Position numbers and translations under genes: made by a program. The notes beneath the pieces are model-generated. The model saw only the letters and a program-made list of their open reading frames with translations, searched no databases and was not told the DNA's origin. Shown here piece after piece: positions 1 to 64,000 of a stretch of 64,000 nt of DNA. Origin of the DNA: Desmonostoc geniculatum HA4340-LM1 (GTDB lineage: Bacteria; Cyanobacteriota; Cyanobacteriia; Cyanobacteriales; Nostocaceae); NCBI GenBank assembly GCA_019359545.1, contig JAHHHB010000001.1, positions 62,001 to 126,000 on the forward strand, read 5' to 3'. The stretch's first letter is position 1, and every line of letters begins with the position of its first letter.

Positions 1-955
1 TTCTCCACAGTTAAACAGGTAACGGAAATTTCTGGGCGGGGTGTAGGTTTGGATATTGCCAAAAGTATGGCACTAGAAGTAGGGGGAACGGTACGTGCAA
101 CTTCCCCTCACTTTGTCGGTAGTCAGAACACTATTAGTAGAAATTTCTGAGAAACCCTATGCTATTCCTTTAGCGAGAATTGACCAAATTGTAAATTTGG
201 AGAGAGCAGAAATTACTGATGTAGAAAATCGCCAATATTTCATCATGAATAAGCAAAATATCGGTTTAATTGCTGCCAACCAAGTTTTAGAATTACCAGC
301 AGCAAGCCAGCAAAATACTACAGTTTCTATTGTTGTAATTAGCGATCAAAATAGTACCTACGGCTTAGTAGTAGATAAATTTTTAGGTGAGAGAGATTTG
401 GTTGTGAGACCCTTAGATCCCCGTTTAGGTAAAGTTCCTGATATTAGTGCTACTGCTTTATTAGGAGATGGTTCACCCATTTTAATAATTGATGTTTCCG
501 ATATGGTACGTTCTATGGATACCATCCTCAAAGCTGGTAATTTATCTAAAGTGATGATGCCAGATGAATTAGAAAGTATAACTCAACGCCGAAAAATTTT
601 AGTAGTTGATGACTCTATTACTGTGAGAGAAATGGAACGCAAACTCTTAGAAAACCGTGGTTATCAAGTAGATACTGCTGTTAATGGTGTGGAAGGTTGG
701 AATGCGGTACGTACTAACGAGTATGATTTAGTAATTAGTGATATTGATATGCCCCGCATGAACGGAATCGAATTAGTCAAGCAAATTAAAAATAGTCCTC
801 GCTTAAATTCTTTACCTATAATTATTATTTCTTATCGCGATCGAGAAGAAGATAAAATTCAAGGTTTAGAAGCGGGTGCTGATTATTATCTAACTAAGAG
901 TAGTTTTCATGATGATAGTTTAGTCAATGCGGTAATTGATTTAATTGGGAATTAG
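1..955 (+). pseudogene. CheA-type hybrid histidine kinase, C-terminal part, frameshifted
   Basis: This is the 3' end of a chemotaxis-type hybrid kinase whose start lies outside the window. Bases 1-102 in frame 1 encode the CheA ATP-binding motif SGRGVGLDIAKS followed by GGTVRAT. The coding sense then jumps to frame 2, where QLPLTLSVVRTLLVEI begins the CheW-like domain (about bases 98-560). A receiver domain follows (KILVVDDS, phosphoacceptor in SDIDMPRMNG, lysine in LTKSS). About a dozen residues expected between the two parts, including the third glycine motif (GxGTxF), are absent and the frame changes, so the ATPase cannot be made intact. A GTG at 95 opens the downstream frame and could give a CheW-receiver protein of 286 aa. 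Family assignment is secure; whether the lesion is natural or an assembly fault cannot be told. Confidence 0.8.
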
Positions 956-1032
956 TCATCGCTCGTTGCTTATTGGGTTATTTGCCCAGTCCTTAGTCCC
1001 TAGTTTTCAATCCCCAGTCTCCAATTACCTAT

Positions 1033-2064
1033 ATGAAAATTGCTATTGTTAATGATACAAGTATCGCTGTAAATATACTACGACGTATTGTCCAAAATGT
1101 ACCAGATTATGAAGTAATTTGGACTGCTAAAAATGGTGAAGAAGCTATTAGCAAATGTCAAGAAAATCTTCCTGATTTAATCTTAATGGGTTTGCTGATG
1201 CCTGTGATGGATGGGGTAGAAGCAACTCAGCACATTATGAAATATACCCCTGCTGCGATTCTCATGGTCACTGGAAGTGCAGAAGATAATATTTCTAAAG
1301 TTTATGCAGCAATGGGTTATGGTGCTTTAGATGTTATTGAAATTCCGGTGATAGATACAGATAATTTTTCCGAGATAACTGATAAATTACTCGGTAAAAT
1401 AGCGAGAATTGCCAAATTAATTAAAAATAGTTCTACACCCAGCAAAATCAAGTTAGAAGGTCAAAATAAACTATTTACATCCATGCAATTAGTAGCAATT
1501 GGCGCTTCTACTGGTGGGCCAAAAGCACTAGCTACGATTTTATCAAAACTACCTACTAATTTTAATGCTGCTATTGCTATTATTCAGCACGTTGATGGCC
1601 ATTTTTCTAGCGGTTTTGCCGATTGGTTAAACCAACAAACACCTTTACCTGTAAGATTAGCAGTAGTAGGCGATCGCTTACAAAAAGGCACAATTTTAGT
1701 AGCAGGAACTAACGATCATCTCTGTTTAAAACCAGATTTAACTTTAGCTTATACTAAAAACCCTATTGATTACCCTTATCGTCCTTCTGTAGATGTATTT
1801 TTTCACAGTCTTGCTCAACATTGGGAAAAAAAAGGAACGGCAATTTTACTAACAGGTATGGGTAAAGATGGAGCAGAAGGATTAAATGCTTATTATTATC
1901 GTCAAGGAAACTTTGAACAGGCAAAAGTTTATTTGTCAAAAGTTTTAAGTATCAATTCTGCTGACAAAACTGCTGATTTATATCTGAGTCGAGTGAATTA
2001 TCTTTTACAATCAGATAATATTCTAGAGAAATGGGATGGTGTTTGGCGTTTTACTGAGAAGTAA
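1033..2064 (+). CDS. CheB-like receiver/methylesterase fused to adenylate-cyclase C-terminal tail
   Basis: Residues 1-115 form a receiver domain and residues about 150-285 a CheB glutamate methylesterase domain. The catalytic triad motifs are present: Ser in GASTGGP, His in IIQHVDGHF, Asp in GMGKDGAEG. The last CheB helices are missing. After GAEGL the protein continues with about 60 residues rich in TPR-like sequence ending [10 protein letters not shown], which is how many cyanobacterial class III adenylate cyclases end. The receiver has Gly53 where the phosphorylated Asp belongs ([13 protein letters not shown]; family LILMDLxMPVMDG). The gene follows the broken cheA by 77 bases. It looks like the product of an in-frame deletion joining two neighbouring genes, and probably no longer responds to phosphorylation. 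Confidence 0.8.
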
Positions 2065-2192
2065 GTAATGATTATCAGGCGTCATTTACTGACTACTGAA
2101 ATCTCTTGGTTTATTGTGCTATTTGATTAGATTGCATTTTTTAATTTTTATAGAGATAATAAAAGACTGATAACCAACTGCTCACAACAGAT

Positions 2193-2513
2193 ATGTCAAT
2201 AAGTTGGATTTACCTGATTGCAGCAATTATTTTTGAAGTTTCAGGCACAACTTGCATGAAATTATCAGAAGGATTTACTAAAATAGTCCCTTCGGTATTA
2301 ATATTTGTTTTCTATGGACTTTCTTTTACTTTTTTGACCCTGGCTCTCAAAAGAGTTGAAGTAAGTGTGGCTTATGCTGTCTGGGCTGGATTGGGAACTA
2401 TTCTAGTCGCTATGATTGGTATGATTTGGTTTCGTGAATCTGCCACATTTACCAAACTCATTTCCATCAGCTTAATAATCATTGGGGTAATTGGTATCAA
2501 TTCAAGTCGATAA
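2193..2513 (+). CDS. Small multidrug resistance (SMR/EmrE-type) efflux transporter
   Basis: A 106-residue, four-helix inner-membrane protein of the SMR family, exchanging protons for cationic drugs or related compounds as a dimer. The membrane-embedded glutamate is Glu15 in IIFEVSGTTCMKLSEGF, matching Glu14 of EmrE, and the helix-3 region (VAYAVWAGLGT) and the C-terminal helix (IIIGVIGINSS) fit the family. Length is normal. It stands alone after the decayed che region, with a stem-loop just past its stop. Substrate (quaternary ammonium versus guanidinium, SugE/Gdx type) cannot be decided by eye. Confidence 0.9.
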   Translation: MSISWIYLIAAIIFEVSGTTCMKLSEGFTKIVPSVLIFVFYGLSFTFLTLALKRVEVSVAYAVWAGLGTILVAMIGMIWFRESATFTKLISISLIIIGVIGINSSR

Positions 2514-2519
2514 AAAATA

Positions 2520-2542
2520 CCTCGTCCTCACAAGGGACGAGG
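2520..2542 (-). terminator. Stem-loop between convergent genes
   Basis: CCTCGTCC (2520-2527) pairs with GGACGAGG (2535-2542). On the minus strand the stem is followed by a T-rich stretch (plus-strand A run at 2512-2517), so it can end transcription from the gatD side. It may also help stop the SMR transporter transcript, whose stop codon lies just before it. Confidence 0.6.
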
Positions 2543-2783
2543 GAAATTAACCAAAACCGATCATTCTGCTTGTTGCTGTTGTAGTAAATACGTCAGCAAT
2601 TTTATTGTTCCCTTAGCAAAGCAAACTTAACTGAAGGTACTTAAAAGTATAGTAAATCTCGGTAAATATAGCCCACAAGTAATTGACTTTTAATACTTTA
2701 CCAGAGACAACCAAAATCATCCTGCCAATTTGGCAAATTTTCTATACACTGAATCGTAAAGAACATTCAGCAATAGTGAAAAC

Positions 2784-3602
2784 TCAAGTTTGCGTCGTCG
2801 CGTGAGTTGGTAAAGTAACCTTTAATCGCTGAAACATCGCTTCCCTTGCTTGGACAGCAAGATGATCGTCTAATGGTTTCAGGCTAATTGCCTGTTGATA
2901 CTTTAGCCGCAATGCTGTTTGAATTAACCAATCAGCCACGAAGGGATTTTTAGGTAACAAAGGACCGTGAGAATAGGTAGCGATCGCATTTTGATAAAAC
3001 GCTCCCTCTGTTCCATCTTCACCATTATTACCTAAGCCGTACACCACTCGTCCCAAAGCTTCGACTTTCCCCAGTTTGGTAAGTCCACCGTGATTTTCAA
3101 AGCCTACCAAATATGGTGTATCACCCGTCATCTCTTGCAAATCCCGCGCCAAACGTGAAGCTGTAACTTCAATTACTAAATTCCCAATACAGCGCTTAGT
3201 ATTTTCACCAGGATGCACAGAAACTAAATCGAGTATTCCCAAACCTTCAATACGTTGTCCCAAGCCTGGTTCGTAATAGTGTCCCAGCAATTGGGGAGAA
3301 CCACAAGTAAAAACTCCTGGTGTCCCATTTTCGATTTTTTCGCGCATGGCGTCGGCTTTCGCACCTTGCAAATCACGCATGACAATTTCTTGCTGGCGGT
3401 CTTGTGCGCCACCACCGACTATGACATCTACAGATTTAATATCATCTGCTGTGGCATCTCGATCTAAAGGTAATACTTTAACAGTGTATCCCCGCCACTG
3501 AGCGCGACGTTCTATAGTAATTACATTACCGCGATCGCCATAGGTACTCATCAGCGTCGGATACAGCCAACCAATTGTTAATTCTAAATCTTGGGAACTC
3601 AT
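2784..3602 (-). CDS. gatD: GatD-type glutamine amidotransferase (lipid II isoglutaminyl synthase subunit)
   Basis: CobB/CobQ-like class I glutamine amidotransferase of 272 residues, partner of the adjacent MurT. It supplies ammonia to amidate the D-Glu of the peptidoglycan stem peptide. The N-terminus (LELTIGWLYPTLMSTYGDRGN) and the nucleophile Cys100 in TPGVFTCGSPQLLGHYY are typical, and His212 in YSHGPLLPKNP is the catalytic histidine. The open frame continues upstream to 3683, but those 27 codons only translate heptamer repeats, so the ATG at 3602 before MSSQDLELT is taken as the start. It lies 83 bases downstream of murT. Cyanobacterial copies are conserved, although amidation itself is better known from Gram-positives. 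Confidence 0.85.
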   Translation of the reverse strand: MSSQDLELTIGWLYPTLMSTYGDRGNVITIERRAQWRGYTVKVLPLDRDATADDIKSVDVIVGGGAQDRQQEIVMRDLQGAKADAMREKIENGTPGVFTCGSPQLLGHYYEPGLGQRIEGLGILDLVSVHPGENTKRCIGNLVIEVTASRLARDLQEMTGDTPYLVGFENHGGLTKLGKVEALGRVVYGLGNNGEDGTEGAFYQNAIATYSHGPLLPKNPFVADWLIQTALRLKYQQAISLKPLDDHLAVQAREAMFQRLKVTLPTHATTQT

Positions 3603-3639
3603 AATTTTGGGGAATGAGGAATGGGGCATAACTGATAAC

Positions 3640-3681
3640 AAATGACCAATGACAAATGACAAATGACCAATGACAAATGAC
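3640..3681. repeat. Heptamer STRR array in murT-gatD spacer
   Basis: Six consecutive 7-mers alternate between AAATGAC and CAATGAC. This is the short tandemly repeated repetitive (STRR) type known from heterocystous cyanobacteria. It sits between the murT stop and the true gatD start and makes a spurious N-terminal extension of the gatD frame. Related units appear inside uvrA at 8334-8373. Confidence 0.85.
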
Positions 3682-3685
3682 AAAT

Positions 3686-5023
3686 TTAAAGAATTTTCCG
3701 ACCAGTGAGAACTTCTCGCACTTCTAGCATGGCTGAATAGGTAGGGAGAATGTGCAAAGTTTCATTGTCTGGTGTATGCTCTAGGGCAGTAGCGATCGCT
3801 TGTCGCAAATCTTCTTCGACAATTAAATTTAATGTACTCTCAGGAGACTTTTGGCTGTAACGCAAGCGTAGTGCCATATCATAAACGCGATCGCCACTTA
3901 CTACTAAAGTTCCTCCTCGTTCGACTAATTTCTCGGTATCCACGTCCCAAATCCAGGATACATCGGTACCATCGGGGGTGCGATCGTTTAATACTAGCAA
4001 TGTAGTTTTATCTGTGCTTTGAGTCACCACGCGAATTGTTTCATTTGTACCCACAGGATTTTTTGATAACAAAATCCGTACTTTCTTACCATTAATTACT
4101 AAATCTTCAGCACGACCAAAAGCGGCTTGAAAATTGTTAACAGTATTTTTAATTGTTGCTTCATCAACTCCTAACTCTTTGGCAGCAGTAACAGCAGCCA
4201 AAGTATTATATTTGTTATATAAACCAACAAGAATTTGCGGCCATTCACTACTTTCGAGAGTTGGTTGACTTTTACTAAAACCACACTTAGGACAAGTAAA
4301 ATCTCCCAAATGCGATAAGTAAACACCTTGATAATCTAAAGAATGTCCACATCTGGGACAATAGATAGAATCAACAGCGTGAGGAATTGCTTCTAGATAA
4401 TGTTGTGGTTCATTCAAGCCAAAGAATAACACCCGTTGGGGTAACTGCTGACCAAGGTAAGATAAAGTTGGATCGTCAGCGTTAGGAATGACCACTGTTT
4501 CTGGTGGTAGGGTGGAAATAACTTTTGTCCAACGTTTACTAATTGTGTCCACTTCCCCGTACCTATCAAGTTGGTCGCGGAACAAGTTTAAACAAAGGAT
4601 AATTTGCGGTTGGAGTGGAGTTAAGACTTTCGGTACAATATTTTCATCAACTTCCAAAATGGCGTAATCAACATCTAAAGTACCTACCAAATTGGTGCCC
4701 TCCAACAAAGCTGTCATCAAACCATTTTCGAGATTTGCACCTGTAGAATTATGAGCAATGGTGTAACCTTTGTTTTCTAGTATCGTTTTTAAAAGCAGCG
4801 ATGTAGTGGTCTTGCCATTAGTACCGGCAATTAAAATCACTCCCTTTTTAACTTGCTGACTCAATAATTGTAAAAGTCGCGGTTCAATACGACGAGCAAT
4901 TGAGCCTGGTAATACACTAGCAGCACCGAGACGCAGCGATCGCACAAAAAACGTGACGCTTTTTGCCACTGACACAGCTAAACCTAGTCGCACTCTATCT
5001 ATAAGTTCTATTTTTTTTCCCAC
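3686..5023 (-). CDS. murT: MurT-type Mur ligase (lipid II isoglutaminyl synthase, ATP subunit)
   Basis: Mur ligase family protein of 445 residues. The P-loop AGTNGKTTT is at residues 66-74, followed by the Mur ligase central domain. A four-cysteine zinc ribbon (Cys222, Cys225, Cys244, Cys247 in CPRCG and CPKCG) is the MurT hallmark, and a DUF1727-type C-terminal domain follows. It activates the substrate carboxylate with ATP and uses ammonia delivered by GatD, encoded next in the same operon. It acts in the cytoplasm on peptidoglycan precursors. Length is normal and the start (MGKKIELIDRVRLGLA) agrees with the family. Confidence 0.88.
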   Translation of the reverse strand: MGKKIELIDRVRLGLAVSVAKSVTFFVRSLRLGAASVLPGSIARRIEPRLLQLLSQQVKKGVILIAGTNGKTTTSLLLKTILENKGYTIAHNSTGANLENGLMTALLEGTNLVGTLDVDYAILEVDENIVPKVLTPLQPQIILCLNLFRDQLDRYGEVDTISKRWTKVISTLPPETVVIPNADDPTLSYLGQQLPQRVLFFGLNEPQHYLEAIPHAVDSIYCPRCGHSLDYQGVYLSHLGDFTCPKCGFSKSQPTLESSEWPQILVGLYNKYNTLAAVTAAKELGVDEATIKNTVNNFQAAFGRAEDLVINGKKVRILLSKNPVGTNETIRVVTQSTDKTTLLVLNDRTPDGTDVSWIWDVDTEKLVERGGTLVVSGDRVYDMALRLRYSQKSPESTLNLIVEEDLRQAIATALEHTPDNETLHILPTYSAMLEVREVLTGRKIL

Positions 5024-5104
5024 ATCCGTACCTTAGTCTTCTGGCGGTTGTTAATTGAAAGTTTTGAGTTGCAAATTTAATTTTGTGAGTTTAGCGAATC
5101 CTAG

Positions 5105-5250
5105 CTCAAAAAGCCAGCCTCAACATAAAGATGAGGCGGACTTTCAAGGGTAGGTGTTTAAAAATCAGGCAGCTGAGAGGGTGATAACAGAGACATTCAG
5201 TTGTGGAGTGAAGCTAAGCCAACGCTCAGGGAAAAAACCACCTTGAGGTA
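5105..5250 (-). ncRNA. Possible small RNA or long leader with terminator-like stem (candidate)
   Basis: The 399-base spacer between murT and the HNH gene has no open frame of note. Read on the minus strand it contains GCCTCA (5137-5132) pairing with TGAGGC (5122-5117), followed closely by GGCTTTTTGAG, which looks like an intrinsic terminator. Nothing coding lies on that strand for about 150 bases before it. It could be the end of a small RNA, or an attenuator in the murT leader. I recognise no known RNA family, and no promoter could be assigned. Confidence 0.25.
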
Positions 5251-5422
5251 ATGGAAAGTGGGGAGATGGGGGACGCGGGGACGCAAAGAGAGATAGGGGA
5301 GAAAGAATGACTAATGACTAACTTAATTTCTGAATTATGCCGGGAGTATAATTTCTTATCATCTCCCTAGAAGGGTATATTTGTGTTAATATATGTAAAA
5401 CTAATACCCTGAGCGCAGATCA

Positions 5423-5920
5423 ATGGGGAAGGTTTTAGTCTTAAACGCCTCTTACGAACCTCTCAATATAACGAGTTGGCGTCGCGCTGCGGTTCTGTTA
5501 ATCAAGGGGAAAGCAGAACGCGTGGAACACAACGGTAAATTCCTTTATTCGGATTTTCCGCTGCCAACCGTTATCAGGTTGCGTCATTATGTCCGCGTTC
5601 CTTATAAAGAAATTCCTCTGACTCGCCGAAACATATTGCATCGTGATGGTCATGCCTGTCAATACTGTGGTTACACAGGCGACGAGTTGACCTTAGACCA
5701 TGTAATACCGCGATCGCGCGGCGGGGGAGATAGCTGGGAGAACATTGTTACAGCTTGTGTCCGTTGCAATGTTAAAAAAGGCAGTCGCACTCCCCACGAA
5801 GCTCATATGCCTTTGCGTCATCTTCCTCGCCAACCTTATAGCAGCCTTTATTTCGAGGTGAGCAAACACCTCAAAAGTGGACTGCACACAGAGTGGCAAA
5901 AGTATGTTATTGGACTTTGA
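5423..5920 (+). CDS. HNH endonuclease family protein, cyanobacterial type
   Basis: A 165-residue HNH nuclease. The C-terminal half has the zinc knuckle Cys79/Cys82 (CQYCGY) with Cys112/Cys115 (CVRCN), and the HNH core LDHVIPRSRGGG with His93 as general base and Asn107. The N-terminus (GKVLVLNASYEPLNI) is that of a stand-alone family found in nearly all cyanobacteria and not linked to mobile elements. The cellular role is unknown; DNA repair is only a guess. It is monocistronic, with a repeat-rich spacer following. Confidence 0.88.
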   Translation: MGKVLVLNASYEPLNITSWRRAAVLLIKGKAERVEHNGKFLYSDFPLPTVIRLRHYVRVPYKEIPLTRRNILHRDGHACQYCGYTGDELTLDHVIPRSRGGGDSWENIVTACVRCNVKKGSRTPHEAHMPLRHLPRQPYSSLYFEVSKHLKSGLHTEWQKYVIGL

Positions 5921-6590
5921 TATGACATAGCCTAGTAGCCCGAAGATTATACAGCAATAGTCACACCTTTGCCTTTGTGCTTGGCTTGTAAATAAGCCTA
6001 AAGTAGATCTGCACACATTTGTTCTTGATAAATTGTGTGTTAGATAACCTTTGTCCACAGATTGTGAGGGACATTGTTCGGCAGAAGCTGACCAAAGAAG
6101 CAGGGGAGCAGGGAGCTCTTAGCTGGGGGGAAAGATTCTGGAATTCCCCCTGCCATTGGGTCTCAAGCCCCTCCATTTATGGATGGAGTTTCCCCCTGCC
6201 CCCTGCCTCTTGTTGACTTTTGAATGCGTGACTTTTGACTTCCCCGAACGCGAGTGCGTCTCGCTCCAAAAGGGGCTTGGAGGGAATCATATCATGTCCG
6301 GCTAATTAGTTATGATTCCCGAATCTATGCAGAAAACCAAAAACCCTTCCCCTCTGCTCAAGAGCTCCTCTGCCCCCCTGCTGCCTTAATGATAAGTCTT
6401 TAACCGGACATGATATCACGGGGGTCTTGGCTTGCGCTTTCAAAACATTGATTACCCGCGTATCGGCATCCTATTGCAAGTGATATAGGCAACTACAGAG
6501 GGCAAACTGTTGAGATTGCTCATATCATGGGCTGAGGTATAAATCCATGTCGGTTAATATTGAGTCTTGAGTAAGAAATATTACGCACAT
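5921..6590. other. 670-base spacer holding repeats, no gene seen
   Basis: Open frames here are short and on opposing strands, with no family resemblance. The stretch contains a direct-repeat motif (TTTTGACTTCCCCGAA ... GGGGCTTGG, about 6232-6281) that recurs at about 22925-22977, and a palindrome-related element from 6289 to 6416 described separately. The rest is low-complexity CCCCTGC-type sequence. Confidence 0.6.
6289..6416. repeat. Expanded copy of the ATATCATGTCCGG inverted repeat element
   Basis: The left arm ATATCATGTCCGG (6289-6301) continues with CTAATTAGTTATGATTCCC. The right arm CCGGACATGATAT is at 6404-6416. A compact perfect version of the same element lies at 26451-26505. Here the two arms are separated by about 100 bases of unrelated, partly CCCCTGC-rich sequence, so this copy seems to carry an insert or to have a variable core. 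Confidence 0.75.
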
Positions 6591-7361
6591 ATGAAAAGCC
6601 AAATTCTCGCCACAGCCACATTTTTAAGTTTCGTTACCCTCACAACAACCGTACAAGCGGCAAATTCTGAACACGTGAAACAGTTATTGGCAACCAAACA
6701 ATGTCAAAACTGTGATTTGACTCATGCAGGTTTAGTGATGGCTGATTTATCTGGAGCAAATTTGAGTGGTGCTAATCTTGCAGGTGCAAACCTCAGCCGT
6801 GCAAACTTGAGTGGTGCTGATTTGCGGGGTGCAAACTTGAGTGGTGCTAGTTTATTTGGTGTTAACCTGAGCGAGGCTAGATTTAGCGGCGCAAATTTGG
6901 CGGGTGCTGATTTAAGAAATACCTATCTAACAAACGCAGAATTGAATGGTGCTTACCTGAATGGCGCTAATTTCCAAGGTGCAGTCGGTATACCATCACA
7001 AATTGCTTCACCAGAGGATTTTTATGCTTGGGGCGTAGCACAAGCAGAAAAAGGCAACCACCAGCAAGCAATTAGTTATTTTAGTCAAGCGATCGCCATT
7101 AAACCAGAATATGCAGGTGCTTATCTAGCTCGTGGTGTCGCCCGCTACCAAATATTGGATAGACAAGGTGCATTTGCAGATGCCCAAGTTGCTCAAAAAT
7201 TATTTACATCTCAAAACAATACCTCTGGAACCCAAACAGCCCAGGCTTTTATTAAAGAACTGCAAACACCCTATACTGAAAAAGTAAGCTCTGGTAGCCC
7301 TAATTTCGTTGACTTTTTCGGCAGTCTTGGCTCAGTCTTGCTTCAGTTTTTGCCTTTTTAG
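6591..7361 (+). CDS. Exported pentapeptide-repeat and TPR protein
   Basis: A 256-residue protein with an N-terminal signal peptide (MKSQILATATFLSFVTLTTT, cleavage probably after VQA). About twenty pentapeptide repeats of A(N/D)LSG type span residues 42-125 and would form a right-handed quadrilateral beta helix. Two TPR units follow (YAWGVAQAEKGNHQQAISYF and AYLARGVARYQ). The frame opens at a TTG at 6567, but the ATG at 6591 starts the signal peptide and is preferred. Probably periplasmic or lumenal, with a structural or binding role. No operon partner; uvrA starts about 150 bases later. Confidence 0.8.
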   Translation: MKSQILATATFLSFVTLTTTVQAANSEHVKQLLATKQCQNCDLTHAGLVMADLSGANLSGANLAGANLSRANLSGADLRGANLSGASLFGVNLSEARFSGANLAGADLRNTYLTNAELNGAYLNGANFQGAVGIPSQIASPEDFYAWGVAQAEKGNHQQAISYFSQAIAIKPEYAGAYLARGVARYQILDRQGAFADAQVAQKLFTSQNNTSGTQTAQAFIKELQTPYTEKVSSGSPNFVDFFGSLGSVLLQFLPF

Positions 7362-7513
7362 GGAGTGGGGGAGTGAGGGATCAGAATTAATAATCAATGC
7401 CCAATGCCTAATGACATAAGTATCTAAAACAGTACTATTGTTCTACTATAAACTAATTAAAGATAGTATTATTAAGGACTGTTTCATAGGAAACTCCTTT
7501 TTTGCCGCCCAAT

Positions 7514-10468
7514 ATGTCAGACCAAGAGCTCACAGCATCCCCGAAGTTCCGTTCAGAGCAAGCCAATGCTCAGGCTTCTCTGTTGAATGGACATCTCCCC
7601 TCGCACAATAGCCAGAATACCATTCGGATTCGGGGTGCTAGGCAGCATAATCTGAAAAATATTGACTTGGAATTGCCACGCGATCGCCTGATTGTGTTCA
7701 CTGGCGTTTCTGGTTCTGGTAAGTCTTCTTTGGCGTTTGATACGATTTTCGCTGAAGGTCAACGTCGCTATGTGGAATCCCTCAGCGCCTATGCAAGGCA
7801 ATTTTTAGGACAATTGGATAAGCCGGATGTGGAGGCGATTGAAGGCTTAAGTCCAGCCATTTCCATTGACCAAAAGTCAACTTCTCATAACCCCCGTTCC
7901 ACTGTGGGTACGGTGACGGAGATTTATGACTATTTGCGGCTGTTGTTTGGTCGCGCTGGCGAACCCCATTGTCCGATTTGCGATCGCTGTATTGCACCCC
8001 AAACAATCGATGAGATGTGCGATCGCATTCTGGAATTACCAGACCGCACTCGTTTCCAAATTCTTGCACCCGTGGTTCGGGGGAAAAAGGGCACACAGCG
8101 TAAGCTTTTGTCAAGTCTAGCTTCCCAAGGTTTTGTTCGCGTCCGCGTCGATGGCGAGGTGCGCGAACTATCAGATTCCATTGAATTGGATAAAAATTTA
8201 ACACACACCATCGAAGTAGTCATTGACCGCTTAGTGAAAAAAGATGGTATCCAAGAACGTTTGGTTGATTCTTTATCTACGTGCTTAAAACAATCCGGTG
8301 GCATTGCGACCATAGTAATTGGTCCCAACGAAGCACAAATGACAAATGACAAAGGACAAACAACAAATGACGAAGAATTAGTATTTTCCGAAAATTTTGC
8401 TTGTCCAGAACATGGGGCGGTGATGGAGGAATTATCGCCGCGATTGTTCTCGTTTAATTCACCTTACGGTGCTTGTCCCCATTGTCATGGAATTGGGACT
8501 TTAAGAAAGTTTGCGCCAGATTTAATCGTACCAGACCCGGAAGCACCAGTGTATGCGGCGATCGCTCCTTGGTCGGAAAAAGATAATTCTTATTATTTGG
8601 AATTGCTCTACAGTGTAGGGCAAGCTTATGGATTTGAGTTACAAACAAATTGGAGCAAACTAACATCAGACCAGCAGCAGACTCTTTTGTATGGAGAAAA
8701 AGAAGAAGCTACAAAAACAGATAAAAAACAAATTTTTAAAGGTATTGTGCCAATTTTACAACGGCAATATGAGGGTGGTTCGGAGTTAGTCAAGCAAAAA
8801 TTAGAGCAGTATTTAATCGATCAGCCGTGTGATGTTTGTGGGGGAAAACGGTTAAAGCCGGAAGCTTTGGCGGTGAAGTTGGGACAATATGGAATTTTAG
8901 ATTTAACTAGCGTATCGATTCGGGATTGTCGGGAAAGAATTGAGCAATTCAAGTTGAGCGATCGCCAGTTACAAATTGCCGATTTAGTCCTCAGAGAAAT
9001 TAAAGCCAGATTGCAATTTTTGTTAGATGTCGGTTTAGATTACCTCACCTTAGACCGTCCAGCAATGACCCTTTCTGGTGGCGAAGCCCAACGCATTCGT
9101 TTAGCAACACAAATTGGTTCTGGTTTAACAGGAGTTCTCTACGTTTTAGATGAACCAAGTATTGGTTTGCATCAACGAGATAATGGCAGATTGCTGAAAA
9201 CTTTAACGAAATTGCGCGATTTAGGTAATACCTTAATTGTCGTTGAACACGACGAAGAAACAATTCGTGCAGCCAACTACATAGTTGATATTGGCCCTGG
9301 TGCAGGAATTCACGGCGGAAATATTATTGCCCAAGGTGATGTAGAAGCATTATTAGCAGCAGAAGATTCCTTGACTGGTGCTTATTTATCAGGAAGGCGA
9401 GTAATTACTACGCCACCAGAACGGCGAGAGGGAAATGGGCGGAGTTTAATCATTAAAAATGCCCATCGTAACAATTTAAGAAATATAGATGTAGAAATTC
9501 CATTAGGTAAACTTGTTGCTGTTACTGGTGTGTCTGGTTCTGGCAAATCTACCTTAATTAACGAGTTACTTTATCCATCATTACAGCATCATTTAACTAA
9601 GAAAGTTCCCTTACCGAAAGACTTAGAGAAAATTCAGGGATTAAATGCAGTTGATAAGGCGATCGTCATCGATCAATCACCCATTGGACGCACACCGCGT
9701 TCTAATCCTGCAACTTACACGGGAATTTTCGATGCCATTCGGGATGTATTTTCACAAACAGTAGAAGCCAAAGCTAGAGGTTACAAACCCGGACAATTTT
9801 CTTTCAATGTTAAAGGTGGACGTTGCGAAGCTTGTAGCGGACAGGGTGTGAATGTAATTGAAATGAACTTTCTCCCTGATGTTTACGTGCAATGCGAAAT
9901 TTGTAAAGGTGCAAGATACAACCGAGAAACATTGCAAGTGAAGTATAAAGACAAATCTATTTCTGATGTTCTCAACATGACAGTTGAGGAAAGTTTAGAT
10001 TTTTTCCAAAATATTCCCAAAGCGATCGCCCGTTTGCAAACTTTATTTGATGTCGGCTTGGGTTATATTCAATTGGGACAACCTGCGACAACTTTATCTG
10101 GTGGTGAAGCGCAACGGGTAAAATTGGCAACAGAATTATCTCGACGCGCCACAGGTAAGACGCTTTATTTAATAGATGAACCAACAACAGGGTTATCTTT
10201 TTACGATGTCCACAAATTATTAGATGTATTGCAAAGATTGGTGGATAAAGGCAATTCAATTTTAGTAATTGAACACAACTTAGATGTGATTCGTTGTGCA
10301 GATTGGGTGATAGATTTGGGGCCAGAAGGTGGCGATAAAGGTGGAGAATTGATTGCAGTGGGGACACCGGAGGAAGTTGCAGCAAATCCCAAATCTTATA
10401 CTGGGCAATATTTACAGCATGTTTTGCAGCAGTATCCGCCACAAGCAACTACGATAAAAAGTATGTAA
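7514..10468 (+). CDS. uvrA: Excinuclease ABC subunit UvrA
   Basis: Damage-recognition ATPase of nucleotide excision repair, 984 residues. It has two ABC modules: Walker A GVSGSGKSS near the N-terminus and again as GVSGSGKST, and two LSGGEAQR signatures. Zinc-binding cysteines appear in CPHCHG and in CEACSGQG/CEICKGARYN. The frame also opens at a TTG at 7502, but the ATG at 7514 (MSDQELTASP) is the better start. An unusual stretch, residues about 275-287 (MTNDKGQTTND), is encoded by the strain's ATGACAA heptamer repeat and sits in a variable linker before FACPEHG. The following gene starts only 30 bases after the stop. Confidence 0.95.
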   Translation: MSDQELTASPKFRSEQANAQASLLNGHLPSHNSQNTIRIRGARQHNLKNIDLELPRDRLIVFTGVSGSGKSSLAFDTIFAEGQRRYVESLSAYARQFLGQLDKPDVEAIEGLSPAISIDQKSTSHNPRSTVGTVTEIYDYLRLLFGRAGEPHCPICDRCIAPQTIDEMCDRILELPDRTRFQILAPVVRGKKGTQRKLLSSLASQGFVRVRVDGEVRELSDSIELDKNLTHTIEVVIDRLVKKDGIQERLVDSLSTCLKQSGGIATIVIGPNEAQMTNDKGQTTNDEELVFSENFACPEHGAVMEELSPRLFSFNSPYGACPHCHGIGTLRKFAPDLIVPDPEAPVYAAIAPWSEKDNSYYLELLYSVGQAYGFELQTNWSKLTSDQQQTLLYGEKEEATKTDKKQIFKGIVPILQRQYEGGSELVKQKLEQYLIDQPCDVCGGKRLKPEALAVKLGQYGILDLTSVSIRDCRERIEQFKLSDRQLQIADLVLREIKARLQFLLDVGLDYLTLDRPAMTLSGGEAQRIRLATQIGSGLTGVLYVLDEPSIGLHQRDNGRLLKTLTKLRDLGNTLIVVEHDEETIRAANYIVDIGPGAGIHGGNIIAQGDVEALLAAEDSLTGAYLSGRRVITTPPERREGNGRSLIIKNAHRNNLRNIDVEIPLGKLVAVTGVSGSGKSTLINELLYPSLQHHLTKKVPLPKDLEKIQGLNAVDKAIVIDQSPIGRTPRSNPATYTGIFDAIRDVFSQTVEAKARGYKPGQFSFNVKGGRCEACSGQGVNVIEMNFLPDVYVQCEICKGARYNRETLQVKYKDKSISDVLNMTVEESLDFFQNIPKAIARLQTLFDVGLGYIQLGQPATTLSGGEAQRVKLATELSRRATGKTLYLIDEPTTGLSFYDVHKLLDVLQRLVDKGNSILVIEHNLDVIRCADWVIDLGPEGGDKGGELIAVGTPEEVAANPKSYTGQYLQHVLQQYPPQATTIKSM
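8334..8373. repeat. Heptamer repeat captured inside uvrA
   Basis: ACAAATGAC-type heptamer units run through the uvrA coding frame and encode MTNDKGQTTND. The same 7-mer makes the array at 3640-3681. The frame is kept and flanking UvrA sequence is normal on both sides, so this is an in-frame insertion in a loop. Confidence 0.75.
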
Positions 10469-10498
10469 AGGTAAATGAGTATTTCCAAGGAGAACTGA

Positions 10499-11692
10499 AT
10501 GGATGACCAGGAGTTGCAAGTTCTCTTAAACGACCTGGAATCAGACCGGGTTGAACGGAAAGCTTCGATTTCTGATAAAGGTAAGCTTTGCGAAGCTATT
10601 TGTGCATTTGCCAATGACTTGCCTAACCACCAAAAACCAGGAGTTTTGTTTATTGGCGTTAATGATAATGGCATTTGTGCAAACCTTCCCATAGATGATA
10701 GGCTTTTGCTTACACTCTCAGCAATGCGCTCTGATGGAAACATTTTGCCTTTTCCGACAATAATTGTTCAAAAGCGAAGTATTGCTAATTGTGAACTAGC
10801 TGTAGTGATTGTAGAACCATCAGATGCTCCTCCTGTGCGTTTCAATGGGCGTGTTTGGATCAGAGTTGGCCCCCGCAGAGCAACTGCTACAGCAGAAGAA
10901 GAACGTCGTTTAGCTGAAAAAAGACGCTCAAAAGACTTGCCTTTTGATTTACGACCCCTATCATCAGCCAGTTTAGATGACCTCGATTTAGAAATTTTTC
11001 GTCGAGTTTATTTACCTTCTGCGTTGGCAAACGATATTCTTCAAGAAAATCAACGCACTGTTGAACAACAACTTCAATCAATGCGTTTTTTAACAGTTGA
11101 TTTGTTGCCTAAACCAACTATCTTGGGCGTGCTAGTTATAGGTAACGATCCTAGACAATTCGTTCCCAGTGCATATATTCAATTTCTTCGCATTGATGGT
11201 ATCGAGTTAACAGACCCAATTAAAGATCAAAAAGAAATTGGCGGGCCGCTTCCAGATTTGTTGCGGATGCTGGACGAAATTTTTCAAGTTCATATTTCAG
11301 TGGCGACAGACATCACTGCTCAACCAATAGAGTTGCGACAGCCCGACTATCCAATAGTTGCCTTGCAGCAATTAGGAAGAAATGCGGTTATGCATCGCAC
11401 TTATGAAGGGACAAATGCGCCAGTAAGAATTACATGGTTTAATGACCGAATCGAAATTCAAAATCCTGGCGGCCCTTTTGGTCAAGTAAATCGGCAAAAC
11501 TTTGGACAACCAGGCATCACAGACTATCGGAATCCTCACCTTGCCGAAGCTATGAAAAACCTTGGTTATGTTCAGCGATTTGGGCTAGGAATTGCACTTG
11601 CTCGTCAGCAACTTCAAAAAAATGGTAATCCACCTTTGGAATTTACCGTAGAAGATGCTCATGTATTAGTCACGCTTAAGAGAAAACCATGA
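10499..11692 (+). CDS. AlbA_2 (Schlafen-type) and HATPase domain protein
   Basis: A 397-residue protein. Residues about 10-130 match the AlbA_2/Schlafen-like nucleic-acid-binding domain (VERKASISDKGKLCEAICAF, GVLFIGVNDNG, VRVGPRR-like segment). The C-terminal 120 residues resemble the GHKL ATP-binding domain of COG2865 proteins (LQQLGRNAVMHRTYEG, IEIQNPGGPFG, RFGLGIALARQQL). Start ATG 10499 has a strong AAGGAG ribosome site. Its stop overlaps the next start by four bases (ATGA), so it is translationally coupled to a ParA-like ATPase. Such proteins are often called transcriptional regulators; several Schlafen-like families take part in phage defence. Function here is unknown. Confidence 0.75.
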   Translation: MDDQELQVLLNDLESDRVERKASISDKGKLCEAICAFANDLPNHQKPGVLFIGVNDNGICANLPIDDRLLLTLSAMRSDGNILPFPTIIVQKRSIANCELAVVIVEPSDAPPVRFNGRVWIRVGPRRATATAEEERRLAEKRRSKDLPFDLRPLSSASLDDLDLEIFRRVYLPSALANDILQENQRTVEQQLQSMRFLTVDLLPKPTILGVLVIGNDPRQFVPSAYIQFLRIDGIELTDPIKDQKEIGGPLPDLLRMLDEIFQVHISVATDITAQPIELRQPDYPIVALQQLGRNAVMHRTYEGTNAPVRITWFNDRIEIQNPGGPFGQVNRQNFGQPGITDYRNPHLAEAMKNLGYVQRFGLGIALARQQLQKNGNPPLEFTVEDAHVLVTLKRKP

Positions 11693-12756
11693 GTGCAAAA
11701 ATTATTGCTTTCTTTAATAACAAAGGAGGAGTTGGTAAAACTTCTTTAGTTTATCACTTGGCATGGATGTATCAAGATTTAGGATTGCGAGTAGTTGCAG
11801 CCGATTTAGATCCCCAAGCTAACCTTACTGCTGCTTTTTTAGGTGAGGAAAGGTTAGAATTATTGTTTTTAAAAGAAGGTAAGATAGGCACTATTTTTGA
11901 TTGTGTGAAACCCTTGTTAACGGGTATTAGTGATATTGATAATCCACATTTGGAATATATCCAGGAAAATGAATTATCAGAAAATTTAACTTCATTATCT
12001 TTGTCTACAGAATTAGGAAGTTTAGCTCTTTTACCTGGAGATATCATGCTTTCTAGTTTTGAAGATGAACTTTCAACACAGTGGAATAATTGCCTTGATG
12101 GAGGTGGTCAACAAAGGGCTTTACTGGAAACTTCTGCTTTTTGGAGAATTTTGCAAAAAGCAGGCGATGCTCATAAAGCAAATATAATATTAGTAGATTT
12201 AAGCCCTACTTTAGGAGCAATAAATCGCGCAGCACTTATTGCAGCAGATTATATTGTTATACCTCTGGCACTAGATTTATTTTCTCTACAAGGGTTGCGT
12301 AACTTAGGCCCTACATTGCGAACTTGGCGCGAAGAGTGGCAAGAAAGATTAGCTAAAACAAGTTCTTCAGGCAAGAAAGGTCTTGCATCAGATTTACAGC
12401 TTCCTCAGGGAACAATGCAACCTGTTGGTTATGTCGTTTTACAGCACTCAGTAAGATTAGATCGTGTTGTAAAAGCATACGAACGTTGGATCGCTCGTAT
12501 TCCAACAGTGTATCAAGAGGTTGTTTTAAATAGGTCTAGCGAAAATATCTCTATAGAAAACGATCCAAACTGTTTAGCTCTGCTAAAAAACTACCAAAGT
12601 TTGATGCCAATGGCTCAAGAAGCTCATAAACCTATGTTCTACTTAAAACCTGCTGATGGGGCTATCGGCGCTCATACTAAAGCAGTGAAAAACGTTTATG
12701 ATGATTTTAAGAAATTCGCTTATAAGATAGCTGAAAAAACGCAATTAGAAGTTTAA
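11689..12756 (+). CDS. ParA-family (deviant Walker A) ATPase
   Basis: A 355-residue SIMIBI ATPase. The deviant Walker A motif NNKGGVGKTS is at residues 10-19, LDPQANLT follows, and the Walker B region is IILVDLSPTLGAINRAALI. It resembles stand-alone ParA/Soj-like proteins rather than MinD. No ParB gene or parS-like site was seen nearby, so chromosome partition is not implied. The start overlaps the stop of the AlbA_2 gene by four bases, and the pair probably works together. The region after the stop is AT-rich with a HIP1 site and no gene for about 110 bases. Confidence 0.85.
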   Translation: MSAKIIAFFNNKGGVGKTSLVYHLAWMYQDLGLRVVAADLDPQANLTAAFLGEERLELLFLKEGKIGTIFDCVKPLLTGISDIDNPHLEYIQENELSENLTSLSLSTELGSLALLPGDIMLSSFEDELSTQWNNCLDGGGQQRALLETSAFWRILQKAGDAHKANIILVDLSPTLGAINRAALIAADYIVIPLALDLFSLQGLRNLGPTLRTWREEWQERLAKTSSSGKKGLASDLQLPQGTMQPVGYVVLQHSVRLDRVVKAYERWIARIPTVYQEVVLNRSSENISIENDPNCLALLKNYQSLMPMAQEAHKPMFYLKPADGAIGAHTKAVKNVYDDFKKFAYKIAEKTQLEV

Positions 12757-12866
12757 GAATTAAATTTATTTTTAATTAAAAAACATTTTTTATCATTATT
12801 AAAAAAAATAGCGATCGCACCTCTTATTAACGCAATTTAAGGTCAGTTATCGTAATATTTTTTTCT

Positions 12867-13313
12867 CTATACAAAAAAGCGATAATTTATTGTTGAGGCA
12901 TTTCTATCTGTTTCTCCCCTTTGCCAAAATTGCTTTAAAATATCTGTTGGCTTTCTATCCCAAGTGTCAATATGTTCGTATATCAAATTATCTTTGTTGA
13001 GTTTATATGTTGAATAGCCGTTAAAAAGCAAAGGCGCTTTCCAGGGAACACGCAACACTCCCCGCACTGTCCAATTTACTAAAATAGTATCTTCAGCAGA
13101 CTGCTTTATATCATGTACATCAAAGTAAATTTGGGTAAAAAATAGTCGGGCGTGAAATCGCAAAGTCCAAAATATAATCCGATAATTAAATTTGTATTTG
13201 AATGTATTCACTGGGTCTTTAAAATAGATATCCTGTGTATAAATATCATAGGAGATATCTTTTTTAAAAAGTGTCGGTAAATCTTGTTTGAGAGTTTTAA
13301 TTACTTGTTCCAT
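12867..13313 (-). CDS. DUF2358-type NTF2-like protein
   Basis: A 148-residue protein with the pattern of cyanobacterial and plastid DUF2358 proteins: an N-terminal helix (MEQVIKTLKQDLPTLF), DIYTQDIYFKDPVNTFKG-like segment and a cone-shaped NTF2-like beta sheet (WTVRGVLRVPWKAPLLFNGYSTYKL, IYEHIDTWDRKP). Function is unknown. The frame opens at a TTG at 13319, two codons ahead of the ATG used here. It is convergent with the ParA-like gene. Confidence 0.7.
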   Translation of the reverse strand: MEQVIKTLKQDLPTLFKKDISYDIYTQDIYFKDPVNTFKYKFNYRIIFWTLRFHARLFFTQIYFDVHDIKQSAEDTILVNWTVRGVLRVPWKAPLLFNGYSTYKLNKDNLIYEHIDTWDRKPTDILKQFWQRGETDRNASTINYRFFV

Positions 13314-13816
13314 CTGCAAATAACTGTGTAGTTTTTATTTTTTGCTTGGTCTCAAGCTACAGGCGATGTCTGCAACAGGCTAGACGTAGACACTTACAAC
13401 AGCTTGGTTAATAGCTGTAAGTATTAAGATAACTTAATATAACTGTTAACCGCTAACATTAATCTAACAAATTAAAATTCACCAGAAAGCAGTTTTCAAT
13501 TGAATAAAATGCTTGAAAATTCAACTGTTGTAGGGTAGCACACCTGTGCTACCCTAGTTTATTGATGCGTTTGTACTAAAAAAGCTCGTAAGCGTTGTTA
13601 GGGAATAATTTGACCGACATCAAGGGCAATATCCTCAACAGCCCTTGGTACAGTATTAACGACAATTGAGTGATGTAGTAGCGATCGCTAATACAGCAGA
13701 TTTCAACAAGCCTAAAGTACGCTATTTAAATCTGGTAGCTAGCAAGAGAGCCTATTGTAATTCTGAATTCTGTTAGCGCAGCGGGGCGTAGCCCATTCTG
13801 ACCCCTGAATTCTCCT
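13314..13816. other. Repeat-bearing spacer without a gene
   Basis: About 500 bases with no convincing open frame. It holds a cyanobacterial repeat fragment near 13365-13392 (GGCGATGTCTGCAACAGGCT), a REP palindrome at 13531-13556, and a fragment of the widespread GTTAGCGCAGCGGGGCGTAG repeat near 13770-13790. Confidence 0.6.
13531..13556. repeat. REP palindrome TAGGGTAGCACA / TGTGCTACCCTA
   Basis: Perfect 12-bp inverted repeat with a 2-base loop. The same palindrome occurs at 22567-22806, where it is split by a small mobile element. Confidence 0.85.
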
Positions 13817-15121
13817 CTATGACCTCTTCCAAGGACCCCAGATTGCGAAAGTAATACCAGGAGTTTGGATGTTGACGAACAAAGTTTTACCATCAGGTGA
13901 GAAACAAGCACCAGCGAACTCGTTTGTATTCAAAGCATTACGGGCGAATTGATAGAGTTCACCTTTGGGAGTAACACCCACTAAGAACTGCTCGTCATCT
14001 CCATCTTCACAAAGAATGAGATCTCCATAGGGTGAGACGACTATATTATCTGGATTTTCCAGTTCAGCAGCAGATGTAGACTCAACAAACAATTCAATAG
14101 TCTCTTCCTCCGGAATGTAGCGCCAGACTTGACCAAGCCCTAAAGCACCACCACTCGTACAGCAAAAGTAAAATTCCCCGTTACCGTACCAAATACCCTC
14201 CCCGCGAGCAAACTGGGCTGCTCCTTTTGCGAAACCCTCTTGTCTTACAGTGTCTTGAGGCGGATTTGGTTCTGTAATGGTCACCCACTCTACTTTAAAC
14301 TTCTTGCGTTTGGGAAAATCTGCAAATGTTTGTGCTTGATAGATGTCTTTAAATTTTAAAGCTTGAAGAGTACCTCCTTCTTTTAACTTGCCGCGTACTT
14401 TCGGGATAAAACGGTAGAAAAGACTATCTCCCGTATCTTCAGTTTCATAGACAATTCCTGTTTTGGGATCTACTGCAACAGCTTCATGGTTAAATCGTCC
14501 CATAGCTATGAGAGGTTCAGGCTTTACAGGAGTAGTGGTGCTAGCTGGAACTTCAAAATTATAGCCGTGGAATTTCGAGACATAGTTTCTATTACCTACC
14601 GGGAAGGAAGTTGGAGTAGAGGTGTTCTCTTCACAACTAATCCATGAACCCCAAGGAGTTATTCCACCTGCACAGTTACGATAGGTTCCACTTAAAGAAG
14701 TAAAGTGTTTGATTAGCTGGCGATTAGCTCCAACAACTAAGTTTGTCGTACCACCTTTGCAAAATGGATCGTAAGGATGCGGCCCTTCGACTTTTGTCGC
14801 AGAAGTAGGACTAAGTTCGTGATTACGAACCAAAATAATAGTGCCTTTTGGACCAGGAAAAGCCGCCATACCATCATGACCACCAGGCACTTTAGTGCCA
14901 TCGTTCATCAGGTCGCCTGTTAGAGAGAAAGTGCGATACTGAAACCCGGCTGGTAAATCTAACAAGCCATTGGGATCTGGTACAAGTGGCCCGTAACCTT
15001 TACCAAATACACGGTGACCATTGGCTTGTCTGGCAAGAAGACCTTCTAAAGGAGAGGCTAGCAAAGTACCAGCAGCACTCGTGCCCGCTAATGTAAAGAA
15101 TCTACGTCGAGATAAATTCAT
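13817..15121 (-). CDS. PhoX-like (DUF839) Tat-exported protein
   Basis: A 434-residue protein beginning with a twin-arginine signal (NLSRRRFFTLAGTSAAG), so exported folded to the periplasm. The mature part resembles the PhoX/DUF839 beta-propeller family: GGHDGMAAFPGP, LVRNHELSP, NCAGGITPWGSWISCEE, FNHEAVAVDPKTGIVYETED, NIVVSPYGDLILCED. These motifs supply the acidic and backbone ligands of the PhoX Ca/Fe cluster. It is shorter than classical PhoX alkaline phosphatases (about 600 residues), so phosphatase activity is likely but unproven. It is divergent from the PEP-CTERM gene; the shared 340-base spacer is AT-rich. No clear Pho box was recognised. Confidence 0.78.
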   Translation of the reverse strand: MNLSRRRFFTLAGTSAAGTLLASPLEGLLARQANGHRVFGKGYGPLVPDPNGLLDLPAGFQYRTFSLTGDLMNDGTKVPGGHDGMAAFPGPKGTIILVRNHELSPTSATKVEGPHPYDPFCKGGTTNLVVGANRQLIKHFTSLSGTYRNCAGGITPWGSWISCEENTSTPTSFPVGNRNYVSKFHGYNFEVPASTTTPVKPEPLIAMGRFNHEAVAVDPKTGIVYETEDTGDSLFYRFIPKVRGKLKEGGTLQALKFKDIYQAQTFADFPKRKKFKVEWVTITEPNPPQDTVRQEGFAKGAAQFARGEGIWYGNGEFYFCCTSGGALGLGQVWRYIPEEETIELFVESTSAAELENPDNIVVSPYGDLILCEDGDDEQFLVGVTPKGELYQFARNALNTNEFAGACFSPDGKTLFVNIQTPGITFAIWGPWKRS

Positions 15122-15461
15122 GAGGATTTTTTGGTTACTTAAAATGCTGAAAAGAAAATATTCGATTTCGATTAAGTTTAGGTAATGCTTAATTTAATTT
15201 GGGATTATTGCTTCCAACACTCCCATTATTTATTTATAAAAATGATTATTTTGCAAAATAAAACAGTATTTATTTAAGAGAAGTTAAAGGATTATTTAAG
15301 TAATAAAATTAGATTTTTAGGTTTTTTTGACAAATAAAAAACCATAAACTATATCGATTCGATTTAATCTAATGATAGAATCTGCCCAAAAGTGTTTTAG
15401 ACCTGATTCAGGTCAAACGAGAGCTACAACAACATCAAAATCTATTGCTGCTATCAAGAAA
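15122..15461. other. AT-rich divergent promoter region
   Basis: This 340-base spacer separates the minus-strand PhoX-like gene from the plus-strand PEP-CTERM gene and must contain both promoters. It is strongly AT-rich. I could not assign specific promoter boxes or a Pho-type direct repeat. Confidence 0.4.
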
Positions 15462-16076
15462 ATGAAAAGCATTCGTAACCAAATCAAAGCTACTGTAGCT
15501 GTTGCTGCTTTCAGTTGTATCGCTACTTTCATCAACGTCAAAAGTGCTGACGCTGCTTCTTTTGAGCTTAATTGGCTAGGAGATAAAGGTTATTCAGCCA
15601 CGGGACAATTCAGCTATGACGATAGTTTTCTCGGAAGCATCGTCACCAAGGAACAACTGACTGATTTTGCAATTTCTTTCTTTGACCCACAAGGAACTTT
15701 ATTGCAAAATTTTCAATATGATTTTCCTCAAGCAAATAGTAGTTTCAATTTCAATTTTGATACAGTTACAAAGACTGTTCTACAAACAGGTAACTTTGAC
15801 ACGCCCAATGGTTTTGATTTGGGAATTGACTTTGCAACAGATGTGACAGGATTAGATTTTTATACCTATCTAAATGCCGAACAAGGATTGCCAACGGCTA
15901 AGATTTTCTTAAAAGATGATCTTTCACCAGAAATATGCGACACATACCCAGATTGTAGGTTGGATCTTGGGGGTAAGTTGACAGCAACTGCGATTCCTGA
16001 ACCTGGGGTAATTGCTGGACTATTGGTAGTTGGTTTTGTGAGTAGAGTTCTCAAGAAAAAGCCAGCATCTACATAG
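15462..16076 (+). CDS. PEP-CTERM sorting-domain exported protein
   Basis: A 204-residue secreted protein. The signal peptide is MKSIRNQIKATVAVAAFSCI with a likely cleavage after ADA (SADAASFEL). The C-terminus has the PEP-CTERM tripartite signal: IPEPG, a hydrophobic helix (VIAGLLVVGFV), then basic residues (SRVLKKK), which directs processing by an exosortase. The middle is beta-rich and resembles other cyanobacterial PEP-CTERM proteins; its function is unknown. The frame remains open to an ATG at 15372, but that would bury the signal peptide behind 30 polar residues, so 15462 is preferred. Confidence 0.8.
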   Translation: MKSIRNQIKATVAVAAFSCIATFINVKSADAASFELNWLGDKGYSATGQFSYDDSFLGSIVTKEQLTDFAISFFDPQGTLLQNFQYDFPQANSSFNFNFDTVTKTVLQTGNFDTPNGFDLGIDFATDVTGLDFYTYLNAEQGLPTAKIFLKDDLSPEICDTYPDCRLDLGGKLTATAIPEPGVIAGLLVVGFVSRVLKKKPAST

Positions 16077-16204
16077 ACAGTAAACCTGAATAGTCGAAGC
16101 TAGCTTGATTAGAACTGTAATTGACCATTATTTTAGCTCTAACAATCGGGGATCTGGAAGACGGGCTATAACTGCCTAAACTTTTTAGTCAAATCACAAA
16201 CTTT

Positions 16205-16237
16205 AGATCCCCGACTTCTTTAAGAAGTCGGGGATCT
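16205..16237. terminator. Strong palindrome between convergent genes
   Basis: AGATCCCCGACTTCTT (16205-16220) and AAGAAGTCGGGGATCT (16222-16237) form a perfect 16-bp stem with a one-base spacer. A related half-sequence lies at about 16148-16156. This AGATCCCCGACTTC family is a common cyanobacterial intergenic repeat. Placed between two convergent genes, it probably also ends transcription in both directions. Confidence 0.65.
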
Positions 16238-16258
16238 GATTTTCAGGTTTTGTCTTAT

Positions 16259-17029
16259 TCAAAAAAACAATTTGAATCGTGCTAGCTGATTTTCAATGGT
16301 TCTTGTCAGAATTTTATTCAATTCTTTGATGTCTTGAAATTGTAAAATTTGCTGTGTGGGTAAATCGAAGGGAAATTGCCCTTCAAAATCTGGGCGTTGC
16401 ATTTGCGCTAGTAGAATCTGTTCAGACCGCTTACTTTGGATGGCATAGCCAATTTCAATACAGACATTCGGACTGGGAATTAGTTGGAGAGTTTCTTTAA
16501 CATCAATACTAGTAATGGGTGTAGTATCAGCGATAAATAACAAACTCTTACGGATTTTTCGCATTATAGTGCGATTAATTCGGAAAGTAGCACCGCTGGG
16601 GCGAGAGGATTCTACTAATGTTAAAGGAAGACGCGATCGCAAGTTTAAAGTCTCTAAACTTTTTCGCAGTTCTTCTCTAAGAGCATCACTCGCTGCGGCA
16701 TACTCAGTTTGGTAGGAGAAAAAAATAGTTGGTTCTAACTGGGCTAACAGCGCTTGTTTAGTAAAATAAATTTCGTGACTAATCAAGTCAATGTTAGCTA
16801 CGCGATAGCCACCACTACCCTCAACATAAAATTCAATATCTTCCCCTTCCAGATACCGCCCAAACCAAGTTGATTTCTTAATTTCGTCACTTTCTTCTAA
16901 AAAGTCCGCTCGCAATGCCGATCTCAGCAGACTTTTTTTACTTAGGCGAATGTCTGGTGGGCGCTTTTCCAATTCTGGAATCGGCTCATAATCCTGTATG
17001 TACCATGCTCTGAGCGCAATAATTGACAT
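16259..17029 (-). CDS. TIR-like domain protein of unknown role
   Basis: A 256-residue protein with an unrecognised N-terminal domain (about 1-95) and a C-terminal domain that looks TIR-like. In that domain, TIFFSYQTEYAAASDAL (101-117) resembles strand A and helix A, KSLLFIADTT a central strand, and NVCIEIGYAIQSKR carries Glu192 where bacterial TIR NADases have their catalytic glutamate. The tail FPFDLPTQQILQFQDI also recurs in TIR-like proteins. It could be an NAD-cleaving or nucleotide-sensing effector, possibly defensive, but no partner gene is adjacent. The assignment is by motif memory only. Confidence 0.5.
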   Translation of the reverse strand: MSIIALRAWYIQDYEPIPELEKRPPDIRLSKKSLLRSALRADFLEESDEIKKSTWFGRYLEGEDIEFYVEGSGGYRVANIDLISHEIYFTKQALLAQLEPTIFFSYQTEYAAASDALREELRKSLETLNLRSRLPLTLVESSRPSGATFRINRTIMRKIRKSLLFIADTTPITSIDVKETLQLIPSPNVCIEIGYAIQSKRSEQILLAQMQRPDFEGQFPFDLPTQQILQFQDIKELNKILTRTIENQLARFKLFF

Positions 17030-17675
17030 AAGGCGCTATTTCAACTGTTTCTCGCTATTTAACTTCGTATTTAGCTTACACCCAGAGGAGCGATCGTTTT
17101 GATTTCTTTTTAAACGCAACAACACCCAACCATCTACTCGCTTTAACATTCCCTCTCCTTGTTTATTCTAGCCAGGGATGTACTAACTTTCATCGCTTCT
17201 GTAAACAAGTAATGAAAATCAGTGACAGCGCCCCCTAATTTTCCACATTTGAGGAAATATAAGTTTTCGTGTTGGGTGTTGCCGTGTTTTGCCGAGACAG
17301 ACTTAAATTAAACAGCGTCTTTTACCTCGTTACTACATTCCATCATGCAGCTGTTGTATCTGCCAGGGAAGCTTTTTAGTAGCTTCAATTACTAAATTAG
17401 CACTACTGGATAAAAGTAAATTTTTTTGCAACTAAACTTTACTTTTGAAGTATTTTTTATCCAAATCAATATAGGGCACGACCTCAATTAGTTTTCATAA
17501 TTTTGCTTAATCTACTGTTAAAATTTTTAACATCAACCTTTTGGATGAATTGAGTAATTGCTAAGCCAATTTTTAAGTTTTGAAACTAACATTTTGTAAT
17601 AATGTGAAAAATTGTGTATTAGCTAATGGGGGTTAGGAGTTTGGAATTCTTCTCCTGCCCTCTACTCCTGTCTGG
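17030..17675. other. 646-base spacer, nothing recognised
   Basis: AT-rich sequence between two minus-strand genes. It must include the promoter of the TIR-like gene (near 17030-17200) and any terminator of the sensor kinase lies below 17676. I saw no repeat, RNA or open frame worth reporting. Confidence 0.4.
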
Positions 17676-20429
17676 CTACGCTTGACTATTAATTGTCTCT
17701 GGAGGCTTGACGGGAATTTCAATCCAGAACTCTGTACCTTTGCCTGGTTCTGAAATACACTCCATGATTCCAGAATGTTTTTCTACAATAATTTGATAGC
17801 TGATTGCCAATCCCAGTCCTGTGCCTTTACCCACAGGCTTAGTAGTGTAAAACGGGTCAAAAATTCGCTTTTTCACCTCTTGAGTCATTCCAGGTCCATT
17901 GTCACTAATCCGAATCAACACACGAGAGTTGTCTGCTGAAACTTTAGTGGAAATGTGAATAGTGGGTATTGGCCATTGGTTATTCTCCTCATCTCCCCAT
18001 CCCCCCACTCCCCACTCCCCATTCCCCATAACTAAAGCATCTATGGCATTACTGATAATATTCATGAATACTTGATTCATTTGTCCGGCATAGCATTCTA
18101 CCCGTGGGATGTTGCCATAGTCTTTGATGACTTCAATGGCTCGAAATTCAGGATTTGCTTTCAGGCGGTGTTGCAAAATTAATAAAGTGTTGTCAATGCC
18201 TTCATGGAGGTCAACGCGCTTGTTTTCAGACTCATCCAAGCGAGAAAAATTGCGTAACGACAGCACTATTGAGCGGATGCGATCGCTTCCCACTTGCATT
18301 GAGTCGATGATTTTCGGGAGGTCTTCTACCAAAAAATCAAAATCGATCGCTTCGATCGCCGCGCGAATTTCACTATGGGGGCGGGGATAATGTAACTGGT
18401 AGAGTCGTAAGATTTCCAGCAGTTGTTCAGTATATTCACTGGCGTGGCAGAGATTACCGTAGATAAAGTTAACGGGGTTATTGATTTCGTGGGCGATACC
18501 CGCCACCAACTGTCCTAAGGCAGACATTTTTTCGGTGTGAATCAATTTTGTCTGTGCTTCTTGGAGTTGATGCAGAGTACGTTCTAACTGTGCAGCTTGA
18601 TTTCTGGCTTCAGTTTCGGCACTACAAGTTTGTTCGTAGAGTTGCGCTTGTTGAATGGCGATCGCAGCCTGATCTCCTAGCTGTTGCAATAAATCTATTT
18701 CCCCATCCTGCCAATTTCTGGGAGCATCACACTGATGAGCAATCAGTAATCCCCATACTTGCATACCTATGTTAATCGGAACAATTAAGTTAGCTTGCAC
18801 TTGCAGACTTTGCAAAAAATCTCGATGACAAGCACTCAAAGAAAACGTTGATACATTGTTAACAGCTCGTATCCTGCCCTGGAAGTATAGACTAATAAAT
18901 TTATCAGGAAAGCAGTTTGGTGGCGCTTTCACTCCCAAAACTGACTGCCAATTGCCATTAATTTCTTCCACAATCACCGATTTACTCTTGATTTGGAAAA
19001 TTAACACCCGATCGGAATTGAGCAGCGAGCGAACTTCCCGGACGACTGTTTGCAGTGTTGTCTGCAAGTCTAATGTACTGCGGATCTGCTCTGTGATTTG
19101 CTTGAGTACTTTGGTGAATAGTAATGATTTTTCTAGTTCACCAGTTTGCTCCAGCACCCGCAGTTCTAAGTTAGAATTGAGGGCTTGTACCTGTTTGTAC
19201 ATTTGCTGCTGCTGAATTGCCATTGAAAAATGATCGTACAAAGCTTGGGCTAATGAAATGTCTTCTGCTTTCCAGTCCTGTGCTTGCCCCTTTTTTTGCT
19301 CTCGCCAAACCTCAAAGGAAACTTGGGGTAGTAATTGGCGCCGATTGTCTTCACACCGTCCCGCCCACAAAATTTCTGTGTCAAATTCGCAGCGAAAAAT
19401 GCTTAATACACCGATAAATTTTTCGCGGTAATGTAAGGGAATCACCATCAATCCGCGAATTTGAGTAGAACGGAACCCTAAAGCTAAAACTCGCAAACGC
19501 GGTTCTTTATAAAGGTCAGTGGTTGCCCAAATATTACCTGGTTTACACTCCGCCATCCAGTTTTGCCACATGGAATGCTGTTCGATGACACTATTTCCTA
19601 ACTCGAATGGTAGTTTCGGCTGCTCGCCCCAGGTGTATAATTCTTCGGTCTGTTGAATATAAAGCCTGCCACCTATGCCACCGAAGGCAGTAATCACTTC
19701 TTCTAGCGCCCCCTGTAATTGAATTGTCGGCAGTTTATGTAACAGTGTGGTGACTCGGTTAATAGTAGCTTCTCGTTGTTGCTGGGCGATGGCTTCAGTG
19801 AATAGGTGGCTTTGAGCGATGGCGATCGCTACTTGATCGGCAACTTGCTGTACTAATCTCAGTTCTCGTCTCAAAATCCTTCGGTATTCAGTGTGGTGAG
19901 ATACCAATAATCCCCATAATTTTGGTTTTACCGATTCTTCTTTGAGGTCATAATGTAAAATGGGCACTACTAATGAAGACTGCACGCCCATAGCTTTTAA
20001 ATATTCAATATGGCAAGGATCTACTTGCCGATAGTGAATATGAGTTTGTAAACGTTTGCCAGTTTCTTTTGACTGTAGAGGTGATAGCCCAATTTTGCCA
20101 TTAGTCACATCTACGATCGAACGTTGCCCTGCTACCAGAAACATCTCTCTGGCTTGTGGTGGAATATCATGGACTGGAAAGCGCAACCCCAATAAAGATG
20201 GTAGACGCTGGTTATAAATAGATTCAGCAATAACTTCACCACTACCATCAGCATCAAACCGATACACCTTAACCCGATCTGTACCCAAAAATAACTGTAC
20301 TTGGGCAACGGTGGTCGTTAGTATCTCTTGCAGATCGAGCGATCGCCTGATCTGTTTTGTCATCCGGTGCAGTAAACTCTCTTGGTCTAAGCTTTGCTGC
20401 AACCAATTTGGTTTATCGGTAAATGTCAT
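17676..20429 (-). CDS. Multi-GAF sensor histidine kinase, phytochrome/cyanobacteriochrome-like
   Basis: A 917-residue soluble sensor kinase. GAF1 (about 25-215) has the bilin-GAF motifs FPVHDIPPQAR and DPCHIEYLKAMGVQSS, with Cys139-His140 as likely chromophore site. GAF2 spans about 220-410. GAF3 (about 440-600) again carries a Cys-His pair (ACHRDFLQSLQVQA, Cys534-His535). A coiled coil leads to the HisKA H-box with His647 (GIAHEINNPVNF) and a HATPase domain (ISDNGPGM, FDPFYTTKPVGKGTGLGLAI). No transmembrane segments are visible. Residues about 800-822 (NGEWGVGGWGDEE) are encoded by GGGGAGTGGGGAG-type repeat DNA and look like an in-frame insertion. No response regulator is adjacent. Confidence 0.85.
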   Translation of the reverse strand: MTFTDKPNWLQQSLDQESLLHRMTKQIRRSLDLQEILTTTVAQVQLFLGTDRVKVYRFDADGSGEVIAESIYNQRLPSLLGLRFPVHDIPPQAREMFLVAGQRSIVDVTNGKIGLSPLQSKETGKRLQTHIHYRQVDPCHIEYLKAMGVQSSLVVPILHYDLKEESVKPKLWGLLVSHHTEYRRILRRELRLVQQVADQVAIAIAQSHLFTEAIAQQQREATINRVTTLLHKLPTIQLQGALEEVITAFGGIGGRLYIQQTEELYTWGEQPKLPFELGNSVIEQHSMWQNWMAECKPGNIWATTDLYKEPRLRVLALGFRSTQIRGLMVIPLHYREKFIGVLSIFRCEFDTEILWAGRCEDNRRQLLPQVSFEVWREQKKGQAQDWKAEDISLAQALYDHFSMAIQQQQMYKQVQALNSNLELRVLEQTGELEKSLLFTKVLKQITEQIRSTLDLQTTLQTVVREVRSLLNSDRVLIFQIKSKSVIVEEINGNWQSVLGVKAPPNCFPDKFISLYFQGRIRAVNNVSTFSLSACHRDFLQSLQVQANLIVPINIGMQVWGLLIAHQCDAPRNWQDGEIDLLQQLGDQAAIAIQQAQLYEQTCSAETEARNQAAQLERTLHQLQEAQTKLIHTEKMSALGQLVAGIAHEINNPVNFIYGNLCHASEYTEQLLEILRLYQLHYPRPHSEIRAAIEAIDFDFLVEDLPKIIDSMQVGSDRIRSIVLSLRNFSRLDESENKRVDLHEGIDNTLLILQHRLKANPEFRAIEVIKDYGNIPRVECYAGQMNQVFMNIISNAIDALVMGNGEWGVGGWGDEENNQWPIPTIHISTKVSADNSRVLIRISDNGPGMTQEVKKRIFDPFYTTKPVGKGTGLGLAISYQIIVEKHSGIMECISEPGKGTEFWIEIPVKPPETINSQA

Positions 20430-20979
20430 TGCTTGTTTACACCATGACTGAAGTATAAAAAAGTTTTTTTATAGCTGTCTTTGATGAGAATTTTCAAATT
20501 ACAGTTCCTTGTTTTTCATCCCATTTCATGACATTTGTGCTACAAATACGTTGATATAGGCGTACAAATGTTGCAGATATTTTGGAAAATCGTATCAAAG
20601 GATATTTTATAAATATCAGAATCCTTGTTGTGCCTTCAAATTGATTTAGGTAGATTTTAAAACCCTTGGTGTATTACAAAGACTTTACAAGTATCCTTTG
20701 AAGTTTCTTTTTAAGAAAATTTTAATCATTGACACCTATTAATTTTATATTCTCAATCATTAAACTATTTCAGTAATATCACTTAACTTAGTCACTGATT
20801 AAATAGTTGAAATTAACAATATTTTTTTACCATTTGTGCCCATTAAGCCAATTAATTAAGACTTTTGCCGACTCAACAATTAATTATGGGCGACTTGTTG
20901 AAATGTTTTTGACTGGGGGAATTTGACTATTCCCCGTTGAATTGCTGATTTTATGTTGAATGTAACTTTTTTAATTAAA
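20430..20979. other. 550-base AT-rich spacer, nothing recognised
   Basis: This spacer lies upstream of the sensor kinase, so its lower part should hold that gene's promoter. It is very AT-rich. No repeat, RNA or coding signal was recognised. Confidence 0.4.
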
Positions 20980-21450
20980 TTATTCGTGAATTACCGTTAA
21001 AGATAGCAACTTACGGATTTCTTCACGAACACTTGTAAGGATTTTACCGAGATGGTTTTGACCGGTTTTATTAGCGCCACAACCCCAAAAATAATCGGTT
21101 GGCGAATTTTCAATCAACATCTCATCCCCTGTCTTCAAAAGAACTTCTCTAATATCAGCATGAGTGAGAAACTTTTTGAGTACAGCTTCTCGCATCACTT
21201 GAGTTTTGACTAAATCCCAGTCTCGACGTAATTTGCGAGTACTACATCTTCCCAAAGCAGCAGCTTCTTCAGGGGTAGGAGCCGCATGAATAAAAGGTAT
21301 AATTACTGCATCCGTACTACCAACAAACTTTTGCCCTTGATAATAATGCTCAACCGTTGGCCAGTAAATCCCTTGGATGTGAATTCCGTGGAAAGAAAAG
21401 TTAGAAAAACAGCCGTAAGGCTGCCAAACCTTATAAAAGTAAATGGTCAT
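20980..21450 (-). CDS. NADAR family N-glycosidase-like protein (YbiA type)
   Basis: A 156-residue NADAR (NAD and ADP-ribose-associated) domain protein. Characteristic segments are YGCFSNFSFHGIHIQG, WPTVEHYYQGQKF, RKLRRDWDLVKTQVMREAVLKKF, LLKTGDEMLIENSPTDYFWGCG and GQNHLGKIL. Family members hydrolyse the N-glycosidic bond of early riboflavin intermediates (YbiA) or remove ADP-ribose from nucleic acids, and some occur in phage conflict systems. No riboflavin or defence gene is adjacent, so substrate choice is open. Length is normal for a stand-alone NADAR protein. Confidence 0.88.
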   Translation of the reverse strand: MTIYFYKVWQPYGCFSNFSFHGIHIQGIYWPTVEHYYQGQKFVGSTDAVIIPFIHAAPTPEEAAALGRCSTRKLRRDWDLVKTQVMREAVLKKFLTHADIREVLLKTGDEMLIENSPTDYFWGCGANKTGQNHLGKILTSVREEIRKLLSLTVIHE

Positions 21451-21675
21451 TTGAAAATTGCTCTTTTATATATTTTATTTTCACTTTAGCTGAGTACATT
21501 AAGCTTTGAGTAGGGCAAATTCAGCCGATGAAAGGGGACTGGATACTAGAGAAGATTTGGATGGAGATTCCCTTTATACCCCAACCAAATCTTAAAAGAT
21601 CTGAGTTTCACAGACCTCTGCCTAAGAGTTTCTTTTGGGAAGGAGGAGCAACGAAATAATCGGTTTTAAGATGGA

Positions 21676-22455
21676 TTATTCTGCTGTGCGTCGGTTAACT
21701 AAGGTAGCGCTAGCTTGGTCAACAGGCATCAGCACAACTTCATTAATATTGACATGGGGCGATCGCGTGACGCAGAAAAATATCACATCAGCCACATCAT
21801 CGGGAGTTAAGGGCGTAACTCCTTGGTAAACTTTTTTGGCACGTTCCGTATCGCCGTGAAACCGCACCTCGCTAAATTCCGTTTCTACCATACCAGGGTC
21901 AACGGAAGTGACGCGTACAGGAGTACCCAACAAATCTTGTTTTAAACCTTCGGAAATTGCCCTCACCGCAGCTTTCGTACCACAGTAGACATTACCACCA
22001 GGATAAGTTTGATGTCCGGCAATGGAACCTAAATTTACCACATGACCGCGATCGCGACTTACCATTCCCGGAACGACATAACGGGAAAGATAAAGTAAAC
22101 CTTTAATGTTAGTATCAATCATTTCCTCCCAGTCTTCAAAACTACCTTCATGCAACTTGTCTAAACCGCGACTCAAACCAGCATTGTTAATTAGAATATC
22201 GATGTCAGACCAGGAGGGAGGTAGAGTAGAGATGGCAGATTCCACAGCAGAGCGATCGCGCACATCTAGCTCTAACAAATGAACTTCAGTATTAAAATCT
22301 TGAGCGAGAGTATCTGCGAGTTGCTGCAAACGTTCTAACCGCCGTGCTGCTAAGATCAGTTTTGCACCCGCACCAGCAAAGATTCTCGCACAAGCAGTAC
22401 CAATACCACTACTGGCACCAGTAATTAAAATAATTTGATTTTCTAGGGAAGTCAT
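21676..22455 (-). CDS. Short-chain dehydrogenase/reductase (YdfG-like)
   Basis: A 259-residue classical SDR oxidoreductase. It has the cofactor motif TGASSGIG (14-21), an Arg-rich region after strand 2 (AARRLERL) suggesting NADPH, NNAG (92-95), catalytic Ser in NLGSIAG, and the Tyr/Lys pair in YCGTK. The C-terminal part (PGMVETEFSEVRFHGD) resembles YdfG/serine 3-dehydrogenase-type enzymes acting on 3-hydroxy acids. It is probably transcribed alone. Substrate is not established. Confidence 0.88.
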   Translation of the reverse strand: MTSLENQIILITGASSGIGTACARIFAGAGAKLILAARRLERLQQLADTLAQDFNTEVHLLELDVRDRSAVESAISTLPPSWSDIDILINNAGLSRGLDKLHEGSFEDWEEMIDTNIKGLLYLSRYVVPGMVSRDRGHVVNLGSIAGHQTYPGGNVYCGTKAAVRAISEGLKQDLLGTPVRVTSVDPGMVETEFSEVRFHGDTERAKKVYQGVTPLTPDDVADVIFFCVTRSPHVNINEVVLMPVDQASATLVNRRTAE

Positions 22456-22566
22456 TGTTGGTCAAAAGTCAACAGTCCAGTGTCAATTGTCCAATAATTT
22501 GGAACTGATGCGAATTTTACTAACTCATAGTCACCCTTGCACCTGTATCGGGCAGCCCGCACGTTG

Positions 22567-22806
22567 TAGGGTAGCACAGCTGTCATTGGTGTCAACTTAA
22601 GCTAAAAATAGCTGAAATGTTAGCTTCCTTACCGGCCTGGAACTGAAGTTCCAGTCTAATAGCTCAAGTCTACTGAAGTAGACTAAAGATTTTTAGGGAA
22701 TTCAGTCATCTAAAAGATGACTTTCGCTATGAGCAAGGAACATCAGTTCTTTGCGGGACAACAGTTTTACGTTAATCTGACACCAATGCACAGCTGTGCT
22801 ACCCTA
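22567..22806. repeat. REP palindrome split by an insertion
   Basis: The left part TAGGGTAGCACAGCTGT ends at 22583 and the right part CACAGCTGTGCTACCCTA runs 22789-22806. Removing the insert and one CACAGCTGT copy restores a complete palindrome of the type seen intact at 13531-13556. Confidence 0.85.
22584..22788. mobile_element. MITE with 11-bp terminal inverted repeats and 9-bp target duplication
   Basis: A 205-bp element bounded by CATTGGTGTCA (22584-22594) and TGACACCAATG (22778-22788). It is flanked by direct repeats CACAGCTGT (22575-22583 and 22789-22797). It has no coding capacity. Inside are three short perfect hairpins: CTGGAACT/AGTTCCAG (22637-22654), AGTCTACT/AGTAGACT (22667-22684) and AGTCATCT/AGATGACT (22704-22722). 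The 9-bp duplication inside a REP sequence shows true transposition. Confidence 0.85.
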
Positions 22807-22872
22807 CTGAGGATTGTGGTTCAAATACATGAAAACTGCTGTAAGTTCCAGTATCCCAACCAGGACGCCTTT

Positions 22873-22919
22873 GACCAGAAATAAAAAGGCACAAGCCCAT
22901 AAATAAATTTAGGGGCTTG
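22873..22919 (-). terminator. Terminator of the exported NTF2-like gene
   Basis: On the minus strand CAAGCCCC and GGGCTTG form a stem around an AT-rich loop, followed by TGCCTTTTTATTT. It lies about 80 bases after the stop of the gene at 22996-23826. Confidence 0.6.
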
Positions 22920-22995
22920 GTAAATTTTTGACCTTTGACTTCCCCGAAGGCGAGTGCGTCCGGCTCCAGAAGGGGCTGACTGGTTGGGAGTTAAA

Positions 22996-23826
22996 CTACT
23001 TCTTCACCACTTCCAAGCGCTGAGTTACCATCGTCATCCCATTACCCCGCAGGATAACAGCAGAAACCCATTGGCTACCAGGGATAGATGGTGCTTGTCC
23101 CTCTCGAAACACTCCACCAGACGTGAGTAATTGCAAATCCACGGATGTAGGGTTGAGATATTTATCTGGGCGGATGGGTTCCTCTAACGCCGTTCCTAAG
23201 AGAAAATCATCACCAAGGGGTTCTTGAACGATCGCATCAAAATTATACTTCTGTCCGACTTTCACTTGCTGTGGTAATTTAACATCAATTTGTGGCGGCT
23301 TGTTCCCAGAGCTAAGTTGCGTGCGTTCTGACAAAATGTCTTGGCGGACGATTTTTCCACCGACGACCCGCTGACGTGATTTAATTGTCGCATTAAGAGC
23401 CAATTTATTAGTGTTACCGGAGGGTGAGCCAATTATCTGGGTTTCTGTTTCGGCGATGATGGCGTTACCTTCAGATTTTGCAGACAGCAGTTTGGTACTG
23501 TATTGCAGTTTGGGGTATCTTTGCCAGAGTGAAACCAGGGATTTTTCCAGGGTTTGGCGATTTAACCCATCTCCATGAGTGAAATTGGGGTCATAAAACT
23601 GTAACACGCCTTTAATATCGCCTTTACTGGCGGCGGCATCAACTTGTGTCAACAAGTTTTTCAATTCGGCTGGTGCATTTTGGGCTGTAGTGGCTTGGAC
23701 TAATTGCTGTGGTGTGCTGGCTTGAGTGGGTTGCCAAGCAGTTGTCATACCAAGTGTCAGCAGGAATGAAATCAGCCCGATGCTGGTTGAGAATCTAAGT
23801 CGGCCTTTCACTAAAATGTTAGTCAT
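22996..23826 (-). CDS. Exported protein with NTF2-like domain
   Basis: A 276-residue cyanobacterial protein. The N-terminus is a signal peptide or anchor (IGLISFLLTLGMTTAW, then QPTQAS). Residues about 50-160 look like an NTF2/SnoaL-like cone domain (AASKGDIKGVLQFYDPNFTH, LEKSLVSLWQRYPKLQYSTK), and the C-terminal third is a beta-rich domain (VKVGQKYNFDAIVQEPLGDD). No catalytic residues are evident. It is divergent from murG with an 84-base spacer, so the two may share control. Function is unknown. Confidence 0.65.
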   Translation of the reverse strand: MTNILVKGRLRFSTSIGLISFLLTLGMTTAWQPTQASTPQQLVQATTAQNAPAELKNLLTQVDAAASKGDIKGVLQFYDPNFTHGDGLNRQTLEKSLVSLWQRYPKLQYSTKLLSAKSEGNAIIAETETQIIGSPSGNTNKLALNATIKSRQRVVGGKIVRQDILSERTQLSSGNKPPQIDVKLPQQVKVGQKYNFDAIVQEPLGDDFLLGTALEEPIRPDKYLNPTSVDLQLLTSGGVFREGQAPSIPGSQWVSAVILRGNGMTMVTQRLEVVKK

Positions 23827-23910
23827 TGGTAGGAGTTTACTGATTTGATTAGAGAAGGTAAGGAAATTGTTTTATCTTAGTTAAGCTAGGCGCTAAACGG
23901 TAGAGTTTTG

Positions 23911-24984
23911 ATGGCAAACGCACCGATAAAATTATTAATAGCTGCCAGTGGGACTGGTGGACATTTGTTTCCAGCGATCGCACTGGCCGAAAAACTACCA
24001 GATTATCAAATAGAATGGCTGGGAGTACCCAATCGGCTCGAAACTGAACTTGTCCCTAAGCAGTATCCTTTGAATACTATTGCAGTTGAAGGGTTTCAGC
24101 AAGGGTTTGGTATTTCTTCGATTCGCATCTTAGCTAAACTTGCGGGTTCGATTCTCCAAGTCCGGCGAATTCTCAAACAGGGAAATTTTCAAGGAGTGTT
24201 TACTACAGGGGGTTATATTGCAGGCCCAGCCGTAATTGCGGCGCGTTCCCTTGGGTTACCTGTGATTTTTCACGAATCTAACGCTTTACCTGGTAAAGTA
24301 ACTCGCTTTTTTGGTCCTTGGTGTAGTGTGGTAGCCCTGGGATTTGAAGTAGCAGCTAAGTATTTACCCCGTGCGAAGAATGTCTGCGTTGGCACTCCTG
24401 TAAGAGCGCAATTCCTCGATGCTGGAATTAATGCACCGCTGGATTTAGCTATTCCCGATGGCGTTCCTTTGATTGTCGTTTTTGGTGGTAGCCAAGGTGC
24501 AGTTGCGATTAATAAGTTGGTGCGTGAAGGAGCAAATGCTTGGTTTGATGCTGGTGCTTATGTGGTACATTTAACTGGCGATCGCGATCCGGAAGCGGAT
24601 AGTCTCAAACATCCACAGTACATAGCCTCACCTTTTTACAACAATATGGCAGCATTGTTGCAACGAGCTGACATTGCCATCAGTCGTTCTGGCGCGGGTA
24701 GCTTGACAGAATTGGCAGTGTGTGGAGTACCAGCGATTTTGATTCCTTATCCCTTTGCCGCAGAAGACCATCAATCCTACAATGCAGAGGTATTCACCAA
24801 AGCTGGTGCAGCCTTAACCCTCAAGCAATCACAGTTAACAGCAGAAGAATTGCAAAGTAATGTGTTGAATTTATTGCATTCACCCCAAGAGTTAGCCAAT
24901 ATGGGGGAAAAAGCAAAGGCGATCGCAGTTCCTAATAGTGCCGAAAAATTAGCGCAATTAGTGCGTGAGGCGGTAGAAACATAA
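23911..24984 (+). CDS. murG: UDP-GlcNAc:lipid I N-acetylglucosaminyltransferase MurG
   Basis: Membrane-associated GT28 glycosyltransferase of 357 residues that adds GlcNAc to lipid I to give lipid II. It has the glycine-rich acceptor loop ASGTGGHLFPAIALA, the second loop TTGGYIAGPAV, HESNALPGKVTR, the donor-site loop VFGGSQGAVAINK and SRSGAGSLTELAVCGVPAILIPYP. Length is normal. A TTG precedes the ATG directly, so the start is set to the ATG at 23911. The next gene begins about 40 bases after the stop. Confidence 0.95.
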   Translation: MANAPIKLLIAASGTGGHLFPAIALAEKLPDYQIEWLGVPNRLETELVPKQYPLNTIAVEGFQQGFGISSIRILAKLAGSILQVRRILKQGNFQGVFTTGGYIAGPAVIAARSLGLPVIFHESNALPGKVTRFFGPWCSVVALGFEVAAKYLPRAKNVCVGTPVRAQFLDAGINAPLDLAIPDGVPLIVVFGGSQGAVAINKLVREGANAWFDAGAYVVHLTGDRDPEADSLKHPQYIASPFYNNMAALLQRADIAISRSGAGSLTELAVCGVPAILIPYPFAAEDHQSYNAEVFTKAGAALTLKQSQLTAEELQSNVLNLLHSPQELANMGEKAKAIAVPNSAEKLAQLVREAVET

Positions 24985-25022
24985 CGTTTATTATTTAGCA
25001 TTAGAAATTGATTTTCAAACTT

Positions 25023-26354
25023 ATGAATATCCTATTCAGCCAAAAATTTCGCTTGATAGTAGGTTGTGCTGGTTTATTAGCCGTTGGTTTAGCTAGTAAC
25101 TATCTATATACTCAGTCAAAAACTAAACAACTAGCCCCACAAGAACAAACCTTTACTAAAGAAGAAAATTCTCCCCCAGTTCAACCACATATTTCTTTCA
25201 CATCAAATCAAGCTAGTCATACACTCACCTCCAGCTTTCAAAATTCTGTTGTTCCTGAGCAAAAAATAGACAATCAAAATGCTCCTTCATCTCCAGAAAA
25301 TTTGTTAGCTGCATCTACACCATATCCAGTTGTTGATGAGTTTAAAAAATATAAATTTAGCGTTCAAGGCAGCCAGGTTTTTTCTTCAGTCAAACTCCCA
25401 AGTAATAAAGTTAACTTTAACCAAACAGATTTATTAACTGTTCTGGTCAATACTAGAAAATATTTTCAAGACTACGCTTCACAAGACCCAGATATTCTCC
25501 GTACAGGACTGCTTGCTACTCAAGGAGTTACCGTCGAAGATGTTCTCAAAACTTTGGACTTCATGAGTGTTGTCTTAAAAGAAGATATTGCTAACCGTCG
25601 AGCCACTCGGCTACAAGACCCTAAGTTTATTAATGCCAACTTTCGAGTCATTAAATGGACTGCCTACAACCCCAAAAATCAACAACAAAAACAATTAAGA
25701 ATTACTAAATACGCTGTTTTTACTCACACTGGTTCTCGCAAGAAAACCTCTACTTTCAATACGGGAATTTATAGCCTAAAAGACAACTCAAATAACGGTA
25801 AATTCTACACTAGATACACAAAACAGGATGTCTTGTCCGGTATTTATGAACCAGGTGGTAGAGAATTTGGCAAAGTTCAAAGTCTTGCTTATCTCACCAG
25901 AACTGGCTTAGAAGAAGCCCTAATGCAGGGAACAGTTCTGATTAATTTTACAGATGGTTATAAGGCATTTTTTAATGTAGATAGAAATAATGGCATGTCT
26001 TATATTCGCGGATTAAAACCAACAGCACAAAAGCGTTATTGGTACTTTAGAGAAGTTGATGCCATTAAAGGCTATGGATACAAAATAGATGCCAAAATTT
26101 CCATCAAACCTGGAGTAACTTTTGCTGGAGATGTTCTGAATATTGGTTTAGGTAGAGTGATTGTGATTGAGCAGAATAAAGGTGGCCGCAAACATTTGCA
26201 AATGGGAGTTATGGCTGATACAGGCGGAGCATTTTTACCCAATCTTTATCAACTCGATTTTTTGGCAGGTATTTTTAAGAATCAAAAAGAATTTGGGCAA
26301 CATATCAGCCAATTACCTGATTATGCTACGGCATATTTTTTAGTCAAGAAGTAA
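25023..26354 (+). CDS. Membrane-anchored exported protein, unknown function
   Basis: A 443-residue protein with a single N-terminal membrane anchor or signal (LIVGCAGLLAVGLASNYLY), then a low-complexity polar linker rich in Ser, Pro and Gln (about 30-95), then a globular domain (about 110-443). Recognisable stretches include LLTVLVNTRKYFQDY, RVIKWTAYNPKNQ, PGGREFGKVQSLAYLTRTGLEEALMQG and QMGVMADTGGAFLPNLYQLDFLAG. I do not recognise the family. The frame opens at a TTG at 25008; the ATG at 25023 is preferred. It follows murG closely and may be cotranscribed, hinting at a cell-wall role (inference). Confidence 0.7.
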   Translation: MNILFSQKFRLIVGCAGLLAVGLASNYLYTQSKTKQLAPQEQTFTKEENSPPVQPHISFTSNQASHTLTSSFQNSVVPEQKIDNQNAPSSPENLLAASTPYPVVDEFKKYKFSVQGSQVFSSVKLPSNKVNFNQTDLLTVLVNTRKYFQDYASQDPDILRTGLLATQGVTVEDVLKTLDFMSVVLKEDIANRRATRLQDPKFINANFRVIKWTAYNPKNQQQKQLRITKYAVFTHTGSRKKTSTFNTGIYSLKDNSNNGKFYTRYTKQDVLSGIYEPGGREFGKVQSLAYLTRTGLEEALMQGTVLINFTDGYKAFFNVDRNNGMSYIRGLKPTAQKRYWYFREVDAIKGYGYKIDAKISIKPGVTFAGDVLNIGLGRVIVIEQNKGGRKHLQMGVMADTGGAFLPNLYQLDFLAGIFKNQKEFGQHISQLPDYATAYFLVKK

Positions 26355-26450
26355 CATCAGAATTCACAATCTAGGTGTTTATCTCAGAGGATGTTTGAAA
26401 AGTGTCGTATAACATATTAAATTCTGACGTTACCCCTTCAACCCCCCCTT

Positions 26451-26505
26451 ATATCATGTCCGGATAATTAGTTATGATTCCCAACTAATTATCCGGACAT
26501 GATAT
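26451..26505. repeat. 55-bp perfect inverted repeat ATATCATGTCCGG...
   Basis: Two perfect 23-base arms (26451-26473 and 26483-26505) starting ATATCATGTCCGGATAATTA flank the loop ATGATTCCC. An expanded relative is at 6289-6416. It lies between convergent genes. Confidence 0.85.
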
Positions 26506-26550
26506 GACATAGGAATCCAATTTGATTATTAAAAAAATTCTCTACACAAA

Positions 26551-26590
26551 ACCCTCCAGATTTTGAGAATATCTAAAAATCTGGAGGGGT
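26551..26590 (-). terminator. Terminator after opcA
   Basis: ACCCTCCAGATTTT (26551-26564) pairs with AAAATCTGGAGGGGT (26576-26590). On the minus strand the stem is followed by a T-rich run, 50 bases past the opcA stop, so it probably ends the fbp-tal-zwf-opcA transcript. Confidence 0.65.
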
Positions 26591-26639
26591 TGTGTTTGAT
26601 TTTCCTAACTTTAGAAACTTTTATTCTTTCTAGGCAAAG

Positions 26640-28013
26640 CTAACTATTTGCTCCCAACTTAAAAGTTTTCGCTATCACTGCTAGACTTTCTTCAAAAAGT
26701 GACTCCCGACCCCAGCGTTGCACCTGCTGACTTAGCAATGCTTCCGCCTTTTGTTCCGAGAGCGAACTCACTTGTTGAAACAGACCTGCGGCTTGGGCAC
26801 CACCGTGTGTTTCCATCCGCATACAACCACCGGTTTCTGAGCAGATTACTGTACCGCAGTCTGCCTTGGGATTTGTGGAACTCAGGCGGATAGCAATCAA
26901 GTCACCAACAATTTCACCGATATCAGCAACTGGGACTCCAGCTAACTCAGCTTCTACTTGTCGCTGGTCTTGGGCAAGGAAGCGAATACGAGTGATGTCG
27001 TAATCTCCGCTTTCCTTTTGATAGGAAACTGGCTGCCATTGTAGACGACTTGCCAGCCAACCCAAAAATAGCAATGCTTGTGCTGGGTTGCCTTTTTCGT
27101 AATCAATTGTGACTCTATCAATTTCTTTGAGGGCGGCGCGACGGTGGGGTGGGTCGTAGGCTTCAGCTGTCAATTCCTGCCATGCTGAGAGACGGCGCCA
27201 GTTCAAATCAGCTAAGGGAACACCAGTTTCCACCAATTCTTCTAGGCGGAGTAAATCACTTTCTGGCTCGTTAAAGCGGCAAGAATCCACAATCACATTA
27301 TTGCAGACTGCTGCTAGGCGCTTGAATAAAGTGTTGTTGGGGTGTGGTGTTGCTTTCCACCAAAGAAATTTGGGTAAGCCACCAATCAACAATGCTGGAA
27401 TCATGCCACCTATGCGTTCCAAAGCGGCAGCGGTGCCACTGAGAGTTATGTATTCACAGCAGATGAGTGTGCTTGAGGATTGCTTTTGGATGGGGCAATA
27501 AGCAGAAACTTGAGCCTTAACGCCTTCATCTTCTCCCGCAATGGGAAACAGGGCAATAATCCGGCAGGGGTTACGGAGAGCGATTTCATCCGCTATCCTG
27601 GGGCTTGGGGCATTTAAGTTATAGGAAACAGAACCATTATCCCCGTTAAGTGAATTTCCCTGACGTTTGGTGAATTCTTCTCGCAATGTAGCGAGGGTTT
27701 CGGGTGTTGCAGTTCCGGTTTCTGACAGTCCGTATTTTATCTGTACTTGTCGCAAGGCAGCTTCCATCTGAGGCCCTAAAATCCCATCAAGTGGCCCGTT
27801 ATAAAATCCTAAACTCGCCAAAAGATATTGGGTTTCTTCTGGTTCGTAAACCACTAAAGTAAATGTCGTGGCGCGAGTAGCAGCAGGAAGTCCGCCATCT
27901 TCGCCGGTAATGCCGTAACTTTGCCAGATTTGATTCAGTTCCGCTTCTATTTCTGTAAGCGAAATATCCTTCGGAGCTTGAAGTGAAAAAATAGTAGGAG
28001 CTTGGGGAGCCAT
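26640..28013 (-). CDS. opcA: OpcA, glucose-6-phosphate dehydrogenase assembly/activator protein
   Basis: A 457-residue cyanobacterial OpcA, the redox-linked allosteric activator needed for full glucose-6-phosphate dehydrogenase activity. Residues about 55-110 are a peptidoglycan-binding-like fold (LASLGFYNGPLDGILGPQMEAALRQVQIKYG), usual in the cyanobacterial form. The rest matches OpcA (RNPCRIIALFP, GLPKFLWWKATP, NNVIVDSCRF). The frame opens at a TTG at 28019 two codons upstream; the ATG at 28013 is used. It is the last gene of the oxidative pentose phosphate operon, separated from zwf by a 254-base repeat-filled spacer. Confidence 0.92.
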   Translation of the reverse strand: MAPQAPTIFSLQAPKDISLTEIEAELNQIWQSYGITGEDGGLPAATRATTFTLVVYEPEETQYLLASLGFYNGPLDGILGPQMEAALRQVQIKYGLSETGTATPETLATLREEFTKRQGNSLNGDNGSVSYNLNAPSPRIADEIALRNPCRIIALFPIAGEDEGVKAQVSAYCPIQKQSSSTLICCEYITLSGTAAALERIGGMIPALLIGGLPKFLWWKATPHPNNTLFKRLAAVCNNVIVDSCRFNEPESDLLRLEELVETGVPLADLNWRRLSAWQELTAEAYDPPHRRAALKEIDRVTIDYEKGNPAQALLFLGWLASRLQWQPVSYQKESGDYDITRIRFLAQDQRQVEAELAGVPVADIGEIVGDLIAIRLSSTNPKADCGTVICSETGGCMRMETHGGAQAAGLFQQVSSLSEQKAEALLSQQVQRWGRESLFEESLAVIAKTFKLGANS

Positions 28014-28021
28014 AGTCAATT

Positions 28022-28265
28022 TTGGATTTTGGATTTTGGATTTTGGATAAGTTAGGAGTTAGGAGTTAGGAGTTAGGAATTATATAGTTAGGAGTTGGGA
28101 GTTGGGAGTTGGAAATTAGGAATTATTAGGAATTATATAGTTAGGAGTTAGGAGTCGGAAGTTAAAAGCTAACTCATAACTCATAACCCATAACCCATAA
28201 CTCATAACCCATAACTCATAACTCCTAACTCCTAACTCCTAACTCATAACTCATAACTCCTAACT
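28022..28265. repeat. Heptamer STRR arrays in the zwf-opcA spacer
   Basis: The spacer is almost wholly 7-mer repeats: TTTGGAT units, then GTTAGGA and GTTGGGA units, then the complementary orientation with ACTCATA, ACCCATA and ACTCCTA units. Because GTTAGGA and TCCTAAC arrays face each other, the transcript could fold into a long imperfect hairpin between the zwf and opcA messages. Confidence 0.85.
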
Positions 28266-28267
28266 TT

Positions 28268-29797
28268 TTACAGTCTGCGCCAGCGACGGCCATCCTGGTT
28301 AATTAATAATTCTGCTTCGGCTGGTTCCCAAGTACCGGCTTCGTATTCGGGAATAGTAGTTGGGTCTGTGGGTGCATCCCAAACTGAAAGGGCTGGAGTT
28401 ACTACTTGCCAAGCTGCTTCAACTTCGTCGGCGCGGGTGAATAATGTTTGGTCGCCCATCATACAATCAAGGAAAAGGCGATCGTAGGCATCAGAAGTTG
28501 CTTGGATGCCAAAGGAGCCATAACTAAAGTCCATGTCCACGGAACGAGTGCGGAATTCTGCTCCGGGCATTTTCACATCAAAGCGGAGGGAAATTCCTTC
28601 ATTCGGTTGAATCCGCATGGCCAAAATATTGGCGTTTGCCTGTTGGGCGGCAGATTGGAACATCCGAGACGGAACGTCGCGGAAGTGAATGGAAATTTCA
28701 CTGACTTTTTTGGGCATCCGCTTCCCGGTACGCAAGTAGAAAGGAACACCTTTCCAACGCCAGTTATCTACCAAAAACTTCATTCCCACGTAGGTGGGTG
28801 TAGTGGAATTGGGATCAACGCCTGGTTCTGTGCGATACCCTGGCACTGCTTGACCCTTCATCCAGCCAGCACTATATTGACCGCGCACTGCTGACCGTGA
28901 CAGATTGTGAACATCAGCTAGACGAGTAGCTTGGAGTACCTTCACTTTTTCTGTACGGATGCTGTCGGCATCCATAGCGTTGGGTGCTTCCATTGCTGTC
29001 AGGCAGTAAAGTTGCATCAAATGGTTTTGCAACATATCCCGTAGTGCGCCGGCGCTTTCATAGTAACCAGCTCGGTCTTCCACGCCCACGGTTTCTGCCA
29101 CGGTAATTTGCACGTGGTCAACAAATTGACGATTCCACAAGGGTTCAAAAATCGCGTTGGCGAAGCGAAACACCAGCAAATTCTGGACTGTTTCTTTACC
29201 CAAGTAGTGGTCGATACGATAGACTTGGTTTTCTTTACAAAATTTCTGTACCACTTGGTTGAGACTCTGGGCTGAAGCCAAGTCACGACCAAAGGGTTTT
29301 TCAATTACCAGACGATGTTTGTAGGCATCTTCTAGCATCCCGGCAGTTCCTAGCTGCCTAATTGCTTCGGGAAAGAATGCCGGAGCAACGGAGAGGTAAA
29401 ACATCCGATTGCCCCGCGTGCCCCGCTTTTCGTCTAATTCAGTTAATAAGTTTTTCAGTTTTTGGTAGCTTTCCGGCTTGTCGATATCCCCAGGACAGTA
29501 GAACAAACCTTGAGAAAAGTCTTGCCAGAGTTCACCCAAATCGACATCGGGATGTGCCTCTTCCATGCCTTTCTGCATCTGTTCGCGGAAGTATTCGTGC
29601 GTCCACTCTCGACGTGCTACGCCGACGATGGTAGTTTCAGGTGGAATACGCCGTTCTCGCCGCAATTTGTAAAGTGCTGGTACTAGTTTGCGCCAGGTAA
29701 GGTCACCGGAAGCGCCAAAGATAACTATAATTTGGGGTTCGGGCATCCCTTGTTGTTGCAGACCAACGCGCAAGGGATTTTCTAGCAGACTGACCAT
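28268..29797 (-). CDS. zwf: Glucose-6-phosphate 1-dehydrogenase
   Basis: A 509-residue G6PDH, the first enzyme of the oxidative pentose phosphate pathway and the main NADPH source in the dark and in heterocysts. It has the coenzyme motif [20 protein letters not shown] near residue 25, the substrate site RIDHYLGKE, and conserved IEKPFGRDL and FLRTGKRM-like ([12 protein letters not shown]) segments. Length is normal for cyanobacteria. It lies between tal and opcA as in Nostoc. The flanking spacers are both heptamer arrays. Confidence 0.96.
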
Positions 29798-29843
29798 AGG
29801 AATTTGGGATTTTAGATTTTGGATTTTGGATTGGGGATGGGGA

Positions 29844-29906
29844 GTTTGGAGTTTGGAGTTTGGAGTTTGGAGTTTGGAGTTTGGAGTTTGGAGTTTGGAG
29901 TTTGGA
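29844..29906. repeat. Nine perfect GTTTGGA heptamers
   Basis: Nine uninterrupted copies of GTTTGGA fill most of the tal-zwf spacer. TTTGGAT units (29808-29833) lie on one side and CATCTCC units (about 29919-29943) on the other. The exact repetition suggests active copy-number change. Confidence 0.9.
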
Positions 29907-29948
29907 GTTATTCTCCCTCATCTCCCCATCTCCCCATCTCCCCACCCC

Positions 29949-31094
29949 TTACACTGGCGACAATACCTTGATTTTTTCTTCTAAAGAGTTCATCAAGGAC
30001 TGGAAGGGCTGGATGAACTTGTCAATACCTTCAACTAACAGTTCATCCATGACGACATCGAGATCGATGTTAATATCGGGATCTTTGAGGTTTTCGATCA
30101 GCTTGTAAGCTTCATCTACGCTTGTTTCTAAGCGATCGCCTACGTTACAATGATCGGCACAAGCTTTGATGGTGGCTGGTGGCAGGGTGTTGACGGTATC
30201 TGGCCCAATCAACTCATCGACATACATCACGTCGCTGTAGCTGGGGTTTTTGGTGCTGGTGCTAGCCCACAGTAGCCGCTGTACTTTCGCTCCTTTTGCT
30301 GCTAGGGCTTGCCAACGATCGCTTTCTATGATTTTCTTGTATTCTTGGTAGGCAATCTTAGCGTTTGCGATCGCTACTTTTCCTTTCACAGCTCTCAGCT
30401 TCGCTTCCACGGCAATATCATCAACACCTTTTTTCAACTTAGCATCTATTTTGGCGTCAATGTTGTTATCAATCCGACTGAGGAAGAAACTAGCAACTGA
30501 AGCTATTTTGCTGATGTCTTCACCTCCACTTGCCCGTTTTTCTAAACCCCGAATATACGCCCAGGCTGTGTTGACGTAGCTTTCTACAGAAAACAGCAAT
30601 GTGATATTAACATTCATGCCTTCGGCAATTACCTGTTCTACTGCTGGCAAACCAGCCTCAGTACCGGGAATTTTAATCATCAAATTTTCCCGGCCAATTT
30701 CTTGGAAATAGCGTCTGGCTTCGGCTATGGTTGCTTGGGTATCATGGGCAATGGTGGGTGGTACTTCGATGCTTACATAACCATCAAGGCGATTCGAGGC
30801 TTCGTAAACAGGGCGTAAAATATCACACGCACTCCGAATATCTGCAAAAATCAGCGATTCGTAAATTTTGTATGTTGGTAGGCTAGCCCGGACTCCAGCT
30901 TCTATATCGGCATCATAAATGACATTGCCAGCGATGGCTTTTTCAAAAATCGCTGGATTGGAAGTTATGCCAGAAATTCCTTGATTTTCAACCAAGTCTC
31001 GGAGTTCGCCTGATTGAATAATGTCACGGCTCAAATTATCCATCCAGATACTTTGACCGTATTGCTTAATTTCTAGTAGATGATTGGTTGCCAT
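29949..31094 (-). CDS. tal: Transaldolase
   Basis: A 381-residue transaldolase moving a dihydroxyacetone unit between sugar phosphates in the pentose phosphate pathway. Recognisable segments include SIWMDNLSRDII, GITSNPAIFEKAI, VSIEVPP, MIKIPGTEAGLPA, NVNITLLFSVE, and the Schiff-base region QRLLWASTSTKNP with the active lysine. The form is the longer cyanobacterial/actinobacterial type. It lies between fbp (264 bases upstream) and zwf. Confidence 0.95.
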   Translation of the reverse strand: MATNHLLEIKQYGQSIWMDNLSRDIIQSGELRDLVENQGISGITSNPAIFEKAIAGNVIYDADIEAGVRASLPTYKIYESLIFADIRSACDILRPVYEASNRLDGYVSIEVPPTIAHDTQATIAEARRYFQEIGRENLMIKIPGTEAGLPAVEQVIAEGMNVNITLLFSVESYVNTAWAYIRGLEKRASGGEDISKIASVASFFLSRIDNNIDAKIDAKLKKGVDDIAVEAKLRAVKGKVAIANAKIAYQEYKKIIESDRWQALAAKGAKVQRLLWASTSTKNPSYSDVMYVDELIGPDTVNTLPPATIKACADHCNVGDRLETSVDEAYKLIENLKDPDINIDLDVVMDELLVEGIDKFIQPFQSLMNSLEEKIKVLSPV

Positions 31095-31358
31095 AACCTA
31101 GTTTTTCCACTCCTGTATGATGTTTCTTAGTGAAGTTGGCATCCATCAAATTTTCAAACAGCTATTGATTATTAAGTGTTGATATTTGATGGTGACTTTT
31201 GAATTGTGCCGCTGCCAATCACTTATCGCATCGACCAGCTGAGATAATCCTTAATTTATTTTCAAGAACTGCTATTATGCATTCCTAATCCTAAATCACC
31301 ATGATTAACCTTTAATTAATGAAATCTAAATCCATCCTTGACAATTTTTCATCCTCAT

Positions 31359-32408
31359 CTAATGACCGTTTTGAATAAAAGACTCCACTTTGGCGACATC
31401 TTCTTTACTACCAATAATTAAAGGTGTGCGCTGATGCAGTTTTTTCGGCACTACATCCAAAATCTCTAGTAATCCTGTAGTTGCACGCCCGCCTGCTTGT
31501 TCAATCAAAAAGGCTAGAGGAGCGGTTTCATAAAGCAAACGCAATTTCCCTTCTGGTTTTTGAATTGTCCCTGGGTAGAGAAATACACCGCCTTGAACTA
31601 AAATTCTATGGATGTCGCTCACCATTGCCCCGCTATATCGAGCGGTATAGCCTTCTGTGCGGTGGACGTAACGGATATATTCTCGAATTGATTCTTCCCA
31701 TTGCCAGAAGTTACCCTCGTTGACGCTGTAAATAGAACCGTGGTTGGGAATGCGGATATTTTCTTCTGTCAGGATAAATTCGCCTAAGCTGGGGTCGAGG
31801 ACAAAGGAATGAACCCCCCTACCTATACTATAAACCAGCATTGTGCTAGGTCCATATAGGATGTATCCGGCAGCAATTTGCTTACGTCCGTTGGTGAGGA
31901 GGTCAGCTGCTTGGCGATCGCTATCATTGCCTTCTTGTTGGCGAATGGCGAAAATGGAACCTAAGCTGAGATTGTTATCGGTGTTGGATGAGCCATCAAT
32001 TGGGTCATACAGCAAGGTATAGCGGCCAATGGGGCAATTTTCGGGAATGTAGTAGGGATTGTCCATTTCCTCAGAAGCCAAGCGACAAACTAAGCCGCTT
32101 TGCTTAAATACTGAGATAAAGACATCGTTGGCATAAACGTCCATCTTTTTGACGGATTCACCTTGGACATTCACTTCGCCAGTAAATCCGAGAACGCCTT
32201 CCATTAAACCAGCCCGACTCATGCGACGAGCAATCAGTTTGCCAGCCAGGGCGATGCGATTCATCAGCGCACTCAAATCTTGTGCATCTGCGGAAAAACT
32301 TTGAAGTTGCTGTAAAACGTGACGCGAAAGTGTTGTACAATCACGATCTAAGGCTTTGTCTGTAGCGTCGTTGAAAGACTTGTCTAAAGATTCTGGCGCT
32401 TGAGTCAT
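31359..32408 (-). CDS. fbp: Class I fructose-1,6-bisphosphatase
   Basis: A 349-residue class I FBPase that returns fructose-6-phosphate to glucose-6-phosphate, so recycling carbon through the oxidative pentose phosphate cycle. Metal-binding motifs are ASEEMD and [22 protein letters not shown] and [19 protein letters not shown] are typical of the C-terminal half. A GTG at 32429 would add seven residues. The ATG at 32408 ([12 protein letters not shown]) matches the usual cyanobacterial N-terminus and is preferred. First gene of the fbp-tal-zwf-opcA operon, so the promoter should lie within 32409-32700. Confidence 0.93.
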
Positions 32409-32429
32409 TTTTGTGTTCTCCGTAGCCAC

Positions 32430-32905
32430 TAGCTGTTAGTTGGGTCATATGTCGCAACTTTATGGTCGCTGCTTCTATCTTAGAAAGGTAATTTGAGAAG
32501 TTAGATGCGACTTTAGATAAACTAAAGAAATGAAGCTTCCCTGACTCTGGTGGCTAGAGTTGAGGTGTTGGGGAGAGCGATCGCAACCTGAATTTGAGAG
32601 ATTATTCTGCGATCGCTAAAGTCTGCAACTTTTTTTTGTAAAAACTATGGTAGAATACTGATTTTTATGTGATTAGCACAGGTGTAGCGTACATTCTTCA
32701 TACAGATGAAAAAGTAGCACCATTTACATCTTGAGTCATAGCTGAGAAGTTAAACAACTTTAGGACTTACGCAAAAGTACACGCTGTAAAGGCAATTCAT
32801 GAATTGCCCCTACGTGAAAATAAGGGTTTCGGCTATTGTTTGCGTAAGTCCTGAACTTGTGCAGGCACAACTTTGAGTATCCACACCACCTAATTTTTCA
32901 GCTTT
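32430..32905. other. Upstream region of the fbp operon with a MITE-like repeat
   Basis: A 476-base spacer. Its lower part must hold the fbp promoter; two HIP1-like sites are at about 32578 and 32611. Its upper part holds the small inverted-repeat element at 32762-32852. No open frame is convincing. Confidence 0.5.
32762..32852. mobile_element. 91-bp MITE-like element with AGGACTTACGCAAA ends
   Basis: Perfect 14-bp terminal inverted repeats AGGACTTACGCAAA (32762-32775) and TTTGCGTAAGTCCT (32839-32852) bound the element, with an internal palindrome GGCAATTCATGAATTGCC (32791-32808). No coding capacity. AGGACTTACGCA ends are a common cyanobacterial repeat family. Confidence 0.75.
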
Positions 32906-33829
32906 TTACCTCGCCCATTGCTGCAAGATATAAGCATAAAAAGCATCTTTATCTACTTTATCCATTGCATAAATCTTACGACCACCAGACACAACTTTAG
33001 TGCGTCCCTGACTGACACCAGTGGTAATAATTTCTGTTTCCCATTCGCGCAGTTGATAAAATTCTGGATGTCCTAAATAAGCAGTTGCTAAAACATCCCA
33101 AAAATAATAATCTTGGGGGATAACTAGTGCATAACATTGTCCTGCTAAATCCGAGATTGGATAATGGCGTTGTCGCCCCATTTTTTGCACTAATTCTGAT
33201 GTGACTGGGACATTATTTGTCAAGTCCAAAGGACACATAATAATTTCAATTTGGGTTTCCCAAACTCGCGCTGCTGAAATTGGGTCCCAATAAACATTCC
33301 ATTCAGCAGAACCATCTTGTCCTGGTTCTAAACTTTTTTCTACATTACCAGGAACATTTAAAGCACCTCCCATCCAAACAATTTTGTGAATCTTGGCTTC
33401 AATTTCTGGTGCTTTCTCCAAAGCTGCTGCAACCGTTGTCAACGGGCCAGTTACCATCAAGGTTACGGGATTTAATGCTTCACGTAACACCTGAATCATA
33501 AAATCTTGACCTGTTTCGACAACTAAAGGCGTAGTGATGGTTTCGCTTTGGTTGAGAATGGGTAAATGGTCAACGATAAATGAATCCCGACGATAGAGAT
33601 TAGGAAATGGATTTATACCACGCACAGTACTTTCTGCAACCGGAATATGAGAAAATCCCATCAAATCAAGAATTTTACGTGTGGCGCTAACAGCTGGTTG
33701 GATATAACAATCGGCTGGCGTGACAACAACACCGAGAAGTTCGATACGATCCATTGTCAACAGCAGCATAGTTGCTAAATAATCATCTACACCGCCATCA
33801 TGATCCATTAATACGAGTTGTTTTGACAT
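32906..33829 (-). CDS. Nucleoside hydrolase (IU-NH family)
   Basis: A 307-residue nucleoside hydrolase that splits nucleosides into base and ribose. The calcium-binding N-terminal cluster appears as DHDGGVDD (9-16; family DxDxGxDD). LMVTGPLTTVAAALEKAP and KIVWMGGAL follow, and EWNVYWDPISAARVW is the substrate Asn/Asp region. Start codons of this gene and of the divergent cytosine-deaminase-like gene are only 19 bases apart. The pairing suggests salvage of cytosine or uracil from nucleosides. Confidence 0.9.
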   Translation of the reverse strand: MSKQLVLMDHDGGVDDYLATMLLLTMDRIELLGVVVTPADCYIQPAVSATRKILDLMGFSHIPVAESTVRGINPFPNLYRRDSFIVDHLPILNQSETITTPLVVETGQDFMIQVLREALNPVTLMVTGPLTTVAAALEKAPEIEAKIHKIVWMGGALNVPGNVEKSLEPGQDGSAEWNVYWDPISAARVWETQIEIIMCPLDLTNNVPVTSELVQKMGRQRHYPISDLAGQCYALVIPQDYYFWDVLATAYLGHPEFYQLREWETEIITTGVSQGRTKVVSGGRKIYAMDKVDKDAFYAYILQQWAR

Positions 33830-33848
33830 ATTTTAGGAGAATAAAAAA

Positions 33849-34280
33849 ATGGATGAATTTATGCAGGTTGCAATTCAAGAAGCAAAACAAGGCAGACAAG
33901 AAGGTGGAATTCCTATTGGTTCGGTTCTCGTCAAGGATGGCAAAATTCTCGGCAGAGGACACAATAAACGCGTACAAGATGGCGATCCTGTTACCCACGC
34001 CGAAATTGATTGTCTTCGCAATGCTGGCAGAGTTGGCAGCTATAGAGGTACAACACTATATTCAACCTTAATGCCCTGCTATTTATGCGCTGGGGCAGTG
34101 GTGCAATTTGGTATTAAAAAAGTTATTGCCGGAGAATCCAGAACTTTTCCTGGTGCTAAAGATTTTATGATATCTCACGGTGTGGAAGTAATCGATCTCA
34201 ATCTTGAGGAATGCGAACAAATAATGAGTGAGTTTATTGAAACTAACCCTGAACTTTGGAACGAAGATATCGGTAAGTGA
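33849..34280 (+). CDS. Cytosine deaminase-like protein (yeast FCY1 type)
   Basis: A 143-residue zinc deaminase. The Zn ligands and catalytic Glu are in THAEIDC (His-Ala-Glu) and MPCYLCAGA (Cys-x2-Cys). The whole protein tracks yeast cytosine deaminase rather than TadA: GGIPIGSVLVKDGKILGRGH, GRVGSYRGTTLYSTLMPC, and a C-terminus ending PELWNEDIG like yeast's DWFEDIGE. It probably converts cytosine to uracil and would complement the divergent nucleoside hydrolase. Ribosome site AGGAG is at 33834-33838, inside the 19-base gap, so its promoter must lie in the hydrolase gene. Confidence 0.85.
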   Translation: MDEFMQVAIQEAKQGRQEGGIPIGSVLVKDGKILGRGHNKRVQDGDPVTHAEIDCLRNAGRVGSYRGTTLYSTLMPCYLCAGAVVQFGIKKVIAGESRTFPGAKDFMISHGVEVIDLNLEECEQIMSEFIETNPELWNEDIGK

Positions 34281-34683
34281 AGTCCATTTTTGGATTTTAG
34301 ATTTTAGATTTTAGATTTTGGATTGAGAATAGCTTAAATTGTAGGGTGCTTTAAAGCAGCGCTTAACGCACCTGTAAATATGGTGTGTTACGGCTAAATT
34401 AGACTTTCTCAAACGCTCAAATTCCTATACAGCCGTAACACACCCTACCTTTTGATTTACTTTATAAATGGTCTTTGTAGTTTTAATCGTGGTAAACAAG
34501 CTTTTATATTTACTTGTTCAAAAATAGGAAATATTTGTTTCTGTAGTATTTTTTTGTTTGAGGTTGGAAGTCTATTTAAAACAGATAAACTTTGACTATA
34601 AAAAAGCTGATATTTAGAGCAATCATTTAAATATACATGAGCGATCGCCAGACTCAATAGCGCAGTATATTCACCGATTTAAC
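34281..34683. other. Spacer with repeats, one doubtful short frame
   Basis: It contains TTTTAGA heptamers (34291-34322) and an inverted repeat GGTGTGTTACGGCT (34382-34395) / AGCCGTAACACACC (34431-34444). A minus-strand frame at 34457-34657 (66 codons) has no family resemblance and is not called. Confidence 0.5.
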
Positions 34684-34905
34684 TTATTCATCGGCTACGT
34701 AGAGGAGAAACCACCACAACTCTAGCCCGATTAAGGCTAAACCAGCGATCGCCACACCAACTTTCAAGCCCAAAGGTTGCTCTATATAGTGAAATTGGCT
34801 GTTTTGCTCTGAATGGACTGGCATTTCTGCTAAGGCTACGGCTGATGTTCCAGCCAGAAAGATTAAACTAGCCAAACTTCCCCAAAGCATTTTTTTGCTG
34901 AACAT
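34684..34905 (-). CDS. Small membrane protein, apparently truncated cupredoxin anchor
   Basis: A 73-residue protein with a signal/anchor (SLASLIFLAGTSAVALA) and a second helix in EQPLGLKVGVAIAGLALIGL followed by ELWWFLL. This pattern matches, from memory, the N-terminal membrane part of cyanobacterial cupredoxin-domain proteins (COG4633), in which a copper-binding cupredoxin follows the WWFL segment. Here a stop follows ten bases after the helix, and no cupredoxin motif is found downstream in any minus frame. It lies just downstream of copA on the same strand. Either a degraded copper protein or a small stand-alone relative. Confidence 0.5.
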   Translation of the reverse strand: MFSKKMLWGSLASLIFLAGTSAVALAEMPVHSEQNSQFHYIEQPLGLKVGVAIAGLALIGLELWWFLLYVADE

Positions 34906-34915
34906 TTGCTAATAC

Positions 34916-35045
34916 CAAGTAAAAGGGACTGGGGACTGGGGACTGGGGATTGGGTAATCATGTGAAAAATTATGTCCGGGATTTTGGATCGCATAAACCC
35001 AGATTCACCAAGGCTATTCCCAATCCAAAATCTAAAATCTAAAAT
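34916..35045. repeat. Heptamer repeats between copA and the small membrane gene
   Basis: GGGGACT units (about 34925-34955) and, further on, TCTAAAA/TCCAAAA units (about 35020-35050). The second block runs into the copA stop, so the last residues of CopA (SILDFRF) are encoded by repeat sequence. Confidence 0.7.
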
Positions 35046-37374
35046 CCAAAATTGAGAGAGTTTTTGGTTTAAAGTTACGCAATCTTAGGGCATTGCTCAC
35101 AACAGAAACCGAAGAAAGAGCCATTGCGGCTCCGGCGATAATGGGATTGAGTAACCAACCGAAGATCGGGAAGAGAATTCCAGCTGCAATGGGAATGCCG
35201 ATAATGTTATAGATAAAAGCAAAAAAGAGATTTTGCCTGATATTGTTGATAGTAGCGCGACTAAGTTGAATAGCCGTCACAATTCCTTGCAAATCTCCAG
35301 AAATTAGCGTGATATCGCTAGCAGCGATCGCCACATCTGTTCCTGTACCAATGGCAATTCCCACATCAGCCTGTGCTAGTGCTGGGGCATCATTTATGCC
35401 ATCGCCTACCATTGCTACAATTTGGGGAGTGGGGAGTGGGGAGTGGGGAGTGGGAAGAATTTTTCCTAGTCCCCAGTCCCTAGTCCCCAGTCCCTCTTTT
35501 TGCAGAGATTGGATTATCGCCGCCTTTTGATCTGGACGGACTTCGGCAAATACTCGTTTGATGCCAACTTGATGAGCGATCGCTTCTGCTGTTTGTTGAT
35601 TATCTCCGGTAAGCATTACTACTTCTAAACCCAACTTTTGTAGTGTTTTTACTACTGCTGCGGATGAAGGTTTAAGAGCATCGGCAATACCCATTACCGC
35701 TTGGATTTCGCCATCTACGGCTATGAAAATAACTGTTTTCCCAGCAGCTTCCCATGCATTTTTATACTGCTCAATAACCGTGGTATTAATTTCGAGTTCT
35801 GTTAACCAGCGTTGAGTACCAATTTGCACCAGGCGATCGCTAACAATTGCTTGGACACCACTACCCGGAATTGCTTGAAAGTTCTTAGCTTCTGTTAAAC
35901 TCACCTCTTGAGACTCGGCATACCTGACAACAGCCGAGGCTAAAGGATGTTCAGAATTCCTTTCTACCGTTGCTGCTAACTGTAAAAGTTGGAGTTCGTT
36001 ACCGTTGGCTGTGCCGTTGACAGTTACAAAATCTGTAACCGTAGGTTTACCCACAGTTAAAGTACCGGTTTTATCTAAAACGATGGTTTGGATTTTGTGT
36101 GCCAGTTCTAAGCTGTCTGCGCCCTTAATCAAAATCCCATTTTCTGCACCTTTGCCGGTTCCCACCATTACAGAAGTCGGGGTAGCTAAACCCAAAGCAC
36201 AAGGACAAGCGATAATTAGTACACCTACCGTTGTCATTGTTGCTAAGGTGAGGTTGCCTGTGAAGTTAAACCAAATCACAAAAGTGGCGATCGCAATGGC
36301 AATCACAGCTGGTACAAACCATCCCGTCACTCGATCTGCCAACCGCTGAATTGGTGCTTTAGAACCTTGTGCTTGTTGCACCAATTTGACGATTTGAGCC
36401 AAAAACGTATCTTTTCCGACTCGTGTCGCCCGAAACTGAAACGCACCCGCACCGTTTATTGTCGCCCCAATCACCTCATCTGGTGGTTGCTTTTTGACTG
36501 GCAAACTTTCACCAGTCACCATCGCTTCATCTACTGTGGAAACCCCTGCAATCACTTCCCCATCTACTGGAATTTTTTCGCCAGGGCGTACCAAAATCAC
36601 ATCGTTGATTTTGACTTCGGCGATGGGAACATCAATTTCTACACGATCACGGATGACTCTAGCATCTCTGGCTTGGAGTCCCATGAGTTTGCGGATAGCT
36701 TCAGAAGTCTGTCCCTTGGCGCGATTTTCCAATAATCGCCCCAGCAAAATTAAGGTAATGACAATGGCAGCAACTTCATAATAAACATGAGGAATCAAGC
36801 CCTGAGCAATAAAAAATCCAGGGAAAACGGTAATAAACAAAGAATATAGATAGGCTGCACTTGTACCCAAAGCAATCAGCGTGTCCATCGTCGCCGTATG
36901 ACGCTTCAAAGCTTTCCAGCCATTGCGGTAAAAAGATCCACCACACCAAAACACGACTGGTGTTGTCAACACTAGCTGTACCCAAGGATTCTCCAGGAAA
37001 CTGGGAATCAAGGGCAAATTTAGCCCAGTCATCATCGGTAGCGATCCTAAAAATAGGAAACTGCTGATTACACCTCCCACCGTTACTTTGAGGAAGAGTT
37101 CGCGTTGTTTTGCTTGTCTACTTGCTGTCTCTGCATCATTTTCTTCAGGGAGCATTTCTTCACAGAGTGAGTCGGAAGAGTAACCAGCAGCCGCGATCGC
37201 ACCTTGGATTTGTTCTAAATTAGTGAGAGAGCGATCGTAATTGATGGCGGCTTGTTCAGCTCCAAAGTTAACGTTGCAGTCAATCACCCCGCGAACCGAG
37301 CGAATCGCCTTTTCGACGTTGTTGGCACAAGCGGCACAACTCATGCCTCGAAGTTTGAGTGTGAGAGTATCCAT
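35032..37374 (-). CDS. Copper-translocating P1B-type ATPase
   Basis: Heavy-metal P-type ATPase of 780 residues in the CopA/PacS/CtaA class, pumping Cu(I). The N-terminal HMA domain has [14 protein letters not shown]. Core motifs are TGESLPV, the intramembrane CPC in [18 protein letters not shown] with the phosphorylated Asp, SEHPLA and [10 protein letters not shown]. The frame opens upstream at 37488, but those 38 codons only translate CCCATGC-type repeats; the ATG at 37374 ([13 protein letters not shown]) is the true start. An in-frame insertion of about 20 residues ([20 protein letters not shown]), encoded by heptamer repeat DNA, sits just before IVAMVGDG, between the phosphorylation and hinge motifs. 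The C-terminus also runs into repeat DNA. Confidence 0.9.
35420..35497. repeat. Heptamer repeat inside the copper ATPase gene
   Basis: GGGGAGT units (35425-35453) and CCCTAGT/CCCCAGT units (35465-35492) form an opposed repeat pair inside the coding region, in frame. It is the same low-complexity family seen in the spacers at 34925 and 37375-37569. Confidence 0.8.
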
Positions 37375-37569
37375 ACTGGGGATTGGGGATTGGGGATTGG
37401 GGATTGGGCATGGGGCATGGGGCATGGGGCATAGGGCATTGGAAGAGGCAGAGGGGCAGAAGGGCAGAGGGGAAAGAACAAGGCACATTGAACTCTCCTC
37501 TGCTCCCCTGCTCCCCTACCTCCCCTACCTCCCCTGCCTCCCCACTCCCCACTCCCCACTCCCCTTTCT
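37375..37569. repeat. Repeat-filled spacer upstream of copA
   Basis: GGGGATT units (37378-37406), GGGGCAT units (37408-37435), then GAGGGGCAGAAG-type and CTCCCCT/ACTCCCC units. No gene; open frames on both strands here are pure repeat translation. Confidence 0.85.
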
Positions 37570-37764
37570 TTAGCCGACTGGATAGCCAGCAGCAGCTAAC
37601 GCTTCCTTAATCGCTGTTTCTGAAGCTTGAGTTTCGACGCTGACAAGCTTGGTTGTTGGATCGGCTTGAATGCTAGCATTAGCATCGACTGCCTGAAGTG
37701 CTTTGGTGATGGTACTTGCACAAACAGAACAAGCCATGTTGGGAACTGTGAGTTGGAAAGTCAT
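37570..37764 (-). CDS. Atx1-like copper chaperone (HMA domain)
   Basis: A 64-residue heavy-metal-associated domain protein with the Cu(I) site MACSVC (residues 10-15; family MxCxxC) in a ferredoxin-like fold (FQLTVPNMACSVCASTITKA, then VSVETQASETAIKEALAAAGYPV). It would pass copper to the P-type ATPase encoded next. An upstream in-frame start at 37797 would add 11 residues; the ATG at 37764 (MTFQLTV) fits the family. The spacer to copA is 195 bases of repeats. Confidence 0.85.
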   Translation of the reverse strand: MTFQLTVPNMACSVCASTITKALQAVDANASIQADPTTKLVSVETQASETAIKEALAAAGYPVG

Positions 37765-37961
37765 AGATTTACGGGATAAAATAAACAACCTCGCCACACC
37801 AAGCTGGATGACTGGGACTTAATCTTACATCCCAGAAATTTCTGATTTCTGGCCGAAGAATCGCCTTGAATTTATCCTAGACTCTCCAGCTGGCTAGAGA
37901 GTCTAGAGATTTTTAAAAGTTTCAAAACTACAATGTAATACAAAAAGTTGTCACCGGTTGA

Positions 37962-38495
37962 CTGCTCAAGCAATGCAAGCGTTATTTCAGTACGGAGTTT
38001 AAAAACCGGATTAAGAGCTATCAACAGCAAATGCCTTGGCTAGTTTGCGAAATTAATGGTGAACTTGCAGGCTACGCTTATGCTAGTCCTTATCGAACCC
38101 GTGCGGCTTATCAATGGTCTGTAGAATCATCAGTGTACGTCAGTGAAAATCATCGCCGCAAAGGAATTGCTAAAGCCTTGTATACGGCGCTATTTAAGTT
38201 ACTGCAACTGCAAGGATTTTATAACGTTGTAGCTGCCATCGCTTTACCCAATCAACCCAGTGTAGCTGTACACGAAGCTGTTGGTTTTGCGCCTGTAGGA
38301 GTCTTTCATCGAGTTGGTTTTAAATTTGGTAAGTGGCGTGATGTAGGTTATTGGCAATTATCTCTACAACCAGAGCAATCTTTCTTGAGTGATGGCGATG
38401 AACCTATAAATTCACCTCTTTCTGTGTCAGAAATACAGAAATCGCCTTTGTGGGATGAAGCTTTAACAAATGGACTGTTGTTGCTGCGAGTTTAA
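37962..38495 (+). pseudogene. N-terminally truncated phosphinothricin-type GNAT acetyltransferase
   Basis: From the ATG at 38031 (154 aa) the protein reads MPWLVCEINGELAGYAYAS, RTRAAYQWSVESSVYV, RRKGIAKALYTALF and NQPSVAVHEAVGFAPVGVFH, which is the Pat/Bar-type N-acetyltransferase pattern with its acetyl-CoA loop. The same frame stays open upstream to a stop at 37959-37961, and codons for EFKNRIKSYQQQ continue the family match without any start codon. The first 45-50 residues of the family (including strand 1 and the IYNHYV-like part) are missing in all frames. So the gene has lost its 5' end. A shortened product is possible but would lack part of the fold. Confidence 0.7.
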
Positions 38496-38890
38496 CTTCA
38501 TACCAAATTTCAGGAGTTCGCCACAAATTAAACCCCGAAAAACTCTGCGTATCTTTGCGTTAACTTTGCGCCCCTGGAGCGTTTAAAAACTTTCCATGAG
38601 TGAGACACCAAAAATTATGTCAGAAATTGCTGATTTATCTGCATCTCAACTCATATCACTATACCGCGATCGCCGTGAAGCTTATACCCTGATATCTGAT
38701 GGTGATGCTGTCATGCTTCTAAAATGCAGCATTTAGGTCATTTTTAAAATACAGCATTTACGATCGCACCTGCGGAATCTGGGATGTAAGGAAACCCAAC
38801 ACCCTGATTCGCGTTGGGTTTCGTTCCTCAACCCAACCTACATCTAACGCACAATTTAAGGCTTGACACGCTACTACTGGCGTGACACAG
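38496..38890. other. Spacer with a short open frame and repeats
   Basis: A plus-strand frame at 38596-38736 encodes 46 residues (MSETPKIMSEIADLSASQLI, then YRDRREAY) and resembles the start of a longer gene cut off by a repeat containing AAAATGCAGCATTTA/AAAATACAGCATTTA (38717-38761). It may be a gene remnant; I do not recognise it. Upstream is a TCTGCGTATCTTTGCG repeat (about 38545-38572) whose reverse type recurs near 50805. Downstream, GGAAACCCAACACC...GTTGGGTTTCGTTCC (38790-38841) recurs at 58091-58170. Confidence 0.5.
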
Positions 38891-40489
38891 CTAATTCGTG
38901 ATTTGGACTAATTTCATCATTCCTTGATCCTCATGGTCTAGAATGTGACAGTGCAAGACGAATTTGCCATCAAATTCTGTATAACGGCTCTTAACCGTTT
39001 CAGGAGAGCCGTTTCTCACCAGCAATGTATCCCGCCAAATATTCTCATTGTTGCCATTAGGATCTTTACGTGTGTACTGGAAGGGATTGACATGAATATG
39101 AAAAGGATGATTGGCAAGTTGCGAGCTCAGATTCCACTCATCAGCAGTGTTAAGTGTTAACGAGATGGGATTGGGATCATTCGGATTAAATGACTCGCCA
39201 TTAACCGTGAACTTAGCAGGCTGAGTATTAATGTCAATATTAAACACTACCTGCTGGTGACCAGTTATGTCCCCGATCTCTGGGGGTGAATCCTGCTGTT
39301 TTACTGCCAATAACTCGGAATCGTCTGGCAATTTCATATCCACAGGCTCACCTTCCACTACCACTTTAGCGAGGTACTGTCCAGTCTCTCCAACTGCAAG
39401 GAGCGATCGCTGCGGACTAGTTGGAAGATCTACGAGATAGTATGTTCCGGGAAATTTGTCGGCTTTTACTAGCACATCACTGCGATAGCCAGGTTGAAGT
39501 TCGAGTTCGTTCCACGAGTCTTTCTTACCTAGAGTAATACCATCGACTGCGATTTCATGAAGCGGAATGTTCTGGTGGTTTGGGTATTGCAGTCCCAGCT
39601 CAATTGTATCTCGGATACCAGCGTGAATCAAACGCCAACGTTGCACTTCTCCTGGACGCATTCTGATCGTTGGGTAAACCTGACCATTGATGGTAGTCTG
39701 GCGTCCTGATACAGACCACTTGGAGTTTCCATTGGAGTCAACTCCGAATGCATCGTAGCTTTCTAAGTTTCCGGTTGTGTCATAGAATATCTGCTGGAAG
39801 ACAAATGTTTTTTCCTCTGCGTTCTTGATCTCAGGTATCTCATCAAGTCCACCCTCAACGATTAAAGCTCCCGCCATTCCACTGGAAACTTGTATAGCAG
39901 TCGATCCATGTTGATGGGCATGATACCAATGAGTACCGGCTGGGTGGTCTGATGGTAATTCAATTTCAATCGGGTAGGAATTCTGGGGTTCCATTTCCCT
40001 CAGTACATTGTCACTAATACCACTGGGCGAAACGTGAAATCCGTGGGTATGGAAATTAGTAGTGTTAAAGCGGTGTGGAGTGTTATTGATGTCTGCCTGT
40101 CGTGATAATGGGTCTGGTGGGAGACTGTTGATCAAAGTAATGTTCATGCGATCGCTTGGCTTAACACGCAGGGTCGGCCCCACTAAGTTACCGTTGTAGG
40201 AACGAAGATGGACTGGGCATCCAGCGATTATGTTATCGCCGTATTTAACCTCTAATTCAGTTGACACCACGCCATCTCTAGATGAAATTTCGGTTGGATT
40301 CTGAAAGTCAGCACCGCCATATTTTTGAATATCGATCGGCTTTTCTGCACAAGAAGGATTCGGTTCAGAAGCATTATCTGCCTGCTGTGCAATCTCTAGC
40401 GAAGCTGCGTAAGAACTGGAAAACGGTGTAATTAAAAATACTATTATTGTAGCAATTACACAGAGAATATTGAAGATGCATTTTCGCAT
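38891..40489 (-). CDS. Periplasmic multicopper oxidase (laccase/CotA-like)
   Basis: A 532-residue multicopper oxidase with an N-terminal signal (MRKCIFNILCVIATIIVFLI, cleavage near SYAAS). All four copper-binding blocks are present: NFHTHGFHV, HWYHAHQHGS, HPFHIHVNPF and HCHILDHEDQGMM, the last giving the type 1 Cys/His and the axial Met region. It would oxidise Cu(I), phenolics or metal ions with reduction of oxygen to water. The frame extends upstream to 40543; the ATG at 40489 places the signal peptide correctly. Context with copA, a copper chaperone and a hemocyanin-like gene suggests copper handling or phenol oxidation. Confidence 0.9.
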   Translation of the reverse strand: MRKCIFNILCVIATIIVFLITPFSSSYAASLEIAQQADNASEPNPSCAEKPIDIQKYGGADFQNPTEISSRDGVVSTELEVKYGDNIIAGCPVHLRSYNGNLVGPTLRVKPSDRMNITLINSLPPDPLSRQADINNTPHRFNTTNFHTHGFHVSPSGISDNVLREMEPQNSYPIEIELPSDHPAGTHWYHAHQHGSTAIQVSSGMAGALIVEGGLDEIPEIKNAEEKTFVFQQIFYDTTGNLESYDAFGVDSNGNSKWSVSGRQTTINGQVYPTIRMRPGEVQRWRLIHAGIRDTIELGLQYPNHQNIPLHEIAVDGITLGKKDSWNELELQPGYRSDVLVKADKFPGTYYLVDLPTSPQRSLLAVGETGQYLAKVVVEGEPVDMKLPDDSELLAVKQQDSPPEIGDITGHQQVVFNIDINTQPAKFTVNGESFNPNDPNPISLTLNTADEWNLSSQLANHPFHIHVNPFQYTRKDPNGNNENIWRDTLLVRNGSPETVKSRYTEFDGKFVLHCHILDHEDQGMMKLVQITN

Positions 40490-41058
40490 TATTAGGACTC
40501 GTTTCTGATTAGAGATGTTGAACATGGATTTATCAAGTTGCAAGCTGAAAAATATCTATCTTTAGCTAGATAGCAAATAACTTTGACAACCTGTAGTAGT
40601 AATTCTATGACTGAATTGGGATTAATTGTAATACCCAAGACAGTCTTTTAACACTACTTTATTTTTCTCGAAAAAGAAAAATAAATAGCTAATTGCAATT
40701 AAATAAAAAAGTCTAGACGGCGAATTATAAATAGCTTGTCAAATTATTGCTGTTGAGTCATTTTGTCATGTCTTAGTCTAAATTACAGTAATAGTTTTGA
40801 GCGCCCTGCTTACTTTTTTAAAATTATCTCTAGCAAAATAAAAATAGAGCAATTCTAATTCAATAAAATTAAAAAGCTTTTATGTAAAAATTCATATTAA
40901 TAACGTGAAATTTTCATTAAAATATCCTCATATTTTAGGAAAATATAAACAAATATTTCTGTTTTAGAAAATTTAGAAATATGAGAGACAAAAAAAGTTA
41001 TTAATGTGATAGCTGTTATTACAGCAGTACTTTTTTTTACAATTGGAGAAAATAATGT
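40490..41058. other. AT-rich divergent regulatory spacer
   Basis: It lies between the minus-strand multicopper oxidase and the plus-strand hemocyanin-like cluster, so it should contain promoters for both. It is very AT-rich with no repeat or coding signal recognised. No copper-regulator box was identified. Confidence 0.4.
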
Positions 41059-41493
41059 ATGGCTTTTAATCCAGATATAGTTGTGGGCAATTGGACATAT
41101 CGCAGCTTCTTAAATAATCCAGGCTATATTGAGGACGTTCAGAATTTAGAGGAATTCAAGGAGCTGTTTCTATTTGGCGAAGGCGATATTGAGATAGTTG
41201 AATCACCTTTCGGTAGGTTGGGAGGGAACGTTCGCTTTGGTGATGAATATATTTTGGATCTCAAAGGGTCTATCGGATATGGGAATCCCTTCAATCTGAC
41301 TTTTCAAGGCGTAGGAAGATCGGATACACAAGCAAAAGGTTGGATATATGACTATGTTGGCTACCTTGTGCCTGCTTGGCCTAATGGTATCGATGAGAAA
41401 GAAGCAATTGTGGGTTCAGTGATTAGAACTGTTCCACATGATGGCAGACCTGCTGGTGTGGTTGCTTCGTTCATTGCTGTTAAAAAGAGTTAA
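41059..41493 (+). CDS. Small beta-rich protein, unknown, first gene of hemocyanin-like cluster
   Basis: A 144-residue protein without signal peptide. It looks like a small beta barrel: VVGNWTYRSFLNNP, LFGEGDIEIVESPFGRLGGN, DEYILDLKGSIGYGNPFNLTF, WIYDYVGYLVPAWPNG, AIVGSVIRTVPHDGRPAGV. No catalytic or metal motif stands out. Ribosome site GGAGA lies about 10 bases before the ATG. It is followed after 114 bases by the hemocyanin N-domain-like gene on the same strand and may act with it. I do not recognise the family; lipocalin-like folding is only an impression. Confidence 0.65.
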   Translation: MAFNPDIVVGNWTYRSFLNNPGYIEDVQNLEEFKELFLFGEGDIEIVESPFGRLGGNVRFGDEYILDLKGSIGYGNPFNLTFQGVGRSDTQAKGWIYDYVGYLVPAWPNGIDEKEAIVGSVIRTVPHDGRPAGVVASFIAVKKS

Positions 41494-41607
41494 GAACATT
41501 GACGCGAAAATATACAGCACAACAGATGCAGAAAATAATTTTGCAGAAAAATATGAGATAAGTATCGCCTCGTTCGCAGCTCATTCAAGGCGATAGGAGG
41601 AAATAAA

Positions 41608-42003
41608 ATGGCACAGATTGACGAGATCCAAACCAAAGTCAACGATATCCTGTCAGGTCAGAGCAAGGGTCAGCATCAGGACACACAGCCATCGCCACGC
41701 CACTTCAGCTCGTATGTGAATGAGGACGTAGAAAAAGCTACTGCCTTAGCTTCTAGACTGATGCAAATTGCAGAGAAAAAAGGTGGCGAAGCAGGTCTAG
41801 CTGATGCAATTGAGGAAACTGAGAGAATAATCGGTACAGAAATTCCCGGACTAGTGCAGTATGCTCTCAAGCTCTTTATCACTCATTATCCAGAAGCACG
41901 AGCCAAGTTAAAACTTAGGCCTCTTGAGCAACGCCAACCGAACATCGTGCGTCCATCAAATCCACCGAAAGACCAACAATCTAAGCAAGAGGAATCAAAA
42001 TGA
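41608..42003 (+). CDS. Stand-alone hemocyanin N-domain-like helical protein
   Basis: A 131-residue, mostly helical protein. It is clearly homologous to residues 1-130 of the next protein: IQTKVNDILSG, HFSSYVNEDVEKATALASRL, GGEAGLADAIEETE, EIPGLVQYALKLFITHYPEA and PLEQRQPNIV all have near-identical partners there. These segments also resemble the end of the arthropod hemocyanin N domain (PxLFQYALSVAxxHRPD). It has no copper ligands of its own. The stop overlaps the next start by four bases (ATGA), so both are translated together. Possible roles are a subunit, an inhibitor or a chaperone of the copper protein (inference). A GGAGG ribosome site precedes the ATG. Confidence 0.75.
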   Translation: MAQIDEIQTKVNDILSGQSKGQHQDTQPSPRHFSSYVNEDVEKATALASRLMQIAEKKGGEAGLADAIEETERIIGTEIPGLVQYALKLFITHYPEARAKLKLRPLEQRQPNIVRPSNPPKDQQSKQEESK

Positions 42004-44030
42004 CACAGCCTAGCGATTTACAAACAAAAGTGAATGATATTTTATCAGGTCGTGGCAAGGACAAGGGGGTTTCTGTGCCAAGTCCTTTGGAAACAGCGGC
42101 TTTGCAACGCCATTTCAGCCCTTTTGTGAATGAGGATCTAGAAAGAGCAGTTGCTTTAGCTTCCGAACTGATGAGGATTGCTGAAAATAAGGGTGGTGAG
42201 GCAGGAATAGTTAGTGCTTTGGAGGAAATTGAGCAAAAAAGTGCGACCGAGATTCCAGGACTGGTGCAGTATGCAGTCAAACTATTTATCACTCACTACC
42301 CGCAAGCACGCACCTTGATTAAAGTTAAGCCGCTTGAGGAGCGCCAGCCCAACCTCATAGCTCCATCGAAGGCGCTAAAGTTTACTGGTAAAAAACCAGA
42401 GACAACCGCAGAGATTCAAGAAGCTGGTTCTACACCACCTGAAGACAAACTCGAATTCTGGCGAGAAGATCCACTGCTCAATGAACACCACGAACACTGG
42501 CACATAGTCTATCCTACTAGTGGTCGCCCCAGTCCCAGTGGTAGTTATGAACTAGGCGATCGCCACGGCGAACTCTTTGCTTACATGCACGAGCAAATGA
42601 TCGCTCGCTACGACGCTGAACGCCTCGCTGTTGGTCTGCAACGGGTAGACCGCTTTTCTAACTACCGAGCAACCATTCCTCAGGGTTACAACCCAGGAGA
42701 TTTGAAACTTCGCCAAGAAGATGGGACGTGGTATCTGTTCCGTGCCCGGCCAGCAGGGGCGACGATTAGCGATCTGACAGGTGATTTTGCTGGGCGTCCT
42801 GGTGCTAAACTCAGCAACCAAGAAGCATTCCGCGATCGCTTATTTGAAGCTGCCACAAGTGGGATATTCCAAGAACTGCCCTCTCAGGAGCCAGTCAAAA
42901 TTGATAATCTCGGCAATACAGAAGAGGCAAATATTAACTCTATTGACTATTACGGGTCGGGCAATCCCAACAACAATAAAATCTACGGCAATCATCACAA
43001 TGATGGTCACATCCACCTCATGCTGTTTGATAATGTCTTACCCTTCGGCGTAATGGCAGACACAGCTACAGCTGTGCGAGATCCGATTTTCTGGCGCTGG
43101 CACAAGCATATTGATTCCATCTTCCACACTTGGAAAGAGCAACAATCGCCTCATGATTTTTCCGACGCACCACCAGTCAAAATTCGCAAGTCTACTACAA
43201 ATGGAAAGGCCACAAGTCTCGACATCATCCTCTGTCGCCAGGACGGACTCCCGCCTGAGTTCAACCCAGAGCAAATCGCATCTGAGGCATTTGGTTATTC
43301 AGATAATCCAGAGCAGAACAACTGGAACGGTGACTTTGCAAACACGACGGTAAAACTTTCTAGTGGCGAAACAGTGACCACAACGGATGAACTGCTCACA
43401 CAGATGGAACAACGGCAGATTCAACTATATGATGATAATGACTCTCCCCAAACAGTGACTATCGATTACTTGTCCCACGACGACTTTTACTATTTCATCC
43501 GGGTCGAAAATAGCTCGGATCAAATTCAAAAGTTAACTGTGCGGATCTTTCTTGCACCAGAGACCGAGGTCGAGGATTGGAGTAGCTGGATTGAGATGGA
43601 TAAGTTTCTGTATCGGTTGAATGGTTCAGAACGCGCCGTTATCTTCCGTCGTGCGGATCTCTCATCGGTGATTCGCAAACCTGCACTCCGACCACAGGAT
43701 CTTGCTGACCCAAATTCATCCTTAAGAGACCAACAACCTTGGTGTGATTGTGGTTGGCCTTATACCATGCTGCTACCCCGTGGTACAAACGAAGGTATGG
43801 AATTCCGGCTGTTCGTCATGTTTTCCAGTGGAGACGACTTAAATTTGCCCGAACAACCTGAATGTTGTACCTCCATTAGCTACTGCGGTCTACAGGACAC
43901 AGATTATCCCGACAAGCGCGAGATGGGCTATCCTTTCAACCGAACCTTTCCCAACGGGATATTATCTGCGATCGCCCAGTACGATAATATGACTTCAAGG
44001 ACGATCGAGATCCGTTGCAAGAACCTTTAG
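42000..44030 (+). CDS. Hemocyanin/prophenoloxidase-like type 3 copper protein
   Basis: A 676-residue protein with the full three-domain layout of arthropod hemocyanins and prophenoloxidases. N domain (1-130) is helical. The copper domain (about 145-385) has CuA ligands His164 and His168 in EHHEHWHIVYP and His197 in GELFAYMHEQMIARYDAERL. CuB ligands are His333 and His337 in HHNDGHIHL and His368 in RDPIFWRWHKHID. The C domain (about 430-676) has CDCGWPYTMLLPRGT, FRLFVMFSS and YCGLQDTDYPDKREMGYPF, the conserved Cys-rich signature. Ordinary bacterial tyrosinases lack the N and C domains. No signal peptide, so cytosolic. It may bind oxygen or oxidise phenols. Coupled to the preceding gene by an ATGA overlap. 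Confidence 0.88.
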   Translation: MTQPSDLQTKVNDILSGRGKDKGVSVPSPLETAALQRHFSPFVNEDLERAVALASELMRIAENKGGEAGIVSALEEIEQKSATEIPGLVQYAVKLFITHYPQARTLIKVKPLEERQPNLIAPSKALKFTGKKPETTAEIQEAGSTPPEDKLEFWREDPLLNEHHEHWHIVYPTSGRPSPSGSYELGDRHGELFAYMHEQMIARYDAERLAVGLQRVDRFSNYRATIPQGYNPGDLKLRQEDGTWYLFRARPAGATISDLTGDFAGRPGAKLSNQEAFRDRLFEAATSGIFQELPSQEPVKIDNLGNTEEANINSIDYYGSGNPNNNKIYGNHHNDGHIHLMLFDNVLPFGVMADTATAVRDPIFWRWHKHIDSIFHTWKEQQSPHDFSDAPPVKIRKSTTNGKATSLDIILCRQDGLPPEFNPEQIASEAFGYSDNPEQNNWNGDFANTTVKLSSGETVTTTDELLTQMEQRQIQLYDDNDSPQTVTIDYLSHDDFYYFIRVENSSDQIQKLTVRIFLAPETEVEDWSSWIEMDKFLYRLNGSERAVIFRRADLSSVIRKPALRPQDLADPNSSLRDQQPWCDCGWPYTMLLPRGTNEGMEFRLFVMFSSGDDLNLPEQPECCTSISYCGLQDTDYPDKREMGYPFNRTFPNGILSAIAQYDNMTSRTIEIRCKNL

Positions 44031-44123
44031 CTTGAGCAAAAAGAAGCCTCTGGCCTACCCGCTCTTAGGCGATGAGATGAATTTTTGGGCGCTCTGTGTC
44101 CCACCCCACTCTCTTAACGACTA

Positions 44124-44282
44124 TCATCGCTCTAGAGAGTGGGGTGGGCGACGCATCGCCAAACTTTGAACTAGGGTTCTCAACGCTTCAGACATCGGGA
44201 TGTCCAAGGTTTCCGCAAACTCCTTCAATAGCCCTAACTCTCTATCATTAAGCCTTGTTTCAACTCTGTGCTTTCTAGACAT
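44124..44282 (-). CDS. Small ribbon-helix-helix (CopG/MobC-like) protein
   Basis: A 52-residue frame starting ATG at 44282: a basic strand-forming start (KHRVETRLNDRELGLL) followed by helices KEFAETLDIPMSEALRTLVQ, the RHH DNA-binding pattern. Such short proteins occur next to IS200/IS605-type transposases and in antitoxin pairs; no partner is intact here. Its stop lies within an inverted repeat that could act as terminator. Confidence 0.5.
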   Translation of the reverse strand: MSRKHRVETRLNDRELGLLKEFAETLDIPMSEALRTLVQSLAMRRPPHSLER

Positions 44283-44564
44283 AATTACGACAATTCACCG
44301 TAACTATGATACACTTAAACAGTGCAGGTTTAATCAAATTAATAGCTAACTGCTTCCTGTACGCCGTACCTTGAAAACTCAGAGTAGGGGGTTCTGTCCA
44401 GTAAGAGACATTTTTGTGTCGCCACTGTGGGCAGGTAAAACTCTGACAGTACAAAGGTGTTGAACATACTTTTTGGTACTTGTTCAAGTCTGCAAAGGGG
44501 CATCTCGTGGACTCTAAACAAAGCTCAGTTAATGTTCGACGGGATACCGGGAGTCGCTGAGAAG

Positions 44565-44593
44565 CCCACACTGTATGCTTGCATCAGTGTGGG
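44565..44593. mobile_element. IS200/IS605-like right-end hairpin (remnant)
   Basis: CCCACACTG (44565-44573) pairs with CAGTGTGGG (44585-44593), with inner ATGC/GCAT pairing and the tail AGTATGTCAC. This resembles subterminal hairpins of IS200/IS605 elements, preceded by GAGAAGC. No intact tnpA or tnpB is present. Confidence 0.45.
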
Positions 44594-44732
44594 AGTATGT
44601 CACATAAAGATTGCATATATGGTGGTGTTGATTGTTGACTGTCAGCCGTCAGCAGTCAATAGACTTCTTGCAAAAGTCCCCTAACACCCCACCCCCAACC
44701 CCTCCCCGCTTGCGGGGAGGGGAGACTTTGAC

Positions 44733-47700
44733 CTAAAATCGATTTTCATACTCGACTAAGAATAAACTTTCATTATCCAAATTAGTTGAGCCGCGTACAA
44801 GAATTTCATCATTGAGGCGGTAAAGCACATTGTAACGGAAGGACTCATTGGTAGAAAAAGCCCGCGATAAAGAAACTGATAAGTTGCGATTGACATTAAA
44901 CACACCCTCTGCTGACAAATCAAGAACTGAAGATCGTCTTGATTCTTCATTGGTGGTAGGGGTAGGAAATATGCGAAATTCGTTAAAACCAACAGCCTGT
45001 CCGATCGCAGTTATGGTTCCTTGCAGACTACCTAAAATAGTAGAACTTGCGAAATTTGTCAATCCTTGGGTGATGTCTCCTGGTTGACTCAAAGAATTCA
45101 AAATCGAACCACCCAACAAAGCAACGATTTCTCCTCTACTCCGGCCAGGTTCACTCGTCAATTCCAGGTTATTTGCTAATTCACTAGCTGGCCCTGTGGC
45201 CCTTGCTTGGACGCGAACGGTACGTAAAGTACCAAAGTTATTCACAGAAGCATCACTGATTTCCGCAGATAAAGGTGATTCCAAAATGCGATCGCTCGTT
45301 GCCGATGCTTCAGGTACAATTGCCACTAGTCGGACATCGAGGATAGGGTCAAGTCCAAGACTAGGAGTAAACCGCGCAGTGTGTTCGTAGCCCCGCGCCA
45401 AGGTAAACTCTGTTGTAAATAAGCTCAGCCGTCCTCCTGTTAAACGGATGAGTCCTTGGGGCAGGGGTTTGGCTAAGGTACCATTGATGGTCAAGTCACC
45501 TTTGGCATCAAAGCTGAGTAGAGGTTGACTCAACGCTGCTCCGCCTGGTACAAAGCCAAGTAGAGGCTCAGTTGTAACTCGAACATCGTCGCCCAAAATC
45601 AACCGTAAATCTGCAAATTCTACAGGTAAGTTGGGTCTAGTTGGGGCGCTAGGGTTAGTCTGTGGTGTTGTTACTGTATTATTAGTGTTAGTCTCTGGTG
45701 TGTTGAGAGTAATAGAAGTAGGCTCTGATGTAGTTGCTGCTGTTGAGGTATCAGTGGCGGATTTTCCGACAATGACCTGACCATTACTCAGTTGAATTTC
45801 TCCACCAATTATCGGTTTTAGTGCTGTTCCCCGAATTACGGCGTTACCGCTGACGCCACCTTCATATAATGCTGGAACTTTAAAATCTAATTGTTTTTCT
45901 ATTGATACAGTGAGAGGATTAGATGCACCTTGCTCAGGAGTAAGAATCGGCAAGATTCCTGATGCAGCGACTAGCCCTTGATTATAATTGCCTTGAATAT
46001 TCTCTACATTTATTGTATCACCATTAAATAGTAACGTTCCTGTGACATTTGTTAGGGGTTCCGATAAAGCTTGAGCGGTAAAAGTAGCATTGTTAACTCT
46101 CGCAGTTCCATTGATAATTGGCTGATTTAAAGTACCTTGAACGTTGACATCTACTTCCCCTTCACCATTTACCCAACTAACTTGATTGTTAGTAAATACG
46201 TTTAATAATGCCAAGCCTTCATTATTTACCTTGGCGTTAACGCTGATTTGATTATTATCTGGTTTTGCTGCTACAAAAGGTAAAGAAGCGGGTATGCTAC
46301 CTGTAATTGCAATGGGTTGTGTTCCTGTCAATAGCAAAGTACTATCAAAATTCACGCGAGCATTGTTGTAATCAAATTTCACCTGGCCTGTTTGTATGGG
46401 TTGCTGATTTAAAGTTGCGTTAGCCAGGGATGCCGAGCCGTTAACTCTAGGGTCTTTTAAACTCCCTTGCAAATTAGCCGTAGCATTGAGTTGACCAGTA
46501 ACATTTACAGGATATTTTTCAATAAACGGCTGTAAAAGTGACAGCGGTAAACTTGCTATATTTAAATTTCCAGATAGTTCTTCAGTTCCTAACTGTCCGG
46601 AAAAAGCAATTAATCCTTGATTTATGCCTACACTCAATGGTGAAAGTGTAACTACACCATCTGCAAAATTGCCTCTAGCAGTAACTTGATTAATGGCGTA
46701 TTCACCCCATTTCCAATTATCACCTTGAAAATTAAAGTCAGCATTCAAGCCAGATTTTAACGAACCACTAGCTGTAATTGCCCCACTCAAAGCACCTGTT
46801 AATTCTGCAAGGGTCGGTAAAGCTGCTGGTTTTTGGGTATCTGCTTGCTGTTGTTCTGCTAAAGATGTTTCAATTTTAGAAAAATACTCTAACTGGGTTT
46901 TTAAATCTGCATTTGGTAAACTAACGGGTGTGGTGTTAAGTGCTTCTGCTCCCGCTAAAGTTGGAGATTCCAAACCACTACCAAGGTCTTGAAAATCGAA
47001 GATATTAAATGCTTGTAAGAGTTGTTCGATTCGAGTTTGGTTTAAATTAGCTTGTACTTGAAATTTGGGGTCATTTCCGGTTTGCAAATTGCCACTTAAG
47101 GCTATATTGCTGTTTCCTAACCGCAATTGACCATTAGTTAAACTAGCAGCGCCATCGGCATAGTTGATATTACCGCGAAATTCGTCTGCGGAGACTCTGG
47201 CAACACGAGGGTTAATTATCCCTACGTCTCCACTCACTGCATAATTATTCAGATTAACAACTAAATTTCCCGATAATTGCCCTGCCAAAGGTTTCAACCT
47301 ATTATCAGGTAAAAAGCTGCCAACCAGCGCTATAGGGAACTGTTGGGCGTTGATAATCAAGTTATCACCCTGGGTTCTCCCTGTGGTAACTGCCGCACCG
47401 CGCTTGACTAAAAATGACGTTGGGCGATAATCTGCACCCAGGTTTACTGCTATTCTGTCTTGTCTACCTGCAAGTTGCAATCTTGCTCCTTGTCCTGCTT
47501 GAAAATTCACATCTCCAGTTAAAATTGGGTCGAATGCCAAATTACTGACATTAAAATTCCGCAGCCGGATATTGCCAGTAGCCTGAGGAGTGCTTGGAGT
47601 GCCTGTAATTTGTCCATTAAAATCTAGTAACCCTGCTAGTGCTAAATCTCCGGGAACTTGAAAACCTGTATTTTTGAGGTTGAAATTCTGGGCTAGGACA

Positions 47701-50258
47701 TTCAAATTAAAGCTAGCAATCTCAGGTGTACCCGTTTGGGGTAATTGTACAGCGATCGCACCACTAGCGATCGCTCCTGCCGTAGTTGCCCGTTCAACTA
47801 TAATTTGCTGTCCATTCCATTGAAATTGCGCCGTCAGCGGTTGCGCTAACTGTGCTAACTGTGAAGCCCGAATTTGTCCAGCGGCGCGAATATCTGCAAG
47901 CTGGAAGGATTCTGTTGTACCTGTCAACTTAACATTACTACTCAGCCGTCCCCGCAGTTGTGGTGAGAACCGATTGAGTTGAATTTGGGAAGCGTTAGCA
48001 ACTGCTTGCCAGCGACCAGCATCCAGGTTAATATTCCTGAGGCTAAGCGTACCCCCTGCCACATTCAAGTTTGCTCGTCCTGTGGCTTGAATGGTTGAGG
48101 GTTGAAAAGAAGCGGTGGTTCCTGACAAATTCAACGTCGCATTGCTGAGAACTCCCTGAAATTCGGGTGGTATCTGCTGGAGTTGAATTTGGGAAGCGTT
48201 AGCAACTGCTTGCCAGCGACCAGCATCCAGGTTAATATTCCTGAGGCTAAGCGTACCCCCTGCCACATTCAAGTTTGCTCGTCCTGTGGCTTGAATGGTT
48301 GAGGGTTGAAAAGAAGCAGTGCTTCCTGACAAATTCAACGCCGCATTGCTGAGAACTCCCTGGAACTGCTGCGGTATTTGCTGGAAACGATTTAGTTGAA
48401 AATTTTGGGCGTTGACAAAAGCTTGCCAGCGTTGTTGTGCAACTCGACCGCTAGCTGTGATTCTACCACCTGCGACGTTGAAAACAGCACTTGGCAATAG
48501 GATATTCTGCCCTTGTTGAGCAATTACAACTTCTCCCGTAGTGGGATAGCTAGCAGTAGGCGCTTGTAGTTGGACTACTGTCCGCAGATTGCCGAGAGTA
48601 CCGGAAATTCTGGCATTTGCCGATATCGTACCAATTTTGATGGCGGATGAAGTATCGTTTGTATTGGCAATTGCATCTCCTGGTAAATTTTGGGCTTGAA
48701 TGTTAAACGAGACGTTGCCTTGGGGTGCCAGCTGAATTTGACCATTCCCCAGGATTTGCCCGCCAGCTGGTGGCTGCATTTGAAGGCTGGAAACATTAAG
48801 TGCTAAGGGTTGTTTGCCCAATGAGCCAGTAATTTCCGCCTTTGCTGAGACATTGCCAACGTTAATTGGAGGAGTAAAGCCATAGCTGCGTGCCAGTATA
48901 TCTCCTGAAATACTGTCAGCTATAATATTAAATTTTACTCTATCATTCAGTGTAGCTTGACCGCTTCCAGTAATTTCACCGCCAGATGCAGGGACTAATT
49001 TCAGATTCGACACAGCAATTTGAGATGTCTTTTTAGATACGCTCAATCGAAAATCAGTGTTGACGCTTTTGAATTGAACGCGGTCAATTTTAACCGGCTT
49101 GGTGTTGCTTGCGGTACCGCTGAGAACAGGTTCCTGGAGTGGACCCTGTAACTTAATATTTGCTTGCACTTCACCGATAGCTACCACTGGCGAACTGATT
49201 TTCAGCGTGTCTAAGAGATTTTTTGCACTGACTGGTTTTATCTGGGCTGAGATATTAAAACCTGTTTGGGTATTAACTGCTCCATTTGCTATAATTGGGA
49301 CTTTGCCAAAGTTTGTAGTTAAATTATTTAAGGCGATCGCTTGACCTTGAAATATTAATCTGCCATTAGAATTAGCAAACTTTTGGGGAATATTTTCAAT
49401 TTGAGCAGTAACTTGATTAGGAGTAGCTGTACCAGTAATAGCTATTTGCGAAGGATTTGATGGAATTGCAACTCCTAAATCAGCGTCTATTTGTCCTGCT
49501 TGCAAAACAATTGGTAACTCAATTAATCGACTAACATCAGATGCTTGTAAAGCTTGTGCTACAACTTTGAGATTAGTTTGTTGTGTTTTCAGTTGTGTTT
49601 CACCAGAGATTTTCACAGCACCTCCTCTAGTGAGTTGACCATTTATTTCGTAACCAATTCCTTTATTGTCAGGTAAAAATTTAGCAATACCACCGAATTG
49701 ATTTATGACTACAGAACCTTTTGGTTTAGTTGGTGCGGAGGCTGGTGATAACTCTACATTTCCATCCACAATCTGAAGTGTTTGTAACTCAGTTTGAATA
49801 GCACCCGCGCCTTCTGTACTCTTAACTTCAGCCGTAACCCAGCGGCCATCTCGATCTTGTTGGATGTAAACATTGGGCTGGACTAATGTAACATTTAATG
49901 GTAGTTTTCTAGTTAAAATAACTTGTAAAAGCGAAAACTCTACATCTACAGCTTTTGCTGTCAATTGGTCTGCATCTGTAGCAGTTGCGGGTATGGACAG
50001 CGAAGCAAATCTCAAACTAGAAAGTGAAAAACGTTCAACTCTCCCTAATTTTATGGGACGCCCAAGTAATTGTTCAAGATTTTGCTGTACTAAAGGTGCT
50101 AAATCTTTATATACATAGTTTCTAGCCCACCAAACACCAGCTGCAATTCCTCCAAGCAAAATGATTCCTACAACCAAACTGCTACGTTTTAAAAGCACGA
50201 GATTTAAACGAGGATTCCTTGGTTCGTGGTCATTTCCTGGATTTGGGGAGCGAGTCAT
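44733..50258 (-). CDS. tamB: TamB-like translocation/assembly module protein (DUF490)
   Basis: A giant 1841-residue protein with one N-terminal membrane helix (LVVGIILLGGIAAGVWWA) and a long beta-rich periplasmic body of repeating strands, ending in the TamB/DUF490 C-terminal domain (VDVNVQGTLNQPIINGTARV, GVSGNAVIRGTALKPIIGGE, FTLARGYEHTARFTP, LSISLSRAF-like end, FLVEYENRF). TamB-type proteins bridge inner and outer envelope and move lipids or assemble outer-membrane proteins with an Omp85 partner. No Omp85 gene adjoins here. About residues 633-765 contain a 68-residue unit duplicated almost perfectly (DNA period 204 bp). A Thr/Asn/Pro-rich linker lies near residues 1510-1550. Confidence 0.88.
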   Translation of the reverse strand: MTRSPNPGNDHEPRNPRLNLVLLKRSSLVVGIILLGGIAAGVWWARNYVYKDLAPLVQQNLEQLLGRPIKLGRVERFSLSSLRFASLSIPATATDADQLTAKAVDVEFSLLQVILTRKLPLNVTLVQPNVYIQQDRDGRWVTAEVKSTEGAGAIQTELQTLQIVDGNVELSPASAPTKPKGSVVINQFGGIAKFLPDNKGIGYEINGQLTRGGAVKISGETQLKTQQTNLKVVAQALQASDVSRLIELPIVLQAGQIDADLGVAIPSNPSQIAITGTATPNQVTAQIENIPQKFANSNGRLIFQGQAIALNNLTTNFGKVPIIANGAVNTQTGFNISAQIKPVSAKNLLDTLKISSPVVAIGEVQANIKLQGPLQEPVLSGTASNTKPVKIDRVQFKSVNTDFRLSVSKKTSQIAVSNLKLVPASGGEITGSGQATLNDRVKFNIIADSISGDILARSYGFTPPINVGNVSAKAEITGSLGKQPLALNVSSLQMQPPAGGQILGNGQIQLAPQGNVSFNIQAQNLPGDAIANTNDTSSAIKIGTISANARISGTLGNLRTVVQLQAPTASYPTTGEVVIAQQGQNILLPSAVFNVAGGRITASGRVAQQRWQAFVNAQNFQLNRFQQIPQQFQGVLSNAALNLSGSTASFQPSTIQATGRANLNVAGGTLSLRNINLDAGRWQAVANASQIQLQQIPPEFQGVLSNATLNLSGTTASFQPSTIQATGRANLNVAGGTLSLRNINLDAGRWQAVANASQIQLNRFSPQLRGRLSSNVKLTGTTESFQLADIRAAGQIRASQLAQLAQPLTAQFQWNGQQIIVERATTAGAIASGAIAVQLPQTGTPEIASFNLNVLAQNFNLKNTGFQVPGDLALAGLLDFNGQITGTPSTPQATGNIRLRNFNVSNLAFDPILTGDVNFQAGQGARLQLAGRQDRIAVNLGADYRPTSFLVKRGAAVTTGRTQGDNLIINAQQFPIALVGSFLPDNRLKPLAGQLSGNLVVNLNNYAVSGDVGIINPRVARVSADEFRGNINYADGAASLTNGQLRLGNSNIALSGNLQTGNDPKFQVQANLNQTRIEQLLQAFNIFDFQDLGSGLESPTLAGAEALNTTPVSLPNADLKTQLEYFSKIETSLAEQQQADTQKPAALPTLAELTGALSGAITASGSLKSGLNADFNFQGDNWKWGEYAINQVTARGNFADGVVTLSPLSVGINQGLIAFSGQLGTEELSGNLNIASLPLSLLQPFIEKYPVNVTGQLNATANLQGSLKDPRVNGSASLANATLNQQPIQTGQVKFDYNNARVNFDSTLLLTGTQPIAITGSIPASLPFVAAKPDNNQISVNAKVNNEGLALLNVFTNNQVSWVNGEGEVDVNVQGTLNQPIINGTARVNNATFTAQALSEPLTNVTGTLLFNGDTINVENIQGNYNQGLVAASGILPILTPEQGASNPLTVSIEKQLDFKVPALYEGGVSGNAVIRGTALKPIIGGEIQLSNGQVIVGKSATDTSTAATTSEPTSITLNTPETNTNNTVTTPQTNPSAPTRPNLPVEFADLRLILGDDVRVTTEPLLGFVPGGAALSQPLLSFDAKGDLTINGTLAKPLPQGLIRLTGGRLSLFTTEFTLARGYEHTARFTPSLGLDPILDVRLVAIVPEASATSDRILESPLSAEISDASVNNFGTLRTVRVQARATGPASELANNLELTSEPGRSRGEIVALLGGSILNSLSQPGDITQGLTNFASSTILGSLQGTITAIGQAVGFNEFRIFPTPTTNEESRRSSVLDLSAEGVFNVNRNLSVSLSRAFSTNESFRYNVLYRLNDEILVRGSTNLDNESLFLVEYENRF
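47977..48384. repeat. 204-bp tandem duplication within tamB
   Basis: The unit starting AGTTGAATTTGGGAAGCGTT at 47977 recurs at 48181 with very few base changes, giving two 68-residue copies. A weaker older relative follows. Period is a multiple of three so the frame is kept. Confidence 0.88.
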
Positions 50259-51022
50259 TTTCGTTACTAGTACCGCTATTGAGTAACAAAGAATTTATTA
50301 CCCGACAATACCATAATTGTTTTTAATAATTTCTTAAAACTTTCTCCAGATAGATTAGTAATTCATTCTGATGAGTCTTGACATTTGGGCTGTTAAAGCA
50401 ATACATAGTAAATCAACGTAAAGGACATGTAGCTATTAGTTATTTTGTTAATGGTATACAGCACATGAATCTGCTGTGGGGGCGTACAGCTAGGTGTACG
50501 CCCCTACCCATGTTCGCTGTTGTTCTGGTATAGTTTTAGCGATCGCTAAAAAAATTTTATAGACTACTGCATAAAAAGTATCGATTCACCTGATGTATTC
50601 AACGAGGGTTTAACCTCAAGCATCATCGCATAATTGCCAACTGAGCTATATAAAAAATGCTAACTCAGCCTTAGCGCCTAGATTAAAGTCTTAAAGTCCG
50701 GGTATCGTTTCCGTTCGAGTTATTGAACAATAGTTTTGAGCAATGCAAATCCCAAAACATTATAGTGATTTCCAGTTAAGTGAGGTACAGATAATATTTT
50801 GAAACGCAAAGGTACGCTAAGTAAAGCGCAGAGTTACGCAGAGATTTGTACCTCAGCAGACTAGGAAAAGCTATATTACACATCTATTTAGTGAAGATAT
50901 AAAAACCAAAATAATTTACGGTTTTGCATAAATGCTCTAATTAAATCTGATAATTTTACAGAATGCATTGCTTTAGTGATTGAGTATATTACGTTACTTT
51001 TGTAAATTTTAAGGTATTATCA
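50259..51022. other. 764-base spacer with two palindromic repeats
   Basis: GGGGCGTACA (50479-50488) pairs with TGTACGCCCC (50495-50504). TGAGGTACA (50781-50789) pairs with TGTACCTCA (50847-50855) around ACGCAAAGGTACGC-type repeat sequence, related in reverse to that at about 38545-38572. No open frame is convincing. The part near 50900-51020 is AT-rich and should hold the promoter of the methyltransferase gene. Confidence 0.55.
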
Positions 51023-52066
51023 ATGACACTAAATACTTGTTTGGTTAGCAATTATCAATCAGAAGAAGTCTGGTTACCTTTTTCAGAAAGCATTTTAGAG
51101 TGGGATATTGATTTTCATGAATTAATGCTTGGCGATCGGATTAGAATGGTAGCTTATAAAAATGCCATCCAAGAATTAGTCAAGCCGGGAATGGTAGTTT
51201 TAGACCTTGGTACTGGAACAGGAATTTTAGGATTGTGGGCTTTGCAAGCAGGTGCAAAACATTTGTATGCCATTGATGTTAATAAAGACATACTTGCCAT
51301 CGCCAGCCAAAATTTTGAACAAAATGGTTTTTCTGGAAAATTTGATGTTTTTCATGGTATGTCCTATGACATAAACTTGCCAACACGAGTTGATTTGATT
51401 ATTTCAGAAATTATGGGAAATATCGCAGACAACGAAGATTTTGTCCCAATTTTAACAGATGCACACAACCGTTTTCTCAAACAATCAGGAATCATGTTGC
51501 CGTCTAGAGTGTGCAGTCAGTTAGTACCAATCAACTCACTCAAAGCTCATCAGCAAGTTCAATCTAAAAAAGTCAAAAGAATAAATGCAAACTACAGCAT
51601 AGAAAAACTCTTGGAAAAATTAGCAACTAAAAGTCCGTTTGATACTTATTACGATGTAATTATTCCAGATACAAGTTACTTGAGTGCTCCTCAGGTAGCC
51701 AAAGAATTTAAAATGGATGGAAACGATCGAGCTGTTTATGAAACTACTCTCAATTTTACTGTAGAAGTAGATGGTATTTTTACAGGATTCAAAGGAAGCT
51801 TTGCTGCTAGTCTTTCTGACTCAGTTACTTTAGATATATCAGGTTCTGATATTGCGTCTCATACCACATCAGACAGTTGGAAACACTGTTATTTACCTGT
51901 ACAAACTCCAGTGGAAGTGAAGCATGGAGATGAAATTTCTTTAGTTTTTAGTCGTTCTTATCCGCAACAGAGAGATTCCCTGTTTCGCCAATGTTATAAG
52001 TGGAACGGAACTATTAAACGTGAGCGTAAAATCATCAATGCTTTTTATCAAGGTATGGAAAGTTAA
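51023..52066 (+). CDS. PRMT-like SAM-dependent methyltransferase
   Basis: A 347-residue class I methyltransferase resembling protein arginine methyltransferases. HELMLGDRIRMVAYKNAI (32-49) matches the PRMT N-terminal helix HEEMLxDxxRTxxYxxAI. SAM motif I is VLDLGTGTGILGLWA (59-73). SEIMGNIADNEDF (128-140) matches the double-E loop (Glu129, Glu138), which binds the guanidinium of arginine. A C-terminal beta-barrel-like part follows. In natural-product pathways such enzymes methylate free arginine or guanidines (SznE type). First gene of a plus-strand cluster; the next starts 111 bases later. Confidence 0.82.
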   Translation: MTLNTCLVSNYQSEEVWLPFSESILEWDIDFHELMLGDRIRMVAYKNAIQELVKPGMVVLDLGTGTGILGLWALQAGAKHLYAIDVNKDILAIASQNFEQNGFSGKFDVFHGMSYDINLPTRVDLIISEIMGNIADNEDFVPILTDAHNRFLKQSGIMLPSRVCSQLVPINSLKAHQQVQSKKVKRINANYSIEKLLEKLATKSPFDTYYDVIIPDTSYLSAPQVAKEFKMDGNDRAVYETTLNFTVEVDGIFTGFKGSFAASLSDSVTLDISGSDIASHTTSDSWKHCYLPVQTPVEVKHGDEISLVFSRSYPQQRDSLFRQCYKWNGTIKRERKIINAFYQGMES

Positions 52067-52177
52067 GACTGAAAAAATTTAGCGATCGCTGAAACTAAAT
52101 TAAGCTTTAATAGATAACAACAACAGTTATCTATTAAAAAAAATATTGTGAACTTTCATTAATAAAGGAAATTATTT

Positions 52178-52705
52178 GTGAATATCTCTCAATCAGAATT
52201 AATTGACTCATCGTTATTTTTAGGAATGCATAGTGTTAATGAAGAAACTAGAATCGTATGTAAAAATTATTTTGTAGAGCGTTTACAGATAACAGTAAGC
52301 ATGAGCTTAGAACATGTAGGAGGCTGCGACAATATTATTTGGCTGTATCCACGAGAATTACAAGACGCTTACTACCCCTTCATGGATACACTACATACAA
52401 TTATGAATATCAAAAGGCTTCCCTATGAAGAAAACGATATTAAAATAGCCCTAACTGACTCAGAGTTACAAGTTTTACCTATGTATGATAGGTTATTAAT
52501 TGGATTTGCAAAAAACCGCAAAAAAGTCGTCTATACAGTGAACAAAAAGCTTATCGATAGCGGTAAATTACCAGTTTTCAATCCCCCTATTTCTGAAGAA
52601 AAAAGTTTTCCTGAATCATTAGAAAAATTGTACCAAGTATCTTTGGAATTAAAAATCCCAGAAATTGAACTTACTAGCGATTATTATAACAATTCTGACA
52701 GCTAG
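52178..52705 (+). CDS. PIN-like/DUF6190-like protein
   Basis: A 175-residue protein beginning at a GTG with an AAAGGA ribosome site. Key segments: IDSSLFLGMHSVNEETRIVC, MSLEHVGGCDNIIWLY, QDAYYPFMDTLHTIM and VLPMYDRLLIGFAKNRKK. The spread of acidic residues resembles a PIN-type fold, and from memory the sequence fits DUF6190, a family seen in actinobacterial biosynthetic clusters. No biochemical role is known to me. Gap to the next gene is 39 bases, so an operon is likely. Confidence 0.6.
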   Translation: MNISQSELIDSSLFLGMHSVNEETRIVCKNYFVERLQITVSMSLEHVGGCDNIIWLYPRELQDAYYPFMDTLHTIMNIKRLPYEENDIKIALTDSELQVLPMYDRLLIGFAKNRKKVVYTVNKKLIDSGKLPVFNPPISEEKSFPESLEKLYQVSLELKIPEIELTSDYYNNSDS

Positions 52706-52744
52706 TGAAACATATCTCATATTTCAATATTAAGGAAATGCAAC

Positions 52745-53851
52745 ATGAAAAATGGTAAAGAGCTATTTCTATATAACCGCAGCATTTTAGATGCAGAAGC
52801 TTATAAGAAGCTGTTGGAAATTGAAAATTCATGGATAGATGAAGTTTTTGATTCTATTCAAAGCAAAACAAAAATTATTAAATCAAGAGCAGAGTTTAAA
52901 GAAGCATTCAATAATTTGCTTTTGGAAGAACGTAATGCATCCCCAGATGATTACGACTACATATCAACTCAGATAAGTCTCAAGGAATTTCAGGTAATTG
53001 TCCAAGAATTTGCTATTGATGGGTTAACTGAAGCCCAATCATTTTTATCCATCATTAGTAGGCTTCCATTAACAGCCCAAATGCCTATGCTCAGAGTATT
53101 AATTGATGAATTTGGTTGTGGTAACTATGAATATTCACATTCTCATCTCTACGATAAACTACTATGCGAATTAGGAATGCCTACCAGTATTGAAAATTAT
53201 TTAGATATTCTCAATCCTGAAAGCTACGCTTTTTTAAATATATTCTACTGGTTGACAATGAGGGCACCCTATGTTGAATATTTTTTAGGAGCTTTAGCAT
53301 ACTTAGAAAGTATGATTCCTTTTACCTTTAAATGCTTTGCCGATGCGTGTCAAAGACTAAATATTACGAATAGTAAGTACTATACAGAACATATCCACAT
53401 TGACAATTTTCACGCCAAGGATATGTTACGTACATTATGGGAAGTAGAGTCTGCTGTTGGTCTTGACTATACAAAAGTATGGACAGGTATTCAAATAGCA
53501 AGTTTAATTATTGCACAAGCTTTTGATGCAGCTCTTAAAAAAGCAAAAACAGAAATTATTGAGACTACAGAAATTAACAAACGAAATCATAGTTCAACTT
53601 CGGAATTTATTTCTGCTAATGTAGATAATTATTGTGAATATTTCCCCATTGACCTAAAAGATAAAAAATATCTACTTCCTAAAAAATGTCCTCACAGAGA
53701 AGGCAGAATGTATTGTGGTTCTATCAATGAAAATAGCGGGACTATTATTTGTCCTCTGCACTTTTCTAAATTTGATATTGCTACAGGGCAAGTCTTATCA
53801 GGTCCTACATCTGAACACCTTGATATTATTGAGGTAAGTAGCCAGGTGTAA
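52745..53851 (+). CDS. Heme-oxygenase-like diiron protein fused to a Rieske [2Fe-2S] domain
   Basis: A 368-residue two-domain protein. Residues about 70-265 are helical and resemble the heme-oxygenase-like diiron oxygenase (HDO) superfamily; candidate metal ligands are in QEFAIDGLTEAQ, DEFGCGNYEYSHSHLY, LAYLESMIP and EHIHIDNFHAKD. Residues about 298-360 are a Rieske domain with Cys315, His317, Cys336 and His339 in CPHREG and CPLHFSKFD, at canonical C-x-H-x18-C-x2-H spacing. The Rieske part would feed electrons to the diiron site. HDO enzymes oxidise amines or cleave C-C bonds in natural-product pathways; SznF carries a fused cupin instead. Third gene of the cluster. Confidence 0.78.
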   Translation: MKNGKELFLYNRSILDAEAYKKLLEIENSWIDEVFDSIQSKTKIIKSRAEFKEAFNNLLLEERNASPDDYDYISTQISLKEFQVIVQEFAIDGLTEAQSFLSIISRLPLTAQMPMLRVLIDEFGCGNYEYSHSHLYDKLLCELGMPTSIENYLDILNPESYAFLNIFYWLTMRAPYVEYFLGALAYLESMIPFTFKCFADACQRLNITNSKYYTEHIHIDNFHAKDMLRTLWEVESAVGLDYTKVWTGIQIASLIIAQAFDAALKKAKTEIIETTEINKRNHSSTSEFISANVDNYCEYFPIDLKDKKYLLPKKCPHREGRMYCGSINENSGTIICPLHFSKFDIATGQVLSGPTSEHLDIIEVSSQV

Positions 53852-54437
53852 ATACAGCAAAATTCAGCACTAACACAAGCTTTATACTTGGCTTTGAGAG
53901 TGAAGTTGTGTACTTCATAAATTTGAAATACCTTGTAAATTAAAGTTTGTAGTCAGGATTTTAATCCTGATAATTCTGAATCAGCTATGAATCTCTGACT
54001 ACAAACCGACTATCTCAATTTCTCACGAATTATTTAGGACTGCTATATCTATTTGAAAGTAGAGTTATGGCGGTTTCCATTCAGATGCGATACAACATAG
54101 CGAGGGGTAGTGCCGTGCCCCTACAGGTGTATCTTATTAGGTTAGGAAAGGCTATAAGAAAATTTATTTTAAATAATAAATCTGTTGTTTACATAACTTT
54201 TATAGATATGTAAATAACAGATTATTTTGTCATGTTTCAAAATTTTATTAATAAAATTTTGAAACATGACAAAATATTTTTTAGATTGCATAAATTTCTA
54301 ATTAACGCTGATAACTATATACAAGCTATTAATGAAGTTTTTTTAGCGTTCAATTAAGCTAAAAAATGTATTGATAAACCTAAATAACTGGAATTAATTG
54401 CTGAAAATATCTTCTAAATTCAACAACCTTTAATCGT
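53852..54437. other. 586-base break in the cluster, with inverted repeats
   Basis: Contents: an inverted repeat TTTGTAGTCA (about 53945-53954) / TGACTACAAA (about 53995-54004) enclosing GGATTTTAATCC; a GGGGTAG/GCCCCTAC stem at about 54104-54123; and the 54-bp palindrome at 54223-54276. No gene seen. The AT-rich end should hold the promoter for the next gene. Confidence 0.6.
54223..54276. repeat. 54-bp perfect palindrome
   Basis: Two 27-base arms meet without a loop at TTTTATT|AATAAAA; each arm includes TTTTGTCATGTTTCAAAA. It is AT-rich and lies between the HDO-Rieske gene and the PLP gene. Could be a terminator, a regulator-binding site or a mobile-element relic. Confidence 0.85.
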
Positions 54438-55721
54438 ATGATATCTATGCAATCTTTCGATGTTACTTGGGCACGTGCCCAATTTCCCGCACTTGCACAA
54501 CACACCAAAGGACGACCAAATATTTTCTTTGATGGTCCTGGTGGAACACAGACACCTCAACAGGTTGTTGATGCAATTAGCAACTATTTGATATATGCAA
54601 ATGCTAATACTCACGGTGCTTTTGGCAGAAGTATACAAACCGACGAAACAATAGTTGCAGCTCGCACTGCTATGGCTCAGTTTCTAGGATGTGACAAAGA
54701 TGAGATTGTATTTGGTTCTAATATGACTTCCCTAACATTTGCTCTTAGTCGGGCAATTGGTCGTCAATTAAATCCAGGAGACGAAATTATTGTCACAAAA
54801 CTAGACCACGATGCTAATTTTGCACCTTGGTTAGCCTTAGAAGAACGTGGTGTCATAGTACGTGTTGTAGATATTAATGTTGAAGATTGCACACTCGATA
54901 TGACTAGCCTAGTAGAACAAATTAATAAAAATACCCGACTAGTTGCGGTAGGCTATGCTTCTAATGCTGTGGGAACTATAAATGATGTAGCTGAAATAGC
55001 GAGACTAGCTCATAATGTTGGTGCATTAGTGTTTGTTGATGCTGTGCATTATGCTCCTCATGGACCTATTGATGTGCAGACAATTAATTGTGATTTTTTA
55101 GTTTGTTCACCATATAAATTTTTTGGCCCGCATATAGGCGTTCTTTACGGTAAACGAGAACATCTTGGCCGTTTTCGTCCTTATAAAGTTCGACCGGCTT
55201 CAGACAATATTCCTGATTGTTGGGAAACTGGTACACAAAATCATGAAGCAATGGCTGGCACAATAGCAGCTGTTAATTATATTGCTGAACTTGGTCGTAG
55301 AATTGCTCCTAATGCTTTAGGTTATCGCAAACAGATACTAATAGCAATGAAAGCAATCTGTAGTTACGAAAGAGAGCTTTGTGAGCAACTAGTCACTGGA
55401 TTACTGAAAATTCCTAATTTAACATTCTATGGTATTCGTACTTTAGAGAATTTTGATTGGCGTACCCCAACAATTGGAATTCGTTTAGAGGGTTACACTC
55501 CGGGTGAATTAGCCCAAATATTATCTGAGCATGGTATCTCCACTTGGGATGGCAATCATTACGCCATCAACTTAACTGAACGTTTAGGTATTGAGACAAC
55601 TGGAGGTCTATTACGTATTGGGCTGGTTCACTATAACACGTCTGAAGAAATTGAGTTTTTACTAGAACAATTGAATGAAATTAGTAGTGCTAAATCATTC
55701 CCAAGTTTAGTGTGCAGATAA
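54438..55721 (+). CDS. Cysteine desulfurase-like PLP enzyme (class V aminotransferase fold)
   Basis: A 427-residue fold-type I PLP enzyme of the cysteine-desulfurase-like group (TIGR01976-like). Motifs: YFDGPGGTQTP-type start (IFFDGPGGTQTP), NTHGAFGRS, GSNMTSLTFALSRA for phosphate binding, LDHDANFAPW, GYASNAVGTIND, DAVHYAPHGPIDV with the ring-binding Asp, and the Schiff-base Lys in CSPYKFFGPHIG. C-terminal small domain ends GLLRIGLVHYNT. No mobile Cys loop typical of IscS/SufS was found, so C-S or C-N lyase chemistry on an amino acid is plausible. Fourth plus-strand gene of the putative biosynthetic cluster. Confidence 0.82.
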   Translation: MISMQSFDVTWARAQFPALAQHTKGRPNIFFDGPGGTQTPQQVVDAISNYLIYANANTHGAFGRSIQTDETIVAARTAMAQFLGCDKDEIVFGSNMTSLTFALSRAIGRQLNPGDEIIVTKLDHDANFAPWLALEERGVIVRVVDINVEDCTLDMTSLVEQINKNTRLVAVGYASNAVGTINDVAEIARLAHNVGALVFVDAVHYAPHGPIDVQTINCDFLVCSPYKFFGPHIGVLYGKREHLGRFRPYKVRPASDNIPDCWETGTQNHEAMAGTIAAVNYIAELGRRIAPNALGYRKQILIAMKAICSYERELCEQLVTGLLKIPNLTFYGIRTLENFDWRTPTIGIRLEGYTPGELAQILSEHGISTWDGNHYAINLTERLGIETTGGLLRIGLVHYNTSEEIEFLLEQLNEISSAKSFPSLVCR

Positions 55722-55845
55722 TGAAGTATTAGTTACCCAAAGGAACAGGTTATCAATGCAATTTGAAAGTAGATTTAATCCAAAGTGATAACCTGTGGTA
55801 GCTCAAATATCTAAAAAAATATTAGTGAATACAATTAGGATAAAA

Positions 55846-57030
55846 ATGCCTCAATTAACACTTGTTCAGCCTAAAATTAGTAGCGATGAAGAACTAAACA
55901 TAGCTCATCAAATTATTTTGAGTCTAGAGCAGAATAAATTGAATAATGCCATCCTATTGCTCGACCGACTTAGTGAAGGAAGAATGTTTCCTCAACCTTG
56001 GATTCAAGCAACCAAATATGCTTTAAAAAATGAAGATTGGTCTGTTTTATCTGAAGGTTTTATTAGGAAAGAGTTTATCGGGACAGATGGCTATTTTCTT
56101 TTAATTGCTCCCCATCAGCTTTCTTATGAAGAAGGCGGAGTTATTAAGCTGAGCGCTATTTTGGGCAAGGTGATGCCTATAGATTGTGTACCTCTTAAAG
56201 ACATAGAAGAACAAGTATTAAACGTTTTTGGAAAATTATTACAACCAATTACAGAGATTATTCCCTTTACATGTCTTTTTGCTTGTAGCCGCTTTTACAG
56301 TGAAGATAGTGAAGCTTTTATTGTGCCAGAATCATGGATGATACCTGGTAGTTTGGAAGGTCCAGTTATTAACAACTTAGCACGTCATCGACAACGATTT
56401 CATCAAATTGTCCGCAGAAATATTCCCCGTATATTTGAGCCTGAAACAGCTAATCTGTTGTTAGATTCTCTCGCAGATGAAAGGATAGGTTCACAGCGTC
56501 AACACATTGAGTATCAATACCATGATGCTGGTCATGCAACAGGTTTAGGTATTAAACGTAAAATACAAGATAAGTTGTTATCTACATATTGGTTTGCTGG
56601 GATTGAAGAATGGAGAGCGGATAGCGTAGAGTTTGATTTGGCAATTCGGACACTGCCAAATGCAGAAGTCGGGAAATTAATAGCTGCTAATTTGTGTCTG
56701 CGTTTTGGCATAGATGCTCAACGCTGGGGAGGTTATGATTATGATACTCATGCAACCTCTAGTTTGTTTAACTTAGAGTATCTTTTTAGAAGTTCAGCTA
56801 TGCACATAAAAAAAGATAAGCTTGCTCTTCGGAATCCAGATTATGAAAGCTTAGTCAAAGCTATAGAGATGCAGCGTGCAGAGGCTGTATCTATTACACG
56901 GGAGGAGTTATTTCTGGAACATCCTACAGGAATTTTAGGTTGTTATCATTCGATTAAAGTACATCAATCCACTAAAGAGATTTTTCGGAAGTTCATAGTG
57001 GGAGCGTCAAAAGATACGCTGGAAAATTGA
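55846..57030 (+). CDS. HDxGH-motif putative metalloprotein (DUF6014-like)
   Basis: A 394-residue protein. The standout motif is EYQYHDAGHATGLG with His226, Asp227 and His230, followed by AGIEEWRADSVEFDL with Glu254/Glu255 and Asp259; together these could bind a metal ion. From memory this pattern fits DUF6014-type proteins from actinobacterial clusters, also without assigned reaction. The frame opens at a GTG at 55795, but the ATG at 55846 has a proper AGGA ribosome site (ATTAGGATAAAAATG) and is preferred. It follows the PLP gene by about 125 bases on the same strand. Confidence 0.65.
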   Translation: MPQLTLVQPKISSDEELNIAHQIILSLEQNKLNNAILLLDRLSEGRMFPQPWIQATKYALKNEDWSVLSEGFIRKEFIGTDGYFLLIAPHQLSYEEGGVIKLSAILGKVMPIDCVPLKDIEEQVLNVFGKLLQPITEIIPFTCLFACSRFYSEDSEAFIVPESWMIPGSLEGPVINNLARHRQRFHQIVRRNIPRIFEPETANLLLDSLADERIGSQRQHIEYQYHDAGHATGLGIKRKIQDKLLSTYWFAGIEEWRADSVEFDLAIRTLPNAEVGKLIAANLCLRFGIDAQRWGGYDYDTHATSSLFNLEYLFRSSAMHIKKDKLALRNPDYESLVKAIEMQRAEAVSITREELFLEHPTGILGCYHSIKVHQSTKEIFRKFIVGASKDTLEN

Positions 57031-57252
57031 TTTTAGGCGGGAAAATTTATTTGGCGATCGCTCTAGTCTAAATATCCCCTAAAATTAAGAAATTATGGGC
57101 TATAGTAGTGTACTCTATCCAGATGACAACTGTTGTAAACTTTATTCCCAGTTCCTTAGAGATGATAGTATAAATCAAACTACTATGCCCTACACTATCT
57201 TGCTATAAAACACCTCACAAGTCAAAAATAAAATCCTGTTTATTTTTGAGAA

Positions 57253-57999
57253 TTATCGGTAAAAGCACAATATTTGCGTGGCATTGATGACATCTTCATA
57301 TCGACACTCAAAGCCACTAAAACTGTACTTCTGGGAAATTTCGTAAAGAGTTTGTTGAGTTTCGGGAAAATCACTTGTAGAAATATGATTTTCCACCATG
57401 AAATACTCTTGAGGACTAAGTAAAGACCAGTCTTTTCTTACCCACTCTAAGTAACGTTTCAGATAGGTTTTTCGGTCTTCTGCTTGTTGACGAAAAACGT
57501 CAATGAGAATCAGAACGCCCCTAGATGTTAAAAGATTTTTCATCTGACCAATAATCAAATCCTTTTGTTCAAGACTTAGGTGATGGAGAGCAAAAGAAAT
57601 GAGAATAGCATCAAAACTCTTTTGTTGAGTTAACATTAATTCCGGAACTAATTGAGAAAAATCGCCTTGGGTAAAGGTTGTCTCGCACTGAATCTTTACC
57701 ATGTTATCCTTAGCAACTTCTAGAGCAGGTATAGATAAGTCTATTCCTTGATATGAACTAATAGTAGTATTTAATAAAACCTGAGCAGTAAAACTAGCAT
57801 CGCCACATCCCAAATCAAGCATTCTAAAGGGTTGCTGGAAGTAGCCTAGTAGGAATTCCTCCAATATCGAGTAAATTTCATGGTGTCCCATGTAATTGTT
57901 GTCAAGTATTTTCTGGTAGACTTTCCATTGGTCATTAAAAAATTCTTGAGGCTGGAAAGATTGATTTTCACTAGTTGTCAATGTTTTTTTATCTAACAT
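57253..57999 (-). CDS. Class I SAM-dependent methyltransferase
   Basis: A 248-residue small-molecule-type methyltransferase. SAM motif I is MLDLGCGDASFTAQVL, motif II QGIDLSIPALEVAKDNM, and ILISFALHHLSLEQKDLI follows, with GVLILIDVFRQ later. It faces the plus-strand cluster convergently, with a 222-base gap. It may tailor the product of the neighbouring genes, or be unrelated. Substrate unknown. Confidence 0.82.
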   Translation of the reverse strand: MLDKKTLTTSENQSFQPQEFFNDQWKVYQKILDNNYMGHHEIYSILEEFLLGYFQQPFRMLDLGCGDASFTAQVLLNTTISSYQGIDLSIPALEVAKDNMVKIQCETTFTQGDFSQLVPELMLTQQKSFDAILISFALHHLSLEQKDLIIGQMKNLLTSRGVLILIDVFRQQAEDRKTYLKRYLEWVRKDWSLLSPQEYFMVENHISTSDFPETQQTLYEISQKYSFSGFECRYEDVINATQILCFYR

Positions 58000-58356
58000 A
58001 TTCTATGATCTGGGGAGTGGGTAGAGACGCGATTAACCATTGTCTATGGGGAATAGCGCTCTTTTATTACTCCGAAAAAATAAAATATTCGTAGGTTGGG
58101 CTTAACGTGTGTGAAACCCAACAAAACCAGAGATTGTTGGTGTTGGGTTTCGTTCCTCAACCCAACCTACGCCTAAGTTCATCAAAGTCCTTAAAAATAA
58201 GGGTGGATGATTTTTATCCCACGAGAGTCATAAAAGAGCGATAGGAAATCAGCCTTTTCAATTTGAGAGCGAGTTTTTTCACGCAATCAAATAGAGTCCT
58301 ATAGATATGTAAGTATATTAAAAAAGACAAAAAAACAAAACAGAACAGGATATTTT
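58000..58356. other. Spacer with GTAGGTTGGG palindromic repeat
   Basis: The repeat at 58091-58170 has ends GTAGGTTGGG and CCCAACCTAC and contains GTTGGGTTTCGTTCCTCAAC, also found at 38812-38831. Otherwise AT-rich, no gene. Confidence 0.6.
58091..58170. repeat. GTAGGTTGGG...CCCAACCTAC interspersed repeat
   Basis: Inverted ends of 10 bp and an internal GAAACCCAACA/TGTTGGGTTTC pairing. A shorter copy is at 38790-38841. Confidence 0.75.
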
Positions 58357-58881
58357 ATGCAAAGAGTCGTTTCCGCTAAGCAATTACAATCTGCCAAAAA
58401 TCTCAATTGGGTCAGTTTGATTGCTGACATTATGCTAGCGGGGATGGTTGTCGGACCTTTAACTGCTCCCTTTTTGGCTGCGTCTGGGTTGTCTTTGCTT
58501 GGAGCGATCGCCAATATCATTTATTTTATGGGTAATCATGTATGTCCACAACCGACTATGGGCTTAGATTTAGCACCCCCCTATATTATGGCTGTATGTA
58601 TGCGCTGCTACGGTACTGTCACGGGTTTGTTGATTACTCGTCTGTTGTATGGGGTTACAGGTGGTAAAGGTTTTTACTGGTTAAGTCAGTATGGCTGGAG
58701 TGGTGCAGCGTTAGCTAGTGTGCTAATGATGGCTTATCCGTTGGAATTGGCTGCACAGGTTTTCGGTTTGTGGAATTTTAATAATTATGTAGTTACGCCC
58801 TTTGGGTTGATTACGGGTTTGGCGTGGGGATTGTTTACCATGCCAATTTTACACGGGTGGCAGACTGCTAAAATCAGCTGA
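58357..58881 (+). CDS. DUF2085 membrane protein
   Basis: A 174-residue protein with about four membrane helices (ADIMLAGMVVGPLTAPFLAA, then GLSLLGAIANIIYFMG; later ALASVLMMAYPLELAAQVF, FGLITGLAWGLFTM). Conserved cysteines in HVCPQP and MAVCMRCYGTVTGLL are the DUF2085 signature and could bind a metal or cofactor. Function is unknown. It appears to be transcribed alone. Confidence 0.78.
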   Translation: MQRVVSAKQLQSAKNLNWVSLIADIMLAGMVVGPLTAPFLAASGLSLLGAIANIIYFMGNHVCPQPTMGLDLAPPYIMAVCMRCYGTVTGLLITRLLYGVTGGKGFYWLSQYGWSGAALASVLMMAYPLELAAQVFGLWNFNNYVVTPFGLITGLAWGLFTMPILHGWQTAKIS

Positions 58882-59388
58882 GATCAATTGTACAGATTTA
58901 TAGAGCGATCGCTTGTTTCTCAATTAGTGATTTTAAGCACAATTACTCATATGGGAGAAAAATGCAGCGATCGCATTTGTGTATCATTAATTAAGTGCCT
59001 GATTACACGCAAGCTAAAGTCTTCTTTTTTAAAATCGTGCTTTTAACCAAGCCTGTAAATCAGCTATACTCTTAAAATCTCACAATACCTAATAGTTGCA
59101 AACCCTGAAATTAGAAGTATAATCGATCGCTATCTCTCTAACAAGGAAAAACCTCCTGTTTGGGAAATAAATAAATGTAAAAGATACAAGGTGAAAAACT
59201 AAAAATTTTTACTTTGGTTTTTTGTCACTTGTTTTTCAAGAATCTGTGAGTTTAAAATAGCAATTTACTTCATGGTGTATATTACAGGGAAATTGCTTCG
59301 AGTATCCAGGTTCTTGGAAAACATCATTCCCCAACTAAGCCTTAGAGAAAATTAACCTTAACTGGCAATCTAATTCTGGGACAATTGC
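58882..59388. other. 507-base spacer, nothing recognised
   Basis: AT-rich, with HIP1-like sites at about 58906, 58968 and 59125. No gene, repeat or RNA was recognised. The end should hold the promoter of the small exported protein. Confidence 0.4.
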
Positions 59389-59778
59389 ATGAAGAAACTG
59401 TTAATAAATTTGACTACCAAAACCGCAGCTTTGATGTCTCTGGCTTCAATGCTAATGACCAGTAAAGTCACCACAGCTGGCGAACCAGTAAATCCGCAAC
59501 CAGTAAATCGTCCTGACGCCGCTACTACACCAGTATCCGCAGAAGACCAGAAAGCTTGCGTCAGACATCCGAAACTCGGTCAATTTTTCTGCGCTGGTGC
59601 TGAACAATTATCTCATTTGCACAAAGGCGTAGCAGAGATTGATGTCACTGATGATAATCTGGAGAAGGCTCTGCTTGCGGTTACAGATGCAGAAAGCGAT
59701 GCTGCGGTAGCTTTATTTGGTTGTGATTGTGCTGCATCAATAAATTGTTTGCGTCGTCTGCGGAATAGTCTTCCTTAG
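59389..59778 (+). CDS. Small exported Cys-containing protein, unknown
   Basis: A 129-residue protein with an N-terminal signal (LTTKTAALMSLASMLMT, cleavage near TTAGEP), a Pro/Thr-rich linker, and a small C-terminal domain with six cysteines (KACVRHPKLGQFFCAG, LFGCDCAASINCLRRLR). The cysteine spacing suggests disulfides in the periplasm. No family is recognised. Confidence 0.6.
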   Translation: MKKLLINLTTKTAALMSLASMLMTSKVTTAGEPVNPQPVNRPDAATTPVSAEDQKACVRHPKLGQFFCAGAEQLSHLHKGVAEIDVTDDNLEKALLAVTDAESDAAVALFGCDCAASINCLRRLRNSLP

Positions 59779-59977
59779 AATTTACCGCTACCCAAGAATA
59801 AGGTTTTCGGTCACCAAAAAAGTGCTGAGTAATGAGTGCTGAGTGAGAAATAAGTACGTTTACTCAGCACATAGAGCTTGTTCGCGTAGGGTCTCCAAGA
59901 GTTGCCCCTAAATTTCCATCTAAACCTCCGCAACTATTTTTTGATAGAGTGATGCTTTGTCGATCGCTGGAATCTTT

Positions 59978-60997
59978 ATGTCCCAACTATCGCTCCCCCA
60001 ATCGCTCCACAAAGACCTGCCCCTCACCGCTCTTGCGCCCATGCAAGATGTGACAAACCTCTGGTTTATGAAGCTCATTGCCCACTACGGCAGTCCTGAC
60101 TACTTCTTCACCGAGTATTTCCGCGTCAATGAGACCTCACGGCTCAATCGTAGCATTTTGGCATCAATTACCGAAAACGACACGGGTCGCCCTGTTTTTG
60201 CTCAAATGATTGGCGAAAATATTCCACACTTAGTAAGAACAGCAAAGGAACTCTGCGGCTATAATGTCGCTGGAGTTGACTTGAACATGGGGTGTCCAGC
60301 ACCTAGAATCTATCGCAAAAATGTTGGCGGTGGATTGCTGCTCTCACCAGAAAAAGTGGATCGGATTTTGGGAGAACTGCGTTCTGCTGTCAACGATCGC
60401 CCTTTGACCGTCAAGATGCGCTTAGGCTTTGAAAATACAGATACCTTTTACGAAATTCTAGATATCATCAATCACCACAGCATTGATTTGCTGAGTTTGC
60501 ATGGTCGCACGGTGAAAGATATGTACCACGGAGCAGTCAAATATGATTTGATTGCTGAAGCAGTCAGACGAGTTGATTGTCCAGTGCTTGCCAATGGCAA
60601 TATCCACTCTGCGGCAACTGCCCTTGAAGTGCTTTCTCAAACTGGCGCTGCGGGTGTTATGGTGGGACGGTGGGCGATCGGGAATCCTTGGCTTTTTAAT
60701 CAAATTCGGCAGGCTTTGCGCTTCGAGACGATCGCGCCTGTTCCTTTAGTAGAGGTACGCAACTATATCGATCGTTTATGGCAAACCCCCACAGCGGCAA
60801 CTATGCCAGAGCGATCGCGCGTAGGCTATCTCAAAATGTTCCTAAACTACATTGCCTTGAGTATTGACGCTGAAGGTCATTTCCTGCGGCTGATGCGACA
60901 CACCTCTACCGAGCTAGAACTGTTTAACCTGTGCGATCGCGTTCTCCTTGGTGAGGAGACGAAAACTTTAGCCCTAGCACCCTCTTTGAGGATGTAA
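59978..60997 (+). CDS. tRNA-dihydrouridine synthase family protein
   Basis: A 339-residue FMN-dependent Dus enzyme, reducing uridines in the tRNA D-loop. Motifs: LAPMQDVTN for FMN, the catalytic Cys in NMGCPAPRIYRKNVGGGLL, TVKMRLGF, SLHGRTVKDMYHG, VLANGNIHS and GVMVGRWAIGNPWLF. It belongs to a DusA/B/C-related bacterial group; the precise target uridine is unclear. The frame opens at a TTG at 59957 seven codons earlier; the ATG at 59978 is preferred. Confidence 0.88.
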   Translation: MSQLSLPQSLHKDLPLTALAPMQDVTNLWFMKLIAHYGSPDYFFTEYFRVNETSRLNRSILASITENDTGRPVFAQMIGENIPHLVRTAKELCGYNVAGVDLNMGCPAPRIYRKNVGGGLLLSPEKVDRILGELRSAVNDRPLTVKMRLGFENTDTFYEILDIINHHSIDLLSLHGRTVKDMYHGAVKYDLIAEAVRRVDCPVLANGNIHSAATALEVLSQTGAAGVMVGRWAIGNPWLFNQIRQALRFETIAPVPLVEVRNYIDRLWQTPTAATMPERSRVGYLKMFLNYIALSIDAEGHFLRLMRHTSTELELFNLCDRVLLGEETKTLALAPSLRM

Positions 60998-61130
60998 CTA
61001 AGGCAACCATACCACTTTAATTTATAGCAACAGCCAAAGTGGTTAGGACATTAACAGATGATAAAACCTAGACACAAAAAGACTTTTCACCCAGTCACCA
61101 GTAAAGAGTCCCCAGTCCCTTGCTATATCT

Positions 61131-63161
61131 CTAAACTTTCACCCATTTTAAAACTTTGGGGTCTTTGTTGTAGCGGTAGGTAAAGCCGTCCTTGGCAGTA
61201 ATAGCTTTACCAAGGCTTGCTTTGCTTCTAATGCTACCAAGTGAATAATCTGTTAATGTCTGTATTTCTTTATGAGAAAATCCTTCGATTGTGCCTGTCG
61301 TTACTCCTATTTCTGATTGACTTAGAGATTCATTGTCAGAAAAATTATCGATTGTGATTTGAGCATTTTCAGGTGGATTCGTGACAATTTCTGTCTTTTT
61401 TTGGATTTGATAATCCTGGATGCTCAAAAGTTGCCAACTAGAATCTTCTTGTGAAAGTTCCAGAACCCATTGATGATAATTAAACAAACTTTCCCGATGT
61501 CCAACACTGATAAAAGTGGCTTTTGTATCTTGTAAATGTTGATATAAATTACCTTCATTTTTCAAATCTAAAGCACTCGTTGCTTCATCTAATATGGTAA
61601 AGCTAGGATGAGTAACTAACAGTCGTGCAAAAGCAAGGCGCTGTTGTTCTCCTAACGATAATATGTTCTCCCAAGGAACTTCTGTATCGAAACCATCGAC
61701 TCTAGTCAGTAAGTTTTGTAAGTTGACTTGTTGCAAAACGTCTTTAAGTTCTGCGTCGGTAATTTGACGATTTGTACTGGGATAAAGTAACTGTTCGCGC
61801 AAAGTTCCCAAGATGATATAAGGACGTTGGGGCAAGAATAAAACTTCTTCTAAGGAGGGTCGTAGCAGACGACCAGTACCTGCATTCCACAAACCGGCGA
61901 TCGCTCTTAATAAAGAACTTTTACCCCGACCACTCGGCCCAACAATTAATAAACCTTCTCCAGATTGAACAGACAATGACAAATCTTTAACGATTGTCTG
62001 CTCGTAGTCTGGCGTTTGTAAAGTTACATTCTCAAAAGCAAGATGGTTTTCTTCTATGGTTTTAATAGTACTGACATTTTTCGGCTCTTTAGTTACTTCT
62101 TCTAACGCATTTGAAAACTCACTTAAACGCTCAACGTAACTAGAAAATCGTCCAGAAGTCCCAAATTCAGTTATTAATTCTCCTAAAGCAACAGCAAACA
62201 TATTACAAGCTAAAGCAGCTTGTCCAAGTTGTCCAAAATCAATTTCATCTCTAATATATAAAGGTGCGAGTACTAAAAAAGGGAATATTTGGATTATAGA
62301 TTGATACCCTCTGCTAAAAATATCCCGCCCTCTCTCCCAACTTATCTTGTCTTCGATATTTTTGATCAGATTATTAAATCGGCGTCTAATTATCTTTAAT
62401 TCCTGTTTTTCTCCTTGAAAAAAAGCTATCGATTCAGCATGATTCCGCACATGAGTCAAGGCATAATTGTAATCAGCTTTCGATTCGATTTCTTCTTGAT
62501 TAATTGTATTCAATTTTTGATTCAAGTAAGCAGCAATTAAATTTCCTATAATTGTATAAGCAAGCATAATAGCAGCGATCTGTTGAGAAATTATCCAGAT
62601 AATTATTAAAAAAGTCGCCATTTCCAGTATTTTTTCGAGGAAAGTGGCTGAAAAATTCAAAGCACTACTAGTAATCGGTTCAATTTCTTGGGATAGACGT
62701 TGATCTGGGTTATCAACATCGGCTCTAAAATTAATTTTATAATAAGCACGCTTGCTTAAATATTTCTCTAAAATTTGATTATTTAACCATTTGTACCAAT
62801 CAAGAGCAATTTGTTTTTTGACAAACTTAGAAAATCCAACTAAAAAGGTTACCAAGACAAGTCCAACAATATTGATTGATAAGGTATTAATGAATTTAGA
62901 ATAGTCTTTGTCTTGAATAAGAGCATCGACCAAGTAGCGACTAACGAAACTATTAAAAGCAGTTACAGCTACAAGCGCAACTATTAGTAATATCAGTAAA
63001 ATGAGCATCCCCCATGCACGAATCACGTCTGAAAATGCTCTTTTCCCTGGCTCTGTTGGATACCAATAAGGACTAGCGATCGCTTGTACATCTTTCCAGA
63101 ATTGAATAAAACCTGAAAAAACGTTTGTTGTGGGTTGAGATTGAACAACTTGGGTTGGCAT
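61131..63161 (-). CDS. SbmA/BacA-related ABC transporter, fused permease and ATPase
   Basis: A 676-residue half-transporter of the ABCD/SbmA-like group (YddA type). Six membrane helices occupy about residues 45-330 (MLILLILLIVALVAVTAFN first). The ATPase has Walker A GPSGRGKSS, signature LSLGEQQRLAFAR and Walker B FTILDEATSALD, and LFLPQRPYIILGTLREQLLYP is typical. Members export or import peptides, vitamin B12 or bleomycin-like compounds. An extra C-terminal tail of about 110 residues (Ser/Glu-rich, ending KVLKWVKV) follows the ATPase domain and is unusual. Confidence 0.87.
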   Translation of the reverse strand: MPTQVVQSQPTTNVFSGFIQFWKDVQAIASPYWYPTEPGKRAFSDVIRAWGMLILLILLIVALVAVTAFNSFVSRYLVDALIQDKDYSKFINTLSINIVGLVLVTFLVGFSKFVKKQIALDWYKWLNNQILEKYLSKRAYYKINFRADVDNPDQRLSQEIEPITSSALNFSATFLEKILEMATFLIIIWIISQQIAAIMLAYTIIGNLIAAYLNQKLNTINQEEIESKADYNYALTHVRNHAESIAFFQGEKQELKIIRRRFNNLIKNIEDKISWERGRDIFSRGYQSIIQIFPFLVLAPLYIRDEIDFGQLGQAALACNMFAVALGELITEFGTSGRFSSYVERLSEFSNALEEVTKEPKNVSTIKTIEENHLAFENVTLQTPDYEQTIVKDLSLSVQSGEGLLIVGPSGRGKSSLLRAIAGLWNAGTGRLLRPSLEEVLFLPQRPYIILGTLREQLLYPSTNRQITDAELKDVLQQVNLQNLLTRVDGFDTEVPWENILSLGEQQRLAFARLLVTHPSFTILDEATSALDLKNEGNLYQHLQDTKATFISVGHRESLFNYHQWVLELSQEDSSWQLLSIQDYQIQKKTEIVTNPPENAQITIDNFSDNESLSQSEIGVTTGTIEGFSHKEIQTLTDYSLGSIRSKASLGKAITAKDGFTYRYNKDPKVLKWVKV

Positions 63162-64000
63162 ATTTTAGAAATAAACTACACGATTGACAGCAGCAATATT
63201 TAAATATGAATTAATTTTTACAGTAATAAATATATTATAAGCTACACTCTCGGTCACGATTTGGTAGATAAACCACATGGATTTTTGACCATAGGAGAGT
63301 GGGCAACTTGTTTTGACATTTGTATTCATTGGAGTTCCTTACAATACTTATAATTTCGATTCAAGCTCTATAGTTATGCAAATAAAGTTTTGAGCATCAA
63401 TCAATAGATATATTTTTCAACTAGATAAAAACTAATTTTTATTTTAGTTTGTCTGTAATAAGTAATATTACACGTTACTGATGAGTAATATAAATCTGCC
63501 TCACGCAAAGGCACTAATAACAAGAGTTAAAAAATATGGTTTGAGGATTTCATAATTTCAATTCATGAATGCCTAAATTTTTAATTTATTTGAGAAAAAA
63601 TCTCATAATTGTTAGTTTATTATATTTTGTAGAGATAGCCATTAATAATGGTATATATTCCATATCAGCCTCCTCTGTTCATACTGTTTTTTTGCGAAGC
63701 TCATTGATGAAATAAACTTGCTTTATTGAAATCAACTTACTTGGAGCTTCGACTAACAGATAATCTCAGTTTTTTCAAGAAAATGCAATAGCACTTGTGA
63801 TTGTTAACTCAAGGGTCAAAACGTCTAAGGGGACAGTTAAGACAGTTAAAGAGGTTTAACCGGACAGTTAAGACAGTTAAGACAGTTAAGCCAATAGTTA
63901 AGATATTTAAAATACTTAATAAAGAATAATTACCAATTATATTTTTTTGTAATTATTCAGGCGCAGGGGTAGTTTACACAGGGGGAAAGAGGCTGTTGGG
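63162..64000. other. AT-rich non-coding end of window
   Basis: About 840 bases without a convincing open frame. The first part should contain the promoter of the ABC transporter. The last 170 bases hold the GACAGTTAA array. Whatever this leads into lies outside the window. Confidence 0.5.
63832..63902. repeat. Array of GACAGTTAA nonamers
   Basis: Perfect copies of GACAGTTAA start at 63832, 63841, 63863, 63872 and 63881, with a degenerate one (CAATAGTTAA) near 63893. Spacings are 9, 22, 9 and 9 bases. Confidence 0.85.

Follow-up and report, generated by a model that had tools for sequence, protein, structure and literature searches.

A hemocyanin/prophenoloxidase-class protein, probably a latent phenol oxidase, encoded by the cyanobacterium Desmonostoc geniculatum

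Cytosolic type-3 copper proteins in which a phenylalanine plugs the active site have been defined as the beta-subclass, and the origin of this subclass has been placed on the unikont stem (PMC3658974). In the available portion of that paper, the bacteria and archaea examined have the alpha-subclass only, and the beta-subclass is found only in unikont eukaryotes. The described systems with which the protein discussed here was compared are the arthropod prophenoloxidases (PPOs), such as Manduca PPO1/2 (3hhs) and Anopheles PPO8 (AgPPO8, 4yzw), and the hemocyanins of Limulus (1lla/1oxy) and scorpion (3ixv). According to excerpts of PMC4700666, residue E364 of AgPPO8 is needed for activity and F99 is its placeholder, F49 is named as the placeholder in Limulus, and departure of the placeholder is argued by the authors to be unnecessary for activity. 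Fungal AsqI (5yy2), a hemocyanin-like zinc protein involved in ring contraction in alkaloid biosynthesis, shares a superfamily with the bacterial proteins described below; it has lost site B (His346, Leu350 and Tyr387; consulted sections of PMC6053404), whereas both are retained in the bacterial proteins. Bacterial alpha-subclass tyrosinases (PF00264) probably perform a similar reaction and have a small partner protein in common with the present locus, but they match Pfam Tyrosinase, whereas the present protein matches Hemocyanin_M and Hemocyanin_C and belongs to the other subclass. In Streptomyces, Tyr98 of a small caddie protein reaches into the active site of tyrosinase, and the oxidation of this residue to a quinone accompanies enzyme release, as described in the accessible text of PMC6312201.

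The window, the whole 64,000-nucleotide stretch of the Desmonostoc geniculatum HA4340-LM1 genome analysed here, contains a three-gene run on the forward strand that ends with an enzyme gene (42000..44030, ATG start) encoding 676 amino acids. This reading frame contains all of the motifs (HHEHWHIVYP, HHNDGHIHL and CDCGWP...LLPRGT...YPDKREMGYPF) that a sequence-only reading had quoted as those of a full-length arthropod-type hemocyanin or prophenoloxidase. The protein is matched by Pfam Hemocyanin_M at residues 143-375 (2.4e-36) and by Hemocyanin_C at residues 462-672 (1.8e-32), both well over the curated cut-off, and more weakly by Pfam Tyrosinase (1.1e-9). A phmmer search against PDB sequences ranked scorpion (3ixv, 1.8e-74) and Limulus (4.8e-70) hemocyanins above insect prophenoloxidases (Manduca PPO, 2.7e-66), followed by crustacean proteins and fungal AsqI (6.6e-38). 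The protein can be assigned securely to the hemocyanin/PPO class. Classification as an alpha-subclass tyrosinase of the MelC2 type was rejected (NCBIfam MelC2 score of 15.8 bits, cut-off 450).

The domain plan consists of an N-terminal domain (residues 1-142, 42000..42425), a copper domain (42426..43124) and a C-terminal Ig-like domain (residues 462-672, 43383..44015), all on the forward strand. The sequence-only reading had named the Pfam Hemocyanin_N, Hemocyanin_M and Hemocyanin_C profiles as a check, which held for the latter two but not for Hemocyanin_N: its threshold was not reached, and only one of 16 N-domain sequences gave a match (E 0.25). A profile built from 16 bacterial N-domains (14 derived from full-length proteins and two stand-alone) was searched against 177,635 PDB sequences; its nine top matches were all arthropod hemocyanins or PPOs (E 1.1e-5 to 5.5e-4), and thus the proposed three-domain plan is present.

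The active site is strongly conserved. The putative CuA ligands His164, His168 and His197 (codons starting at 42489, 42501 and 42588), the CuB ligands His333, His337 and His368 (42996, 43008 and 43101) and Glu309 (42924) are constant in 15/15 bacterial and 6/6 arthropod rows of the alignment, and so are Phe39, Phe42 (codon 42123-42125) and the four C-domain cysteines Cys582, Cys584, Cys623 and Cys629. The six type 3 copper histidines reported from the letters alone are thereby borne out. Phe42 falls in the column of Limulus Phe49 and, by count along the printed chain, of AgPPO8 F99, and Glu309 by the same count in that of E364. The likeness to arthropod PPOs and hemocyanins therefore extends to the three domains, the copper histidines, the placeholder phenylalanine, the catalytic glutamate and the C-domain cysteines. 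The bacterial proteins differ in their divergent N-domain, in their own clan in the tree and in residue 165, between the first two CuA ligands, which is Glu in 15/15 bacterial rows where arthropods have Trp; the window locus differs further in having a detached N-domain and a partner gene. Residue 334, next to the first CuB histidine, is Asn in the window protein and Gly in 8 of the 15 bacterial rows, and the column of AgPPO8 R244, the salt-bridge partner of the catalytic glutamate, holds His or Gln in all 15, as judged by eye. The conserved residues, Glu309 included, are also present in true hemocyanins, and on their own they do not tell an oxidase from a carrier.

The gene is present as one copy in a 7.36-Mb assembly (99.87% complete, 0.02% contaminated), and the window lies within a 215-kb contig. 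In a crude hydropathy check of the first 55 residues, none of the 15 bacterial proteins was strongly hydrophobic at the N-terminus (top 15-residue mean of 0.07 to 1.24, with one fusion protein, L013, counted from the start of its hemocyanin part), compared with 2.95 for a multicopper oxidase encoded in the window. The window protein has no obvious export signal and is probably cytosolic, as had been proposed.

In an unrooted tree of 697 columns, without an outgroup and without fungal (AsqI), amoebozoan or crustacean rows, the 15 bacterial and 6 arthropod proteins are split by one branch (100/100), which recurs in every one of the 200 bootstrap trees checked. Among themselves, the bacterial members are about as divergent as they are from the arthropod proteins; the window protein shares 34-53% identity with the others of its group and 32-34% with those from arthropods. 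Its nearest row is the acidobacterial Acidicapsa protein (53-54%), to which it is sister (100/100), apart from the other two cyanobacteria. This sister relation points to gene transfer across bacterial phyla. GC content was dropped as a sign of recent transfer: the enzyme gene reaches 0.479 and the window 0.409, yet neighbouring genes reach 0.43-0.46. The resemblance to arthropod proteins, together with a patchy occurrence, would fit arthropod contamination or a recent transfer from an arthropod to a bacterium. Against this stand the 100/100 branch between the two groups, the nearest row in Acidicapsa and the position of the gene on a 215-kb contig among closely spaced genes. A recent arthropod source is refuted by these data, in line with the sequence-only reading, and an explanation of this kind has a negligible probability, although an ancient transfer from another eukaryote is possible.

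The protein is not a lone case: 15 full-length bacterial proteins, the one from the window included, have now been collected. A pattern scan covering 84,980 species genomes yielded 34 matches, 13 of which encode a relative; the scan relies on shared short peptides, and the count is a lower bound. Plasmid records added Rhizobium indicum, with two records in which the gene is annotated once whole and once in pieces; the Rhizobium copy is labelled 'tyrosinase family protein' by NCBI. The proteins are spread over eight phyla (Cyanobacteriota 3, Acidobacteriota 1, Chloroflexota 2, Bacillota 1, Bacteroidota 1, Pseudomonadota 5, Planctomycetota 1 and Actinomycetota 1), with less certain phylum labels for the seven metagenome-assembled records (L005, L006, L008, L009, L011, L013 and L014). 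A hemocyanin-type gene is found in 2 of 388 genomes of the window's class, the window genome and Petrachloros, and a full-length match in 2 of 198 relatives of the window genome. Weak matches in these relatives (E 2.8e-6 to 8.8e-4, mostly near CuB) are probably ordinary tyrosinases and were set aside. In phylum samples, where the first few candidates per genome were scored, no further full-length match was found in Pseudomonadota (0/298), Acidobacteriota (0/198), Chloroflexota (0/300, with one 53-residue C-terminal remnant) or Planctomycetota (0/293). One scan of viral contigs gave 17 pattern matches and no relative of the hemocyanin-type protein, and phage records gave no match to it; these two sources show no sign of phage carriage. 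The bacterial family is very rare and patchy.

Immediately before the enzyme gene lies a gene for a stand-alone N-domain of 131 amino acids (41608-42003, forward strand; family profile E 5.8e-21), the last 4 bases of which overlap the start of the enzyme gene. The encoded domain shares 60% identity with the N-domain of the enzyme, with a dN/dS of 0.25-0.32, and is therefore unlike a decaying copy; a single-sequence PDB search with it found no relative. A second stand-alone N-domain is encoded in a Chloroflexota bin (L005, 6640-7005, E 2.7e-9), 13 bases past the enzyme stop, giving 2 among the 15 genomes or records. The window copy clusters with the enzyme of its own locus (95/83), and the L005 copy is placed nearest to Brevibacillus and L005, unsupported. 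The two look like separate duplications. Both have Tyr in the placeholder column (Tyr36 in the window copy, codon 41713-41715), compared with Phe in 15/15 full-length proteins. This Tyr-for-Phe pattern is seen in two sequences, and such a replacement is common. The Streptomyces caddie (MelC1/ORF378) is likewise a small protein encoded with an oxidase, and entry of one of its tyrosines into the active site has been proposed, but the window candidate duplicates the N-domain of the enzyme itself, and the likeness is a functional analogy rather than a claim of homology. By this analogy, the stand-alone N-domain might act in trans as a copper caddie or temporary inhibitor of the enzyme, a suggestion that is tentative and held at less than even odds.

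The first gene of the run encodes a small partner protein of 144 amino acids (41059-41493, forward strand), which has no match in Pfam, and a profile of which has none in the PDB. A 45% identical copy lies immediately upstream of the hemocyanin gene of Petrachloros, and the partner occurs in 2 of 242 genomes of the window's class, namely the window genome and Petrachloros, which are the two hemocyanin carriers of the 388-genome sample; no partner gene was seen in the stretch from Cyanosarcina radialis, whose genome also gave a hemocyanin match and, by kinship label, belongs to the same order as the window genome. In plasmid records, tblastn located the partner at 124 places in 107 records of Sinorhizobium, Rhizobium, Mesorhizobium and Burkholderia. 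Nine of these places were examined, and in six of them a tyrosinase shares the gene run of the partner, as identified by Pfam (L032, L033, L034) or by annotation (L038, L039, L040); in four of the six it directly adjoins the partner. L042 encodes a fusion of the partner with a divergent type-3-copper-like domain. This domain is unrecognized by Pfam and is matched better by the bacterial hemocyanin profile (85%, E 6e-6) than by the tyrosinase profile (34%, E 4e-4). No tyrosinase was seen in the remaining two, L037 and L041. A multicopper oxidase is annotated near the partner in L032, L034, L038, L039 and L041. In the window, a Pfam-matched multicopper oxidase with a hydrophobic N-terminus (38891..40543, reverse strand) is divergent from the run and is a possible associate; it is 35-36% identical to those beside partner and tyrosinase in L034 and L039. 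A heavy-metal P-type ATPase with an HMA domain, also matched by Pfam, is encoded at 35032..37488 on the reverse strand. The small partner probably accompanies type-3 copper phenol oxidases in general, a view that shares the standing of the explanation as a whole.

The window gene would thus encode a bacterial phenol oxidase that is latent, probably resides in the cytosol and belongs to the arthropod hemocyanin/prophenoloxidase class; a probability of roughly two in three is given to this reading. The dicopper centre would bind O2 and oxidize mono- or diphenols to quinones. The N-domain would keep Phe42 over the copper site, and the enzyme would stay latent as long as this domain is neither displaced nor cleaved. 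With less weight, it can be envisaged that the stand-alone N-domain, whose synthesis directly precedes that of the enzyme, docks at the same place in trans, placing Tyr36 over the copper site, and leaves after oxidation of this tyrosine, as in the Streptomyces caddie. Several observations were counted against the phenol oxidase: the His or Gln in the AgPPO8 R244 column, the replacement of Asn334 by Gly in 8 of the 15 proteins, the two of nine partner loci without a tyrosinase, and the view of the AgPPO8 authors on the placeholder in the consulted part of PMC4700666.

The sequence-only reading had left open a cytosolic oxygen-binding or a phenol-oxidizing protein, and the latter is favoured by the gene context. 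A protein that binds or buffers oxygen in the cytosol, a hemocyanin in function, would be in keeping with its nearest PDB relatives, which carry oxygen (scorpion and Limulus), and compatible with the placeholder phenylalanine and the ligands. Nevertheless, the partner protein elsewhere accompanies ordinary tyrosinases, which is the main reason for preferring an oxidase; the very patchy distribution and the retention of the glutamate required for phenol oxidation point the same way, though hemocyanins retain this residue too, and the oxygen carrier is considered unlikely. A metal enzyme without oxidase function is less probable still. AsqI is a relative (6.6e-38), and two relatives of the window protein (L006, L012) lie near possible biosynthetic or redox genes, but all six histidines are present in 15/15 bacterial proteins, whereas AsqI, according to the consulted sections of PMC6053404, is without site B.

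The phenol oxidase reading overlaps with a further one, so that their probabilities need not sum to one: a protease-activated prophenoloxidase in a bacterial defence (conflict) locus. A peptidase above the Pfam cut-off is encoded within 6 kb in 5 of the 15 loci (L004, L009, L010, L013 and L026, the window not being among them), which is a lower bound, as none of the 30 neighbours picked for the Pfam scan came from L014 or L015. A subtilase is located upstream in L004, as an N-terminal fusion in L013 and in the same run in L026; L009 has Trypsin_2 with Endonuclease_NS and TIR, and L010 a caspase C14. The run of L026 (Rhizobium) includes a metallo-beta-lactamase-like (MBL) protein resembling LmuA (8.5e-44) and lies near Shedu SduA (4.6e-138). 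The subtilases of L004 and L026 are kin (33%, 2e-65), as are the MBL proteins of L010 and L026 (23%, 2e-14). L006 has Endonuclease_NS and a trypsin-like part that was recognized by eye only, a CHAT match in L011 was below threshold, and HExxH motifs occur in Pfam-unassigned neighbours of L005, L010, L011 and L012. S8 genes were counted in 15 genomes or records, with split matches merged by hand, and the tests were picked after the loci had been seen; on this basis, S8 genes occur within 6 kb in 3 loci compared with 0.28 expected (P about 0.003) and Endonuclease_NS in 2 compared with 0.026 expected (P about 0.0003). Kaur et al., in the accessible part of their paper (PMC7159879), describe Endonuclease_NS with trypsin, sometimes with subtilisin, as a conflict system, and this pairing speaks for a defence role. 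No enrichment was found for Trypsin_2 (1 locus compared with 0.37 expected), and the post hoc choice of tests also weighs against it. The words hemocyanin and phenoloxidase are absent from the Kaur paper (PMC7159879). At the window, none of the 14 neighbours scanned, which exclude an 1841-aa ORF at 44733-50258, encodes a peptidase, and the window genome has no Endonuclease_NS; the combination of Endonuclease_NS and trypsin-like peptidase that makes up Kaur System 3 is therefore found at L009 and not at the window. A protease-activated defence enzyme is accordingly rather doubtful, and a bacterial prophenoloxidase cascade is a possible lead for part of the family that makes no claim on the window gene run. 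The readings can be joined into a bacterial prophenoloxidase system homologous to the arthropod one, with a Phe-plugged oxidase that would be wired or fused to proteases in some defence loci and controlled here by a Tyr-plugged detached N-domain, the animal and fungal family having come from, or being co-original with, a bacterial defence enzyme. As a whole, this joint reading is also doubtful, to a similar degree.

For the family, the rare relatives in eight phyla suggest that the hemocyanin/PPO class is bacterial too and probably oxidizes phenols in these hosts, which supports the bearing on family origin that was proposed from the sequence, and the bacterial set does not fit the unikont-stem origin of the beta-subclass as written in the available portion of PMC3658974. 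Among open-access papers, searched by title and start of the abstract (subscription papers and preprints lie outside this scope), no description of a bacterial hemocyanin/PPO-class protein was found. The set makes the origin of the cytosolic subclass testable, and bacterial proteins are now at hand for the question of how an oxygen carrier arose from an oxidase; the phenylalanine plug would predate the arthropods. Should the detached N-domain prove to be a caddie, two separately described modes of latency in type-3 copper enzymes would be joined, and if the link to proteases is true, another animal immune module would have a bacterial counterpart.

In a Chloroflexota MAG, the hemocyanin-class protein is joined to an N-terminal S8 subtilase in a single polypeptide (locus L013, 7-3477; one protein), and the 1.9-Mb bin has no S8 match besides this fused subtilase. 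A fusion is also observed for the small partner protein, which in one protein of Mesorhizobium onobrychidis is linked to a divergent type-3-copper-like domain that is not recognized by Pfam (locus L042, 3998-5539). The gene encoding this fusion is adjoined by that of a LodA-family oxidase.

In Sandaracinobacteroides, a flavin amine oxidase gene comes after the hemocyanin-class gene, as does one for a beta-propeller/periplasmic-binding-type protein (L012, 7881-14107). PAP2/vanadium-peroxidase-like, ferritin-like (PF12902) and BNR-repeat genes are located directly upstream of the Cyanosarcina gene on the same strand (L006, 3218-9986). In one of the two Rhizobium indicum strains, annotated ORFs cover only part of the gene, which looks disrupted there (L027, 8001-9461).

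The window itself contains a run of genes at 51023-55721 that encodes a methyltransferase whose C-terminal domain is PRMT5-like, a DUF6190 protein, a protein with haem-oxygenase-like and Rieske parts, and a class-V aminotransferase. This gene set is unusual for a cyanobacterium and is perhaps a small cluster for biosynthesis or modification.
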